DNA from: Symbiodinium sp. CCMP2592 | Lineage: Eukaryota; Sar; Dinophyceae; Suessiales; Symbiodiniaceae | Length of the DNA stretch: 64,000 bases | Reading direction: 5' to 3' | Assembly: GCA_905221615.1 (NCBI GenBank) | Contig: CAJNDT010003223.1 | Coordinates: forward strand, 310,001 to 374,000 | Shown: piece after piece, positions 1 through 64,000 of the stretch | Layout of the letters: every line of letters begins with the position of its first letter | Position numbering within the stretch: position 1 is the first letter of the stretch | Program-made: the position numbers and the translations under genes | The notes under the pieces: generated by a model | Databases searched by the model: none | Told to the model about the DNA's origin: nothing | What the model saw: only the letters and a program-made list of their open reading frames with translations

Positions 1-39
1 GGACTTAAGGCTTGATCAGGCTACCCTGAACCCTAAACC

Positions 40-145
40 CAGAGACTCCAGTATCCCTTAATTAAGGAATATACCGTAAATTGTAGTAAGATCCCTCATA
101 TATTTTAAGGTAGATTCCTTAATTAAGGGATATTGGACTCTTTGG
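40..145. mobile_element. MITE family A copy
   Basis: Near-perfect ~105-bp palindrome. The left end begins CAGAGACTCCAGTATCCCTT and the right end is its reverse complement, with inner arms TTAATTAAGG. Non-coding; the reference copy for several others in this window. Probably a non-autonomous DNA transposon, but the class is inferred from structure only. Confidence 0.7.
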
Positions 146-239
146 GACCCCTTTACCCCAAAACCGTAGCGGGTCCTTCATGGATTCTTATAGCTGTATG
201 CATTGCTCAGGAGGGTCTGAGGTTGGCCGGGTTTAGCAC

Positions 240-425
240 TTGTTTAGGGGGTTTAGGGTTTAGTGTTTAAGGGGTTTAGGGTTTAGGGTTTAGGGGGTTT
301 AGGGTTTAAGGATTTAGGGTTTAGGGTTTAAGGGGTTTAAGGGGTCTAAGGGGTGTAAGGGGTTTAGGGGGTTTAGGGTTTAGGGTGTAAGGGGTTTAGG
401 GTTTAGGGTTTAGGGGGTTTAAGCC
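240..425. repeat. Degenerate telomere-like TTTAGGG array
   Basis: Many irregular TTTAGGG, TTTAAGGGG and TTTAGGGGG units on the plus strand. It is interstitial and degenerate, not a chromosome end, since ordinary sequence continues on both sides. Confidence 0.85.
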
Positions 426-1284
426 CTGCAAATGCATCAGCGCTCTGGAGCCTTAGGCTTTACGAGAACCCCTTAGCCCTCCTCTGAGTCAGAAGTGCCT
501 TCCTCTCATAGCTTTTCAACACTCCGCTTGGGAGACAAGATCTGCGCAATGAACTTGGTGGACCTCGATCACGACTGAATGCTTCATGTTGGGGTTTAGG
601 GTGTTAAGGGGTAAGGATTTACGACTCAGGGCTTTGAATCCATGTTTACATCTGCCAAGTCAGCCGTAGCAGCTTAGCAAGGCCTGAGTGCATCAGTGGC
701 TTCACTGCTTGTCTGAAGGCCCAGCATGCAGGGTTTCAGGAAACAGGCTAGCTGTCCCAAAAACGAATCCGAAAACACGGAACCCTAAAGCCCTAAATCT
801 AAAAACCTAAGGCCCTCACGCTAAGAGATAATTAAAATCAGTATTGTCCAAGGGATCCTTGTTACAACTGTACGATCTGCATCGCTTGTTGAGTCTTCAA
901 TGCTCCAAATTGTTGCTTGCCGGGTTTGGGGCCCTATAGATTCAAGACTTAAGCCTCAAGCAACAACCCCTGGATGTAAGGACAGTGCCAGCAGCAAAAA
1001 TAGAGGGTTTTCACTATCGTCAACATGACTACAGCAACGTTTATGACGAGGATGAGGAGGTCAAGCAACCACCACTGCAATCGCGCATTGCTGCATCATA
1101 AACTCGTCAACCTCAGTAATGCTTTGCAGCCAAAGCTCCGAAACCCTCAAATTCTGAAGCCGCAAACCCCAAAAAGCAACACCCAGAAGCAAAAAACTCT
1201 CAACTCCTCATAAATCCGAAGATGCTGGCAAATTCGACTGACTTCCCAGAGACACCAATCCCCCTTGATGAAGAAGTATATGCA
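426..1284. other. Stretch without a recognisable gene
   Basis: Unique-looking sequence with scattered single CCCTAAA/TTTAGGG motifs. A 62-codon frame at 1025-1213 has no coding features worth naming. Confidence 0.5.
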
Positions 1285-1333
1285 GGATCCTACTACAGAT
1301 TTAAGGTATATTCCTTCATTAAGGGATATTGGA
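1285..1333. mobile_element. MITE family A, right half only
   Basis: GGATCCTACTACAG followed by TTAAGGTATATTCCTTCATT and GGGATATTGG matches the right half of the family A palindrome. It is cut exactly where family M begins. Confidence 0.55.
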
Positions 1334-1482
1334 ACTTGGCTGGCTTCTGAACCCCTCCTCAAAGTTAAACTTTTCGCCTCCTTATCATGGTTCATATAGA
1401 AGCCCAAAAAAGTTAAAGTCCTAAGAGCCAACCAGAAGAACGCCAAGTGAAGACGCTTAGTTTTGAAGATGGGGGGATCCGG
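1333..1482. repeat. Dispersed repeat M, copy 1
   Basis: About 150 bp from ACTTGGCTGGCTTCTGAACC to GGGGGATCC. A clearly homologous copy lies at 25104-25250, sharing GGTTCATATAGAA and AGAGCCAACCAGAAGAA. It has an imperfect internal inverted repeat. Unknown element type. Confidence 0.6.
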
Positions 1483-1489
1483 CGCTCCA

Positions 1490-1672
1490 TTCTAAACCCT
1501 AACACATCCCTAACCCCTAAACCTAAACCCCTAAACCCTAAACCCCTAAACCCTAAAAAGCCCTAAACCCTAAAAACCCCTAAACCCCTAAACCCTAAAA
1601 GCCCCTAAACCCTAAACCCTAAACCCTAAAAGCCCCTAAACCCCTAAACCCTAAAAGCCCCTAAACCCCTAA
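1490..1672. repeat. Degenerate CCCTAAA array
   Basis: Runs of CCCTAAA, CCCCTAAA and CCCTAAAAGC, the opposite orientation to the array at 240-425, so the two arrays face each other. Confidence 0.85.
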
Positions 1673-1734
1673 GTGGCATGGACCTTTAGGGTCTATTTGG
1701 CAATGTGGTTTGTTTAGGGCTTAAGAAGCAGTCA

Positions 1735-1830
1735 ACCAAGACCACAGCGACTGCGACGACAACGACGATGAGAACGACAAGGACGATGACGACGACAAGG
1801 ACCATGACGACGACAAGGACCTCAAGGATC
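1735..1830 (+). repeat. ACGACR-type trinucleotide-rich tract
   Basis: Short degenerate GAC/ACG/AAG repeats with three copies of a GACGACAAGGAC-like unit. Low complexity; not treated as coding. Confidence 0.5.
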
Positions 1831-1869
1831 TATAGGGATTCTATAAGGGTATCAGGTTTAGGGCTCTTC

Positions 1870-1979
1870 TCGGAGCTTCATGGGTAGTTATAAGTGGGCT
1901 TCTTAGTAGGGTAGCTATAGTTATAACCCATATTAAAAGACCTATAACGCCACTTATAACTAGCCATGAACCTCCAAAT
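1870..1979. mobile_element. MITE family C copy
   Basis: GAGCTTCATGGGTAGTTATA at the left is mirrored by TATAACTAGCCATGAACCTC at the right, a ~110-bp palindrome of the family whose consensus ends are ACTTGGAGGTTCATGGGTAG. The outermost ACTTG is eroded here. Confidence 0.65.
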
Positions 1980-2149
1980 GTCTGCGTGCTCCGCCTCTAC
2001 GTACCTGTCGGTTAGCTCTGAAGGATTTAGGGATTTCGGTTTTGGGTTTAGGCTTCTGGGATATGTTGCGCTACAAGGAACCTCAGGGCACATAGCTACT
2101 CTATGTGAACGCAGCCGTCGGCATCGATCACTTGTCCAAGGCTGTCCAA

Positions 2150-3500
2150 CGTGTAGACTTCCTCACAGTGAAATGATGAACCACCGAAAGAGGGTAGAAG
2201 TGTGCAAGTCCTGGGAGGCTTCGATCATCTCACCAGGGTCGCGCGTCTCGTAGACTTCCTGACAGTGAAGTGATGAACCCCCGAAAGAGGGTAGAAGTGT
2301 GCAGGTCCTCGGAGGCTTCGATCATCTGTTCAGGGTCTTCCGTCTCGTAGACTTCCTGACAGTGAAGTGATGAACCCCCGAAAGAGGGTAGAAGTTTGCA
2401 CGTCCTGGGAGGCTTCGTTCTTCTGTTCAGGGTCTTTCGTCTCGTAGACTTCCTCACAGTGAAGTGATGAACCCCCGAAAGAGGGTAGAAGTGTGCAGGT
2501 CCTCGGAGGCTTCGATCATCTGTTCAGGGTCGTCCATCTCGTAGACTTCCTGACAGTGAAGTGATGAACCCCCGAAAGAGGGTAAAAGTTTGCACGTCCT
2601 GGGAGGCTTCGTTCTTCTGTTCAGGGTCTTTCGTCTCGTAGACTTCCTCACAGTGAAGTGATGAACCCCCGAAAGAGGGTAGAAGTGTGCAGGTCCTCGG
2701 AGGCTTCGATCATCTGTTCAGGGTCGTCCATCTCGTAGACTTCCTGACAGTGAAGTGATGAACCCCCGAAAGAGGGTAAAAGTTTGCACGTCCTGGGAGG
2801 CTTCGTTCTTCTGTTCAGGGTCTTTCGTCTCGTAGACTTCCTCACAGTGAAGTGATGAACCCCCGAAAGAGGGTAGAAGTGTGCAGGTCCTCGCAGGCTT
2901 CGATCATCTGTTCAGGGTCGTCCATCTCGTAGACTTCCTGACAGTGAAGTGATGAACCCCCGAAAGAGGGTAGAAGTGTGCACGGGGTCGTCCGTCTCGT
3001 AGACTTCCTGACAGTGAAGTGATGAACCCCCGAAAGAGGGTAGAAGTGTGCAAGTCCTGGGAGGCTTCGATCATCTGTTCAGGGTCGTCCATCTCGTAGA
3101 CTTCCTGACAGTGAAGTGATGAATCTCCGAAAGAGGGTAGAAGTGTGCAAGTCCTGGGAGGTTTCGTTCTTCTGTTCAGGGTCGTCCGTCTCGTAGACTT
3201 CCTGACAGTGAAGTGATGAACCCCCGAAAGAGGGTAGAAGTGTGCAAGTCCTGGGAGGCTTCGAGCATCTGAAAGATCTCGTAGACTTCCTCACAGTGAA
3301 GTGATGAACCCCCGAAACAGGGTAGAAGTGTGCAAGTCCTGGGAGGCTTTGTTCTTCTGTTGAGGGTCTTTCGTCTCGTAGACTTCCTCACAGTGAAGTG
3401 ATGAACCACCGAAAGAGCGTAGAAGCGTGCAAGTCCTCGGAGGCGTCGAGCATCCGAAAGAGGGTAGAAGTGTCCAAGTCCTGGGAGGCTTCGCTTATAA
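2150..3500. repeat. 97-bp satellite, about 14 units
   Basis: GTAGACTTCC recurs at about 2153, 2251, 2347, 2445, 2542, 2639, 2736, 2833, 2930, 2999, 3096, 3193, 3280 and 3378. The usual period is 97 bp, with shortened units of 69 bp (2930) and 87 bp (3193). Between 2347 and 2930 alternate units are more alike than neighbours, giving a ~194-bp higher-order period. All frames read across it are repeat shadows. Confidence 0.9.
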
Positions 3501-3718
3501 TTCTAAGAACTACTTTAACGGCTCCTTAAAGAATCCCTTAAAGAATCCGTTAAAGAATTCCTCAAAGGAACCCTTATTTGGATGCATAGACACTCAAGGA
3601 CAAAGAAACGAAAGCACAAACCCACGCCTCCGTGTTATGGAAAGAACTCCAAAACCCTATTCTAACTACCAAGGCCTCTATATGGCAGTAGGGGTTTGCT
3701 TGGAATGTCACAGAAGCC

Positions 3719-4250
3719 GGTCTGCGACCCCTGAGTCGCAAGCCAACCTCGAGGAGTCGCTCGGCACGCGCTCGGTCCTTGCCTTACTCAGAATGCAGTG
3801 GTTTGTTCGATCCGATGAGCAACGCCTCCGGCCTTCTTGCTTCCTTCTGCCACCTGTCGAAACAAGCTGTGAATGGCATTCCAATGAGTTCCGGCGGTCT
3901 GCGACCCCTGAGTCGCAAGCCAACCCCGAGGAGTCGCTCAGCACGCGCTCGGTCCTTGCCTTACTCAGAATGCAGTGGTTTGTTCGATCCGATGAGCAAC
4001 GCCTCCGGCCTTCTTGCTTCCTTCTGCCACCTGTCGAAACAAGCTGTGAATGGCATTCCAATGAGTTCCGGCGGTCTGCGACCCCTGAGTCGCAAGCCAA
4101 CCCCGAGGAGTCGCTCGGCACACACTCGGTCTTCGCCTTACTCAGAATGCAGTGGTTTGTTCGATCCGATGAGCAACGCCTCCGGCCTTCTTGCTTCCTT
4201 CTGCCACCTGTCGAAACAAGCTGTGAAGAGCTTTCCAATGAGTTCCGGCA
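3719..4250. repeat. 177-bp satellite, first block (3 units)
   Basis: Units start with GGTCTGCGACCCCTGAGTCG at about 3719, 3896 and 4073. Each carries the short inverted repeat TGCGAC...GTCGCA and the stretch TGTTCGATCCGATGAG, which loosely recalls a tRNA B box. Open frames on both strands here arise from the repeat. Confidence 0.88.
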
Positions 4251-4325
4251 GCGGCTATGGCGAGCGTGGCTAGCAGCTGTAACAATGATGCAAGCAATAT
4301 TTGCAACTCAGAGAAGCCTCTACAC

Positions 4326-4412
4326 CCTGAGCCCAAAACCCTAAACCCCTAAACCCCAAACCCCTAACCCTTAAACCCCTAAACCCTAAACCCCAAAACC
4401 CCCAAACCCAAA
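4326..4412. repeat. CCCTAAA array between satellite blocks
   Basis: Degenerate CCCTAAACCCC units separating the two blocks of the 177-bp satellite. Confidence 0.8.
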
Positions 4413-4461
4413 TCCCCAAATAACCGCTTTCTTTCGTCGGCTCAGAGTCAAGGGTATTATA

Positions 4462-4566
4462 CAGACCTTCCAAAATCCTTTCATTAAGGAAAATACCTTA
4501 AATTATAGTAGGATCCCTAATGTGAATTAAGGTATATTCCTTAATTACGGGATTTTGGAAGGTCTG
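4462..4566. mobile_element. MITE family A variant
   Basis: Ends CAGACCTTCCAAAATCC and its reverse complement GGATTTTGGAAGGTCTG. The core TTATAGTAGGATCCCTAAT matches family A, but the terminal ten bases differ, so this is a subfamily. Confidence 0.7.
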
Positions 4567-4574
4567 GGTATACA

Positions 4575-5200
4575 GGTCTGCGACCCCTGAGTCGCAAGCC
4601 AACCCCGACGAGTCGCTCGGCACACGCTCGGTCCTCGCCTTACACAGAATGCAGTGGTTTGTTCGATCCGATGAGCAACGCCTCCGGCCTTCTTGTTTTC
4701 CTTTGCCACCTGTGGAAAGAAGCTGTGGATGAGTTCCGGCGGTCTGCGACCCCTGAGTCGCAAGCCAACCCCGACGAGTCGCTCGGCACAAGCTGGGTCC
4801 TCGCCTTACTCAGAATGCAGTGGTCTGTTCGATCCGATAAGCAATGCCTCCGGCCTTCTTGCTTCCTTCTGCCACCTGTCGAAACAAGCTGTGGATGGCT
4901 TTCCAATGACTTCCGGCGGTCTGCGACCCCTGAGTCGCAAGCGGAACCACGCGGAGAGCAGGCTTTTGCCTTAGTTAGAATGCAGTGGTTTGTTCGATCC
5001 GACGAGCAACGCCTCCGGCCTTCTGGCTGGCTTCTGTCACCTGTTGAAACAGGATGTGGACCGCTTTCCAATGAATTCCGCCAGTCCGCGACCCCCTGAG
5101 ACGCAAGCGTACCCAGGCGGAGGGTGGTCGGGCTCGCGCGGCGTCCTTGCCTTAGTCAGAATGCAGTGATCTGCTTGGCTCGTTGAGCAACGAGTTTGTT
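4575..5200. repeat. 177-bp satellite, second block (about 4 units)
   Basis: Units begin near 4575, 4740, 4917 and 5091. They diverge toward the right, and the last is recognisable only by the GCGACCCC and GAGCAACG segments. Confidence 0.85.
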
Positions 5201-5379
5201 CCGAGTCCTGGACTCGCTTCCTTCCGCGGTCCTGGCCGCAATGGACAAGAAACACATATCTTGATGCATTTCCCCGGCTCAGGCAGCAGCCAAGTCGTAC
5301 CAGGTCGTTCGAGCTGCCAGCACGAGTGCTGGCAGCCAGATGGCCTGGTCGAGATGCTGCTGCCCTAAACCCTAAACCC

Positions 5380-5482
5380 TACAGCAGAAGCCAGAAAGTT
5401 GGAATATGATTCTCCTAAGCCTTGTATGGTAAATTATAAGGTATCCTACCCTGAAACCATATTCCAACTTTCTAGCTTTTAC
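5380..5482. mobile_element. MITE family D, copy 1
   Basis: TACAGCAGAAGCCAGAAAGT at the left mirrors ACTTTCTAGCTTTTA at the right; ~100 bp, non-coding. Confidence 0.7.
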
Positions 5483-5538
5483 CTTAAACCGCAGGTCCAC
5501 GGCGGGTCGAGATGCTGCTGCCCTAAACCCTAAACCCT

Positions 5539-5640
5539 ACAGTAGAAGCCAGAAAGTTGGAATATGATTCTCCTAAGCCATGTATGGTAAATTATAAGGT
5601 ATCCTACCCTGAAACCATATTCCAACTTTCTAGCTTTTAC
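5539..5640. mobile_element. MITE family D, copy 2
   Basis: Near-identical to the copy 158 bp upstream; left end TACAGTAGAAGCCAGAAAGT. Confidence 0.7.
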
Positions 5641-5872
5641 CTTAAACCGCAGGTCCCCGGCGGGCACTCGGCCGTACCGGAACGCCTTCGGCAGGTCCTT
5701 GCAAAAAGATGGTGTTTGTTTGTCTAGGTGCGAAGTGTTCCGAAGGCCCGAGGGTCGGGCCATGTCGTCGAAGCCCTTGCTGGCCCGACCCCGTGTGTGA
5801 GCAATAGTAGCATCGCGGCGCAGCCAGGGTCTGTACTCGGTCCAGCTACAACTACTAGTACTACTACGACTA

Positions 5873-5979
5873 CTACGGTTGATGATATAAATCCTGCATT
5901 ACCCATAATAAGGGATATACCATAATTCCTATAGTTTAGGGTCCTGAAGGTAATGCAGGATTTATATCATCAACAGTAG
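5873..5979. mobile_element. MITE family E, copy 1
   Basis: TTGATGATATAAATCCTGCA and TGCAGGATTTATATCATCAA form perfect terminal inverted repeats around CCATAATAAGGGATATACC. A relative lies at 31211-31319. Confidence 0.72.
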
Positions 5980-6247
5980 TATTACTTCACATGCCCGGCA
6001 GTCTGTTCGTGTGTGAGCGCCAACAAGAGCTCTGGAAGCTTCAGCAAGTCTCAGGAACTGCTACAACTCTATTCAGAAACAGCCCAAACCCGTCCGAAGC
6101 CGTTCCGAAGCGTCGAACAATAGCAAAGTGCAGGCTTCACAATTCGAAGGACCGAAGAGGTCTCGATAATCATCTCACCATTCTGGAGGCCAGAAAACGC
6201 AAGGAGAGATGCCCTGTATTAAACAGGCCACCAGCGATTCCAAATAT

Positions 6248-6249
6248 AC

Positions 6250-6333
<84 letters not shown>

Positions 6334-6334
6334 T
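6248..6334. repeat. (CTA)n microsatellite
   Basis: About 28 uninterrupted CTA units; poly-Thr or poly-Ser frames across it are artefacts. Confidence 0.95.
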
Positions 6335-6464
6335 GCGAGAACTTATGTATAGATAATAAAGGGCTGCTGCTCTGTGTCTGATACGTATTCATGCACATAA
6401 GAGTGCGCATGAATGCATGTGTATGCGAATATGTATAGTTTTCTTTAGGCAATTAGTTCGTGAC

Positions 6465-7135
6465 CATCCCGCGCTCCCGGTTGTTGTACTTGAAAAATTT
6501 TGAAACATCAGTTGTATGGAGTTTACAGTGTCCTCTAGACCGTTGCGGACAGTGAGACGTTCAGGGTTGGGACTAGGGTGGCTGGGCTGGAGCCAGGGGC
6601 TGTGGGGCTGGATAAGAATTGAGAGGGCAGGACTGCAACTGCGGATGAGGGCTAGGAGGTTGTAATGTTTGAAAAAGCGGAGAGCAAGCACAAAGAAAAC
6701 GTTGCTAATTAAAAATATGTGCTAGATATCTAAGATTTTTGCGAGTTTATATAGCTTTTCCTTAGGACGCTGGTCTGTCACTATACAGTGCTCCTGGTTG
6801 TCGTACTTAAGAAATTTTGAAACAGCAGTTGTATGGAGTTTACAGTGTTCTCTAGACCGTTGCGGACAGTGGGTCGCTCAGGGTTCGGCGTAGAGGGGAT
6901 GGGCTGGAGCCAGGGGCTGTGGGGCTGGATAAGAGTTGATAGGGTAGGACTGCGAGCTGGGAATGAGGGCTTGGAGGTTGTAATGTTTGAACAAGCAAAG
7001 ATCAAGCGCAAAAAAAAACACTGCTAATTAAAAATATTTGCTAGATATCGAAAATCTCTCATGTTTATATAACTTTTCCTGCGGACGCTGGTCCGTCACT
7101 ATACCGTGCTCCTGGTTGTCGTACTTAAGAAATTT
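6465..7135. repeat. About 310-bp direct repeats, two full copies and a partial
   Basis: The segment TTTTGAAACA-CAGTTGTATGGAGTTTACAGTG followed by CTCTAGACCGTTGCGGACAG occurs near 6495 and 6815. The lead-in CTGGTCYGTCACTATAC recurs near 6770 and 7090. The two full copies are roughly 85-90% alike. No coding frame is convincing. This sits at the left margin of the 6.4-19.4 kb island and could be subterminal repeat of a large element (inference). Confidence 0.75.
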
Positions 7136-7680
7136 TGAAACAGCAGTTGTATGGAGTTTTCAATCTCTTCCCACGATATTCATATGAAACTATTGAATAC
7201 TCCAAAACTTTAACAATCTATATGGCTGCTCCATGCTCCTCCATAGGAAGTTGCTGTTCAATGTTTCGAGCTTTCACACTTAAAAAGATTTTCAACCAGC
7301 AGTTGTATGGAGTTTTCAATCTCTTCACAAGATTTTCATATAAAACGATTGAAAACTCCAAAACTTTAACATTCTATACGGCTACTCCATAGGACGTTGC
7401 GATTGAGTGTTTCAAGCCTTCAGACTTAAAAGGATTTTAAACCAGCAGTTGTATGGAGTTTTGAATCTCTTTCATATAAAACGATCGAATACTTCAAACC
7501 TTTAACAATCTATTCCCTACGAAGTTGCTGTTCAATGTTTCGAGCCTTCACACTTAAAAAGATTTTCAACCAGCAGCTGTATGGAGTTTTCAATCTCTTC
7601 CAAAGATTTTCATATAAAACTATTGATTACCCCAAAACTTTAACAGTCTATATGGCTATTCCATAGGAAGCTGCAAAATT
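7135..7680. repeat. About 150-bp tandem repeats, each with a hairpin
   Basis: Four units contain GTATGGAGTTTTCAATCTCT near 7148, 7308, 7452 and 7579. In the second unit GGAGTTTTCAATC and GATTGAAAACTCC form a perfect 13-bp stem across a ~26-nt loop, and the other units keep a weaker version. AACTTTAACAATCTATATGG and TTCAATGTTTCGAGC also repeat. Non-coding. Confidence 0.8.
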
Positions 7681-8038
7681 GCTAAAAGCCTCTTACCACA
7701 TATATGAAACTACCACATGTAACGTAAAAGTGACGAAAACGTATAAGGAAAGTCACATTCTCTCTCAGAGCTCAGGTTTCATGACCCTTGCTTGCAAGGA
7801 CAAGTACGTTGTAGGACATTGCAGGGCCCGCAGTCTGCCAGGCACTTTTCCATCATCCGAAACCTGTGACTGCAAGCGGAGTGTGCTAGAAAAATACATA
7901 AGTATTGCAAGACTGCGGTTTGTGCCGTGTGTCCACATATTTTGTCCGGCATATATGAAATCTGCTATGCATAGTACAACGGCTTTGCTATCTCACCAGC
8001 AACTGAGATGCCGTTTTTTCGTCTCCGGAAAAAACACC

Positions 8039-9107
8039 TTAGCCCTCGCTAAGGTACTTGGCCGTGGGGCTGTAGCACCGGTCCTGGTAGTCCCAGCGCC
8101 AGCCGACCGAAAAGTGCCGGATGGCACCGATAGGATGGAGTTCCTCCATCCGGGCAAAGGCAGTGATGAGTAGAGTTGGCCCGCCTAGAGTGTACTCCAA
8201 GCGGACCAACTTTCCTGCTTTTAAAGCATCGATCCTCACTACTTTGCCCGAAAGTCTCTCTTGAGGAGAGACATCAGACAGCTCACGGCACGGCGGCGTG
8301 TAGCGACCTGCAATGAAGCATCCGAGATTCTGCAGACGTTAAAATGGCACCCAAGACAATGCCTTCCAAACGCTCGATGGCTTTGCCAATGTTGGAATGA
8401 AGCTCGTTCTCCTTGTTGGGCACATGCCCCAAAGCCTCAAGGACACGTATTTATAAAGACACCTACTTCAGGGCTTGGGTCTCTGTGTTACCTGCCTCGT
8501 CGAAGATTTCAGGAGTTACCGCGAGAAGCTGGCGACCCAGCCAGTCCGAAGGAATGCCGGGAGCATGGTTAGTGCTTTCCTTCCAGCGGGCCTCATGGAA
8601 AAAAAATACGTCAAACCGTAAGAGCCAAAAAAAACACGACTCGTGCCTGAATGCATTCCTTTAGGAATTCCTGCTGCTCCCAGATCGTGCGCGAGGACTT
8701 CGGAGTCCTTAGAGAATTCCACAGGTCGGCTCTTGCTGCACCGGCAAGTGTAGCATTGTAGTGCAGCTAAAAATCTTGGACCACTCCGCCAGCCGTGCAT
8801 GCCAAGCTTGTAGCAAGGCAAGAAGAGTCACACGGAACGAGGCCCAGAGTTGCTCCGCTTTGGGAAGCCATGGTACTCCGTCACCGGGGGCCTCGCGAAG
8901 CCAGTTGTTTATGCTTTACAAGACTATGGCGTTAGAATAATCACAGTGGTTTGTAAGACGCGGACAGCGGCAGACGACGTCGCCTTGCGCTGACTTCCAG
9001 TCTTACCAGCTCGCCTGCCAGTCAACTGCGAGTTTACTTGCATTTCCACTCAACCTCGTTCGTCGCCAACCCTGCCTCTTGCCGTACCCTGAGACCCGCT
9101 GGGGCAT
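8039..9107 (-). CDS. Six-exon gene, function unknown
   Basis: Reads as about 250 residues from ATG at 9107 when spliced: exons 9107-9007, 8913-8768, 8735-8647, 8579-8496, 8435-8308 and 8234-8039. The introns are 93, 32, 67, 60 and 73 bp. Donors are GT for the first and last and GC for the others; all end in AG and frame is kept across each. The exon boundaries were found by eye; the 32-bp intron is least certain. Recognisable segments include SGYGKRQGWRR near the N-terminus, LPKAEQLWASFRV, VPNKENELHSNIGKAIERLE and the C-terminal GWRWDYQDRCYSPTAKYL. There is no signal peptide, membrane segment or motif I recognise. It lies about 0.9 kb downstream of the transposase end on the same strand, so it may be an accessory gene of the big element or an unrelated host gene. 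A further in-frame 5' exon upstream of 9107 cannot be excluded. Confidence 0.6.
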
Positions 9108-9299
9108 CGCTACTTCGGCGTTACCCTCAACAAAAACAGTCGTGAGCTGCTTAGCAGATCAAGGCTGCGGCGGCCGAGGCGTGCAAGGCGCTGCCACATG
9201 TGCTGACATGCAGGTCTGGATGTCCGACCCTGAACGCAAACCTAAGGGAAAAACACTCTCAACTCGATACAAACGGGAACTACTTTTTTAAGATCTATA

Positions 9300-10000
9300 T
9301 AGCAAAATCTCATACTAGAAGACATACAAACAAGAACTATTGCTTCCAAAACTACATACAAAGGAATATCTTTGAGCATACTATCTTGTTCATTCCAATC
9401 GAAAAAAGATAGATTCTACCGTCAGGGAGCTAGCTAACTATTGTTCTCATGCTTTGTAGCGTAAAAAAATCTACTGTGTCGGCATGGAGCAATTTTGGTA
9501 CATGTCGATCCATATCACAAAAAAGCAGCGACTTCATTCGCGCACAAATATCTAACTTTCTAATGTTTGGCATAACAAAAACTATCATTTGCAGTCGTTT
9601 TATGCATGAAACTATTATCAAAATAAAAAACCGTCTAGCACTGAAATAACGAATTGTTGTTGTCGCGTCAATGCACACATGTGTTCCGCGCGAAATTCCA
9701 AAAAGTACTCACATCAGGGATCTTGGTTGGCTAAGATTCAAGTCCCGTTAAGCAAAAATCTGCATCTCGAGCCTCAATGTTGGATCTCGCAACATATCTC
9801 GCAGGCACATCACTGACGCATGTTTTCTCAAAGACACAAAGTCGCAAACTCGTCAAGTGGATGCTTCGCATCAACATGATTGTCATTGCCTGGATCGCAC
9901 ATATTGGCATAGGTCTTGAGAACTTCCACGACAACCAACATCAGAAATCTGGTTACAGTCTACTCATAGATCGCACACAATATCCTATTTCATCGAGCAA
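9300..10000. other. AT-richer gene-free stretch
   Basis: Low-GC sequence with only short frames on either strand. It holds the 3' flank of the transposase gene. I see no terminal inverted repeat that I can pair with the far side. Confidence 0.4.
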
Positions 10001-10001
10001 C

Positions 10002-11577
10002 TTACGCAGCCGGTTTTCGGCCACGGACACCTGCTCGACGGAGGTTGTCCTGCCGATCCAACGTGTGAGGCGTTCGCAGTCTTTTCAATGAACTACTATG
10101 TACATTGCCTGCTGGTTTTTTGCGGACGCTTTCTTTGACTTTGGCACGCTCCTCTTCCCTCTGTGGGTGCAGCTGCAAGGGTGCTTTCTCGATCCTGGCA
10201 TTGCCTTGCAGCTGCTCGCACCATTCCCTCCACTGCTCAGAACTCCACATTTCCTTGGAACACGTGCGAGCCAACACCTCTGCCTCAGCCATCTGACGAG
10301 TTGTCTCGTAATAAAGAGCGGCATTGTGGGTCATGAGCTTGGAAAGTTGCAGAATCTTCAGCTTCAGGGACAAGGTCGTTTTGTGTATTTTTTGGGTCTC
10401 TCTGAAGAAATTGTTGATCTCGTGATGTAAAGATTCATTGGACGTGGTGCCGACAGGAAGCAAGCTGAGCCTCTTGGATGATATCATATGTCGGGCACGG
10501 AGGTTGTTGAGATACCACTCCGTCCGTGCTGCAGCCGCTGCCGTGTGTAGTAGCTGCACAACTTTGCGGTTCGGGCCAGGTACGACGCGATCCATGTCGT
10601 CACGGTAAACAGCTGCCACAGCGGCCAGAGACTGAGTCCACTCGCACCGCTCGAAGAAAGGAACGGAGCCATCCAAATTCTCCAGCAGCGCCGTCGCTTT
10701 CTTCAGAGGCATACTGCGATCCTCGATCTGTGACCGAGCTTTTTCTTCTTCCCGAGTTAGGGCCTTGCAGTTGTCGCCCCTGAAAACAGGTCCCCACGTC
10801 TTCTCAGTGCAATGTGGACTGTGTACAGTCAACTTGCGCAAGATGAGACGCAAAGTCTTAGTTAATGCTGTACGTTTGCGACCCGATGCATATTCGCAAG
10901 TCATCGCAAGATGGACTGGGTCGAGAGCTAGAACTTGCAGGTTCGGACAAATGTGACGAAGACTCTGCCATAGCCTAGTCGACGGGTTGTCGACAGCCAC
11001 GCATCGCACTTGCCGGAGGCCAGATGCTGGGAGATTGTTAGCCATGGCCTCGACAAGAACATCAGCCTCGTCTGTTGTCGTGGCACACAGCATAAGAACT
11101 GCGTTCGTTCGTCCACGACAAGTGACGACCTCAGTGCTCGCTTCTGCTGACTTATACAGACTTATACAACAAAAACAATCCAAGCAAAACAAACAATTGG
11201 CATAGGTGCAACCAAAAGGCCCGAGTCAGCGCTGTTTCTCCATGAAAAGCTGCTCGCATTTTTTCTTCGCGGGATGCCCTGGGGTGTGCCTGGCCCATGA
11301 TGGGCAAACAGCAGCGCAGCGTTGCGTCCATACTTACTACTTCGAACTCTTCATGATGGACTAGTTCCGCTTTTAGCTCTTGCTCCAGGCTTGTGATGCG
11401 CGGTGACATGAAAATGTCTTCGACCAATGGCCACCAGTGATTGACATGCCGAGGTAGGAGGCTGTTAGTCTCACCGGGGAAGGTGGCCAGAAGTCGAGCA
11501 TGGAGCGCGTACACCTGCAGAGCGAACTGCCTAGACTCTGTTATACCACATCTCATGCGCAGAGCTTCTTTGAAGGA
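10002..11577 (-). CDS. DDE transposase domain, MULE-like
   Basis: C-terminal part of the block, in two exons: 11577-11213 and 11136-10002, joined across a 76-bp GT-AG intron. The RNase-H-fold acidic triad can be proposed. The first Asp is in VVSMDATLRCCLPIMGQ. The second is in VRCVAVDNPSTRLWQ or in the following LQVLALDPVHLAM. The Glu is in TTSNESLHHEINNFFR. The order and spacing, with a His three residues after DP and the NE-x-xHxxIN helix, resemble MULE/IS256-type transposases. This is motif reading, not alignment. The C-terminus is basic (LKRLRTPH, AGVRGRKPAA), as expected of a DNA-binding tail. The protein would cut and join the element ends in the nucleus. It is fused in frame upstream to a C2H2 finger. 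The catalytic residues look intact, so this copy may be recently active. Confidence 0.68.
11137..11212 (-). other. GT-AG intron in transposase
   Basis: Donor TTTTG|GTTGCACC and acceptor AAGCGAG|CACTGAG. Removal keeps frame and joins ALTRAF to TEVVTCRG with one bridging codon. Confidence 0.6.
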
Positions 11578-11614
11578 CTACGACACAGACACTTCTGTAT
11601 TTTAAAACTCCTGC
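11578..11614 (-). other. 37-bp GC-AG intron
   Basis: Donor GCCAAG|GCAGGAG and acceptor GTCGTAG|TCCTTC. Splicing joins ILMCSAK to SFKEALRMRCG in phase 0. The exon frames on the two sides differ and both are open, so a short intron fits better than a shared frame. Confidence 0.6.
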
Positions 11615-12550
11615 CTTGGCGCTGCACATCAATATTTCCCGGAAGACCAGCTGACCGAATGATCGGGTGTAGTACAAATTACGTACTCGGCGCAGCTCGC
11701 CCTGCTGCACAGCTGCCAGAGACCAATATTGGGGACCGTCGCCTGTGAAAACAAGTCTTATCTCTTTGTCGATAAGCATGTGCTTGGTCGAGATAGTCTC
11801 GTCCAAGGATGCGGCAAGTAGACTAGCGCTGCGACGCAGGTAGTGCCTTAGAGGTTGTCGCCGGCATTGATCGTGGTCGTGGAGCGCAATGATGATCTTG
11901 AGTTGTTTCGTTCCACTAGCCACGAATTGCTTTCTCTCTGAGTGATACTGTCTGACATGCTCAAGAACACGATCCTGCCGATTATTATTCCAAGACCGCA
12001 TCGGACAAAAGGGACACACTGCACGCCCATTCTTCTTCACCTCTGAAGACACTTTGGCTGACTTCATGTTGAGTAAAGCAGTGACCTCATTGCGAAGTAC
12101 TTCCAGAAGTTTGTCACCCACTCTGGTCACGCTCTCATCATCATCCGCCGCGTCATCGTCTTCTTCTTTCTCGTCCACAACAGGCAACTCCAGGTCTTTA
12201 ACGAACTCGTCATATCCATGTTCCTTGCCGCCTGCCAAGGTGTCCAGAAGCATCTCATATTCCTTGTCTTCTGCATCACGTTCGTTCTTTGCGGGCTTTT
12301 GGTTCACGTAGAAGAAAAAGAGAATGTACTTACGATCGGTTGCTTCCGACAGCATGTGTGCAAGATGTTGGACAGGAAAAGCGTAGCTGACGTTGACATC
12401 CGTCACACAAATTTGCTCCCCCGGCAGGACCTCCATAGCAAGACTGTGCGGGTTGCCGTCCGTGGCAAGATGAAGAAGAACCTTGTGGCCTGACTTTAAA
12501 TTACCTGACGGAAGTCGAGCAAAGATGTGGAGCATCAACTTCTCGGCAAC
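11615..12550 (-). CDS. Protease C-terminal half, acidic linker and C2H2 finger
   Basis: Continues in frame from the polymerase exon across a 77-bp GC-AG intron. The start, VAEKLMLHIFARLPSGN, completes a putative papain-like fold: catalytic His in GNPHSLAMEV, and Asp/Asn in ICVTDVNVSYAFPV. That spacing recalls the H...DPN arrangement of C58/YopT-like and other papain-fold peptidases. An acidic linker follows, rich in Asp/Glu (EKEEDDDAADDDE), then a zinc finger C-x2-C-x15-H-x4-H (VCPFCPMRSW to HVRQYH). A ~120-residue helical region then leads to the transposase. The protease could mature a polyprotein or cleave host SUMO/ubiquitin-type targets, as ULP-like proteases of some MULEs are thought to do. 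Both roles are inference. Confidence 0.55.
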
Positions 12551-12627
12551 CTGCGAATACCTTCTTTGCCGGCGTCGCAAAAAAAAGTGTGCTCCGGGCC
12601 TTCTGTCATATCTGCCATGGAACTTGC
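12551..12627 (-). other. 77-bp GC-AG intron splitting the protease
   Basis: Donor GAGCAG|GCAAGTTCC is a perfect GCAAGT site. The acceptor is ATTCGCAG|GTTGCC. CAG|G is repeated at both ends, as is common in dinoflagellate introns. Joins HHLGLQEQ to VAEKLMLH. Confidence 0.72.
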
Positions 12628-14275
12628 CTGCTCTTGTAAACCAAGATGATGTAGTGCTGCGAGTATACAATTTCCTGGTTCACGCAGCTTCTCAGGACAC
12701 TCGACTGCTTTACTGTCGTTCACCTGCGTCAACAAAGCGTGAAAGGTGTATCGTTCTTTAGCACGAATATGGACGTCCAGGCCGGTTTCCTCGAAAATGG
12801 CATCGCTGCAGCTTTTACAGAAAGCTTTCACATCAGGCTGCGCGATGTCGCGATCTACTCTGATGCCATCAAAGTGCAATGACATGTGTTTGCTTTGCAG
12901 TGGCTGCACCTTGCCAAGCCAGGAATCTAGAACCAAATCTTCAGCAATATTCCAGAAGTAGGTCAGGACGGAAACGTCTGGCCTTTCTTTCATTTGTACC
13001 AAGGAAGGCCAAGCTGTGTCCTTGAGCACTGTCGCCGCTACCCACCGGCAAAACAAGGATGCCTGCTGCAGCTCCTGCACGAAGGTGTTGCCTGCAAGCT
13101 CCTGGGGTGGCGAGCCGCCATTCAAAATCTTTTGCAGCAGCAGCTTTCCTTCCGACAGAGGCAGCTTCAGTGTATTCTCGATAACATGCTTCCGCTCCTT
13201 GGCACAAAGACGCAAAGTCTCCTTGACTGCCGGCCAACACTCGTGCTTCGGCTGTAATTTGGTTAAGATTTGTAAGAGCAACGTGAAGGAGCAGTTCTCA
13301 ATGTCGAGATCTATCGTATCTGCCAATGCGACCGCCTGCCACGCGGTACCCAAATTCTGCACAGAATGACAGTCTCCGTATTTGCGAGTACGCACACACG
13401 GCAACTTGTACTTATAAGTGACATCAAGCTCGACAAAGCCGTCGCCTGCTTCAAAAGGACTTGCAGGTCGTACACCACTTGATGAAGACGTGCTCTGGCC
13501 TGGAGATGATGCTTCAAGTGCTGCGACAGAAGATTTCTTTCTTATAGCTCGACGAGTAAGCGTCTCTTTCGCTTTTGCTGTACATGGCTGCTCGCGAGGT
13601 TGCTCAGTCGTTTGTGGAAGCTGCTTCTCCAGTAAGTCCAGCAGTCCGCCAGCACAGTCTTCGTGTTTCCGTAGTTTGTCATGAAAGCTTCGCCAAAGAG
13701 CAAGTTTCTCTAAATGCTGCAGAGATTTACGGCCTCTTCCGGACTCTAACCTGGATATCACGTGAGAGTAGAAATGCACGAGGAGTTCGGCATTTGCAGT
13801 TCGAGCAGCATTGCGTTCCACAGCGTCCCACAGTTTCCTGGCATTGAGACGCTCCCGCACCACGATTGCCTCAGACTCATACCCGACGATGAGGACATCC
13901 TCCAAGGACTTCGTGCATGGTATGGTCGGAATGAAATTCTCTGGTTCTGATTTTGAATCCACTGGAAGAAAAACATTTTCCTTGACCAACTCCTCGAACA
14001 TGTCCTTGCTATATCCGAGCTTGGCTTTGGCAAACCGTGTCCACCAAGTCTTTGTCACCTGTGCCTTGTCTGTCTTCAAGAAATATTTCACGGTTGCCGC
14101 CTGTGCTTTCTCAACAGGCGTGGTGTGTTGCACTGCCTGGTCGGCCTCCTCCTCAGTCCGCTTCAGCATCGCGGCGAAATTGCTGTGCGGATTCTCCGCG
14201 GTCGGCTCCTGCGCACACAGACCATCCAATGAAAGGGAACGACCCACGCATATTGACGGAACCTCTTGATAAGGT
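12628..14275 (-). CDS. Family-A-like DNA polymerase palm plus protease Cys region
   Basis: About 545 residues. Residue numbers are counted from a GTG at 14247; the open frame extends further upstream. Residues 311-328 (TIDLDIENCSFTLLLQIL) match the DxDxxN motif A of the PolA-like replicases seen in large viruses and mobile elements. Residues 350-378, with K and ILNGG, occupy the place of the motif B helix. LHFDGIRV at 457-464 is a motif C candidate, and the ETGLDVHIRAKER tail fits what follows motif C in such proteins. After it, EPGNCILAALHHLGL (Cys527) looks like the nucleophile of a papain-like protease completed by the next exon. Residues 1-300 are helical and unassigned, with a Ser-rich linker near 240-262. 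The likely role is element DNA synthesis. The assignment rests on recalled motif patterns, not on a search; the exact 5' boundary is unknown. Confidence 0.58.
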
Positions 14276-14430
14276 CTATATTATCTTTACAGCATAGCAC
14301 CTTGACTACAGACAGAGAGAAAAAAAGAAAGAGGGAGAGGCATAGAAAGAAAAAAAAAGAAAGAGAGAAAGAAAGAAAGAAATAAAGAGAGAAAGAATGA
14401 GACAAATATATGCAAACGAAAGAAAAACAG
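14276..14430 (-). other. Probable intron with pyrimidine-rich tract
   Basis: On the coding strand this stretch is a run of CTTT/CTTTT repeats ending in CTGTCTGTAG, between the open frames of the helicase and the polymerase. The donor (near GATCG|GTCTG) and phase could not be fixed. Part of the DNIDLIKRFRQYAW frame at its 3' edge may be exon. Confidence 0.4.
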
Positions 14431-15445
14431 ACCGATCACTAGTAGCTGGACTCTTAGGCAAGTAAATGCGCTTGTGGTGCTGGTCCTCCCGAGGACGCAG
14501 GCCACAAGCTTCTCTGACTTTGCGCTCCGTCAGGCCGCTTAAGGCGTAGTCTTCGATCAATTGAAAACAGTCCTGTCGAGAGTAATGAGATTCGAAGCCG
14601 TGCTGCTGTTGTAACGCAGCTGCAATAGCCGGACCGCTTTCGAGAAAACTTCGCAGGGTGGGATCCTTCTCGAAGATGCCATCAACATCTGGATCCTTGT
14701 AAGCATCTCCAAAGGATGTGTTCTCCACAAAGATTGGCTGAGGCTTCCACACCAGGCAGCGTCTGTAAATTGAGTTGAAGTTAGTTTCCATGACGTTTCG
14801 GAAAGTCATGATTTTGTTGGTCTCGAATCTCTTGAATCCACAAACCCGCATCATCTTTGTAACGAAACCGTACGGTTTGCGACCCGCAAGATCATCAGCC
14901 GACATGAATTTCTTGTATAAGTCCTGCTGGAAGTGCCGGTGGGTTTCCGGGGCTTCCTGGGCGGTGATGATCCAACAGTGAGCAAACTGCTCGAGCTGCT
15001 TTCGCATCTCTTCTTCATTATGGAAGAGATTCGGGTCGATGAATGCGTGGTTGTGACTGTATACAGCAGCCAGGTGGCTGCTGAACAGAGACTGGCCAGT
15101 TCCGCCGGCAGATTCGCCGATAAAGCAGCGATCGATGTTTTCACCATGTTTCGCTAGCCCGATTGCCGCCAGGGTCGCCTTGTAGTACTGCTGATTGCAC
15201 CAAAAGGTTTGCTTGACAAACTTTTCGAGTCGAAGCTTGGCGTCACGTAGTACAGGATCCGGCAAGTGTGGCTGCAAAGGATGGGAGATTCTGACATACA
15301 GATTGTTCTCTGGCGATGGCAAGACCAGCTTTACATGTTCAGTAGGACTTACGTCATAAACCACCGAGATGTCTTGGTAGGCGCACCCAGCCTGCCGCTG
15401 AGAGGGTGTGTCACACCATTGGATGAGGAAGTGAAGGAGCCGTCC
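14430..15445 (-). CDS. SF3 (D5-type) helicase
   Basis: The frame is open upstream of the GTG at 15364 to about 15445 (preceding residues include QWCDTPSQRQAGCAYQD). Residues below count from that GTG. The Walker A loop, GESAGGTGQS (83-92), has Gln in place of the usual Lys. Walker B-like HCWIITAQEAPE (129-140); YKKFMSADDLAGRKPYG (150-166) fits the SF3 B' motif. FETNKIMTF (180-188) carries the sensor Asn of motif C, and IYRRCLVW (199-206) the arginine finger. Such helicases unwind DNA as hexamers at replication forks of viruses, plasmids and mobile elements. The missing Lys would normally weaken ATP hydrolysis; it may be a family trait or a sign of decay. The neighbours, nuclease and polymerase, support a replication role. 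Confidence 0.75.
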
Positions 15446-15547
15446 TTAGCTGCTCTGCGAAAGCCACTTTGCAGGACTTAACAACTGCATCGTTGAGGGT
15501 TACAGTCTACAAAAACACTTAGACAGCAGGCTTTAAACTCCTTACAC

Positions 15548-16100
15548 CTAGAGTCGTTCTTCAAGAAAATCCTTCTGCAGCGGTGCCAAGACTTTCGCAA
15601 GCATGTAGGCTGTCTTGTCCGGCCAACCTGAATGCGGGGCAGGCTCGGCTTCCTGTGCAGCTCGTCCCCTACGAGGCATTGCCGTTGCGTCTGCCATCAC
15701 GGCTGTGTCTTCGCAAGCCTCCAGGAAATCATGGACGTTGTTGAATTCTGCCAGCAGTCGAACAATTTCTCTATGAATAGCGGCATCAGAGCGATCAGTA
15801 GCTGGAGACATAAGCCGAAAAAGGCCCTCTAACTTCAACAGAAATTTTTTTAGCCTGTAAAATGTTGACTCCGGTGGCACTCCGTTGTAGGGGTCAAACG
15901 CTCCATCACTATGGTATAAGTAGCATACACCGCGATGAGCACGAATGTATCTGTCGCCTTCAATCATCCAAATAAGACTGACGAGATCACGGACGAAGAT
16001 ATCCGTGAAGCGCGTCCGGTAAACGTTTAATGCCGAAGCAGCGAGGCGCACCATGTCTTCGGGCCAGGTTGGTTGCCTAACACAATATACTCGATGAGTT
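15548..16100 (-). CDS. D5_N-like helical region preceding the helicase
   Basis: About 180 residues in the frame that overlaps the nuclease frame by 151 bp. It starts effectively near PTWPEDMVRLAASAL and runs through RFTDIFVRDLVSLIWMIEG and VPPESTFYRLKKFLLKLEG, with an internal low-complexity tail before the stop at 15548. Its place directly upstream of an SF3 helicase is where D5_N/primase-associated domains sit; sequence similarity is only suggestive. Between 15445 and 15548 there is no open frame, so an intron probably links it to the helicase. Joining to the nuclease upstream needs a one-base shift between 16040 and 16100. Confidence 0.45.
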
Positions 16101-17532
16101 TCCTCGCTTGCTCCTTTACAGACACCACCGGGAAGTTGTTCTCGACAGTAGGACATGTAGACAAGGAAAAGGAACATGCTGTTGCCGTCAAGTCGAATAA
16201 GTCCTCGAAGTCTGCGTGAGAGTTGGTTGCACCTGGCATCAAGCGCCTTTTTTTCGCAGTGCTAATGGCTTCCTCAGGAAGGTCGCCAGATGGTATGGCC
16301 AAGGCTAGGTCGTTCTGAGCTTCCGAACCATTCTGAGTCAATGCCAGTGCTAAAGCTTCATTATCCTGCGTTGCTCTGTCAGCTGGCGACTCTGCCACAT
16401 CCATCTCTTCCTGTTCTGCAGCCAGGCGTGCGCTGAAGGATGGCTGCGAAGCGCCCGCATCGGGATCTGCGCCGCCCGCCACATCCTGCCAAGGAACATC
16501 TTTACCGCCTGCGTTTGCCGTTAGCATAGCAGCCACGTCGTGCGACATGTTGGGAACCTCGTCAAGGAATGGACCTGTCTCCATGTTGTCAGGATGAAGG
16601 CAAACGACGTACATCGCAGACACAACATAGCCATAGTGATGCTCTAGGATGTATTTGTACGTGTTCAGCTGCAGGCGGTAGTGCCAACCTGCGCAGTCTG
16701 GAATATGATTCAAAGGCGAATGCATATTCCGAAATTTGTTGGTGTATTTCATGCGCAGGTTTTTGGTTCGTTTCCAATCGAACAGGACCAGGCTGTTGTT
16801 CGATGTTTTGGCCACGAAGTCGATGCAACCGGCCAAACTGTGCTCCTTTGCAAAAATGCACCACTCGGTGCGAAATGCCAGCAAGGGACGGGAGAATTCT
16901 CTTAGGAATTGACCAAACAACTTCAGCTCAGGCCAATGACCAGCTCCGAAACCGCCGTTCATAAGGACCTCGATTTGGAGATGCATCCATGTACCGCGGT
17001 GAGCTGCATCTCGAGAATTCTGAAGCCACATGTGCTTGATCTCCTCGGCAGTCATGGGCAGGAGCATGCCGTTTGTCTGCACGCTGGAATATTCAGGGCG
17101 CGGCCATCTTGAACTGTTTTGCATGTTGGCGATTGCACCGTCCGCATCGAAAATTTCAGCGAATTTGTGAACTAAGCCAGTCACGGAAATGCTCATCGGG
17201 ACGCCGTCCACATAGTAGACGTGAGTCTCTGACAGGAAGTTGATTCGCTTGTCCCGATCATGTTCGTGCAGGCGAGACAGCAAGCTGCAATCTGGCTGAG
17301 CAGCTGGCAGATGCGTAAAATCCTGCGGTATCAAGTCGAGCAGCAACCGAGGCGCCTGCACGCAAGCTTCGATGGGAATGCGAATGCTTGACGTGCCTTG
17401 TCCGTAAGTAGGACAACAAGCGGGACTAAGTCCGACCAACCATTGCTGCTCTTGTTGCGGTTGCATTGCAACCTGCGTCGTTTCTCTCGCCGGCACCATG
17501 CTTCGGACCGACTCGAGCTGAAACGCAACCAT
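16027..17532 (-). CDS. PD-(D/E)XK nuclease, Cas4/RecB-like
   Basis: 501 residues from ATG at 17532. Residues 101-135, with HVYYVDGVPMSISVTGLVH, form the N-terminal strand region typical of this nuclease group. The catalytic parts follow in order: RGTWMHLQIE (179-188, His184), RTEW (221-224), GCIDFV (235-240, Asp238), LFDWKR (250-255, Asp252 and Lys254) and LQLNTYKY (287-294). All active-site residues of the RecB/Cas4-type fold are present. The C-terminal ~170 residues are low in order and rich in Ala/Glu/Gln. It may process DNA ends during replication or recombination of the element. The last ~50 codons overlap the next frame, pointing to a frameshift or an unseen intron. Whether it is a separate gene or the N-terminus of a polyprotein is open. 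Confidence 0.78.
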   Translation of the reverse strand: MVAFQLESVRSMVPARETTQVAMQPQQEQQWLVGLSPACCPTYGQGTSSIRIPIEACVQAPRLLLDLIPQDFTHLPAAQPDCSLLSRLHEHDRDKRINFLSETHVYYVDGVPMSISVTGLVHKFAEIFDADGAIANMQNSSRWPRPEYSSVQTNGMLLPMTAEEIKHMWLQNSRDAAHRGTWMHLQIEVLMNGGFGAGHWPELKLFGQFLREFSRPLLAFRTEWCIFAKEHSLAGCIDFVAKTSNNSLVLFDWKRTKNLRMKYTNKFRNMHSPLNHIPDCAGWHYRLQLNTYKYILEHHYGYVVSAMYVVCLHPDNMETGPFLDEVPNMSHDVAAMLTANAGGKDVPWQDVAGGADPDAGASQPSFSARLAAEQEEMDVAESPADRATQDNEALALALTQNGSEAQNDLALAIPSGDLPEEAISTAKKRRLMPGATNSHADFEDLFDLTATACSFSLSTCPTVENNFPVVSVKEQARKLIEYIVLGNQPGPKTWCASLLRH

Positions 17533-17649
17533 GTATTGAACGTCATGTTGTTAGACACCAGATGTAATTCCTCAGCAGCCCCGCCGCAAAAGTCCTTCCC
17601 TTCCTCCTTCTCGGACGACGCAGTAAAGGTCATGCCGTTCTGCAATTTC

Positions 17650-18682
17650 TGCTCTCTGCTGTAAACGTAATCCACAGCATGTGGGAAAGCCTCTGCCGTT
17701 TCAGTACTTCCACCGATGTAATCAATCAACTGGTTCGGACATCGTGGACACAGTCGTTCAGGAAGGTGTACAGCATGAACCGAACAAACCCATGTGTCGC
17801 AGTGTGGACAGACACACCCGCGAGGCAGATGCAGCCCGTGGTCCCTGTTGCAAATAACGCACCTGATTGTGGCGTTGTTGTCGACGAGAGATGGTACTGG
17901 GCGATACTGAAGCAAGACAAAGTTCCTGGTAGGCCGGCCATAGACCCAAAAAGCTTTGCCAAAGCACATGGCGCAGCTGGAGCTCCTTCACGAGCACGGG
18001 CTGTGGCTACGTTCACGCCATCCAGTGCAATCTGGAACATTCTCGGATTCCATCGGAAGACGATGCGATGGGTGTGGTCGGGTTGAAACCGAATTGTTCG
18101 GGCACTCATGTGTGGTTGGGGTGGACCATTTCCCAATCCAAACGAGGCTTGTGCATTCTCAAAAATATTCTCCAACATGCAGTAGGCATGCGTCCGAGAA
18201 CGCAAGTCACACCAGTCTCGGACTCCAATATATATGCCGACTGTGTTGGGCGGCAGAATGATGTCAAATACAGCATTTCCCATCAAAGGACCGGTTGACT
18301 GAAACCCTGTCCCTGGCATATTTGGCACAACTGCAGGACCAGGGCCGCCCAACATGGCTGTCGCGCTCCAGTCCAAGAGCATATTGCGAGGAAAAACTGT
18401 AAACATGGTGAGCTGACGAACGTTGATGGTGACGACACGCGCAGACATGTAAGCTTCCATCATCCATCTCAGCTTCATGGGAAGTTGAAATTCTTCAGTG
18501 TTCATTGTCACAAGCTTGCCTTGCCAGTGTCGACGATCCCGCACGGCGCGAAGCATTGTCTTGGAAGCAGACGCTAGCATCTTGAGATAGTCAAACGAAA
18601 AGTAAAATCCTGGCAATTCCGCGAGCAGCTCATCCAACACGGCGCCTCCTTCATACTCCTCCACTTTGCATCTCATGTCCAC
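17650..18682 (-). pseudogene. Beta-sandwich (ConA/SPRY-like) plus Cys-rich finger protein, frameshifted
   Basis: Starts with ATG at 18682. The N-terminal ~50 residues (LLAELPGFYFSFDYLKML...RRHW) loosely recall an F-box. A beta-rich section follows with FDIILPPNTVGIYIGVRDW and HRIVFRWNPRMFQIALDGV, suggesting a ConA-like/SPRY fold. Near 17955 the frame must shift by one base at a run of five T (coding strand) to continue as FWVYGRPTRNF and the finger CVICNRDHGLHLPRGCVCP...CPRCPNQL. The downstream paralogue has the same two parts in one frame, which shows the break. An assembly indel in the T run is as likely as true decay. It ends about 100 bp upstream of the nuclease start on the same strand. 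Confidence 0.6.
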
Positions 18683-18710
18683 TCGACCTAGGTGGCTTTA
18701 CACAACCTGA

Positions 18711-19420
18711 TCAGAGACTATTTGAAAAACTTAAAAGCACAACAACTTCCACACTCCGCGAAGCTTTCACGTAACAGCAAATATCAGCCAAGCAACACAC
18801 AGGCACGCTGCAATGGTTCTGGGAATCTTCACCACCCACGTAGTCCCATAGTTGATTGAAGCAGCGTGGACACATGTCTGTTGGGTTTTGGAGTACGTGC
18901 GATGCACAGATCCATGTGCAGCAGTTGGGACACACGCGCCATCTGGGTAGGCAAAGATCATGATCTCTGTGGCAAAGAAAACAAGTAATGGAAGCATTGT
19001 GCTGAATGGGAGCTGGAACAGGGCGATACCGAAGCTCCTGCGCCACATTCGTCGTGCCAGGCCGAACGTACACCCACAAAAAAAACTTGGCCAGTGGACC
19101 TGGGAGCGCCGGTGAACTCTCCCTAGGTCGGATTCTGGCAACTCCGACACCATCGATAATCAGCTCCATCACGTCTTGCTTCCATCGAAGCAAAACACGA
19201 TGAGATTGCTGAGCTTGCAAAGACACCCGCTGTGGTTTGCGGTGAAGCTGCGGTGGCAGATCGCCCGAAGCGAAGGAAAGTGTTTCACTTTCCGTGTAAA
19301 TATTATCAAAGCGGAAGAACGATTGCTTCCTTCCGCTTCGATCTCCCCAGTCACGAACGCCAAGGTACATGCCCACTGCGTTGGGGGGCAGAATAACATC
19401 GAACACAGCAGTGCCCAGCA
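18711..19420 (-). CDS. Paralogue of the ConA/finger protein, 5' end lost in gap
   Basis: The open frame enters from the N gap. FDVILPPNAVGMYLGVRDWG, HRVLLRWKQDVMELIIDGV and the finger CFLCHRDHDLCLPRWRVCPN...CPRCFNQLWDYVGG align segment by segment with the neighbour at 17650-18682, at roughly half identity by eye. A distinct C-terminus (CCLADICCYVKASRS) runs to the stop at 18711 and may be intron read-through. The finger has paired C-x2-C and C-x2-C groups of a RING/B-box-like pattern. Binding partner unknown; a tandem duplication is evident. Confidence 0.6.
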
Positions 19421-19520
19421 NNNNNNNNNNNNNNNNNNNNNNNNNNNNNNNNNNNNNNNNNNNNNNNNNNNNNNNNNNNNNNNNNNNNNNNNNNNNNNNN
19501 NNNNNNNNNNNNNNNNNNNN
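19421..19520. other. Assembly gap (100 N)
   Basis: Exactly 100 N, the usual placeholder for unknown length. It truncates the gene at 18711-19420. Confidence 1.
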
Positions 19521-19865
19521 GGGGGCAGGGGGCAGCAGAGAGGGAGAGCTGGGGCTGGGGGTGGAGGCCGTGGGGGCGGGCTGGGGGGGAGAGGGGGCAA
19601 AGGCAGGGAGAGAAGGGGGAGCTGGCTGGGGCTGGGGTGGATGGGGCTGGGCTGGGGGTAGAGGGCGGGGAGGGAGAGCTGGCGGAGGCGGGCGGCTGGA
19701 GTTGGGCTGGAGGTAAAGGGAAGGGGCAAAAACCGGTGTAGGGGGCAGGGGCAGAGAGAAAAGAGTTGTGGGGCGGGTGGAGGCTGGTGGGGGCGGGCGG
19801 CTGGGGCTGGGCTGGGAGCTGGCTGGGTCAGGGGGCTGGAGCTAGAGGCTGGGGGCTGGGTGGGC
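19521..19865. repeat. G-rich degenerate repeat
   Basis: GGGGCTGGGG, GGGGGCAGGG and GGAGGCGGGC variants with strong G/C strand asymmetry. Potential G-quadruplex DNA. Gly-rich frames here are artefacts. Confidence 0.85.
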
Positions 19866-21030
19866 CACCGACACCTATTTAAATTTTTAAAAATCTTTAA
19901 AATCTGAAAAGCTTGGTTTTCAAAAATTTAAGATTTTAAAGATTTTAAAAGCCTTTAAAATCTTTAAAATCTTTAAAATCTGAAAAGCTTGGTTTTCAAA
20001 AATTAAAGATTTTAAAGATTTTAAAAGCCTTTAGAATCTTTAAAATCTTTAAAATCTGAAAAGCTTGGTTTTCAAAAATTAAAGATTTTAAAGTTTTTAA
20101 AGATTTTTAAAATTTTAAATCGTTAGGTCTGGGCTCCAGGCCACTTTAAATCGTTAGGTCTGGGCTCCAGGCCACCGACACCTATTTAAAATTTTAAAAA
20201 TCTTTAAAATCTTTAAAATATTTCAATTCTGAAAAGCTTGGTTTTTCAAAAATTAAAGATTTTAAAGATTTTAAAAGCCTTTAAAATCTTTAAAATCTTT
20301 AAAATATTTCAATTCTGAAAAGCTTGGTTTTTCAAAAATTAAAGATTTTAAAGATTTTAAAAGCCTTTAAAATCTTTAAAATCTTTAAAATCTTTAAAAT
20401 CTGAAAAGCTTAGGTTTTTTAAATGTTAAAGATTTTAAAGATTTTAAAATTCTAAATCGTTAGGTCTGGGCTCCAGGCCACCGACACCTATTTAAAATTT
20501 TAAAAATCTTTAAAATCTTTAAAATCTTTAAAATCTGAAAAGCTTGGTTTTCAAAAATTAAAGATTTTAAAGATATTAAAAGCCTTTAAAATCTTTAAAA
20601 TCTGAAAAGCTTGGTTTTCAAAAATTAAAGATTTTAAAGATTTTAAAGATTTTTAAAATTTTAAATCGTTAGGTCTGGGCTCCAGGCAACCGACACCCAT
20701 TTAAAATTTTAAAAATCTTTAAAATCTTTAAAATCTTTAAAATCTGAAAAGCTTGGTTTTCAAAAATTAAAGATTTTAAAGATTTTAAAGATTTTGAAAA
20801 TTTTAATTATGTGTCGGTGGCCTGGAACCCAGACCTAACGATTTAAAATTTTAAAAATCTTTAAAATCTTTAAAATCTTTAAAATCTGAAAAGCTTGGTT
20901 TTCAAAAATTAAAGATTTTAAAGATTTTAAAAGCCTTTAAAATCTTTAAAATCTGAAAAGCTTGGTTTTCAAAAATTAAAGATTTTAAAAGCATCTGAAA
21001 TCTTTAAAATCCTTAAAATCTGAAAAGCCT
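19866..21030. repeat. AT-rich satellite with a conserved GC spacer
   Basis: Repeats of AAAGATTTTAAAGATTTTAA and CTGAAAAGCTTGGTTTTC. Units are punctuated by the spacer ATCGTTAGGTCTGGGCTCCA and GGCCACCGACACCTATTTAA near 19866 (partial), 20118, 20143, 20455 and 20666. At about 20811-20845 the spacer appears reverse-complemented, marking an inversion. Confidence 0.88.
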
Positions 21031-21097
21031 GAATTGATATAGTATTGATAAACAAAGCAAAGCCATACGTCAAATAGACCCTAAAGGTCCTACGTAC

Positions 21098-21166
21098 AAA
21101 CCCCTAAACCCTAAACCCCTAAACCCTAAAAGCCCCTAAACCCCAAACCCTAAACCCTAAACCGAT
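21098..21166. repeat. CCCTAAA array
   Basis: Degenerate CCCTAAA/CCCCTAAA units, the first telomere-like tract after the 6.4-21.0 kb island. Confidence 0.8.
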
Positions 21167-22355
21167 TTGGAAACTCTCTGTTCCGTCCAGCCACTCGATG
21201 AAGGGGCACTTGGATGGCGCGCCAAGTCCCACAAGATCCTTCGGGCTTTAGCCTACTTGTCGGGTATCATGGGGAACTAAGGGTTAACTTTTTTGGCTAT
21301 ATAAGGATTATATAGGGATTATATAGGGATGATATAGGGACTATGCTACCCAAAAAGGAAGGTTGCCTACTCTACTACTAGGTTGGAGGCGTCGAGTTTA
21401 GAGGCTCAGAGTTGAGGGTTGAGGGTTTAGGGTTGAGGGTCGAGGGGTGAGGGTTTAGGGTTGAGGGGTTAGGGTTTGGCGTGGAGTGGCGAAGAAGCGG
21501 AAATATCCTGCGACGGTGCAATTTCGAGTGCGTCGTAGTATGACGATTGGTCGTTGGCGCCTGATTGTTGCAGGCTCCTCTTTCAACTCTCCCACCCCGC
21601 GCCGTTCAAGGTGGCCAAACCATTTCAACCTATTCTTTTAGGGTTGAGCACTAAACTCATTCCATGATTTTCTTTATTTCGTCAGCAACGCAGGAACCGG
21701 AGACAGGGGCAGGGGCAGGGGGCAGGGGCAGGGGCAGGGGGCAGGGGCAGGGGCAGGGGCAGGGTGAGTTCGGGCCTTGCAGTCTCACGCGAACGTGCGC
21801 TCGGTTGGCACTCCTTTCACCCCTTAAACCCTGATTGCTACAAACCCCTAAACCCTAAGCCCCACAGCAAGCAAGGCACAAAGCAAAACGTCGACTACAG
21901 TAGCCCTGAGGCATCTCGAATCTCCACCCAACACCTAACTACAGCAATGAGCCTCGACAAGGCACTGGGGTGGGGGGTCCTTAGCCTGAGTTCACCATGG
22001 CCTTGCGGGGGAGGGGGGGGGACATATATTAGGGTGGGTTATATTTGTTAAGCCACCCTAAACCCCAAACCGTATAATTAAGGAACCCTAAAACCTTGAC
22101 GAATACGACTGGTACTCATTCAGCCCGCTACCATGACTGGCCTGCGCACTCCCGAAACGGATCCTGATTTCAACAACACCAACATCCCGATTTAGAGGAT
22201 TTGGCACAGTATCGCTCCAGTGACAGCGTCAAAGGGTTTATCCTATTCGTAACATAGGAGCAAAGGCCCTAAGCAACATAGAATAGAGTTTTGGGATATC
22301 TTTTTCTATCCTATGCAATACTAACCTATCTGAAGGTTACTTGAATTACTTGAAT
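21167..22355. other. No recognisable gene; small repeats
   Basis: Contains GATTATATAGG triplication (21300-21345), TTGAGGGTTTAGGG tracts (21405-21475), a (GGGGCA)n-type run at 21700-21765 and scattered CCCTAAA. A 95-codon frame at 21764-22051 begins inside the simple repeat and is not credible. Confidence 0.5.
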
Positions 22356-22386
22356 TATATATATATATATATATAAACGTATATAT

Positions 22387-22417
<31 letters not shown>

Positions 22418-22560
22418 TATTCATATTTATATTTATATTTATATTTACATTTATATTTACATTTACATTTACATTTATATTGATATTGATATTGATATTT
22501 ATACTTATATTTATATTTATATTTATATTTGTATTTATATGTATACACTTGTGTATTTGT
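22356..22560. repeat. (TA)n, (TTTA)n and (ATATTT)n microsatellites
   Basis: (AT)n at 22356-22376, (TTTA)n at 22386-22420, then hexamer TATATT/TACATT/TGATAT runs to about 22540. Confidence 0.93.
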
Positions 22561-23497
22561 GTGTTGTATCTGTGTATATGTTATATACTTATATATAAAA
22601 TCATTCCCACCCCTATGTTGCGCCCTGAGAAGCGAGGGTCCGTGGCACACGAAAGCTGCTCGGCCGGTTTAATGCCCTTCATCACTTGCCTGAGTGCCGC
22701 TTTGGGTGTAGGAATTAGGGTTCAGGGTTTAGGGTTTAGGTTTTAGATTCGATGGTTTACGGCTTAGGGTTTAGGTCTTTGGGTTGTTTTAAGGGCCTCT
22801 AATGTCGCACGAGCTCTAGAGCCTCTTGGGCAGGCTGCCGTACTCCTTACAATTTGGGTTTAGGAATTGGGGTTTAGGGATTAGGCTTTGGGCTTGGAGT
22901 TTGGGTTTAGGTCTTAGGGTTTTGAGTCTAGGCTTTAAAGTCTAGGAATGTGAAGATCTGAGCTTGGACTTCGGGAATGAGTGCTCCAGGTCCAAACTGA
23001 GTGCTTCCGGTTCGACTTTCTGATCAACGGCTCTAAAGACCATAGCCTTGTCCTTGGTTTAGGATTTAGGGGTTAGGGTTTAGGGTTTTAGGACGCGACC
23101 GGCCCCGCAGGGCTTAGGGTTAGGGTTTAGAGAAACCCTCTAGCACCAAACCTCAAGCGCAAAGCCGTTGCTGCAAACACCCAGGCCAAGCAGCAGGAAT
23201 GAGTCAGCCTTGTAATAAATGTCCACATCGATAAGGCGCAGCTTGTCATCAACCTCGGCAGCCGTTGCAGAAAACTTTACGATTGGGGTGACCGCAAAGT
23301 GGGACATAGTCTTCTATCGGCCCGACAGGGACTAGGGTGCAGCTTTCAGGTTACAGAGTTTAGACGATCGGGATCGGGATCTTAGGTAGAAGCATGACGT
23401 AGGCCCTGCCGGCTGTTCGCCACTGCAGGAACATACGGCGTCGCAAAGCCTTTAAGTGTTCCCTGTTCTCTGACGGGGAGGTATGGGGCTACACAAC
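22561..23497. other. Gene-free, telomere-like motifs only
   Basis: Short TTTAGGG runs at 22715-22780, 22855-22930 and 23058-23130; no frame worth calling. Confidence 0.5.
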
Positions 23498-23608
23498 TGG
23501 AGACTCCAGTATCCATTAATTAAAGAATCTACCTTGATATTTCAAATTCTCCTAGGATCCCTAATATGATTTAGAATATATTCCTTAATTAAGGGATATT
23601 GGAGTCTC
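23498..23608. mobile_element. MITE family A copy
   Basis: GGAGACTCCAGTATCCATTA mirrored by GGGATATTGGAGTCTCTGG; core CCTAGGATCCCTAATATG. Confidence 0.7.
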
Positions 23609-23845
23609 TGGGCCCACCCTTGTCCTTTTAGAAATAATAGACAGAGCCCTATACCTACATCCCTTAGTAGGAATTATTTAAGAAGGTCTACTAGCCGGTC
23701 TGTTTATTCTTTTGGGGGAACCATGAAAAAGGACAAGGCTGCTCTGGGCAACTGGTATGAAACCCTAAACCCTAAACCCTAAACCGGTATAGTTATCCCC
23801 TACCTGTCTTTTCGGAGTCGGCCCTCTGGGGCACGTACTATAGGG

Positions 23846-23954
23846 GCCTTCATAATTAGAATAGGGTCTCGGGGCCCATCACTATACTAGGCCCATGATA
23901 CTATAAGTATAATAAGGAACCCCCAAAATAGTATAGGCAATTATTAAGGCCCTC
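23846..23954. mobile_element. MITE-like family H copy
   Basis: GGGGCCTTCATAATTAGAAT at the left and AGGCAATTATTAAGGCCCT at the right, an imperfect palindrome; relatives at 41108-41220, 44921-45013 and 53815-53925. Confidence 0.5.
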
Positions 23955-24255
23955 ATTGCCTCACTGTATCTGAGCAACGAATCGAGGGACTAAATGCGAG
24001 CATGGCAGTGCACGGCCCTAAACTCCTAAACCTAACCATCGAAAGCGCTTGACCCCGGGCTTCTCGTGCCTGCCGTGTATAAACAGTTAGCGGGTCAGGT
24101 TTAGGGTTTAGGGTTTCAGCCCCCAAGCATACACGCTCAGGGCTTCGGGCTCAGGGTTTACACCCAGACCACGCGCTACCGCTTGATTAAGCAACATCCC
24201 TTCCTGAACTAAGGGGCGCATTGCTGCCCTCAAAGGAATGTGGCAGTTCTCACAT

Positions 24256-24348
24256 GGGAGTCTCCAAAAATAGGGGGTAGTACCCTCAGTAGTAGGATCC
24301 TTATTATAAGGACCCCAAATAAGGTACCCCTAATTTCGGAAACTCCCA
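24256..24348. mobile_element. MITE family B copy
   Basis: GGGAGTCTCCAAAAATAGGG to TAATTTCGGAAACTCCC; core AGTAGGATCCTTATTATAAG shared by the family. Confidence 0.72.
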
Positions 24349-24840
24349 CATTCGGATCGCTAACTAGCGATCCATATCACCTTCCGTACAATATAGGGAT
24401 CCGAATAACGGGTAACCAGTATATGACAAACTGCCCCGTCATCCTTATATACGTATGATATAGAGAACCCAAGAGTCGTCCTTCTATTCAGCACTCTGCA
24501 TTAGGCCGCGTACTGCCAAATCCAAATTCCCGAACACGTAAATCTCGCATCACCGAACCCCGGAGTCTCCACCTAAACCCTCAAACCCAACGCGCCTCAG
24601 CCTCAACCCTAATGCCCAACAACAAACCCTGGACCCGCCGTCACAGCGCTATACACTGCTGCAGAAGAACTTACGAACCCTGTAAAACCCATCAAGCCCG
24701 CACAAAACAAAACACTCACATAAACCCTGAATCCAGAAACCCCACTGCATACGGAAGCATGCCTCCGCCACGGCAAAGCCATACATCTCGATCAGCTCAC
24801 CGTGGCCCTGGTTTCTCTAACGCGTTCATAAGGCTCTAAG

Positions 24841-24943
24841 CGGGAGTTGCCGAAAATTCGGCATACCTTATCTTGGGGTCCGTATAACAAGTATTGTTTT
24901 GGGGGTACTATATATTCGGGTCCCCTAGTTTCGGAAACTCCCA
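24841..24943. mobile_element. MITE family B copy, diverged centre
   Basis: GGGAGTTGCCGAAAATTCGG to TAGTTTCGGAAACTCCC. The usual GGATCC core is replaced by CCGTATAACAAG. Confidence 0.65.
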
Positions 24944-25640
24944 TGCAGGGTTTTATAGATTATAGACTTGGTACCCGACTACTTCAGATAAGGCGCTCAT
25001 AAAGGCTGGGCTCTTTAGAGGGATTTATTATTGTTTTTTGCCGTTCGTGTAAGGGTTAATCATGGGCTTGATAGGGGTTTATAAACAACTTTCAACGGGT
25101 GTTAACTTGGCTGACTCCTGAACCACTCCTAAAACTTAAACTTTTAGCCTCCTTATTGTGGTTCATATAGAAACCCAAAAAAGTCCCAAGAGCCAACCAG
25201 AAGAATACAAAGTTAAGACGCCCAGTTTTAGAGAAGGTGGGGGATCCAGCGAGTAGCATTCAAGGCAGAGGGTTAAGGTAGAACCGGGTTGAGGTTGCAG
25301 GACTTCAAGGGGTTTTCAGGTTCAGAGATTGGTTTCTGATTCATAAAGGCCTTCCTATGGAATTTCGGCTTTTTGCGAAGCCTTCCTTGCAACCGCGGTC
25401 AGCGGTCGAAAGCTCCCATCTGGGAAGGAGGCTGGCTGTCAGTTGGATTTGGAGGACTGATTCAGCCCTCTTTTCACCCCTCAACCATGCTGAGACCATG
25501 TACCCAAGTAGTAATATCTAAGGCCGTAAGCTACTTATAATAGAATATTCTGGGAACCCCACTGAGGCCTAAGTAGTTACATACTCCCCAACCGACTGTG
25601 CCAGTCTCAGGCTTCTGCTGAAAGTGCATTTGGCTGCTAG
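24944..25640. other. Repeat M copy plus unique sequence
   Basis: Holds the second copy of repeat M (25104-25250: ACTTGGCTGACTCCTGAACC to GGGGGATCCAGC). The remainder shows no gene. Confidence 0.5.
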
Positions 25641-25647
25641 GGATTCC

Positions 25648-25753
25648 CAGAGACTCCAATATCCCTTAATTAAGGAATATACCTTAAATTATAGTAGGAT
25701 CTCTAATATGATTTAAGGAATATTCCTTAATTAAGGGATATTGGAGTCTCTGG
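25648..25753. mobile_element. MITE family A, best-preserved copy
   Basis: CAGAGACTCCAATATCCCTT / AAGGGATATTGGAGTCTCTG are perfect inverted ends. TTAATTAAGGAATAT arms are perfect, and the core is TTATAGTAGGATCTCTAATA. Confidence 0.8.
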
Positions 25754-26182
25754 ATTTAGAGCGGTTTCTATGATAAGGATCATTCTCAGAACAAGTGTTC
25801 TGAGTCTTGGTCCTCATGTTCCGATAAAACACGGGTTGATTGTGACGATGAACTGTGGCTCTTGGCGACAGGCAGGTGGGGTAGTATGCAGGCTACAATC
25901 ATTGATGGCCTAAACCAATTGAGCACGACTTCTGGCAACCTTCATATCGCACACCGCACTCAATCCTCGCATGGATCCTTATTACAAAGACCCCTAAACC
26001 CCAAAACACAAAACCTTAAAACTCTAGACCCTGAAACCCCCACCCTAACCTCACAACCCTAAACCCTTCAGTATAAGAAGCCCCCTTAAAGGATCCCTTG
26101 AAGGATCCCTTAAAGCAGCGGGGGGTACCTTATTTTGGGCTCCTTATACGAAAAGAAGTCAACAGGCAATCCAAAGCAGGGT

Positions 26183-26298
26183 CTACTTGGAGGTTCATGG
26201 GTAGTAATAAGTCTGGTTATAAGTCCCCAAATATAGGTTAGAAGTAGAGTTACCCTACTTATAACCCGGCTCATAACTACCCATGAACCTCCAAGTAG
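26183..26298. mobile_element. MITE family C copy
   Basis: CTACTTGGAGGTTCATGGGT / ACCCATGAACCTCCAAGTAG perfect ends; AGGGT on both sides may be part of a target duplication. Confidence 0.78.
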
Positions 26299-26710
26299 GG
26301 TGGTTTTAAACGACTAAATTCGGAACAGCAAACCCCGGGTTGAGCCTGGGGTTCAGCACAGTGGTTTCGAGTTTAGGGTTTAGGGGTTTAGGGTTTAGGG
26401 TTCAGGGTTTAGGGTTTAGGGTTGAGGGTCATTTCCTTTCCGCATGCACGAGAGTCTGATTCACCCTCCCGGTCGACTCGCAACCAGTTTCAGAAACCTG
26501 AGAGAACCATAAACCCCAAGTTCCCATGTACACAAATAGTGTATACTTTGGGCCCAATGTGCCTATGTAGGGAGTACTTTAAGGCCGAAGTAGATGCTAT
26601 TTGGGTACATGTACCCTTAGGGTAAAACTAGATCCAAGCAGTCCCAAACCTCCGAAAGCGAAGGACTTCACCCGTGACGATGCTTCTCAATGATATGATA
26701 GGGAGATGAA

Positions 26711-26819
26711 AGTTACCGAAACTCAGGGTAATTACCGTATTTGGGGGGGCCTCATCATGAGGATCCTACTATTTAGGTACTACATTAAAATTGGGGTCCC
26801 CTATCTTCGGGAACTCCCA
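26711..26819. mobile_element. MITE family B copy, diverged
   Basis: AGTTACCGAAACTCAGGG to CTATCTTCGGGAACTCCC, core AGGATCCTACTATTTAGG. Confidence 0.55.
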
Positions 26820-26901
26820 GATAGAAATGCAGAACCAGCCTGATGGCCCTCGTACGTGCCAGTGAAGTTGCCTCGGCTTCAAACGCTTCGGATCAGGGTT
26901 C

Positions 26902-26990
26902 CCAGAGACTCCAAGATCCCGTAATTAAGGAATGCCTAGGGACCTAGGCCTCCTTTACGGGATCTATAAGGGATCTATATGCTTCCCGGC
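26902..26990. mobile_element. MITE family A2, half element
   Basis: CAGAGACTCCAAGATCCC then TAATTAAGGAAT and CCTAGGGACCTAGG. The same half element, starting identically, recurs at 28031-28105 and reverse-complemented at 39125-39230. Confidence 0.55.
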
Positions 26991-27055
26991 TTCAACAGTA
27001 CGCTTGGGTGCAGGATCGAAGAAGGTGCCAGGACTTGGGATGTTCAGATTCCCTC

Positions 27056-27178
27056 CCAGAAGGCTCCAATACCCCGTGGTTAAGGATTCTACCTTATAAA
27101 TCTTATCAGGCATCCTACTATATGTTTGAAAGGTATGTTCCTCAATTCAGGTTTAATTGAGTGACGTTGGAGTCTCTA
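27056..27178. mobile_element. MITE family A, strongly diverged
   Basis: CCCAGAAGGCTCCAATACCC to TTGGAGTCTCTAGG with a CATCCTACTATATG core. Confidence 0.5.
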
Positions 27179-27349
27179 GGCTTCGGAAAGCTTATGCCTT
27201 AGATGGCGATGGGGCGCGAAGCAGAGGGCTGACAGACGCCCTGGCATGCTGTGATGCTTCAACGCTTCAACAATCTGCTACACATCTGCGATGTCGGTGA
27301 GAGAGTCTTGATCCAAACTTTCCGTACGATTGCTTCTTATATGCGTTGA

Positions 27350-27800
27350 ACCCGAAACTCTAAACCCTGAAACCCTCAACCCCTAAACCCTTACTCCCAC
27401 CGAGACCCTGCTCGAATCCCTACACTCTTCAATCCTAAACCCTTAGCCCGAAGCCGAACCACTAAACCCTAGAACCCTAAACCTCTAGAACCCCAGAGCC
27501 CTAGAACCCTAGAACCCTGGAGCCCCAGCACCCCGCAACTCCAGAACCCTAGAACCCTACAACTCTAGAATTCGAGAACCCTACAACCCTAAAACTCTTG
27601 TCCTCTAGAACCCTAGAACCCCAGGGCCCTAGAACCCTAGAACCCTGGAACCCTAGAACCCTAGAGCCTTAGAACCCTAGAGCCCTAGAGCCCCAGAACC
27701 CTAGAGCCCCAGAACCCTAAACCCTGAACCCCTAAACCCTGAACCCCTAAACCCCTGAACCCTAAACCAGAAACCCCTAGACCCTAAACCCTAGAAGCCT
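27350..27800. repeat. ACCCTAGA/ACCCTAAA degenerate array
   Basis: Dozens of CCCTAGAA, CCCTAAA, CCCCAGAA variants, a drifted telomere-like array with a 7-9-bp period. Confidence 0.8.
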
Positions 27801-27885
27801 TGCGGGGACCGAGTGGCCCCAGTGACGCCAGGAAAAGGAAACACGGGGAGGCGGTGAAAAGCACTCCAAGACCTCACGTGAATCA

Positions 27886-28014
27886 TAGGGACCCTTAGGG
27901 GGGTTAGGGGGAGCGGGGGTAGGGGGCCTTAGTGCCCATAATAAGGACCTAATAAGGCCTATTTAAAGAAGTTTTGTCCCCTACCCCCCCTCCCCCCTAC
28001 CCCCGTAAAGGTCA
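27886..28014. mobile_element. MITE-like family F, copy 1
   Basis: A G-rich left arm (GGGGGTAGGGGG) pairs with a C-rich right arm (CCCCTACCCCCGT). The centre CCTAATAAGGCCTATTTAAA is shared with the copy at 38508-38640. Confidence 0.6.
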
Positions 28015-28030
28015 ATATGATTGAAGGGTT

Positions 28031-28212
28031 CCCAGAGACTCCAAGATCCCTTAATTCAGGAATACTTAGGGACCTGGGGTTCCTTTATGGGATCTATAGG
28101 GTTTCCAGGGTTTAGGGTGTTCAGAGACTCCAATATCCCTTAAATAAGGGATATACCTGAGATATGAGGGATCCTACTATAACCTAAGGCACATTACTTA
28201 ATTGACAAATTG
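28031..28212. mobile_element. Two family A fragments in tandem
   Basis: CAGAGACTCCAAGATCCC (28031) and, after GTTTAGGGTGTT, CAGAGACTCCAATATCCC (28122) with a GAGGGATCCTACTATAAC core; the right arm is lost. Confidence 0.5.
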
Positions 28213-28639
28213 AGGGTTCTGGGTTAAGGCTTTCGGGTTTAGGGTGGGTGGTTCAGGCCTTGGGATTTAGGGTTGAGGATTTAGGGCTTAGGGGATCTAG
28301 GATTTAAGATGTATCGTATGGGGCATATAAGGATGGAAAAGGATTTAGGGCTGAGGTATATTGAGGCCTTAGAATTTGGGATTTAGATTTGGGATCTGGC
28401 TTTTGCCCACATTTTGGGCTATGGAGCTCAATGTTCAGGGGTGATGTGATCGGAGGTTAACCGCATGGGATTTAAGGTTTTGGTGCTTTAAAAAGTTTCA
28501 GGGTGTAGGCTCACGGTCACGGGAGTTCGGGCCTGTGAAACATTAGGGATCCCTTGGTCCGGGGTCCTTCTGATCAGGATCGTACTGTTTCGGGTTTACA
28601 TTTAGGGCCCATTTCTGTTTGAAACTTGCAGAGGAAAAG

Positions 28640-29300
28640 CTGTTCGAATTTAAAGCTTTGATAGTTCGGCTGAGCCCCGAGTGGATCGTGCCAGCGAGCG
28701 CTCCATAGGCAGTTCAGGCAACCCTGGTCAAGGCTGCGACACTGTGCGCTGTACGGTGTCCTGTTTTGTATGTTTCTCGGTGCTCACTGCTTCGAAGAAA
28801 GCGCATGTCCTTCCGGTTGAGCGGTACGCAACGCTTTTGACACCGCGCGGTGATCGGGCGGAACGTCTGTGATGACAGGCGCTCTCGCCGAGGGCTCAAA
28901 CACCCCGTGACTCGAAGAGTTGCCATCGTGGTGGCGATCGCGAATGTGCCTAGCGAATTGAGCCCAACTGAAGTGTTGGTGTCTGTGGCCACTGTGGGCG
29001 TTCCCATGTACCCAGGGATGGGGCCAGCAGTGCAGATGATCCTAGCTGCGGGCAGCTCTCACTGCGTTGGCGCGCTCTCCGGTGAACAACGCCATAACGA
29101 GAAGCAAGTTCCCTGGGTTCATGGCCTCACCAAGGCCTCCACAACCCGCGGTGACCAGACCAGGCACCCTTCTGCGGGCTTCTGCAGGCCGGGTTGCTGG
29201 TCGGTTTGGGTCCAGGTTCGGTCTGGGATGTCTGTTTGAGGGTTCGGGGCCGACAGCCTTGATGTTAAGCCCTCCATTCCTGACCTTACGTGAACCGGCT
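28640..29300 (+). other. Coding-like island, unrecognised
   Basis: Free of telomere-like motifs and richer in GC than its flanks. The best frame (28850-29239, plus, 129 codons) contains KHPVTRRVAIVVAIANVPSE and VATVGVPMYPGMGPAVQMIL. I do not recognise it, and the opposite strand also has a 97-codon frame, so it may be neither. Confidence 0.25.
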
Positions 29301-29347
29301 TGAAAACTCCGACGGATTGCAGAACTTATGCCTCCACGTTGCAGATA

Positions 29348-29450
29348 TGGGTGGTTGTCAAAACCAGGGTCTCTTTTTGGGTACCTTTATATAATAGGTG
29401 CCGTATACAATGGGGACCCAAAAAGGACCATAATTTTGATAACCACGCGT
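29348..29450. mobile_element. MITE-like family I, copy 1
   Basis: GGGTGGTTGTCAAAACCAGG mirrored imperfectly by ATAATTTTGATAACCACGC; relative at 35630-35708. Confidence 0.6.
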
Positions 29451-29699
29451 ATAGTGATTTTAGGTTACCTGGTGCCACAATATAATGAGACCAGGATGGT
29501 TTATGTCATACTTACGTCCTAGCATGATACTCCAGTATAAGGAATATGCCCCCAAATCCCTCATAAAACACCGAACCGCTGAGCTTGGCGGCCTAAACGC
29601 TCCCACGGAGCCCAGAATTCGAAAGCCCTCGATTCCTTTACCTCCAGGTCACAACTGTAGTCCTAACCATCGGAGCCCTGTGGACTGCAAACATCTGAG

Positions 29700-30094
29700 A
29701 GCACTAGCAGCAGCAGCAGCAGAAGAACGTCGAAGTAGTAGTAGAAGTAGAAGTAGAAGTAGAAGTAGAAGTAGAAGTAGCAGTAGAAGTAGAAGTAGAA
29801 GTAGAAGTAGAAGTAGAGGTAGAGGTAGAGGTAGAGGTAGAGGTAGAGGTAGAGGTAGAAGTAGAAGTAGAAGTAGAAGTAGAAGTAGAAGTAGAAGTAG
29901 AAGTAGAAGTAGAAGTAGAAGTAGAAGTAGAAGTAGAAGTAGAAGTAGAAGTAGAGGTAGAGGTAGAGGTAGAGGTAGAGGTAGAGGTAGAGGTAGAAGT
30001 AGAAGTAGAAGTAGAAGTAGAAGTAGAAGTAGAAGTAGAAGTAGAAGTAGAAGTAGAAGTAGAAGTAGAAGTAGAAGTAGTAGTAGAAGTAGTA

Positions 30095-30164
<70 letters not shown>

Positions 30165-30236
30165 GAGTAGAAGTAGAAGTAGAAGTAGTGGTAGAAGTAG
30201 TAGAAGTAGTAGAAGTAGTAGAAGTAGTAGTAGAAA

Positions 30237-30313
<77 letters not shown>

Positions 30314-30382
30314 CTAGTAGTAGTCGTAGTAGTCGTAGTAGTAGTAGTAGTAGTAGTAGTAGGAGTAGAAGTAGTAGTAGTA

Positions 30383-30464
<82 letters not shown>

Positions 30465-30478
30465 CAGCAGCAGCGGTA
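29700..30478. repeat. 780-bp (AGTAGA/AGT)n array
   Basis: Blocks of AGAAGT, AGAGGT and pure AGT units. It yields very long Ser/Arg, Leu and Thr frames on both strands, all artefacts. Two AGAGGT blocks (29815-29855, 29953-29995) are repeated at a ~140-bp distance, so part of the array duplicated internally. Confidence 0.95.
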
Positions 30479-30644
30479 GCGGTACTCCGTGAAGGCGCAC
30501 CTCCCACGGAAAGGCAGCAAAGGCGTGGTGAAACACCTGGCTATCGGCCGAAGGGCTGGGGGCTTGGGTCTCCGGGTATTATGCATCAAGACCATTACTA
30601 TGACTATTTTTCTATAATATTATGTATCAAAATCATTACTATGA

Positions 30645-30654
30645 CTGCTATATA

Positions 30655-30687
<33 letters not shown>

Positions 30688-30710
30688 TTATTTATTTATT
30701 TATAACAAAT
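30645..30710. repeat. (TA)n/(TTTA)n microsatellite
   Basis: TATATATGTGTATATATA followed by ATTTATTTATTTATTTAT. Confidence 0.9.
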
Positions 30711-31122
30711 ACTATGAATATTTTTATTAGCGCTCCCAAGATGAGGGTCTTCTGGGTCTCTAGGGTGTAGGGTTTAGGGGTTAGGGTTTCGGGTTTAGGG
30801 GTTTAGGGTCACTCTCAAAGAGGCCGACCGTCATGCCGATCGCTTTCATCCCAACCCGAGCCCCATACCTCCGACCCTCAACTCGACATGCCAAACCTGG
30901 GTTTTCCTTCAAGGGTTCCTTAAAGGGTACCTTTTACAGGGATCCATAAGGGTTCCTTAAAGGGATCTGTAATAAGGGCTCTACAAAGGGTTTAGGGTTT
31001 AGGGTCACCTGGGTTACGAGGTTCCTTGCGTGATGGGCCTGTGGTATTCCTGTAGCCGGCTTCGTGGGCTTGAAAATCTGAAGCCTGAGGCCAGCCAGGC
31101 TCGGCCGTCCTCTTGTCACTGA

Positions 31123-31207
31123 TACCTTAACCTACTAAAAACCTACTTTTGTGTAGGGTCCCTATAAACTTCATATTAGGGTTTATATAAAAGAGTAGGG
31201 TTTGGTA
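31123..31207. mobile_element. Family L element, truncated
   Basis: TACCTTAACCTACTAAAAAC and TGTAGGGTCCCTATAAACTT recur at 51371-51460. A third, inverted relative lies at 63020-63110. Confidence 0.5.
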
Positions 31208-31210
31208 CTG

Positions 31211-31319
31211 ATACTGCTGATGGACAAAATCCTGCATTTCCCATTATAAGGAATATACCATGTAAAAACCATAGTTTAGGGTCCTTGGGGTCATGCAGGA
31301 TTTTGTCCATCAACAGTAG
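31211..31319. mobile_element. MITE family E, copy 2
   Basis: TACTGCTGATGGACAAAATC / GATTTTGTCCATCAACAGTA ends around ATAAGGAATATACCATG. Confidence 0.7.
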
Positions 31320-32280
31320 AGTCTAAGGTCTAGGGTTTTGGGTTGTGGGCTAGGGAGAACTTTCGAACTACTTCACTATCGAACTACTTCTCGCAAACAT
31401 AACGAAAGTTTGATGCTTAAACTGGTCTGATAATATACGGCATAGATTTCTAGCGTACATGTAGGTATCCGAAACGAGAAGACTACGCTTAAGACTGAGA
31501 AAGAAAAGCAAATCACAGAGGGGAGCTGCGACGCACTTGTAAAGCTCCTAGCACCTAAGCCGGACCTAAGCCCTAATTGCTGAAACACACAATCGGTTAC
31601 CATGGTAATTCGGAAAGCAAGCACTACGGGAGCACAGCAACGTGCTTCCTTCGTAAGTACTGAAGATCAAGTCTGCTGCCTTTGGCTCCTGGAAACAGCA
31701 GGATTCGTGGTGTCGTACCATACGGGTTTCGCCTGGCCCCCGGACAGATTAAGCCTCTCCACTTCGGCCTAGGTATCGCGAAGCAACCATGGCGAAATAT
31801 GCTTAGTCTCATCAGAGGGCCCACCACAGTGCGAGGCTGACGGGCCTCAAAACTTATAGCAAGGATTCCGTATTCATTAGGCAAAACAGAAACTTGAAAC
31901 CTATCCCAGATTGGCACCTAGTTGAGCTGCCGCAATCCACAAGGCTCAGGCCTCGTGGCTTTTGTCCCAGCTACACTCGGTGTCGTAGAGAGCCGCGTCA
32001 CAACCCTGGGCACTGGGCAGGCTTGGCCAGTTCACGGATGGGTCCTCGCATTCCTTCTTGTTGGATTGCTTAAGCCCATATGTACATGCATGTTTATAGT
32101 GCGCACACACAAAAAATCGTAGATTGCAGCCCTATCTAGTCATACCTCTGTTTTGTGAAACCGCCGATCTTACATAAACGGTTTGAGCGGTAGTATGCAA
32201 CGAAAGCCTGGATGGATGCACGCTCGTTGCAAGGATTTGGCGAAACGTGTCCGCCAGGAGAGCGCTTCGGGGGCTAAGTA
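31320..32280. other. No recognised gene
   Basis: 31380-31920 is free of telomere-like motifs. Two adjoining minus-strand frames (97 and 82 codons) are unrecognised and only weakly coding-like. Confidence 0.35.
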
Positions 32281-32283
32281 CCT

Positions 32284-32374
32284 AGAGGCTCCAAAGTAGT
32301 TCCTTGTTGTGGTTCATATTTAGAGTCCTATTAAAGTAATCCCCAAAAAGGTACTACTATGACCATGGAGCCTG
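32284..32374. mobile_element. MITE family K, copy 1
   Basis: AGGCTCCAAAGTAGTTCCTT pairs with AAAAGGTACTACTATGACCA and GGAGCCT; relative at 57241-57332. Confidence 0.6.
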
Positions 32375-32580
32375 CGGGTAAGGCTGTAAAGAGGCGTGAG
32401 TATTGAAAATGCTCGCCGTCTACCAGTATGCTCAACTCCAACCCCCAAAACAATACACACTGAACCCTAAACTCCTTGAACGGTTTAGGGTTTAGGGTTC
32501 CCTAAACTCGACCCAAATACTTGCCACGGTTTGGGCTTGGCGTATCATCGGATTTTGAGCTACGGGTGCACCGTGTACAT

Positions 32581-32699
32581 AAAGGATCATGGGACTCAGT
32601 AACTGGGGTTATACTTAGGGTAACTATACTTATAACTACTTATAACCCCAATTCGGGTACTTATAACCTCACTTACTAAGACCCATGATCCTCCAAGTA
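32581..32699. mobile_element. MITE family C' copy
   Basis: AAGGATCATGGGACTCAGTA to TACTAAGACCCATGATCCTC with TTATAAC-rich centre; same layout as C but a different terminal arm. Confidence 0.6.
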
Positions 32700-34015
32700 C
32701 TGTCGGGGCCTGCAAGAGGACGTTGTAGTTGCCGCACTTGTTGGCCTCATCGTTGTTGAACTTTTTGCCGCCTGCAGCGCGATCGAGCCTTATAAGTGCG
32801 TTTAGTGCTTTTTAGGGTTTTAGGTTTAGGGTTTATAACCCTAAACCCTTCCCTCAATGCTAGGGGCGAAACCCGAAAATACACACCCAACGAGTAAAAG
32901 ACAGTCGTGGGATCGGAGACAGTTCCTCGGGGAAACATGGGGGCTGCTATGTGTAGAATAGGGTCTTCACAAAGCCGTAATCTTAGAGCCAGAACCCCAA
33001 AATCAAAAACCTACACTCTAAAAGCAGATTCCTGCGCTACAGCCCGAAGCTCGTATGCCCGTATGGGCCCGTATGCTCCTCAATTACTCAAATCCTACGC
33101 TCCGAAACTGCAAAACTCCTCAATTCCGAAACTCCAACATTCTTAGACTCTGAACCCGATACCCTACACCTTGAACTCCGAATCCCAAGACACTTAATGG
33201 AACTGTTATGAAACATAACCCCATCAAACCCTTGTAGAGCCCACACAGAACCCTTCTAAGACTAAATGTAGATTCCGAAAGACTCCATAAACTCTGAACC
33301 CTTCACCGAGATTGACTCTTATAAAACCCATATGACTCCCCTTATAGCATAACCTTCATACTAACCCTCATAGATCCCTTCAAGGATCCCTTAAAGGAAC
33401 CCCTAAACCCTAAATACGACTCTCCTTCCCACACCCCCCTAAACCCTAAATTGGCATCCATTTTGTCGCCAAGTGTTTCGCTTCGTGTCCGCATGACCCA
33501 TTGCATAAACCCTAAACCCTAAACCCCCCCCCCCCCGCCATTGGCGCTAATGTGGAAGCGCTTCGGGTCGACAGAGCGATGCGAGTTGGGGTCCAGCCTC
33601 ATTGGGCTTTGAGTTGGGGTTCAGGGGTTTGGGGTTTAGGGTTTTAGGGTTTCAGGGTTTAGGGTTTGGGGTTTTAGGGTTTTGGGTTTAGGGTTGGAGG
33701 CTGTTCGAAGGGGCTGCTTTCTACTCACCCTGAATTCACTGAATAAAAGTCTTAACCCTGCAGTTACAGCTATATCAAGCCCCCATTAACTCTATGCAAA
33801 CAACAGAACCTTTCTAAACCCCTAAAACCACAGACAAAAACACGCTTAAACCCAAAACAAGCCATCTGAAACCTGGCGAACGAAACAAACAAACCCCCGA
33901 AATACAGTCTACAGCCTGCCAAGCCTGTATAAACACAAAAATGCTCCCGACTCCCTACACTCCCCATGAAGCCCTGATATATCCGGCAAAGCCTCGAAAA
34001 CGCTTTGATAGACCC
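32700..34015. other. Gene-free, telomere-like motifs
   Basis: Dispersed CCCTAAA fragments, a C11 run at 33526-33536 and a TTTAGGG array at 33600-33690; no convincing gene. Confidence 0.5.
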
Positions 34016-34130
34016 TACTTGGGGGTTCATGGGTAGTTATAAGTGGGGTTAAAAGTCCCCTAATATGGGCTGTAAGTATAGTTACCCTATTTATAACCCT
34101 ACGTACAACTACCCATGAACCTCCAAGTAT
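34016..34130. mobile_element. MITE family C copy
   Basis: ACTTGGGGGTTCATGGGTAG / CTACCCATGAACCTCCAAGT. Confidence 0.75.
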
Positions 34131-34139
34131 CAAGCCACC

Positions 34140-34300
34140 ATAACGCCTAAACCCTAAACCCTAAATCGCAAACCCTAAACCCTAAACCCTAAATTGCGAA
34201 CCCTCAGCCCTAACCCTAAATCGCAAACCCTAAACCCTAAACCCTAAATTGCGAACCCTCAGCCCTAAACCCTAAATCGCAAACCCTAAATCCCAAACCC
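34140..34300. repeat. Compound telomere-like tandem repeat
   Basis: About 62-bp units alternating CCCTAAATCGCAAACC and CCCTAAATTGCGAACC with CCCTAAA runs. Confidence 0.8.
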
Positions 34301-34810
34301 CAGGAAGCCCCCTTAAAGCCCCGGTAAAGGACCAAGGCTGTGGCTTGTGGGACCTCTCCATTTCCCAGGTCTTCACCTGCCAAGCTCGGGATGTAGGAAT
34401 TAGAGCTTAAAAGGCTTAGAGGGCTTCAAGATTTGATACTTTTTTGTTTGAAGTTTCGGGTTGAAATTATTTTGCATGAGTTTTGGGGCTTAGGATGTGA
34501 AGCTTTAGCCTGCTTTGTTTCCGGGCTGGGGGATGCTGAGATTCAGGGCTTCAGGGCTCCAGGGCTTGTCATCGAGCTTGGCTCGTCAACAAAAGCCCAG
34601 TTGTCTAAAGCACTGAAGCGCATACTTGCTAGGGCAAACTGAGGACCCGTGATTCTCAAGCTCCAAATCCAGGATGTTGGGTGGTTGCGTCGGGTGGCGG
34701 GTCCTCTCTTAGCAAAGCCCAGCCCCACATCCATGCGAGTAGCTATTCTCAGCCGGATGGCCTAAACCCTCGCCCCTTTAACCTTCCTAAACCCTTAAGG
34801 TTCAGGGCTT

Positions 34811-34926
34811 GTACTTGCAGGTTCATGGGTAGTTATAAGTAGGGTTATAAGTAGGGCAACTGTACTTAGAACCCATAATAAGGGACTTATAACCTCACTT
34901 ACAACTACCCATGAACCTCCAAGTAG
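34811..34926. mobile_element. MITE family C copy
   Basis: TACTTGCAGGTTCATGGGTA / TACCCATGAACCTCCAAGTA. Confidence 0.75.
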
Positions 34927-35127
34927 CTCTCCGAAATTCCACCTCAAACTCCCAGAGCCCAGTCCGCTACAAGTGGCTGGCAAGCTTCACGCCCCACTCG
35001 AGAAACGAAACACCGTCACAAGGCCCAAACTGGAATATGGAGGCCTTAATAACTGGAATAGAGTTTGCAGGTTTACTATCGTATATAGTTGTATTTGGAC
35101 TATTAGAAGGGGGTCGTGATGTCTTGG

Positions 35128-35575
35128 AACCCTAAACCCTAAACCGCTAAACCCCCAAACCCTAAACGCTAAGCCCCTAAACCCCTAGCCCCAAACCCCT
35201 AAACCCCTAAACCCCTAAGCCGCACCCCTAAACCCTAAACCCCCAAAACCCCTAAACCCCAATCTAACCCCTAAACCCCTAAACCCCCAAGCCCTAAACT
35301 CCAAACCCCTAAGCCCCTAACCCCTAAGCCCTAAACCCTAAACCCAAGCCTTATAAACCCTAGCCCGGCCAGATTCTCCACGATCATCTCCAAGGACCCT
35401 TCTGGATGGTTCTTGGTCTTCCCCTTCAGGAACCTTTTTAGGGGTTAGGGGTTTAGGGTTTAAGGGTTTAGGGGTTTTAGGGTTTAGGGGTTTTAGGGTT
35501 TAGGGTTTGAGGGGCTTAGGGGTTTAGGGGTCTAGGGGTTTGAGGGTTTAGGGGTCTAGGGGTTTAGGGGTTTTA
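35128..35575. repeat. Facing CCCTAAA and TTTAGGG arrays
   Basis: CCCTAAA-type units fill 35128-35360 and TTTAGGG-type units 35438-35575, separated by ~75 bp of unique sequence: a large imperfect inverted repeat that could form a hairpin. Confidence 0.8.
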
Positions 35576-35629
35576 GTCAAGCCTAGCTCAGGATTTATTT
35601 TAGTCAAGTTCGGGTCTCAGGATTTATTA

Positions 35630-35708
35630 TATGGGTGGTTGTCAACATTAGTGCCGTATTATATTAGGTACCCAAACAGGGACCCTAATTTTGACAACCG
35701 CCCATATA
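35630..35708. mobile_element. MITE-like family I, copy 2
   Basis: TTATATGGGTGGTTGTCAA / TTGACAACCGCCCATATAA, perfect except one base over ~18 bp arms. Confidence 0.68.
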
Positions 35709-36389
35709 AGGTTCAAGGCTTAGGGTTGTTCAGGGTTTAGGTTTAGGGTTCATGGTTCGGGTTTGGGGTTCCAGGTTTGGGGTTCAGGACATTTGGCGCG
35801 GTGAGACAGGCCTTGGGCTCTTCAAAGTGCGGCTGAAAATCTCGAAGCCCGTATATACCCTAAAGCCCTGTTGAAAAACCCGACAATGACCCCAACCCCA
35901 ATAAAGTGTAGGATTCTTCAAAAAAGGCCCCTCAGACAAAAGGAGCCCGTCCTCAAACACCTACACCACACCCCTGTAAAACCCACAAAAACCTGAAGAA
36001 ATAAACAAAAAAAAAAAACATGTCGGGGCTGGGTGCCGCGAGGTTCAAGCGAGGGTCTTTGTCTCGGTTTGGAGCTTTGGTTTGGAGCTTTGTGGGTTTC
36101 GGGTCTAGCGTTGGTGGCCTCGGCTCTAGGTTCTCGGGTCTAACCTCGAGACCATGTAAATGGAACAGAGAAACACAGGGATGTTTTCGCATCTTTGTAT
36201 TGAGCTTGAGGGTTGGGGCATACCAATGTTCCAACTTTGTGTAGTCTTCTGCAGGCTCAGGTTTAGGGATTTGCGGCTTCAGGGCATGAAGCCTTAAGTA
36301 AGGGCTTTGGGTTTTCGGATCTTCAGGCTTGTATAGGGCTGTAGGGTGTCGGGGCTTCGGGTCGGACTTCGGACTCTTCCTTTCCTGCC

Positions 36390-36900
36390 ACCGAAACCCT
36401 AAACCTTGAACCCTAAACCCCTAAAGCCTCCCTAAAGCCCTTAACCCCTAAGCCCTAAACCCCTAAGCCCTAAAACCTCCCTAAAGCCCTTAACCTCTAA
36501 ACCCTCAACCCCTAAAGCCCCAAACCCTAAACCCCTAAGCCCTAAACCCCTAAAGCCCTACACCCCTAAAGCCCTAAACCCCTAAAGCCCTAAACCCCTA
36601 AAGCCCTAAACCCCGAAAACTCCGACCCCTCTGACTTTTTCTGCCAGGGAGCAGGAGGTTGGCCAGTGTGTAGTTGGGGGGTCCACCGAAGCGCCACTTG
36701 ACACCCGCCTGCTTGAGTTTCCGGTTTCGGCTTTAAGGTTTCGGGCGCTAAACCCCAAACCCCAAACCCTAAACCCCAAACCCTAAACCCTAAACCCGAA
36801 ACCCTAAACCCGAAACCCTGAACCCTAAACCCCAAACCCTAGACCCTAAACCCGAAACACTATCCGCGAAACCCGAAACCCCAAACCCGAAACTTTAGGG
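36390..36900. repeat. CCCTAAA/CCCTAAAGC arrays
   Basis: Units CCCCTAAAGCCCTAAA at 36400-36612 and CCCAAACCCTAAACCC at 36745-36895. Confidence 0.8.
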
Positions 36901-36927
36901 TTGACACCCGCCCATTTGAGCTATTTG

Positions 36928-37029
36928 GGAGTTTCCGAAAATAGGGGACCCTAATATAATACCCTAAATAGTAGCATCCTTATTTTAAGGACCCCAAAAT
37001 AAGGTACCCCCTAGTTTTGGACACTCCCA
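36928..37029. mobile_element. MITE family B copy
   Basis: GGGAGTTTCCGAAAATAGGG to TAGTTTTGGACACTCCC. ATTT flanks both sides, a possible short target duplication. Confidence 0.72.
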
Positions 37030-38095
37030 TTTGAGTTTAGGGTGTTTCGGGCTTCTCACCCTGGCTTGGAGAATCCAAGGCTGAAGGTTTGAGTCGAACC
37101 TTGGGGTCCTGTTTAATAGCAGGTTATAGTTGTGGCTAATTATATGTTAGAGTACTATAATATTACAGTATATTACAGTATATTACAATATATTATGGTA
37201 TATTATAGTATGCTATAACCGTCACGGACAGATCCGGGTTATTGCAAAGAGAAGGACAGTAGGACGGCCGAAGCTGACACCGAAGAGACTTGCACAGTGG
37301 ATACTAAAGCTCTCGAGTCATCTCATCATCTAACGAAAGCTTGGGCCTTTATAATATGAATCCTACTGTTTTGGGGTTATAGGCCCAGAGTTTCTTGATC
37401 AGGCTCCAACATTAACCCTAAACCCGGTTCAGACCCCACGCCTCGTCCATGAAGGCCCTTTCAGGCTCTTTCATGTTGTACTTTCGCTTCAGCTCTTCCA
37501 ACTCATCTCGCATGGCCTTAAGGCTCAGTGGGTTGCGACCATTCTGGGCTTTAGGTTCAGGCTTAAGTTCCGTAAACCCTAAACCCTAAGCCCTCGGCTT
37601 AAGGGTTTAGGGCTCAGGGTTCTAAACCTGAAACTCCCCGACCGACTGAAGGAGCCTTGAACAGATCATGCTGACCTCCGCGCGCTTGCCCGTCCCAAGG
37701 TTTCTCCTCCGAACTTCGCAAAACCTACATGGAACAAGCCTTGCACCTCGATTTATGAAGGACGTTGTACTTCGACTATTGCTTGAATATCTACAGGAAA
37801 CACCACATTCACACACCCAAACCTAGTTCAAGCGTTTCGGGGCCTATGATAACTGCCGATGCCATTTTTGGTGCTCCTTACTAGACTTGTAGCATAAGTA
37901 TACAAATAAACTCCTAGTCGAAATTTCAATTTCCTGTATATAGCTAACTCTTTATAGGAACCCTTTAGAGAAACCCCCTATTCTTATGATTGACATAGGA
38001 GGGCGAGGCACATCAAGGTCTTCCTTTGTCAGCGCTTTCGGATGGGAGCCCGCCTGTCATCAGGGCTTTGGCTTCCTTGCACTCCAAGCTTGAGG
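37030..38095. other. No recognisable gene
   Basis: Contains a TATTACAGTATATTAYRG run at 37150-37215 and otherwise unique sequence; 64-codon minus frame at 37622-37816 not credible. Confidence 0.45.
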
Positions 38096-38102
38096 GGTTA
38101 CA

Positions 38103-38204
38103 CTCTCTTCTCCAATAACCAGGCCCAAACAAAGTTCAAACTTTTTAAGCTAGACCAAATATGTAAAGCCAAAAAGTTTAAAGTTCTCCAATAGGCTAAG
38201 TAAG
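38103..38204. mobile_element. Element G, copy 1
   Basis: About 102 bp, CTCTCTTCTCCAATAACCAG to GGCTAAGTAAG, almost identical to 45604-45705. TTACA borders both ends (38098-38102, 38205-38209). The internal arms TTCAAACTTTTTAAG and AAAAAGTTTAAAG can pair. Confidence 0.72.
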
Positions 38205-38205
38205 T

Positions 38206-38322
38206 TACAGTAAACCCCATAAAGTTGGAAACTGGATTGAGGCCAAATAGTGCTGGGATTCCCTATACATTACTCTTAAGGATGGAGGCTCTGGGGTTTC
38301 CAACTTTTGGGCTTCTACTGTA
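38206..38322. mobile_element. MITE family D, copy 3
   Basis: TACAGTAAACCCCATAAAGT / CCAACTTTTGGGCTTCTACTG; element G abuts its left end. Confidence 0.65.
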
Positions 38323-38507
38323 GGCACTGGGGATTTGGGGGTGAGGGGTTCAGGGATTGTATATGGGGTTTAGGGTTTAGGAGCCTAGGGCTTAGAGTTT
38401 AGGGTCTAGCGTGAATTGGGTGGCCTTAAGGGTCCGGTTTGGGTTGCAGGGCTGGTTTCACATGAATGCTTCAGGCGCTTGTCATGAGTCACGCAGACAC
38501 ACACCCT

Positions 38508-38640
38508 CATAGGGATCCTTAGGGGTGTAGGGGGGAGGGGTGTAGGGGACTATATTTCCTTAAATAGGCCTTATTAGTTCTTATTACGGGCCTTAAGGCC
38601 CCCTACCCCCCCTCCCCCTACACCCCTAAGGATCCCTATG
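38508..38640. mobile_element. MITE-like family F, copy 2
   Basis: CATAGGGATCCTTAGGGGTG / CACCCCTAAGGATCCCTATG perfect arms over >40 bp; ACACCCT and ACACCCC flank it (likely 7-bp target duplication). Confidence 0.75.
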
Positions 38641-38969
38641 ACACCCCTGGATCCAAACTCATATCCGTTTGGAGCCTTGCAGTCGGCGTGGGGTGATCGG
38701 GGTAATATCGGGGTATCGGGGTCTTTATACTCTTGGGGTATATTATACTGTAGTGATAACAAAGAACCCTGAGAAATAACGTTGGTAGTTAGTATTTAGG
38801 CCCTCATAAGAGGGGCTTCGGCTTCGAACAGAGGGTTGATACCTCCTGTCATTTCAGCCATCCTGCCCGTACCCTTGCCCCGATTCTTCCCGGACATCTA
38901 GTGCTGCAACTCCTGCACGATAGCAAAGTCAAGGTCAATGCCAAACCGTAACAATCCTGGCAGTAATAC

Positions 38970-39079
38970 CCAGAGACTCCAATATCGTGTAATTAACGAA
39001 TACACCTTCAATCATAATAGGGGATCCTATTGAAAATTAAGTTGTATTCCTTCATCAAGGGATATTGGAAACTCTGGGT
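38970..39079. mobile_element. MITE family A copy
   Basis: CAGAGACTCCAATATCGTGT to GATATTGGAAACTCTGG; core AGGGGATCCTATTG. Confidence 0.65.
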
Positions 39080-39296
39080 ACGCGGAACAACAGTCGATCC
39101 TAACCTTGAACCCTAAACCCCTCAAGGACCCCTTATAGATCCCATAAACCCCGTAACAAGAACCCACCCATAGACCCCTTAAAGGAACCCTAGGTCCCGA
39201 GGTATTCCTTGGGCTGTTGGAGTCTCTGGGTACCTCTACCCTGCCCTGCCTCTGTAGGGCCCTGGTGATAAGTTTGCGCCAGCGAGGGGGCCTCTT

Positions 39297-39417
39297 CTTG
39301 GAGGGTCGGGGGACTTAGTAACTGTTTATTTTAGGGACTTATAAGTACCATAGTCCCTTTTAGGGTACTTATAAGTCTACTTACTACCTACTTGCTAAGT
39401 CCCCCGACCCTCCAAGT
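39297..39417. mobile_element. MITE family C' copy
   Basis: CTTGGAGGGTCGGGGGACTT / AAGTCCCCCGACCCTCCAAG perfect arms; a near-identical one at 62135-62240. Confidence 0.75.
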
Positions 39418-39474
39418 TAAGGTGAAGATGCCAGGAGCTCTGATCTTGGGCTGAAGGTTTAGTTTTTTTTTTAG

Positions 39475-39690
39475 TTTAGGGTTTAGGGTTTAGGGTTTAG
39501 GGTTTGGGGTTTGGGGTTAAGGTTTAGGGATTGGGGTTAAGGTTTAGGGCTTGGGGTTAAGGGTTAGGGTTTGGGGTTAAGGGCTTGGGGTTTAGGGTTC
39601 AGGGTTTTAGGGTTCAGGATTTAGGGATTGGGGTTAAGGGTTAGGGTTTGGGGTTAAGGGTTCGGGGTTTGGGGTTTACTTTAGGGTTTT
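39475..39690. repeat. TTTAGGG/TTGGGGTTAAGG array
   Basis: Degenerate TTTAGGG then GGTTAAGGTTTAGGGCTTGG units. Confidence 0.8.
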
Positions 39691-39949
39691 GCTTGGAGGT
39701 TACCATACCCCACTTAGAACTACCCCTGAACCTCCAAGTGGGGTTTAGAGTTTGGGGTGAAAGTTCGAATTTCGGTGTTGATTGCTCCAGGTCTTGAACC
39801 CAACAATTGAACCATGCGACCCTAGATCCCAAACCCTAGACCCCTGACTAAACCCAGCAAAATCCCAATCACCACAACATCCCGAAACCCTATATTCGAA
39901 ACTCAAACTCGACACCCTAAATTTTAAAGCTCCAAACCGGTAATGAGTT

Positions 39950-41100
39950 TGTCCCTCCCTAAACCCAAACCCCTAAAACTGTAGTTAGTTTGTCCCTATA
40001 TAAACTCGAAACCCTAAGTTGAAAGCCCTAAACCTGTGGCTAGTTTCTCCCTAGAGAAATTCAAAACCCCAAATGTAAAGCCCTAAACGTGTAGTTAGTT
40101 AGTCGTGCTTCGGCCCTGGTTCGTGTCCATTGAGACTTGGGCAGCAGGGGCCTCACTTCCGGATGAAGCGTTTAGGGTTTAGGAGTTTCGATTCGTAACT
40201 TCCGGGTGAGGCGTTTAGGGTGTGGGAGCTGCGATGCGTAACTTCCGAAGCCATACTCTGGATCGGCTGTAGGTCAACGTGAAAACACCGCCACACCAAG
40301 CAGGATGCTTCTACTCCTCTACGAAAGCTTTGGAATTGTCGTCGTAAACGGGGTTGTCCTGTATTGTATGAGTGGTCCTTCATTGATATTGTTCCTAGCG
40401 TCTCTTCCTACACAAACTGTCTGTGTGGTGTATCCAGTGCTGCCGCGGCTTCTCAACTCGCTTCTCATGATTTTGGTGGCACTGTCCGGTAACAACGATA
40501 TCTGCCGTCATGGATCCGACGTGGTACATCGAAGTATATGCCCTGAAAGATAAGTGCATCGTCATCGCCATCATCTGTGGTCATTCATCACCATCACCAC
40601 CATCATACGAGCATTGTCGTCATCAGCACTTCATCTACATAAACATCGCGAACCGTCATCTTAATCCCCTTCGGTATCATCATCACCGCCACCATCTCCT
40701 TCTTACATGTGCTGACATTGGGCTTTCGTGGATCAGGGCTTGGGGCTTCCACGCATCCAGCCTCTTTCGTGGCCATAGTTAACACGCCGCAGGTACGTGG
40801 CAGAGAGGTGAAAGAACGGCTCCGGAAAAGAGGCTGCAGCGGCCAGGAGAGTCGAATGAGCGTTTGGGAGTCGAAAGACTCTACGGCTCTAGTTGTTGTT
40901 TCCAGGCTAGCTGTCGAGTGCACGCTTGCAGCCGGAAAGACACGGTCTTAAACCCTGTCCGACGACAAAGCCCTGAATGAAGATCCGCTGTAGGAACACA
41001 TTTCTATAATCTGAAGACTCAGCCCTAAATCTGAACATCCTAAACCACTGGCGTACTGTTGCAATTAAGGCTTATTATAAAGGGCTACTATATACGGGTT
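39950..41100. other. Gene-poor, partly unique
   Basis: 39955-40105 holds three ~65-bp degenerate units around TAGTTAGTTTGTCCCT. 40300-40960 lacks telomere motifs and has two short plus frames (82 and 90 codons; the first hydrophobic) that I do not recognise, and CATCATCACC-type trinucleotides. Confidence 0.4.
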
Positions 41101-41107
41101 TAATGTA

Positions 41108-41220
41108 GGGGCCTTAAAAATCAGAACAGGATTCGTTATAATTAGAACAGGGCTTTGGGGGTCCCTTATTTTATAATTGTAGTACATGCTCCAAATCCTG
41201 TTCTAATTATTCAAGCCCTT
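41108..41220. mobile_element. MITE-like family H copy
   Basis: AGAACAGGATTCGTTATAAT and CCAAATCCTGTTCTAATTAT, imperfect arms. Confidence 0.5.
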
Positions 41221-41337
41221 ACCTTACCCCGTGGACGCATATGACTTTGGGCAGGGCGCATACGAGGCAAGCTTCAGGGTTTCAGGGATGCTCGAGGGTG
41301 TCTTGGCAGAGACGCACCCAAGTAGACCAGTAGTAGA

Positions 41338-41343
41338 GTCGTC

Positions 41344-41417
<74 letters not shown>

Positions 41418-41464
41418 CGTCGTTTTAGTAGTTGTAGTATTTGTGGTAGTGGTAGCAGAAGTGA

Positions 41465-41560
<96 letters not shown>

Positions 41561-41580
41561 TAGTAGTGGTAGTGGTAGTG

Positions 41581-41642
<62 letters not shown>

Positions 41643-41645
41643 CGC
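41338..41645. repeat. (AGT)n array, 300 bp
   Basis: Mostly pure AGT with a 50-bp interruption at 41415-41465. Long Thr or Val frames across it are artefacts. Confidence 0.95.
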
Positions 41646-42670
41646 AGTAGTATAGTTATAATAGTATATTAGAAAAGTAGTATGGAAGTATAGTAGTATA
41701 GTAGCATCGTGGAATGGTAGTATAGTAATAGTAGTGTAGTAGTATAGTAGTATAGTAGTCTCGAAAACAGTTCGGAGGATGCCCCTTCTTCTCGGGTCGG
41801 ATGCAACTGACCACAACATAGCAGAGTGCGACATTTGACGCAAGAACCGTCAACCTTAAAAGATACAGTCTCTCAGTTCCAGAAGGATTTCAGCTTTGGT
41901 ATGAACAAGCATCAACACGAGTGAGGGGAGTGCACGCAAACTAGCTCCAAACCTTGATGTATGAGACTGCCGAAGTTGGGATGAAGGTAGGTAGGATTAA
42001 GGATCCCTTCTATAAGGTCTTGACTCTTATTTTGGGATTAGGCCACCTACCGTCATCACACCCCTTGGAGCCCTTTAACTCCCTGATCCACGAACCCAAC
42101 TCGTCAATCCTGAAAGCCGGATATACACTTTTTTCTTTGAAGCCCCAAACCCTAAAATTCCTTCTGAAGATACTTCAAACGTTTCAGGAAAGGCCAAGCA
42201 AGATCCAGCGCTGTGCCGCGGGCGCCGTTCGCCTCAAATGCCTCTTTGGCATAAGACTCGTTGGTAAAGATCTCGTATGAGCCTGCACAAAATACCCAAA
42301 AGGAACGCACTCGGCAATCTTGGCTTAAGTTTGCGACGTCTTGAGGCATCTAAACTTACAGAGAGCCTCTGGGTGGTTGGGCAGTGAGTGGCGGTGGATG
42401 GCCGTGGTGGCGGTGGCGGGTGGTATAGGTAATTATTTAAGCCCCTACAGTACTCTCTTAGCAGCGCGAAAACCCTGAACCTTAAACCCTAAACCCCAAA
42501 CACGTAAAACCCTGGACCTTAAACCCTAAACCTTAAGCCCCAAACCCCAAACACGTAAAACCCTGAACCTTAAACCCCAAAGCCAAAGCCCTCAGCAAGG
42601 CCTCTGACGAGCTCCCAGAGGGGCTCGGGCTGGTTGTCTCGGACAGACAGCACCTTTTAAGCCAGGGTTT

Positions 42671-42784
42671 ACTTGGAGGTTCATGGGTAGTTATAAGTGG
42701 GGCTAATAAGTCCCCTAATATGGGTTATAAGTATAGTTACCCTACTTATAACCCTACTTATAACTACCAATGAACCTCCAAGTA
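42671..42784. mobile_element. MITE family C copy in a telomere-like tract
   Basis: ACTTGGAGGTTCATGGGTAG / CTACCAATGAACCTCCAAGT. AGGGTTT directly precedes and follows it; the right flank continues as TTTAGGG units. Confidence 0.78.
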
Positions 42785-43739
42785 GGGTTTAGGGTTTAGG
42801 GTTCACCTTTCAGAGATCTATAGTGGTGTCATACAAGGGCTCCTTTAGGCGTTCCTTCCAGGGTTCTTGGGATCTTGAAGGGCTGCTTTAAGGGCTCCTT
42901 TAAGGGTTTAGGGTTCAGGGTTGAGGGTGTTTAGGGATTATCACTTGCAGGTCTTCTTTCCAAGCTGTGGGTTACGGTTCTATATGGTTAGGGTTCACAT
43001 TCGCACGGGGCTTATTGCCGACCCCCCAGAACTGGGGCCTAAGAATCTAAACAGGGTTTTGGTGTAGATTCCCGTATAAATATGTAGGGACCATACTGGG
43101 ACACTGTGGCTGATTATTCATCCCATTCCGTTGCCCGAAAAATCCGAATCTCGACCCCACTCCGAAATCGCTGGGGCATGGGCCCACTGGCGCTCTCCCA
43201 CTTGTCCAAGGCAGCGTCCATTCTGCGTGCAGAGCTTGGCGTTTCTTGCGGGAGTTTAGAGTTTACGGGCTTCAAACGTAGGAGGTTTGAAAGATAACCG
43301 CACCGCCATAGCCGGAACCCTGAAAAGTATGCTACGCTGCAGACACAAGAAGCAAACAACCGGAAGTGCCCACGGAGGTGCCAAGTTGGGAGGACTTCTT
43401 AGCTCTCAAGAACTGTCGGGTTCAAGGTTCATGCATGGTCCGAAAAAGACATGCGGCTGTCTGCCGCAAACCACAAACTACACACAACCTTTGGGCCCTA
43501 AACCCAAGACACTGGACCCAAACCCTCGGCCCGAAGTCCCGAAAACGAAAAACCCACAAACAGGAATCCAAGAACGCCTGCTGCCCTAAGGCCCAAAACA
43601 CCAACAGTGCTAACTCAAGACCCAACGCCAAAAAACGGAGTGCGGCCTTTACGCCACCACTGCATTCCTGGCTTTCAAGGGTTTTTGAGACTGTAGGGCT
43701 TCGGGCTACGGGCTTGGGCCTTGATGGGTGTAGGTGTTG

Positions 43740-43880
43740 GGATTTAAGGGACTAGGGGTTTAGGGTTTAGGGGCTTCGGGTTTAGGGGTTTAGGGATTTA
43801 GGGGATTAGGGGTTTAGGGTTTAGGGCCTTCGGGTTTAGGGGTTTAGGGATTTAGGGGATTAGGGGTTTAGGGTCTAGGG
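43740..43880. repeat. TTTAGGG array
   Basis: A ~72-bp unit of TTTAGGG variants with GGGCTTCGGG or GGGCCTTCGGG repeated twice. Confidence 0.8.
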
Positions 43881-43970
43881 CTTTGGTCTGAGGACTTTAA
43901 GACTTACGCTGTAAGGATCCCAGGCTTGGGTTCTCGGGCTTCCGAAAGCTTTGGGGATTCTGACCTTCCT

Positions 43971-44156
43971 AGAGACTCCAACATCCCCTGATGGAGGAAT
44001 ATACCTGGGAGTTTCCGACCCTAATATATAGTACCCTAAAGAGTAGGATCCTTATTATAGGGGCCCGAAAATAAGGGGAATATACCTCAAATTGTAGTGG
44101 GAGCCCTAAACGGACTTAAGGTCGATTCCTTAATTTGGGGATATTGGAGCCTCGGG
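43971..44156. mobile_element. MITE A interrupted by a MITE B fragment
   Basis: Outer ends AGAGACTCCAACATCCCC and GATATTGGAGCCTC belong to family A. Inside, 44007-44076 (GGGAGTTTCCGACC to AAAATAAGG) is the left two-thirds of family B. GGAATATACCT occurs on both sides (43996-44006 and 44077-44087). Confidence 0.68.
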
Positions 44157-44920
44157 GTTCTCAGGCTTAGGGGCACAGGGTCATCACGTTTTGGGGTTAG
44201 GCCTTCCCAGGCTAGGATGCTCGGGTTTGGGGTCTCGGTTATTTGTGTATTGCATGCGTGGTCCTCCAGAGTTCGATGACATTATCAGATCATTATACAT
44301 GGCATGGCCTCCATAATTAGAACAAGGTTTTGGGGTGTATTATGCCACATTTATGTTGCAGACTATCGGCGGCTACTACTGATTGTTTCTCAGGCCGCAT
44401 TATGAAGCTGATTCCTTGCTAGCCGACCTCGCCTAGCTCAGTGTTCTCGTACTAACCAAGGAAGTTTAGACGATGCTCCCTTCAATACGCCCGACATCCT
44501 GACAGCGTCTTGACTCTACAGTTGAGGGTTCGGGCGCTTTCAGGATTTGGGCTGACGGTGCTTGTCAACTCCCATCCCTCGCAAAAGATAGTCATCCAAA
44601 ATGGGCTCGGAGATTCCCCTTGAATGCAGAACACAACCCAAATCCGCTTTGAAGGTGACCGTCTGCAGCCCTACAGAACGCCAAGATTGATTTTGGCATG
44701 TGAAAGATTGCACAAGCAGAGTAGAAAGGTGGCGACAGCCCATCGAATGATGTCACTACACAGCCTGTTCCTCAGCTCCAACATTGCGCCACACAGATGC
44801 GAGATGAAGAGAGATCTTCTATCAGTGAGCCCAAGGCGTTAAGCCCGTTCACACTTCCATAGTTTAATTTAATGCGAAAATCAGAAACTGTGGGAAGTAA
44901 GCAAATGGAAAGTAACATGC
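44157..44920. other. No recognisable gene
   Basis: Unique sequence with a family H fragment at 44291-44340; overlapping 67-72-codon frames at 44540-44842 on both strands are unrecognised. Confidence 0.4.
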
Positions 44921-45013
44921 AGGAGCCTTGATAATTAGAATTGGGTTTGGATGGTATATTATACTTTAGTGAGAATAAGGAACCCCAAAAAGTACAGGTA
45001 ATTATTTCGGCCC
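44921..45013. mobile_element. MITE-like family H copy
   Basis: AGGAGCCTTGATAATTAGAA to TAGGTAATTATTTCGGCCCT; core TTATACTTTAGTGAGAATAA. Confidence 0.5.
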
Positions 45014-45565
45014 TCTCTCCGGGTCAACCCGAGCCACCTTCGGGTGCTGGACCCACGTCCGGAAGTAGTACCAGTCCCGCTTCCATGTGAAGGAACTGAG
45101 CCGACGCAGGAAAAATTTCGGAGGCCAGGCCTTCGGGCTTAAGGTTTTCTTGTTTTTTTGCGGGCCTTTTCCGACTGCAGGTACCAGAAGGAATACCTTA
45201 CCAGGTGGAGGCTTAAGGTTTGTGGTTTAGGGGTTCAGAGGTTTAGGGCTGAGGGTGCTGTTCGTCGAGGCCCTGCACCAGGCAGATTTTTCCCTTATTC
45301 ACAAAAGACTATACTAAACCCGAGAAGTGGTGTCAAGAATGGCCCACGTCTGGGATTTTGTGGTTGACCTGCACCCAAGAAACCTACTATTTTTTAGCTC
45401 CTTCATATGATTTCTTTACATAAATCTTTAAAACCGTAGGCTTTATGGGGTTAACGGAGGGCCTAGGGTGGAGGATCCCCTTTGGTTGTCCGTGCTAAAG
45501 GCAAGGTCGAGCATGCTTTGTGATCCAGCAGGCTCAGGATCCCACGTAGTCGTTGTCGAAAAAAT

Positions 45566-45770
45566 GTTTCCGAAAATAGGGGACCCTAATATAGTACCCT
45601 AAACTCTCTTCTCCAATAACCAGGCCCAAACAAAGTTCAAACTTTTTAAGCTAGACCAAATATGTAAAGCCAAAAAGTTTAAAGTTCTCCAATAGGCTAA
45701 GTAAGTAAATAGCAGGATCCTTATTAGAAGGACCCCAAAGTAAGGTACCCCTAGTTTCTGGAAACTCCCA
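45566..45770. mobile_element. MITE B carrying inserted element G
   Basis: GTTTCCGAAAATAGGGGACC to TTTCTGGAAACTCCC is family B. Element G (45604-45705) sits at its centre with TAAA on both sides. Removing G restores the normal family B core spacing. Confidence 0.78.
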
Positions 45771-48350
45771 ACTTGTTTCCGATCTCACTGCACCGCGGAG
45801 GTCCGTCAAAGTTTGAGACAGGAAGGAGGCTCGGGAAACCAGATTGAACCCTAAACCCTTATCAAAACCCAAGGTGTCACTGTCTTGTGGCCGCGGGCTT
45901 TTGAAATACAGGTCCCATCTGACATGGTTTCTGAAAACCCCTAAACCCTGAACCCCCACCCCTAAAATGGCTTGGCAACCGAACACACTCGAAAAAACGA
46001 GAGAAAGCCCAAACCGCGGTCTAGGGGTTTAGAAAATCAAAAAGGCTTTCAATGCTAAAGCTGATATTGGCACTGAGGCCTCCTTGGCCTTGCAGTGCGC
46101 CGTTGTTTCCTTTAGTGGAACCCTTAAGAAAGAACTCTCATGGGGCCTTTCATGACCTTCAAGGGTTTCGAAAAGGGACATCCTTAAGGTTCATGATCTG
46201 GGCGGCAATACGATCCCCTAAACTTTGGCTTAAACCCTTTGAAGTTCAGGATTGAGAGATTAGGGGTTTGAGGAGTTGGGATAAGGGGCTTAACTTAGGG
46301 GTTTAGGGTTTAGGCTGAAACCCTAAGTTGTAATCTGCCTCGGGTTTCAGGAGCTGAGGATTGGGGGCTTTGTTAATCTCGGGTCTAGGCTTCAGGGAAC
46401 CAGGCCCGGGCCTACGCTGGGCCTACACCCAGCTGGAAACAAAGACAAGGAAACCCCAAGCATCTGCACTCGCTGCTGCTGTTGGATAAAGTTCTCTGCC
46501 TCGGTAACTTTCTGCCAAACGGGCCATTGTTCTTCAGTACCTTCCTGCGGGAGCCAACGGTCCATCGTCCAGAGTCATGTCCGGGTCATTCGAGCTAGTA
46601 TGGTGTCCTTCGTCGTTTTTTGGCAAGGGACTAACACCGAATGCGAGATGCTGGACGTAGTGTTGCGGCCTGGCATTTCTCCCAGCTCGCACGAAGACTC
46701 AGCATCACAAGCAGAGTCCTGGCCAGGCACACACGTTTTCCAAACCCACAATTGCACCACGTAACGCAGTACTCCGACCTAGACTTAGACAGATTGAAGA
46801 AGCTGTTGGCGTATAGTAACTTATTGTTTGAATATGAAAAGTCGCAAGGATGTATATATTGCTAGCTATCGAGCCTCCTTTTTGTACGACAGAGCCAACC
46901 TCCAACAATAATCATATAGAAAACCTACAAACCCAACCCCCCCCCCCCCTTGCTGCCCAATCGTTCAAGCTCTTCCTGGGTATCCGACTTTTGCGGCTCC
47001 AACGGATTGCTGAAGTTGAAGACCTGGGCGCATATTTCGGAGCTTAGGGCTTCGGGTCTTGTGTTCATGCGGTGGAGAACCGAGGACTCTGAGATGCGAT
47101 CCTCAGTGGGCACCATCAGGGCATCACAAGCACATGCGCCCGAAGTTTTTTGGTAAGGGCAGTGTGTTCTTGACTTCCCACCACCTGGTCTTGGATAAGC
47201 CTGCTGATGATGATGATGCTGATGATGACGATGGTGAATGGTGAGGATGAGGACGAGGAGGATGACGATGATGACGGCGGGTAATGATCATGATGGTCAT
47301 GGAGTCATAGTCGTGGTCGTGGTACTAGTCGTGGTTGTGGTGGCAGTCGTGGTCTCGGTCATGGTCATGGTGAAGAAGAAAATGGTGATGATTATTAACT
47401 TTGGTCAACCTCATGATGAGGCTTGGCGTTAAATTTTCAATCCTCCGCGTATGTTTCATGTTAGCAAGTTCGCGCTTCGAAACATGGTGAATCTGGAAAA
47501 CGGGAGCCTGGTTCAAAGTTAAGGCACAAGTTGGATGGTTGAGACCTTTTGAGGGTTGTGCGTTTTCAAGGGCGATCGGCTCGCGAAAACCTTACACCCT
47601 CAACCCTTCAAGACTAGGAACCTCCAACCCGAAGCCCTAAAGACTCTGCAAAACTGCATGCCCTGGAAAGCGCCGCCCGCCAAGTGCGTGGAGAACTACG
47701 AACGCTTGATCCACAGGGTCTGCTTTGTAAAACAGACGCCTTTAAAACCTTGTAACGACTAACCTCCTCGAACAAGCCGAGGACTGTGCCATGATTGGCC
47801 CTGTGCGGTCGCTGGCCTAGCCAGATTCATGAAACCCTATAGGCCGAGATTTTCGATATGTGTGTGGGTGTCTGTAAAAACATCTGTGTATATTTGTCAT
47901 ACAGATGTACATGCGTATGTGCACACACCTTTACATACATACGTATGTGGAGAAAAAAATGCTACCCGCCTCTAAAGCCCCACATTCAACAGAAACCCAA
48001 CATCTGTCTCCTTGTCAGAAAACAACTCCGGTGATGTCTTCCTCTTATAGGATCGTGGAAGATTCAGGATATTGTCTCTTTGAGGCCCGAATCCAGTTCA
48101 AAACTAAACCTGTCTTATGCCGTCAGAGGGTCTTCATCATTATTCTTTAACCGAAACCGTATGGTTCTGAACAGACAAAGAGACTGCAGATTCAGAGCAA
48201 GAAACAGTAAAAAGGTGATCGTTATTGAAACCTTCCCTAGGTGTCATCTTGAAGAAGATGCCCCGGACGCGGTGGACAATAGAGCCTGAACTGAGACGCT
48301 ACATCCCATAGCACCCTGGTTCTGATGTGTTTTGATAATGTAGACTGATA
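45771..48350. other. Largely gene-free interval
   Basis: Scattered CCCTAAA motifs to 46330, a C12 run at 46938-46949, GATGAT/GACGAG trinucleotides at 47195-47390 and GTGT/ACAT dinucleotide runs at 47870-47950. Short frames at 46575-46865 and 47905-48289 are unrecognised. Confidence 0.45.
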
Positions 48351-48840
48351 TGAAAGTCTAGTACGGAAAGCAAGAAAGCAGGATAGAACTAAGTGAGCAT
48401 CCATCCGGACGTGTGCCAATACGACGAGGCCACTCGGTGGCAGTAGGGTCGATCGCATAACTGAAGATCAACGCAGCAATCTTTGCTGGTGCTTTCCCCA
48501 CAAACGAAGCCGGCATGTTGCAAACAGTGGCCAAATTGGACGAATTGCTCACTAGCTGATCCAGTATGCTGCGGAAACCAAAAGTGTTCTGGAACGTACT
48601 TCTTCAGTCTACAGATTGCGTGTACGCGAGTTTCGAAGCAATCTGAGAATAAGATATGCACGGGTCTGCGGTATAGCGTAAGCTTGCACCGCAATCATAA
48701 GCATACCAGGCTAGGACTGAACCGGATAATGACATCAAAACCACAAGTACGGTTGCTTCTGCAGGAACACTCAACGAAACGGTTTTGGCACCAACGAGCT
48801 TCGTGATGTTCTGGCTGCACAGCATACTGCAGTGCAGCCA
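48350..48840 (-). pseudogene. Coding-like fragments 3' of the Merlin relic
   Basis: Minus-strand frames alternate, with coding-like pieces such as TVLVVLMSLSGSVLAWYAYD, FETRVHAICRLKKYVPEHFW and PAKIAALIFSYAIDPTATEW. No single frame or clear splice solution. It may be the transposase C-terminus region or a separate decayed gene. Confidence 0.3.
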
Positions 48841-49560
48841 CAAGTCTTCGCTGTTATGCCCATATTTACTCGTATTGTGCAGATCGACGCTTGGCTCTCA
48901 GAGCCTTGTTTGTCGTACGACAGCTCTGGTTGAAAATAGCTCGGTCTTTCAGAAACCGCCATGCGCGATCAATGGTTTCGATACTTGCCATCCACGTTGA
49001 TTTACCCTCTGCTCGACATGAACGACGCGATCATGAACGATTCCACCGATCTCAAACTTGTACGACTTTGCGGAATCAGTGTGGAGAACACCCCGACGAT
49101 TGTGCAGGAGTTTGTTGCCGAGCGCCTTCCACTCCAGCTTCCTGATGGCTCCAAGTCCCGGCGCTCGCTTGACCGCTAGTTTGGGGTCCAAACGACAAAG
49201 CGCGAGAGTCTGAGGCTTACCACACTGCACAACACCAGCCCACTGTCCCCGCAGCCGGGTGATTGGAGATTACAGGAATATAGTATAGTGCGCATTAGTT
49301 GTTCCTAGGATATCTAAACAGAAGCCGTACGATGTACTTAAGCAGAAAGGGAATCTTTAGTATTCACGAGATGCTTCTACAGAATGTCATTGTTGATGTC
49401 GCGTCTGTCAAACCTGGCCTCGTCTGGTTCTACATCCAACCAAGTCGATGATGTTCTTCTGTTTCGTATTCCTGTCGCAAACGACGAAATTCCCGCTACA
49501 TCTCCTCAACAGCCTTATGGTTGATGTCCATCGGCATGTGAACGGTTGATTGAGGAACTC
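48840..49560 (-). pseudogene. Merlin/ISXO2-like DDE transposase, degenerate
   Basis: Recognisable blocks in family order: REFRRLRQEYETEEHHRLGW (near 49500), DVEPDEARFDRRDI with the first acidic residue (49394-49435), and QWAGVVQCGKPQTLALCRL. After those come RAPGLGAIRKLEW, VLHTDSAKSYK with the second Asp, HDRVVHVEQR, IDRAWRFLKDRAIFN and RAKRRSAQYE. These are hallmark segments of the ISXO2-like (IS1595/Merlin) transposases abundant in dinoflagellates. At least one stop lies in the N-terminal block, a frame change falls between HDRVVH and IDRAW, and a stop replaces the usual YW after SAQYE. So the copy is probably dead, although some breaks could be short introns. Confidence 0.72.
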
Positions 49561-50199
49561 GGTGCAACTTGCGCTTTCAATGGTCACCGCGGCACTGGGC
49601 GAGTTTGGAAAGCGGGTCGATGAGGAGTTTGTCACCCGACCAGAAGCTGGACGATGCTGTTGTCCGCTTTCAAAAGGTCGGAGAAGGTCCACTTCCACTT
49701 GGTCTGATCTTTACGAAGACCAGGTGGACCTACCAGGGCGTTCTCGGGGGTACATCCTTCCACGGCTTGGTTTTTGCCATGGCTGGATTTTTCCTTGCCG
49801 AGCAAGCGAGTTCCTACGAATCCTACAGGTCACTTGATGTAGGACAAGGCACACGAGAGATGTTACGAGAATGCAAACATGCGTGCTCAGAACGAAGTTG
49901 CGGCACGTCGCAAAGTCCAATTTCTGTTTTTTGCCCGCTGTGGATAGTGCATGCGGTGTGTTAGTGCCGTCGTCACGATTAGCTCTTCCTGCTCTGCCAT
50001 ACCACTTAAAAGTAGACATAAACCAATGGAATGTTTATCATAGCAATGACGTAATTATGTTGTGCTAGGCAGGTACCGGTGCAAAGCTTTCATCAAACTT
50101 GGGTAGTCATACTACGGAATCTAATCTTCGTCATTCACTTGGTCACCGAAGTCACAGACATTAGACTCTGCAGGCGAAGCAACATCCATTACTTCGGGC

Positions 50200-50640
50200 A
50201 CGTCCATACCCGGATGTGGGACCCGCTTCTCGGATGGCAAAGCGCAAGCTGCACGATCAGATAGTCCTGCTCAAACTTCTCCTGCTTGATTTTGCGTGCC
50301 GGCGTGACCGGTGCAGCAGGTGGTACCGGGGAAGGGTTGTCCGCTTCCGTGCACTCATCCACCAAGACATCCCTCAGGACTCATTTCATTCGCAAGACTG
50401 GCTTGACATCTTGCGAACGATGGCGGTAGAAGTCTTTGGCAACAACGATAAAAGCACAACGTTTGAGAATGGCCCTGATGTCGGCGCTGCAAACGTGACC
50501 CATGGCGGGCCTGATCATCTTCACGAAATAATCATGAGAGATGGATGTAGAGTCTGGGTTCGTCATCTTCGACGACAATGCGTAATTGCCCTTGGGCCAT
50601 CTTTGCAGCAGTCCACCTTTCCTTGAGGATCCCTTCGTTG
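50200..50640 (-). pseudogene. Probable N-terminal exons of the Merlin-like gene
   Basis: Minus-strand coding-like pieces WTAAKMAQGQLRIVVEDDEP, DIRAILKRCAFIVVAKDFYR, VLVDECTEADNPSPVPPAAP and PHPGMDVPEVMDVASPAES lie 0.7-1.1 kb upstream of the catalytic part. The frame alternates between them. Linkage to the transposase is inferred from position and strand. Confidence 0.35.
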
Positions 50641-50753
50641 TTTCCAACATCAAAGACCGTGTTCTTTTTCTTAATGGGTTCGAGAGAAACGTCCCCATCA
50701 TCATAAAGAGCAGGGGTAGACTTACCAAAGTAAAGGGGGAGTACCATATACAC

Positions 50754-50780
50754 ATATATATATATATATATACACACATA
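50754..50780. repeat. (TA)n microsatellite
   Basis: ATATATATATATATATATAC followed by CA-rich repeats. Confidence 0.9.
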
Positions 50781-51024
50781 TATACACGTATATGATATGT
50801 AAATGTCGATAGGTGTCTTCTGTATGTTGAGGGTTCGTGACTTCCAGTTTGGGGGGTAGGTCCTGCGAAAGCTCCTTCGGTGCAGACTTACAGAGTTGAA
50901 ACAAGCCCAGACTGTACGAGCTTTAGAGTATAGTTCGAACAGCGGTACCTCATGCCGGCAGGGTTAACTGAAGAGATTCCCAGCACCAATCATCCGAAAG
51001 CCACGCTCCAAGTTTGTGCGGTGC

Positions 51025-51140
51025 ACTAGACCCTAAATCCTAAACCCTAAAACCTTAAACCCCTAAACCCCTGCACCCTTAAAACCCCTAAACCCGTAAA
51101 GCCTAAAACCCGAAACCTTTAAACCCCTAAACCCTGGCTT
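51025..51140. repeat. CCCTAAA array
   Basis: Degenerate CCCTAAACCCC/AACCCGTAAAGCC units. Confidence 0.75.
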
Positions 51141-51227
51141 TTGGCCGAGATTAAAACCTGAAGGGTAAAACGCGAAGCCCATCAACGCCCGGAAGACCAG
51201 AAGCTACTACAGGGGCTTAAATAACTA

Positions 51228-51275
51228 TCTATATATATATATGTATACATATATATATATATATATATATGTACA
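51228..51275. repeat. (TA)n microsatellite
   Basis: Two TATATA runs around TGTATACA. Confidence 0.9.
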
Positions 51276-51370
51276 CTATATTGGGCAATTCTTATTATTT
51301 ATAGGAAAATAGGTATAGTATAACAGGCCCCGGAACTCTACTCTAAATACTAAGGTCCCAATACTAGGGT

Positions 51371-51460
51371 CTTACCTTAACCTACCCAAAACTTACTTTC
51401 TTGCAGGGTCCCTGTAAAGTTCCATATGCGGGCTGAAATCAAGAGCATACAAGAAAGGAG
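51371..51460. mobile_element. Family L element
   Basis: TACCTTAACCTACCCAAAAC with GCAGGGTCCCTGTAAAGT; matches 31123-31207. Confidence 0.5.
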
Positions 51461-51475
51461 GGCTGGCTGCAGTTG

Positions 51476-51636
51476 GGAGTTTCCGAAACTAGGGCACCCT
51501 AATATAGCACCCTAACTAGTAGGATCCTTTTTACAAGGACTCCCAAATAAGGGACCCTCATATAGCACCCTAACTAGTAGGATCCTTATTATAAGGACTC
51601 CCAAATAAGGTATCCCTAATTTTCGGAAACTCCCAT
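51476..51636. mobile_element. MITE family B with internal duplication
   Basis: GGGAGTTTCCGAAACTAGGG to TAATTTTCGGAAACTCCC. The core (ATATAGCACCCTAACTAGTA, GGATCC, TTACAAGGACTCCCAAATAA) is present twice, so the element is 161 bp instead of ~102. Confidence 0.75.
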
Positions 51637-52040
51637 TTAGAGTTTCGGGCTAAGGGTGTAAAATGCGGCCTGGCCTGCCCAGGATAGATGGTGCAGCTTT
51701 CCTGGGCAGCACAATCGAACACATTTCCAGACCTTACCTCATCGAGTTGCACCGCACAACCTATACCTCATGCTGCATGTACTCTGCGAGATGCACGAGG
51801 TGCTATACAGCATACGATAGACTGATAGCCTAGACGCTTGCAGAAAGCTAACCCGCACAACAGAAGATTCACGGGATCAACAGAAAAGGGCGCCACGACT
51901 TAGATTGCGCAAGAGAGATGATAAGACCGTTGATGCTGCCCACCGGAGGAACAGGACCTAGCAGAGCAAACGGGAGGGAGAAATCCAAAAGCAAACAGAA
52001 AGAATGAAAATAACAGACATATCTATAAATGTGTGTATAT

Positions 52041-52145
52041 GGGAGTTTCCGATTATAGGGGACCCTAAATATAGTACCCTACATAGTAGGATCCTTATTA
52101 TAAGGACCCCCAAAATAAGGTACCCCCTAATTTTCGGAGACTCCC
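52041..52145. mobile_element. MITE family B, best copy
   Basis: GGGAGTTTCCGATTATAGGG to TAATTTTCGGAGACTCCC; core TAGTAGGATCCTTATTATAA. TATAT and ATATG flank it. Confidence 0.78.
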
Positions 52146-52639
52146 ATATGTATACACACACCACACACACAGCGCACACCATGGCAAGTAAGTGCCCCCC
52201 AAGAGACCAAGTTGGGGAGGCTGTGCTCGACCAGGAAGCACTCGCTGCGACTTCCTTGCAATCGGCTCTTTTTTCTCTGAACCCTGCCCTAAACCCTAGA
52301 CCTTAGCACACCCTGTAATAGTGGCTTGAAAGGAATATAATAGGACCCGAATATAATCCTTTTTGGTCACTATTGCAGGGTTGGGGGGGTTTCTAACCTA
52401 GACCCCAAACCCTAATACCCGAAGCCTCATATCCCAAATCCTAAACCCTAAAACCCCAAAATACCCCAACCCCCAGACATTAGTCTAAAGCCCAAACCTT
52501 TATTGAGGTTTCGGGCTCATGGGACGCAAAGTCTTCGGGAGCGTTCTGTCGACCAACCCACTCAGAGCACAGCCGCCATCATAAGAACACTGGAGGGTAT
52601 CTTCTTGCATGGATTCAGCAAGATCATACACAAAGTATG

Positions 52640-52700
52640 TGGGCATGCATATATATATATATTCATATATACACATATACATATGTATACACATATTGTG
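52640..52700. repeat. (TA)n/(ACATAT)n microsatellite
   Basis: CATATATATATATATATTCA then ACATATACATATGTATACAC. Confidence 0.85.
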
Positions 52701-52845
52701 TTGCTACATGGGGACCCAGTTTCTGATGAATCATATCGGGTCCTAAGATTCCGAGTTTCTGTATGCTTAAGGCTCTGAGTTTTGGTCGTTGGGGGAGCTT
52801 CGGGTGTAGCTTCGGGTGTAACGTTCTGGGTTGCGGTTGAGGGTT

Positions 52846-52960
52846 TACTCGGAGGTTCATGGGTGGTTATAAGTGGGGTCATAAGTGCCCTAATATGGGT
52901 TATAAGTATAGTTCCCTTACTTATAACATTACTTACAACTACCCATGAACCTCCAAGTAG
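52846..52960. mobile_element. MITE family C copy
   Basis: TACTCGGAGGTTCATGGGTG / TACCCATGAACCTCCAAGTA. Confidence 0.75.
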
Positions 52961-53396
52961 GGGAGTGAGAAGATTGGAGCAGTCTGTCTCACCTCGGCTT
53001 GAATGTAATTAATTTCGGACGCCGAGCTCTGCTCACGGTTTCTGCGCCTGGAGAGAGAAGATGTGAGCAGAGCTCTCTACTTGTCACGCATTGTATTGGA
53101 ACTATCAAGGTTAACGTGTGGGATTCTCTAGGGGTCGTAATACCCCGAAAAGGCTTAAGGTGCCCTACCCTACTACCAAGGCTCTTAAGCCCAACCTGCC
53201 AGTTCGGGGGTTAGCGTTTGGGGTTTAGGGTTTAGAGGTTAGGGTTTCGGGCTTAGGGGTTTAGGGTATACACAAGGCGAAAGAGTGAAAACCTCAAGCC
53301 CATGAAGTTTGGAAATCTGAACCCTAAGCGGCTGAGGAAAAAGGAACCCTGAAGCCAAAATAGACCTCCCAAGGCATCAACCCCAAAACTCCATAT

Positions 53397-53498
53397 GGGA
53401 GTTTCCGAAATTAGGGGTACCAGAGTTGGGGGTCCCTATAATAAGGATCCTACTGATTAGGGTACCATGTTCAGGTCCCCCATTTTCAAAAACTCCCA
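53397..53498. mobile_element. MITE family B copy
   Basis: GGGAGTTTCCGAAATTAGGG to CATTTTCAAAAACTCCC, flanked by CATAT and ATATC. Confidence 0.72.
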
Positions 53499-53519
53499 TA
53501 TCCCTGAAGACCTACTATA

Positions 53520-53930
53520 GTCTGAATAAGTAGAGGAGGGTTTTGGGGCCAACTATACTATAATTCTAATCAGCAAACCCCAAGATAGTATAGGTAATTA
53601 TTAAGACCGCTGTACTAAACCCCTCTAATAATTGCCCCTTATAGTAATCCTTATAGACCCCTTTACAACGAAACCTTAAAGGAACCCTATCGCAATTACT
53701 AAGGCCCCTATAATGGAGCCTGAAACCCGAATCCATTACGCGCCTGTTGCGGCCAGCAGGAAATCCGGAGGCGCGCGGAAGGTGAAGGACTCCGACAGCT
53801 CCTGCCACGAGGGTAATATAGGGGCCTCAATACTTACCTATACTATTTTGGGTGGTTCCTTATTATAAACAAAAATAATGGGCCTTAAGACCCCATTCTT
53901 CTTAATAAGGCTCCTGTATTAGGAATCAGG
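53520..53930. mobile_element. Cluster of family H fragments
   Basis: TATACTATAATTCTAAT (53553) and TAGTATAGGTAATTATTAAG (53586) then the inverse GGGGCCTCAATACTTACCTA (53820) with CTATACTATTTTGGG, so two H elements face each other. Confidence 0.45.
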
Positions 53931-54015
53931 ATTTAGATGGATTTAGTTCAGCCCTTGGACTTTGGCTTTGGGCTTCTGGGTTGAGGTCTTCGGCTTTCTG
54001 GTCTGGGATCGGGGC

Positions 54016-54101
54016 TTCGGGTTTAGGGTTTAGGGGCTTAGGGTTTAGGGCTTAGGGTTTAGGGCTTAGGGTTTAGGGTTTAGGGTTTAGGGTTTAGGGT
54101 T
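54016..54101. repeat. TTTAGGG array
   Basis: GGTTTAGGG/GGCTTAGGG units, fairly regular; a family D fragment follows at once. Confidence 0.85.
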
Positions 54102-54178
54102 TACAGTGAAAGCCAGAAAGTTGGAATATGATTATCCTAAACCCTTTATGGTGAATTATAAGGTATCCTACCCTGAGA
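54102..54178. mobile_element. MITE family D, left part
   Basis: TACAGTGAAAGCCAGAAAGT to AAGGTATCCTACCCTGAG, matching 5380-5455; right arm missing. Confidence 0.65.
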
Positions 54179-54340
54179 TTTAGGGTTTAGATTTCGGACG
54201 TCGGGTAAATGCTGAAGCACTGGAATCCGAAGCGAGCAGGGAATTTCCGAAAATGATGGGGTGATTCCTTTAAAGGGGTCTACAAGGGTTCCTTTAAGGG
54301 TGGGTATAGGGGATCTATAGGGTATAGGGTTTAGGGTTTA

Positions 54341-54443
54341 GAGTTTCCGAAAATGAGGGGTACCTTATTTTGGGGGTCCTTATAATAAGGATCCTACTAT
54401 TTAGGGTACCATATATGAGGGTCCCCTATTTTCGGAAACTCCC
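54341..54443. mobile_element. MITE family B copy (inverse orientation)
   Basis: GAGTTTCCGAAAATGAGGGG to CTATTTTCGGAAACTCCC with AATAAGGATCCTACTATTTA core. Confidence 0.75.
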
Positions 54444-55102
54444 AGCACGAGTCCGTCCTTCCGAGAACAGACCACATCTGCGTTCAGGGTTCAAGCTTCG
54501 CAGGCTTCAGGGGCCTAGCTTTGCAGGCTTGAGGGGCGTAGAGTTTCGGGTTTAGGGTTAGGGTGTGGGCTTTAGGCCTCAGTTCAAGCTGCAAGAAAGC
54601 TGAACTTCGCCATCAATCGGAAACTCTAGATCCTAACCACAACAACCCCTAATTCCCACGCCCTACTTCACCCTCAGACCCCCTTAAACCCTAAGCCCCG
54701 AACCGAACCCAAACGCCTCGACCCAAAAGCCTTGAACCCAACTATAGAGGCCTTAACAATTAGAGAAAGGTTCCTTATAACTGTAATATAATATGCCCTG
54801 AACCCTATTCTACTTATTCCAGCCCCGACATTAAGCTGCAAAGGCCTTCAAAGAACCCCCCCTGGGCCTCAATGACGAAGCTGACGTCGACCATGAACCA
54901 CTCGCCAACCTCATTCTTCGACTTTACGAGGATCACTTGCCTCCTTCTAGAGTTTAGGGTTTATGCCCCTGAACCCTAAACCCCAAACCCTGAGCCCTAG
55001 CTTCAGTCTCTGAGCAGCAAGAAACATGGAGTTGGAGGTTGGTAGGTAGTATTGGGTAGTTATGAGGGCTTAGGGTTTAGGGTGTAGGGGTTTATATAGG
55101 GT

Positions 55103-55200
55103 CTACTTGGAGGTCCGTTGGTAGGTATAAGTCGGGTTATGAGTCCCCTAAATATGGGTATACCTTTAGCTACCTACTTTAAATCCGCACCTCCAAGTAA
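55103..55200. mobile_element. MITE family C, internally deleted
   Basis: CTACTTGGAGGTCCGTTGGT to CGCACCTCCAAGTA; inner arms partly lost. Confidence 0.6.
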
Positions 55201-55869
55201 GTGTTAAGAACTCATGTCAGGGCCAAGCGGAAGGCCTGGAGCGTCCCCAAAACAAACGCCCAACGCGGGCACTCGGAGTCTCCGACCTTGCTTTCGCCTG
55301 CACAGGGGACCTGCTGGTTTCGCAAGTTTTCGTGGGCTCAGGGTTTGGGATTTATAGGTTAAAGACGTATTCAGCCATGGCGGAGGGGGAGGGTTGGGGT
55401 TTAGGGTTCTAGGTTTAGGGTTTGGGTTTAGGGCTTGGCAGGGATTCGAGGTGGGGGTGGGGGCGGGGGGTTGGGGGGTCTGTGTCGAAGGGCCGCAGCT
55501 GCAGGGTTGGGTAGGGCTTTGCCGGATGGCATAGTGTAGGGTAAACCCTACCCCAAAACCGCAAACTATGAACCCTGAACCTAAACCCACAAAAAGCCAG
55601 AACATACCTTGCCTATTTTCGGCTATTGGCACCACACACCCCAAAAAGATGAAATACCTATCCTAAGAGAACTGTATTATTCCCAGATACCCGAATCTAT
55701 ACAAGTGCCATAGCCCAAAATACGCGAGGCGAACCTTGTAGAATTTGGGTCAGGATTTAGGGTTAAGGGTGATAACTCTAGTGTAATTATACAGTATAAC
55801 TGCTTATGTATTATAACTGATTACATCAGAGTATCACTGTATAAAGAGAACTAGTTTGTATAAAGAGAA
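55201..55869. other. No recognisable gene
   Basis: Holds TTTAGGG motifs at 55390-55440 and an 18-bp direct repeat, TATAAAGAGAACTAGTTTG, at 55840 and 55858. A 146-codon minus frame at 55204-55644 is Pro-rich, made by telomere-like DNA, and not credible. Confidence 0.45.
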
Positions 55870-56195
55870 CTAGTTTGTCTGTGCTGCTTTGAAATCAACA
55901 GGTGTCTCAATCATCACCCTGTCCTTGTGTTTTCTGATTAGCAGAAAGTAGCTGTCCAGAAACAGATCATTCATCAACAACTGGTGAACTTGGTCGAAAG
56001 CTTCTTGAATTTCAGACTTCTTATCCACAATCTTGGTTGTCTTGTATTCCTTTCTCTTCTCTCGGCATTTAATGCAATTGCGCCAAAGTTGCCCCAATCT
56101 ATGGAACCCGAACTTTTGTTCTAGGTTTGTTGCTGTGGCATCTTGTGCATTTGATTGTCTCCATCCTACGAAGAAAATACGCCAATCCCAATGTT
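55870..56195 (-). CDS. Isolated coding-like exon, unrecognised
   Basis: About 108 codons without a stop and without an ATG at the start; a splice acceptor (TAAG) sits at its 5' edge. Segments include DWRIFFVGWRQSNAQD, LWRNCIKCREKRKEYKTTK (a C-x2-C pair in a basic setting), AFDQVHQLLMNDLFLDSYFL and VMIETPVDFKAAQTN. Composition is charged and helix-forming, unlike the low-complexity frames around it. The rest of the gene is not visible nearby. It could be a 3'-terminal exon or a fragment. Confidence 0.4.
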
Positions 56196-56324
56196 CTTAC
56201 TCAACATACCTCAGGCTCCAACCAGAGGGTACTGCCATGCATTCGCCGGCTGAAGCATCAGCGGGGTGCAGGCAAACCTCTGTGAGACGTAGGGTTTAGG
56301 GTGTACCCTCAGGTCACGGACTCC

Positions 56325-56383
56325 AGAACCCCTAATAAGATTTAAGGTACATTCCTTAATTAAGGGACATTGGAGTGTCTGGG
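56325..56383. mobile_element. MITE family A, right half
   Basis: AGATTTAAGGTACATTCCTT, then AATTAAGGGACATTGGAGTG. Confidence 0.55.
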
Positions 56384-57240
56384 TTCTAGGTTTGAATTGC
56401 GACCGTAAAGGGTCGTAGTGCTGCTGACTTCACTCAATAATATGAGCAGTACATGACAATGACTGGAGTTCAAGATACTATTGCGGATAAGCTTGCACAG
56501 CCACGACCACGACAAATGTCCATACTCTTGTTGCTATCAACGCTATCGCTGCCACCACACCACTCGGGTTGATACTTGTGGTGGTACTCGTAATCTCAGT
56601 CGCTACTAGGGTCATCGTTGAGCTCAGCGTTATGGTCAAACAACCGGCAGCAAGATCTGTCAGCACCTGGCCGCAGATTTCTCGAACCCAAGCGACGATG
56701 TCCATGATCCAGATTGCTTCTCAGGCTCAAGACGGCATCGCACGAGGGCCCCATCAACAGCCAGAAGAAGACCAGCACGGAAAACCGAGAAACCCTAGAC
56801 CCCTTAAGCCCGACACTCTACACCCTGAACCCTAAAGCCGTACACCCGTACACCGAGACCGCTGAACCCCTAGCACTTATCACCCTGCTTGCCAAGTCCG
56901 CTGATCCGCGAGGTAACCCTAAACGGCGGAACTCTAGACCCTAAACGCCGAACCCCAAGCCCTGAGCCCTAAACCAGCAATCCACAAACCACCCAACCCC
57001 TCAACCCTTCAACCTCAATAGAACCTTGTAGAACCGGTACCGAAACCCTTCTTATAGAATATCCGAAACCCTTCTTACAGAATATCCGACACCCTCTAAA
57101 CCCTTCTTATAGTCAACCCTGATCTCGAAGGGCCCCCGGCAAGTTGCAGTCTTCCTGGAAAGTGTAGGAGCAACTCCGATCCTCCTCTCCGAAGGATACC
57201 TAAAGCCACAGGAATGCTTCGGGATTGTTTAGGGGTCTAT

Positions 57241-57332
57241 ACCCATAGGCTCCATAATAGTTCCTTTTTGGGGTTCATACTTAGAATGCTATAAGGTAAT
57301 CCCAAAAAGGAACTACTATGGAGCCGATGGGT
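57241..57332. mobile_element. MITE family K, copy 2
   Basis: ACCCATAGGCTCCATAATAG / CTACTATGGAGCCGATGGGT; inner arms TTCCTTTTTGGG/CCCAAAAAGGAA perfect. Confidence 0.7.
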
Positions 57333-57348
57333 AAGATATGTGACTGTG

Positions 57349-57432
57349 AGAGTTTCCGAGCATTAGCAATACCTTATTCTGGGGTCGTTACAATAAGGAT
57401 CCTACTGTTTGGGGTACTATATTAGGGTGCCT
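57349..57432. mobile_element. MITE family B, truncated
   Basis: GAGAGTTTCCGAGCATTAGC to TACTATATTAGGGTGCC; right end missing. Confidence 0.5.
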
Positions 57433-59240
57433 TTTTGGGATCCTTCAAGGGTCTTGGGTTCTGTAAGTGTTTCCGTGCGGCTCCTCTTACGGCTCTACCT
57501 AAAGCTGCGGGAGTTCGCTGGGATTCGGTGTAGCGATTCAGGGTTTCCGGTTTAGGGGTTCAGGGTTTGGCGGCTTAAGGCTTACGGGTTTGGGTTTTCG
57601 AGGTTTAGAGATTCGACTGCTTGGGGGCTTAGGCTTTAGGGTTCTGTAAGGTGTCTGTTGCGTTTGAGGGTTAACGGGCATAGAGCTTAGGGCGGCTGGG
57701 GCCGTCGGCTGGTAGTCTCCAAACTCCAAAACCGAAGCACAAAGCCGAAAAAAAATTGAAACCGCAACCCTACACCTCAAATTGATGAGTGTTGCAACCT
57801 ACGGTCCTGCTTTAGGACTTCCAAGGCCGGACATCAAAATCAGTTTAGAAGCCACGCGCTTCTTGCCGTGCACCTTGACCTTCCTGAGCACTGTACTATA
57901 CCTTTCGAATCTTTTTTGGGGTTTAGGATTTCTGTGGCTAGAGACACCCCAGAATCTCCAGAAGCCATTTCGAGCATCAAGGAAGCAACTAGCCGAAGTA
58001 CCCTCCCCTAAAGGAAGATGGAACCCTCAGCCATTTTCGAAAAGGAAGGTCAGCAGTCCACAATGGCACCTTGCTTGCGTCCTATGTTAGTTTTGGGGGC
58101 CCCCAAACCCTTCATGCAGAACAGCCAATGAAAGCTTGTGGAGGCAGGCAAAGCACAAGAATGCTCCTGAGGCCATGATAACCTGATGCTTGCTGCAACT
58201 GCCGGAGCCCTAAACCCTAGACTTGGACCCTGGACGACACATGATGTTTTCTTTATCTATTCCTCTGTTCTTCCACACCTGCCTTCTTGTCCGAAGGGAT
58301 GAGCACCACACGCCTGACCGAGTTTGAGGCTGTTTAAGGGATCGGGTTCGGGGTTCAGTGTTCAGGGCTTTGAGGCCCAAGTATTTGGCATGGAGGCTAG
58401 AATGCGGGAAGCACCAAATTCAAGTGCTCAAAGCCTACCACATGGATGTACTGGGCTTAGGGCGCAGCCCCAAAATGACCCCAAGAGCATGTCGGAACTT
58501 TGCCGGGTATCCGAAGATCTCTGAAGAACTGAACTCCGTCTTGTCAGCTCTCCGGTCCAGTCCGTGATCCCACCTTTGCCCTCAAAGAAAGTAGTAGTAC
58601 CGCCTGAAATCTGTTCATAAAAACCTGCCTGGAAGCCTATGGATGGGTGTAAGGCTATACAGAAGACTAGAATAGCATGACTACATGTAAGCTAACTTTG
58701 CAGCAACCATCAAATAGAACTCCAGTTCCGTCACTTGCCACATGGTCAACATCTGGCACGCACAAGTACCCATGAATCTAGAAAAAAGGAAGTTCAGGGT
58801 TTAGGCTTTAGGGTTCAGGGTTGAAGACCCGAACCCACAACCCCAAACTCTAAAGCCCAAGCCCATCTGAGCTGTTTGGGAGGACCTCTAAAGGGACCCT
58901 CTTCTAAAGACGAAGGCCCCCTATATTAAACCCTAATTACAGTCCCTATATTAAAAGCCTGAAGGTTGCGAGCAGGCGCTCAAGAGGTTCAGAGGCCTTA
59001 ACTTGGGGTTTAGGGGCTTGGGGCTGCGGGGTTGACGATTGAAGGTGTCGGAGTTTAGGGTTTAGGGATCGCGGTTTAGAGCTTTAGGGCTTAACACGCA
59101 TGTAAGGTACAGTACCGCAACCCCCTGTGCACCCCGATCAAAGCCAGAAAAGCCCTACGCCCTAAACCCTAAACCAGAGAAGTCCAAAACATCCCCCGCA
59201 CGTGAGATAAATCGAAGCCCCGCGGGGCAATGTAGTGCGA
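57433..59240. other. No recognisable gene
   Basis: Telomere-like motifs at 57540-57660 and 58800-59080. The 102-codon plus frame at 57782-58090 is unrecognised. Confidence 0.4.
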
Positions 59241-59243
59241 GAC

Positions 59244-59528
59244 CTACTTGGAGGTTCATGGGCAGCTATAAGTGGGGCTTTTAGGCTTCCTTTAAGGGTC
59301 CCTTAAAGGGTCCTATGGGGATTTAGGGTTTAGGGCAGTTATAAGTCGGCCTATAAGTCCCCTAATATGGGTTATAAATATGGTTCCCCTACTTGTAATC
59401 CACACTTAAAACCACCCATGAACCTCCAAGTAGGCCCTATAACCCCTCTACCCTTGTAGAATCCCTATAGATCCCTCGTAAAGTGACCCTTAAAGGAACC
59501 CTTATAACTGCCCCATGAACCTCCAAGC
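59244..59528. mobile_element. Compound, interrupted MITE family C
   Basis: ACTTGGAGGTTCATGGGCAG (59245) and CCACCCATGAACCTCCAAGT (59432) are C ends. About 75 bp including a GGGTTTAGGG motif interrupts the left arm, and a second right-arm fragment (CTGCCCCATGAACCTCCAAG) ends at 59528. Confidence 0.6.
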
Positions 59529-60689
59529 ACCCGAAAAGATCCGATGCTGCTTCAGACCGAGTCCTTCATAGGTACAAGGACGGGGCTTTGGGTTCAGGGT
59601 GTAGGGTTTAGAACGGGGCGGGCTTCGAGGGACCCGTGTGTTATCACCTTTACAAGGAAATTACGGGAAGAAGCACAGCGACGATACCCCCTGAATCCAA
59701 AACCCTCCTGGGCGTCCTATGCTTTCTCGGGAGCCGTCTCTGGGTCCCGCACTTGCCCCCACCGCACGGCTCGTCGCATGCTGATTTAACCTCAAATGAG
59801 CGGGCAGAGTAACGATTAGACTATGTTGACAACCAATCCTCACAATTTTGGCTACAGCAAGAAACACCCAAGAGTTTTTGGCGACCGTTTCGCTTCTCTT
59901 GCACTGAATTGTCAGCCGGTTTACCTTTGCTGCTGCAGCGAATCTTGATTTTGGACTATACACCAACCTTCGTGATGTTCGTCTGACTGGCAACCGATTG
60001 TTGACTCTGGAATTCTCAACTAAGTTTCGTTTGATGTTCCACCGATTTGCTTGTCTTTGGAATGGTTATACATTTTCATTTGATTTTGCAGCCGTTTTTT
60101 GTGAGTGATAAAACTTTCCCAGCCCTCGAGGTACCTCTCGGATCAGGACACTTCAGGGGGACCCACCAGACCTGCCAAGGAAAAGCAAGGTCCACCAGAC
60201 CTAGGGAGAAAAACACCGGACTTGTAAAAACACCCAGTATCAAGCCTTGGAATTATCTTCCAAACGGGAAACAAAAACACCCAATATCAAGCCTTGAAAT
60301 AAACCATAGCAAGATCAATAATACCTCTTCAGGTTTCAGTCTTGGGTCTCGGCAAGACCCGTTTCCAATCGAGGCGTCTCGAAGGCAACTGAGGTCATGA
60401 AGTCGAGCTTTGAGGATGGAACCGGGCTGTACAGAGGTTAGGGTTTAGGGCATGAGCCAGATTTTATCGGAGCGTCCGTGTTTTTTGTGAGGGCTCATGG
60501 AGTCTTGTGGTATCGCTGCTTGATCAGGTTCGCTTCTAAGTCTAAGAGTTGTTAGTATGCTCTTCTGGGTTTAGGTTTCGCGGTTTGGGAATGGTTCAAG
60601 GGTTTAGAGACTTGGATTTAAGGCTTCAGGGCTTAGGAGGGAGGGCTAAAGATATTCCGGGAATCCAGGATTCATGGCTTTAAGCATTT

Positions 60690-61210
60690 CAGGCTGTTTA
60701 GGGAGTTCGGTGAATGCAGGGTTTTAGGGTGTGGGAATGTTTGAGAAACTTTCCAGAGAATTGTCTCGTGGGTATGTAGTGTTCTGCGGCGAGACGTTGG
60801 CCTGTGAGAGGGGGGAACGAGCTCAGGAGGTGGCCACTCGTCCCCGTACCTTCGCTACTTGCCTCTGGCCTCGTGTACCCAGGCCAGCCAAAAAGCCCCT
60901 GGGAGTGTGTCGACCGCGACCAGGAAAAGCAGGCAAGCTCGGGCCCAGGAGGAAAGGGTTGGGCTCGAAGAGTCCCTGAGCCGGGTTGACTGGCCTGCTG
61001 GGCTGTCAATGTGAGATGTGAGCATTTTCGGGATGGCAGCCGAGACCGCGCTGAGGGTGTTGCAGTCCTTTGCCCCCCAGAGTACCCTAAGGTGTTCCCT
61101 CCCATCAGTGCAAAGGAGGCTCCCAGGTAACCCTGCGTGTCTACCTGTGAGGCCAACAGGGCCGAGGCAGCGGTGGCACAATTGTCCTGCACCTCAATCG
61201 AGAGTGCCAC
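60690..61210 (-). other. Coding-like island, unrecognised
   Basis: A GC-richer segment free of telomere motifs. The minus frame from 61210 contains EVQDNCATAASALLASQVDT and GYLGASFALMGGNTLGYSGG, which look more protein-like than surrounding frames, but the later part is low-grade and a plus frame overlaps it. Cannot assign. Confidence 0.3.
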
Positions 61211-61434
61211 TGTGTGGGAGGTCCCTCAGCCCTAATACACCTTAACACCCCCATACAGCCCGAGAATCGCAGCCCTAAAACCTATGCTACCCTATAGTAC
61301 CCTGAAGTATCCAAAACCACTGTCAAAGGAAACCTTTAGCACCCTGAAAGGAACCCCTTAAAGGAACTCCGCAATCTAAGCCCGAAAAGAACCACCGAAA
61401 GAAAGCCTTCAAGATTAGGGCTTAGGGTTTAGGA

Positions 61435-61500
61435 GTTTAAGGTTCCCTAAACCCCAAAACCCTAAACCCTACACCCTAAACCCTAAACCCCCCCCCCCCC
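61435..61500. repeat. CCCTAAA tract ending in a C13 run
   Basis: Three CCCTAAA-type units then a homopolymer of C. Confidence 0.8.
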
Positions 61501-61584
61501 CTCCCCGGCCGAATTCGCTGCCGGAGTTGCCGGAGCCCCGCTGCGTGCCTCAAAGCCACCAGGGGGACACGGAGCTTTTCGGCT

Positions 61585-61678
61585 TACCTTAAGCCGGAAT
61601 AACCTACCTTTTTAAGGACTTGTATAAGGAAATCATAACACGGAGCCCTAAAAACGTAGGTTCTTCCGGCATAAGGTA
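61585..61678. mobile_element. MITE family J, copy 1
   Basis: TACCTTAAGCCGGAATAACC / GGTTCTTCCGGCATAAGGTA around TATAAGGAAATCATA. Confidence 0.65.
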
Positions 61679-61861
61679 CGGGTTGGAGGCCAGGGGGTCT
61701 AGGGTTTAAGGTGTAAGGTTTCGGAACTTCGGTGTTAAACGGTTTAGGGTTTTGGGGTTTTTTTTGGGTTCTGGGTTCGGACCTTGGGGATAGGGTGCGC
61801 AAGGGTTTCGGAGTTTGAGTTTCAATGCTTCTCATGTGAGAACTTTGTGGCTTTTGGGGGT

Positions 61862-62026
61862 TCAATATAAACCCTAAACCCTAAACCCTAAACCCTAAAC
61901 CCTGAACCCTGAACCCTAAACCCTAAACCCTGAACCCTAAACCCTAAACCCTGAATCCTAAACCCTAAACCCTGAACCCTACACCCTAAACCCTGAATCC
62001 TAAACCCTAAACCCTAAACCCTAATT
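61862..62026. repeat. Most regular CCCTAAA array in the window
   Basis: About 23 units of CCCTAAA/CCCTGAA with few errors over 165 bp; still interstitial. Confidence 0.9.
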
Positions 62027-62134
62027 CTCGGGTCAGGGTTTGGGTGTTGGCTCTTTGTGCTTTTGGGTTTTCGAGCTTCGGGTCGGGTGCCTTTTGTGTA
62101 GGACTCTACTGCCGGATAAGTCTCCGTCATGGGT

Positions 62135-62335
62135 ACTTGGAGGGTCGGGGGACTTAGTAACTGGTTCTTTTAGGGACTTATAACTACCATAACCCCAATT
62201 TCTTACTACCTACTTACCAAGTCCCCCGACCCTCCAAGTAGTTGTAAGTGGTGTTATAAGTCCTCTAATTTGGGTTACAAGTATGATTACCCTACTTATA
62301 ACCCTACTTATAGCTACCCATGAACCTCCAAGTAG
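62135..62335. mobile_element. MITE C' joined to a family C right portion
   Basis: ACTTGGAGGGTCGGGGGACT / GTCCCCCGACCCTCCAAGTA (62135-62240). GTTGTAAGTGGTGTTATAAG ... ACCCATGAACCTCCAAGTAG follows directly, lacking the usual left end. Confidence 0.7.
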
Positions 62336-62726
62336 CTGCCCGAATCCATGTGGCGCTTGGGCTCATGTCGGTGTTGGGTCCACGGCTGAATCAGAAACCC
62401 GTAAGACCGGTGGATGCCCAGGATTTGGCCACCGATTCTGGAGCTTAGCGCTCTGAAGCCTGTGGCCAAAAGGGGTGAGCACCCCTAAACCTCAGGGCCT
62501 TGAGTTTCTCATGCCGGCAAAAGCGAACTGATCGTAATAGAGGGTCCCTGGTAGATTCACAGGGGTTTTGCAGTGCATTGTGGCATAGTTTGTATTATGC
62601 TTTAAGATCGCTGACTACCCTGGCCCCTTACACGTCTTGCTACAAGTGCCCTGCCCTCAGCCATGAGACCGAGAGGCAAACACACAACCCACACAAAAAA
62701 AAAACAACAACCCTAAACCCTGCATA

Positions 62727-62811
62727 AACCCTGAAGAACCTACCTTTTGAAGGACTTATATAAGGAAATCATACTAGGGAGCCCTAAAAAGGTAGGTTCT
62801 TCAGGGTTAAG
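62727..62811. mobile_element. MITE family J, copy 2
   Basis: AACCCTGAAGAACCTACCTT / AAGGTAGGTTCTTCAGGGTT around ATATAAGGAAATCATAC. Confidence 0.72.
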
Positions 62812-63019
62812 GTAAACCCTAAACCCTCCCTCTTTCTTCAACCACAGACCCATCAATCCGAAACCTTTAGCCGCTCGGCTCTAGAAGCCCGAAACCCTAA
62901 ATACGACAAATCCCGCAACTCAAGCCCCTCTCTACCCCTCACCCGAATAAGAACCCTTACAGAGCGCCTCTAGAACCCCTGTCGTACCCGAAAACCCTTA
63001 TGTACCTCAAACCACCAAA

Positions 63020-63110
63020 CCCTACTTCTTCGTAAGTTCTTACTTTGAGCCCAAATATGGAATCCATAAGGGCCCTACAAAACAGCAGGTTTTGGTAGGT
63101 TGAGATAGCC
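63020..63110. mobile_element. Family L relative, inverted
   Basis: GTAAGTTCTTACTTTGAGCC, AAGGGCCCTACAAAACAGCA and TTTTGGTAGGTTGAG are the reverse-complement layout of the family L copies. Confidence 0.45.
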
Positions 63111-64000
63111 CCTATAAGCCCTAAACTCTAACAAAAAATAGGCACACTGAGCTAAGGGCCCAAGGAGAGGAGCGACTGCTTCGACTCCTCGTCGCCATCC
63201 TGTGCGGGAGTCTCTGCGAACTGATTTCAGTAACTCGGGCGTTGGGTGCAGGGTTTAGGATCTTGTGTTTTTTGGGCTCCTTTCCTGCGGACGCCCGAAG
63301 GTCTCCGAAGGGCTTAGGATCTACTGTAGAGTTAGGGCGTAACACCCAAGACCCTAAACCGTGGAGGTATTAGAGCCAGTCGGGAGGTTCAGGGGTTGTA
63401 GGGGTGTAGGAGTTTGACGTATAGTGGTTTGATTTCAGGTGTTAGGGTTATCTCAACTTTCAAGTAACCAGGGTGAAAAAAGTATAGACTTTTACTTCAT
63501 AATGGTTCCTTTAAGGAACAGGTACCAAAAAAATTCAAGTATGGTACTCCAAACCAGGGTTATAGTAGAGAGAGAGGATAACGGGTATCGGGGGCCTAAA
63601 CCCAAAACCCCTTTTCGATCTGGACGCGAATGTCGGAAGATTCCTGGTTAAGGGTGAGTCAGGGTTAAGACGATAAAGACTTATGAAGCAAAATTTAAAA
63701 CTCCCCAAACCCGAACTCTGCACAGTCCTGTACCCTAGGCAATAGCCGCAGAGCCCCTAAACCCTAGATCCCACCCTAAATCACTCCGCCGAGAGTCAGG
63801 TTTGGGAGTGCGGGTTGGAGTTCTGGGTCAGTGTTTTAGGGGGTTTAGGGTTTAAGGTTTAGGGTTTAGGGTTTAGGGTTTCAGGCTTTAATTAAGTAGG
63901 AGTTAGGAATTGGAGGACCCTTGGGGAGAGATCCCCTCTCAACAAGGTTTCTTCTGGGAGAGCCAGAAGTGGGGTTAAGAAGGATACCCTGCAAGGGGCC
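63111..64000. other. Gene-free end of window
   Basis: Telomere-like TTTAGGG at 63835-63885; short frames only. The window ends in unique sequence, not in a telomere. Confidence 0.5.

Follow-up and report, generated by a model that had tools for sequence, protein, structure and literature searches.

Results

Organisation of the coding core

The window analysed here is a stretch of DNA of 64,000 nt, and coordinates marked w are positions in it. A PD-(D/E)XK nuclease, a D5N-SF3 helicase, a polymerase-like domain, a papain/OTU-like protease, a zinc finger and a DDE-like transposase follow one another in this order, and all of these core parts are colinear on the minus strand (w10002-17550), on which the core is read. 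The block is the coding core of a large (19-30 kb) DNA transposon in a dinoflagellate genome. An earlier note on this DNA had placed five enzyme classes in line within about 7.5 kb; their colinearity was observed as claimed, but the limit of 7.5 kb was not, since the element runs from w21097 to w1673 on the minus strand and measures 19,425 bp, including a gap of 100 N.

The exonuclease occupies w16027-17550 (minus strand). Its window protein matched the exonuclease profile phrog_298 with an E-value of 2.7e-14, in agreement with the PD-(D/E)XK nuclease proposed earlier, and the D...DxK...QxxxY motifs (in the window GCID at w16807-16836, DWK at w16762-16791 and QxxxY at w16645-16680) were found in all three rows of the nuclease alignment. 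Between families A and B, pS was far above pN in this segment. A region N-terminal to the helicase (w15548-16261, minus strand) was named D5N-like by its position in the present analysis; on its own, the window sequence gave no family match in Pfam or PHROGs, and at L036 it shares a frame with both the nuclease and the helicase.

The SF3/D5-like helicase (w14306-15445, minus strand) matched the VapE-like family PF05272 with E-values of 1.6e-4 in the window and 1.3e-4 in a second family, at scores (21.7 and 21.9 bits in the two families) below the curated cut-off of 25 bits. The Walker A motif of the window reads GGTGQS (w15071-15124), the lysine being replaced by glutamine, and GGxGQS without the lysine was seen in all five lineages that cover the motif; ATPase activity is therefore doubtful. 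The earlier assignment to SF3 agrees with these sub-threshold matches in two families. The helicases of the window and family B are 84% identical in amino acids (pS 0.85, pN 0.10).

The polymerase-like domain, together with the protease cysteine, lies at w12535-14280 (minus strand), and its motifs are kept in 6/6 sequences. The motif sites are an arginine (w13372-13395), DLDIEN (w13264-13314), K-x7-NGG (w13105-13155) and HFDG (about w12856-12882); the hairpin arginine, two aspartates and the fingers lysine are conserved in all six sequences, none of which has an arginine four residues before this lysine (the RxxxK of TV-Pol). Between families A and B the dN/dS of the domain was 0.16. Neither phmmer nor profile searches nor hhalign matched it to a known polymerase. 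Alignment A1 of the domain gave nothing credible against PHROGs and NCBIfam, and hhalign of the six sequences against nine phage PolA gave a probability of 0.1 of 100 and an E-value of 0.57, both profiles being small (Neff 2.3 and 3.4). No TV-Pol was identified in Microcystis phage LMM01 when sought as a reference, and a search of solved structures with two core proteins and four core profiles was equally without a credible result. The motifs fit TV-Pol/PolA and make a polymerase likely; it is the motifs only, and not the profile searches, that speak for the earlier name "PolA-like".

The protease cysteine (PGNC) is at w12640-12678. The C-terminal half of the protease-like domain, a C2H2-type zinc finger and the region before the transposase core follow at w11531-12679 (minus strand), a segment that is in one frame with the polymerase in family B; it contains the protease-like histidine (w12428-12478) and aspartate (w12377-12412) and the zinc finger (w11942-12016). 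GNC was present in five of six protease-like sequences, L035 having a serine, and PH in family B, L038, L036, L037 and the window. Pfam scans of the window and of the family ORFs gave no profile match for the protease-like domain, and the zinc finger of L036 weakly matched PF13894 (E 0.012). The dN/dS of the protease-zinc finger segment between families A and B was 0.14.

The DDE-like transposase was found in two exons on the minus strand, one with D1 (w11152-11577; VSMDAT at w11308-11343) and one with D2, LDPxH and E (w10002-11225; at w10968-11003, w10890-10931 and w10395-10451, respectively). D59, D82, E244, E249 and N251 are invariant in five transposase sequences, and dN/dS was 0.07 between families A and B. 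D1 (S-x-DAT) is present in the window, family B, L035, L036 and L037, and shares a frame with D2 and E in L036 (a 487-aa ORF) and L035; the D1 exon was not located in L038. The polymerase-like, protease-like and transposase motifs pointed out earlier are thus present and kept in diverged families. The "MULE-like" label could not be retained: in Pfam searches of the window protein and five transposase sequences, up to E 10 with HMMER filters on, no MULE profile matched, and the only transposase family match among the five sequences was a weak one, of a single sequence, to DDE_Tnp_ISL3 (E 0.0089). We therefore rejected MULE membership. No match to KDZ (Kyakuja-Dileera-Zisupton) was seen in the Pfam scan of the five transposases, although Pfam may hold no KDZ model, and none to rve (retrovirus-like integrase) in Pfam scans of the window, the family ORFs and the transposase sequences.

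Reading frames and interruptions

Three in-frame introns had been proposed to link the polymerase, protease and transposase parts. Two of them, which flank the D1 exon on its zinc-finger side and on its D2 side, are intron-like, but the junction of polymerase and protease is a frame break, in the window (w12535-12679) and in the C4918 copy. An intron at this junction was rejected on the basis of continuous frames elsewhere: polymerase, protease and zinc finger form a single 893-aa frame in family B (70% identical) and a 915-aa frame in the C646 copy, which belongs to the window's own family. A further intron-like stretch, pyrimidine-rich, lies between the helicase and the polymerase, and the end of the helicase ORF runs into it. 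In the window copy the nuclease and D5N are in different frames, perhaps through a second frame break.

Ends, target duplication and size of the element

The 3' terminal inverted repeat (w1673-1703, minus strand) ends the element at w1673. Its 31-mer is identical in the window, C4918, C646 and four family B copies, and was located at 159 places in the 1.1-Gb genome with up to 3 mismatches. The 5' terminal inverted repeat (w21071-21097, minus strand; GTACGTAGGACCTTTAGGGTCTATTTG) ends at w21097, and the 5' end sequence was located at 224 places under the same limit; the reversed controls gave 0 in both searches. Since 23 of 31 bases match between the 5' end and the reverse complement of the 3' end, the terminal inverted repeat (TIR) is imperfect and diverged. 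A 10-bp target site duplication (TSD), TTAGGGGTTT in element orientation, flanks the 3' side at w1663-1672 and is matched exactly on the 5' side at w21098-21107. The target in the window is a TTTAGGG-like repeat, and the duplication of this copy alone is therefore weak evidence. Flank comparison of 24 elements, 21 of them from the paired elements described below, revealed an exact 10-bp duplication in 17 and one with at most 1 mismatch in 20, against 37/552 in the swapped-flank control; four had no good 10-bp duplication. The 5' flank L060 (C3756) was left out, its paired 3' flank being absent from the set. MULE duplications measure 8-11 bp, a range that includes the present 10 bp, and the feature is not specific.

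Pairing of ends was based on the first 100 of the 159 (3') and the first 100 of the 224 (5') places. Among the matches listed, 38 pairs within 60 kb were correctly oriented and 0 wrongly oriented; of the 65 listed 5' ends whose contigs also fall within the 3' listing, 38 had a partner, and 27 of the 38 paired elements were 7.7-11.6 kb long. The imperfect TIR and the TSD of fixed length are those of a TIR-type DDE DNA transposon. As the earlier note proposed, the block belongs to a transposon-like unit distinct from Polintons in a dinoflagellate, as the spliced-leader copies indicate; the alignment of copies that it suggested did reveal shared boundaries, inverted repeats and target duplications. 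The spliced-leader sequence of dinoflagellates was counted in 429 exact copies in the genome.

From their end coordinates, the C4918 and C5046 copies are 28.8 kb and 30.0 kb long. The 100-N assembly gap lies inside the element at w19421-19520, and about 8 kb of the C4918 copy is absent from the window copy through the gap or a deletion: from the 5' end to the base matching w19420 there are 9.6 kb in C4918 and 1.6 kb plus the gap in the window. Accessory ORFs (w17331-19841, minus strand) carry repeated modules, which we named F-box-like, SPRY/LamG-like and RING-like zinc modules; their Pfam matches are weak (F-box-like, E 0.031, in a family B ORF; Laminin_G_2, E 0.083, in a window ORF). The 3' part of the element (w2120-5192, minus strand) is rich in tandem repeats, with many off-register self-matches between w2120 and w3500 and within w3719-5192, and the ORFs there are repeats.

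Conservation and linkage of the core

The core parts travel and evolve together. Among the matches listed, 71 of 77 polymerase loci had a transposase downstream on the same strand, at a distance of 1,231-2,237 bp, and none had an opposite-strand transposase neighbour within 15 kb; a helicase lay upstream within 3 kb on the same strand, likewise at 71/77. Each partner was undetected at 6 of these 77 loci. Again among the matches listed, both partners were near 65/101 transposase loci, and neither was near 25/101 transposase and 26/102 helicase loci; some of these partnerless loci may be explained by decay, contig ends or divergence, and free-standing copies are possible. The best 78 of 149, 107 of 210 and 117 of 341 candidates were scored, making the counts lower bounds; 131 transposase rows were merged into 101 loci, and secondary pieces of already listed loci were left out.

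Colinearity of the core persists in lineages as distant as about 30% identity. At L036, nuclease to zinc finger, including D5N and helicase, lie in one 1,767-aa ORF, and at L035 polymerase to transposase share a frame of at least 1,463 aa (about 1,463-1,470). Purifying selection between families A and B was evident on all five segments tested. Within the genome, the window and C4918 copies are 99.6-99.7% identical; C5046 is 99.9% identical to C802 and C4874 over 20 kb, and 99.96-99.97% identical to C147 over 4.7 and 10.9 kb. The C147 copy carries an internal deletion. Among the window, C4918 and C147 copies, all of one genome, none had boundaries that split the block, an observation that the earlier note had held would count against it.

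Searches for viral genes and relatives

Neither a capsid nor a packaging ATPase was recognised when the core and ten additional ORFs or parts of ORFs were compared with Pfam, and scans of the long ORFs gave no PolB. Polinton membership was rejected, as the ORFs scanned held no match to PolB, integrase, capsid or packaging genes. Viral contigs scanned with the polymerase, helicase and transposase, and prokaryotic genome contigs scanned with the helicase profile, gave pattern matches and no relative by tblastn; blastn of w10002-15445 against a phage collection gave no relatives.

Discussion

We consider it probable that this dinoflagellate genome harbours a superfamily of large DNA transposons, represented by the element, which encode their own replication and integration set. 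The element's combination of enzymes suggests that it copies itself with them, and self-synthesis is here deduced from enzyme content. Translation of the core would yield one or two long polyproteins, for which there are frames of 1,767 aa and at least 1,463 aa; the element's papain/OTU-like cysteine protease would then cleave these polyproteins. The zinc-finger DDE transposase may bind the imperfect inverted repeats, release the element and insert it with a 10-bp stagger; once the element is released or nicked, the SF3 helicase would unwind it and the TV-Pol/PolA-like enzyme would copy it, perhaps priming itself. Primer-independent DNA synthesis has been described for a TV-Pol acting together with a partner protein (PMC10061031, in the part cited). 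The PD-(D/E)XK exonuclease may trim ends or remove the displaced strand, and elements that share these ends but are shorter, mostly 8-12 kb, are presumably moved in trans. That all this amounts to a new self-replicating superfamily with a TV-Pol/PolA-like primase-polymerase, an unusual SF3 helicase, its own protease and a DDE transposase of an undescribed family is a tentative reading, to which we give slightly less than even weight.

The element might instead be a DDE transposon of the ordinary cut-and-paste type, with replication-like enzymes that serve donor-site repair, end processing or regulation, and with a copy number raised by host replication and gap repair. Its ends, inverted repeats and 10-bp duplication are normal for a DDE transposon, its helicase has no Walker A lysine, and most paired elements among the matches listed (27/38) fall within 7.7-11.6 kb. 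However, purifying selection acts on both the helicase and the polymerase in the comparison of families A and B, and the two stay colinear even where identity falls to about 30%. This would be difficult to account for if these enzymes did not serve the element, and we regard the alternative as unlikely. Less likely still is an origin as an endogenous virus, or as the capsid-losing descendant of a virophage or of a polinton-like virus that took over a DDE transposase. Polinton-like viruses with PolA-SF3 helicase fusions (PMC12721341) and Sputnik with TV-Pol and D5 helicase (PMC2579912) lend it some plausibility, but no capsid or packaging gene was recognised in the ORFs scanned, no relatives were found among viral contigs (pattern and tblastn) or phages (blastn), and the helicase precedes the polymerase here, whereas it is C-terminal in Sputnik V13 (PMC2579912, in the part cited). 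A chance neighbourhood of host genes or unrelated fragments, which the interrupted or mutually out-of-frame ORFs of the window copy could bring to mind, is so improbable as to be negligible: 71 of the 77 polymerase loci among the matches listed have a transposase neighbour, where about 0.02 such pairs are expected by chance, and other lineages have single continuous frames. It was rejected for the present genome.

Iyer et al. (2008) considered that Sputnik may have descended from a transposon carrying a TV-Pol (PMC2579912); if the reading as a self-replicating transposon is true, the element would be a living case of such a transposon, free of a capsid. It would likewise exemplify the union of a nucleic-acid-primed polymerase with an integrase, from which, according to a review of giant transposons, novel large transposons could arise (PMC6431247). 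Polintons, casposons and pipolins are self-synthesizing transposons with a family B polymerase, by which one paper even defines the class (PMC7385651, in the part cited); a second, unrelated route to such an element would show that transposons gained replication machinery more than once. It would also give a concrete system in which to test the origin of virophages from capsid-free polymerase-helicase transposons. With ends in the hundreds and some copies 99.9% identical, the element may bear on the large size of dinoflagellate genomes.

Polintons duplicate 6 bp of target, whereas the duplication here is 10 bp, and an SF3 helicase and exonuclease are in line here; no protein-primed PolB, retrovirus-like integrase, capsid or packaging ATPase was recognised in the ORFs scanned. 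As described in the passages cited, Polintons/Mavericks are likewise large DNA elements of eukaryotes, typically 15-25 kb long and reaching 40 kb, that bring their own polymerase, cysteine protease and DDE-type integrating enzyme (PMC6431247, PMC11071308). The combination of nuclease, helicase, polymerase, protease and transposase in one element was not found described in the literature searched, with Repbase and most subscription papers outside its scope, which agrees with the earlier view that no family with such a set is known.

The elements with TV-Pol and D5 helicase (CcPol of SCCmec, the Nephroselmis plastid island, Sputnik V13) resemble it in that the polymerase-like domain adjoins a D5/SF3 helicase and has the conserved hairpin arginine, two aspartates and fingers lysine (PMC2579912); this linkage to a D5-like helicase in a mobile element, a TV-Pol trait, was seen here at 71/77 loci among the matches listed. 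Iyer et al. (2008), in the part cited, state that TV-Pols are never linked to nuclease domains (PMC2579912), whereas the polymerase-like domain here is in line with a PD-(D/E)XK nuclease, which shares its frame at L036, and with a protease and a transposase; the element also differs in having no phage PolA profile match, a glutamine for the Walker A lysine and no RxxxK arginine. Polinton-like viruses with a PolA-SF3H fusion also join a PolA-type polymerase to an SF3 helicase, but have capsids and usually a tyrosine recombinase and GIY-YIG endonuclease (PMC12721341, in the part cited), while the present element has no recognised capsid, a DDE-like transposase and a 10-bp TSD. Helentrons encode a large multi-domain protein that can include a helicase and an OTU-like cysteine protease, but use a rolling-circle Rep (PMC6431247) where a DDE-like enzyme and a 10-bp TSD are found here. 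Teratorn, too, joins a DDE transposon to a DNA replication set, but as a 180-kb herpesvirus-piggyBac fusion in fish, with other enzymes (PMC6431247, PMC5601938, in the parts cited).

Copies and ends of the element

A DNA search of the Symbiodinium genome (1,098,105,373 bases in 5,383 contigs) using positions 10002-11500 of the window recovered two families of copies. Family A has near-identical copies of the window's element on contigs C4918, C1391 and C646, while family B consists of four copies, about 70% identical to the query, on C5046, C802, C147 and C4874. The window and C4918 are 99.7% identical across 6669-19420 and 99.6% across 1821-6677. The family B copies on C802 and C4874 each share 99.9% identity with C5046 across 20 kb, and the C147 copy shares 99.96-99.97% with it across 4.7 and 10.9 kb.

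In the C646 copy (loci L016 and L018) about 33 kb are inserted at the base matching 10314-10317; the insert has inverted ends CTGGGCGGCCTTTAGCAGGGAATGAGG, is accompanied by a 4-bp duplication (TCTT) and is probably a second, unrelated giant transposon. The C4918 copy (L011) carries, relative to the window, a 1.2-kb insertion between the bases matching 6669 and 6677, flanked by the short repeat CTTTTTCAA; this insertion is perhaps a small transposon. The C147 copy (L023 and L024), which measures 19.6 kb, has lost 10.3 kb including the nuclease and helicase, and retains both ends and the polymerase to the transposase.

The 3'-terminal 31 bases are identical in the window, C4918, C646 and all four family B copies, and the C1391 terminus has the same sequence with two mismatches; near the 3' end families A and B are otherwise dissimilar. 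The reverse complement of this end has a single 23/31 match upstream in the window copy, and likewise one each in the C4918 and C147 copies; the next-best places in all three reach at most 19/31. We took this match as the 5' end, which would place the window's element between 21097 (5') and 1673 (3'). With up to three mismatches allowed, the genome contains 159 matches to the 3' 31-mer and 224 to the 5' 27-mer, against none for the reversed control of either. Ends were paired using the first 100 matches listed for each. Among these there were at least 38 correctly oriented pairs, 4.2-38.7 kb apart, and no wrongly oriented pair within 60 kb; the contigs which the 3' list covers bear 65 of the listed 5' ends, and 38 of these were paired. 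Most paired elements (27/38) measure 7.7-11.6 kb and are presumably non-autonomous. Among the longer elements are those of the window (19.4 kb) and C802 (35.1 kb), both containing a gap, and that of C147; end coordinates give lengths of 30.0 kb for C5046 and 28.8 kb for C4918. At C3580:196490-224378 one listed 3' end is common to two 5' ends, at 13.2 and 27.9 kb, which suggests that elements of one family inserted in tandem or one within another.

Target site duplications

Flanks were compared for 24 elements, namely 21 of the 38 pairs together with C4918, C5046 and C4874. A 10-bp duplication was exact in 17 of them and had at most one mismatch in 20; the remaining four had 2, 3, 6 and 6 mismatched positions. 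With swapped flanks, 37 of 552 comparisons were exact and 62 had at most one mismatch, matches which arise because many targets are AT repeats. A duplication of 9 or 11 bp was seen in none of the 24, even allowing one mismatch. The window's target lies within a TTTAGGG-like repeat; clear duplications outside simple repeats were found on C147 (ATAGACCTAT), C4475, C1247, C3112, C3557, C802 and C4874. Alignment of copies, as the earlier note had proposed, revealed common boundaries, terminal inverted repeats and target duplications alike. The transposon-like unit which that note had described at 10002..17532 is real and well supported as mobile; its proposed size of about 7.5 kb does not hold, the actual element being larger.

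Organisation of the coding block

The block was read from stop-to-stop frames on the minus strand, given here 5' to 3'. Accessory ORFs (19841-17331) are followed by ORFs for the nuclease (17550-16027), a D5N-like domain (16261-15548), the helicase (15445-14306), the polymerase-like domain (14280-12535) and the protease and zinc finger (12679-11531), and by two transposase ORFs (11577-11152 and 11225-10002). The accessory ORFs contain repeated modules of F-box, SPRY/LamG and RING-type zinc appearance (window 17331-19841; 2764-6378 of L019, the C5046 locus; L009 from 9538), possibly ubiquitin-ligase-like proteins carried on the transposon. In family B these modules are fused in frame with the nuclease, and an additional, incomplete helicase gene copy lies within an accessory ORF (C5046:62363-62719, in L019). 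Elsewhere in the window, long trinucleotide-type microsatellites (29464-30730 and 41274-41849) are open in several frames simultaneously. The 21-base dinoflagellate spliced leader has 429 exact copies in the genome (217 + 212), and its reversed control none, pointing to a dinoflagellate as the most likely host.

Protein searches of the same genome found the polymerase at no fewer than 82 places, the transposase exon at 131 or more and the helicase at 119 or more, which merged to at least 77, 101 and 102 loci, respectively. At 71 of the 77 polymerase loci a same-strand transposase lies 1,231-2,237 bp downstream, where about 0.02 polymerase-transposase pairs would be expected by chance; a helicase lies upstream within 3 kb, again at 71. 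Both partners were in order at 65/101 transposase loci. Six polymerase loci had no detected transposase and six no detected helicase, and no partner was detected at 25/101 transposase and 26/102 helicase loci. Divergence explains part of these missing partners, since a helicase lies upstream of five transposase loci for which no polymerase was scored.

The diverged locus L036 (C1299) has one 1,767-aa frame that runs from nuclease (136-253) through D5N (501), helicase (723-781), polymerase (1203-1354) and protease (1415-1514) to zinc finger (1623); a 487-aa transposase ORF comes after it. In L035 (C1533) one frame of about 1,463-1,470 aa (1,463 up to the end of the stretch) contains the helicase end together with polymerase, zinc finger and transposase. 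The helicase also lies within 2,148-aa open frames at C89:307755-308699 and C3619:9670-10614, longer than all frames read.

The selection test covered the nuclease, helicase, polymerase, protease to zinc finger and transposase exon. Between families A and B, dN/dS was 0.16 for the polymerase, 0.14 for protease to zinc finger and 0.07 for the transposase exon; pS was saturated for the nuclease (0.80, pN 0.30) and helicase (0.85, pN 0.10). Since dN/dS is low, or pN far below saturated pS, all five parts are, as judged from these comparisons, maintained by selection.

Identity of the enzymes

On sequence grounds, the nuclease is the sole part of the block whose family assignment is secure: it matches phrog_298 (exonuclease; E 2.7e-14), and its motifs D, DWK and QxxxY are present in 3/3 sequences. 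The helicase matched VapE-like PF05272 at E 1.6e-4 and 1.3e-4 in the two families, both under the curated cut-off. In 5/5 lineages covering the site (window 15071-15124, L019, L038, L036 and L035) its Walker A Lys is replaced by Gln (GGxGQS), and the protein may therefore represent an altered ATPase; outside this position it is highly conserved.

Family searches gave no significant match for the polymerase, protease or transposase. The polymerase-like domain keeps an Arg-containing hairpin, DxDI, GK followed by G(G/A), and HFDG in 6/6 sequences, and is likely to be a polymerase; direct comparison of its profile with nine phage PolA sequences gave no match. The protease-like domain shows the papain/OTU order of its GNC, PH and D motifs; GNC is kept in 5/6 sequences, L035 having Ser for Cys. 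In the transposase, D2, a further Asp and E are invariant in five sequences, and D1 was recognised in those of the window, family B, L035, L036 and L037; the spacing in L036 is D-81-D-189-E. ISL3 was the only transposase family hint (E 0.0089, 1/5 sequences).

Alternative explanations and relation to known systems

The enzyme content makes it plausible that the element replicates itself, and we rate these elements as a candidate new superfamily of self-synthesizing transposons. The same content could belong to a plain cut-and-paste element carrying replication-like helpers, which we consider unlikely. Descent from a virus which lost its capsid seems more improbable still. A survey of protist viruses counts many capsid genes in dinoflagellate genomes (PMC10120064), so true endogenous viruses are also present in such hosts; against a viral origin here, the methods used found no relatives in viral or phage sets, and no capsid gene was recognised among the ORFs scanned.

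A literature search covering titles, the openings of abstracts and term counts, with Repbase and most subscription papers outside its scope, found no element with the set of enzymes of the proposed superfamily. In Breviolum, 'Maverick' repeats are reported to be enriched at domain boundaries (PMC11071213), and some of those repeats may be elements of the kind described here. Polinton-like viruses in which PolA is fused to an SF3 helicase are mentioned in an Oxyrrhis paper (PMC12721341). Compared with the TV-Pol description (Iyer et al. 2008, PMC2579912), the polymerase-like domain differs in that the Arg of RxxxK is absent and a nuclease partner is present; it resembles TV-Pol in the hairpin Arg, the two Asp and the Lys of the fingers, and its helicase partner also fits that description.
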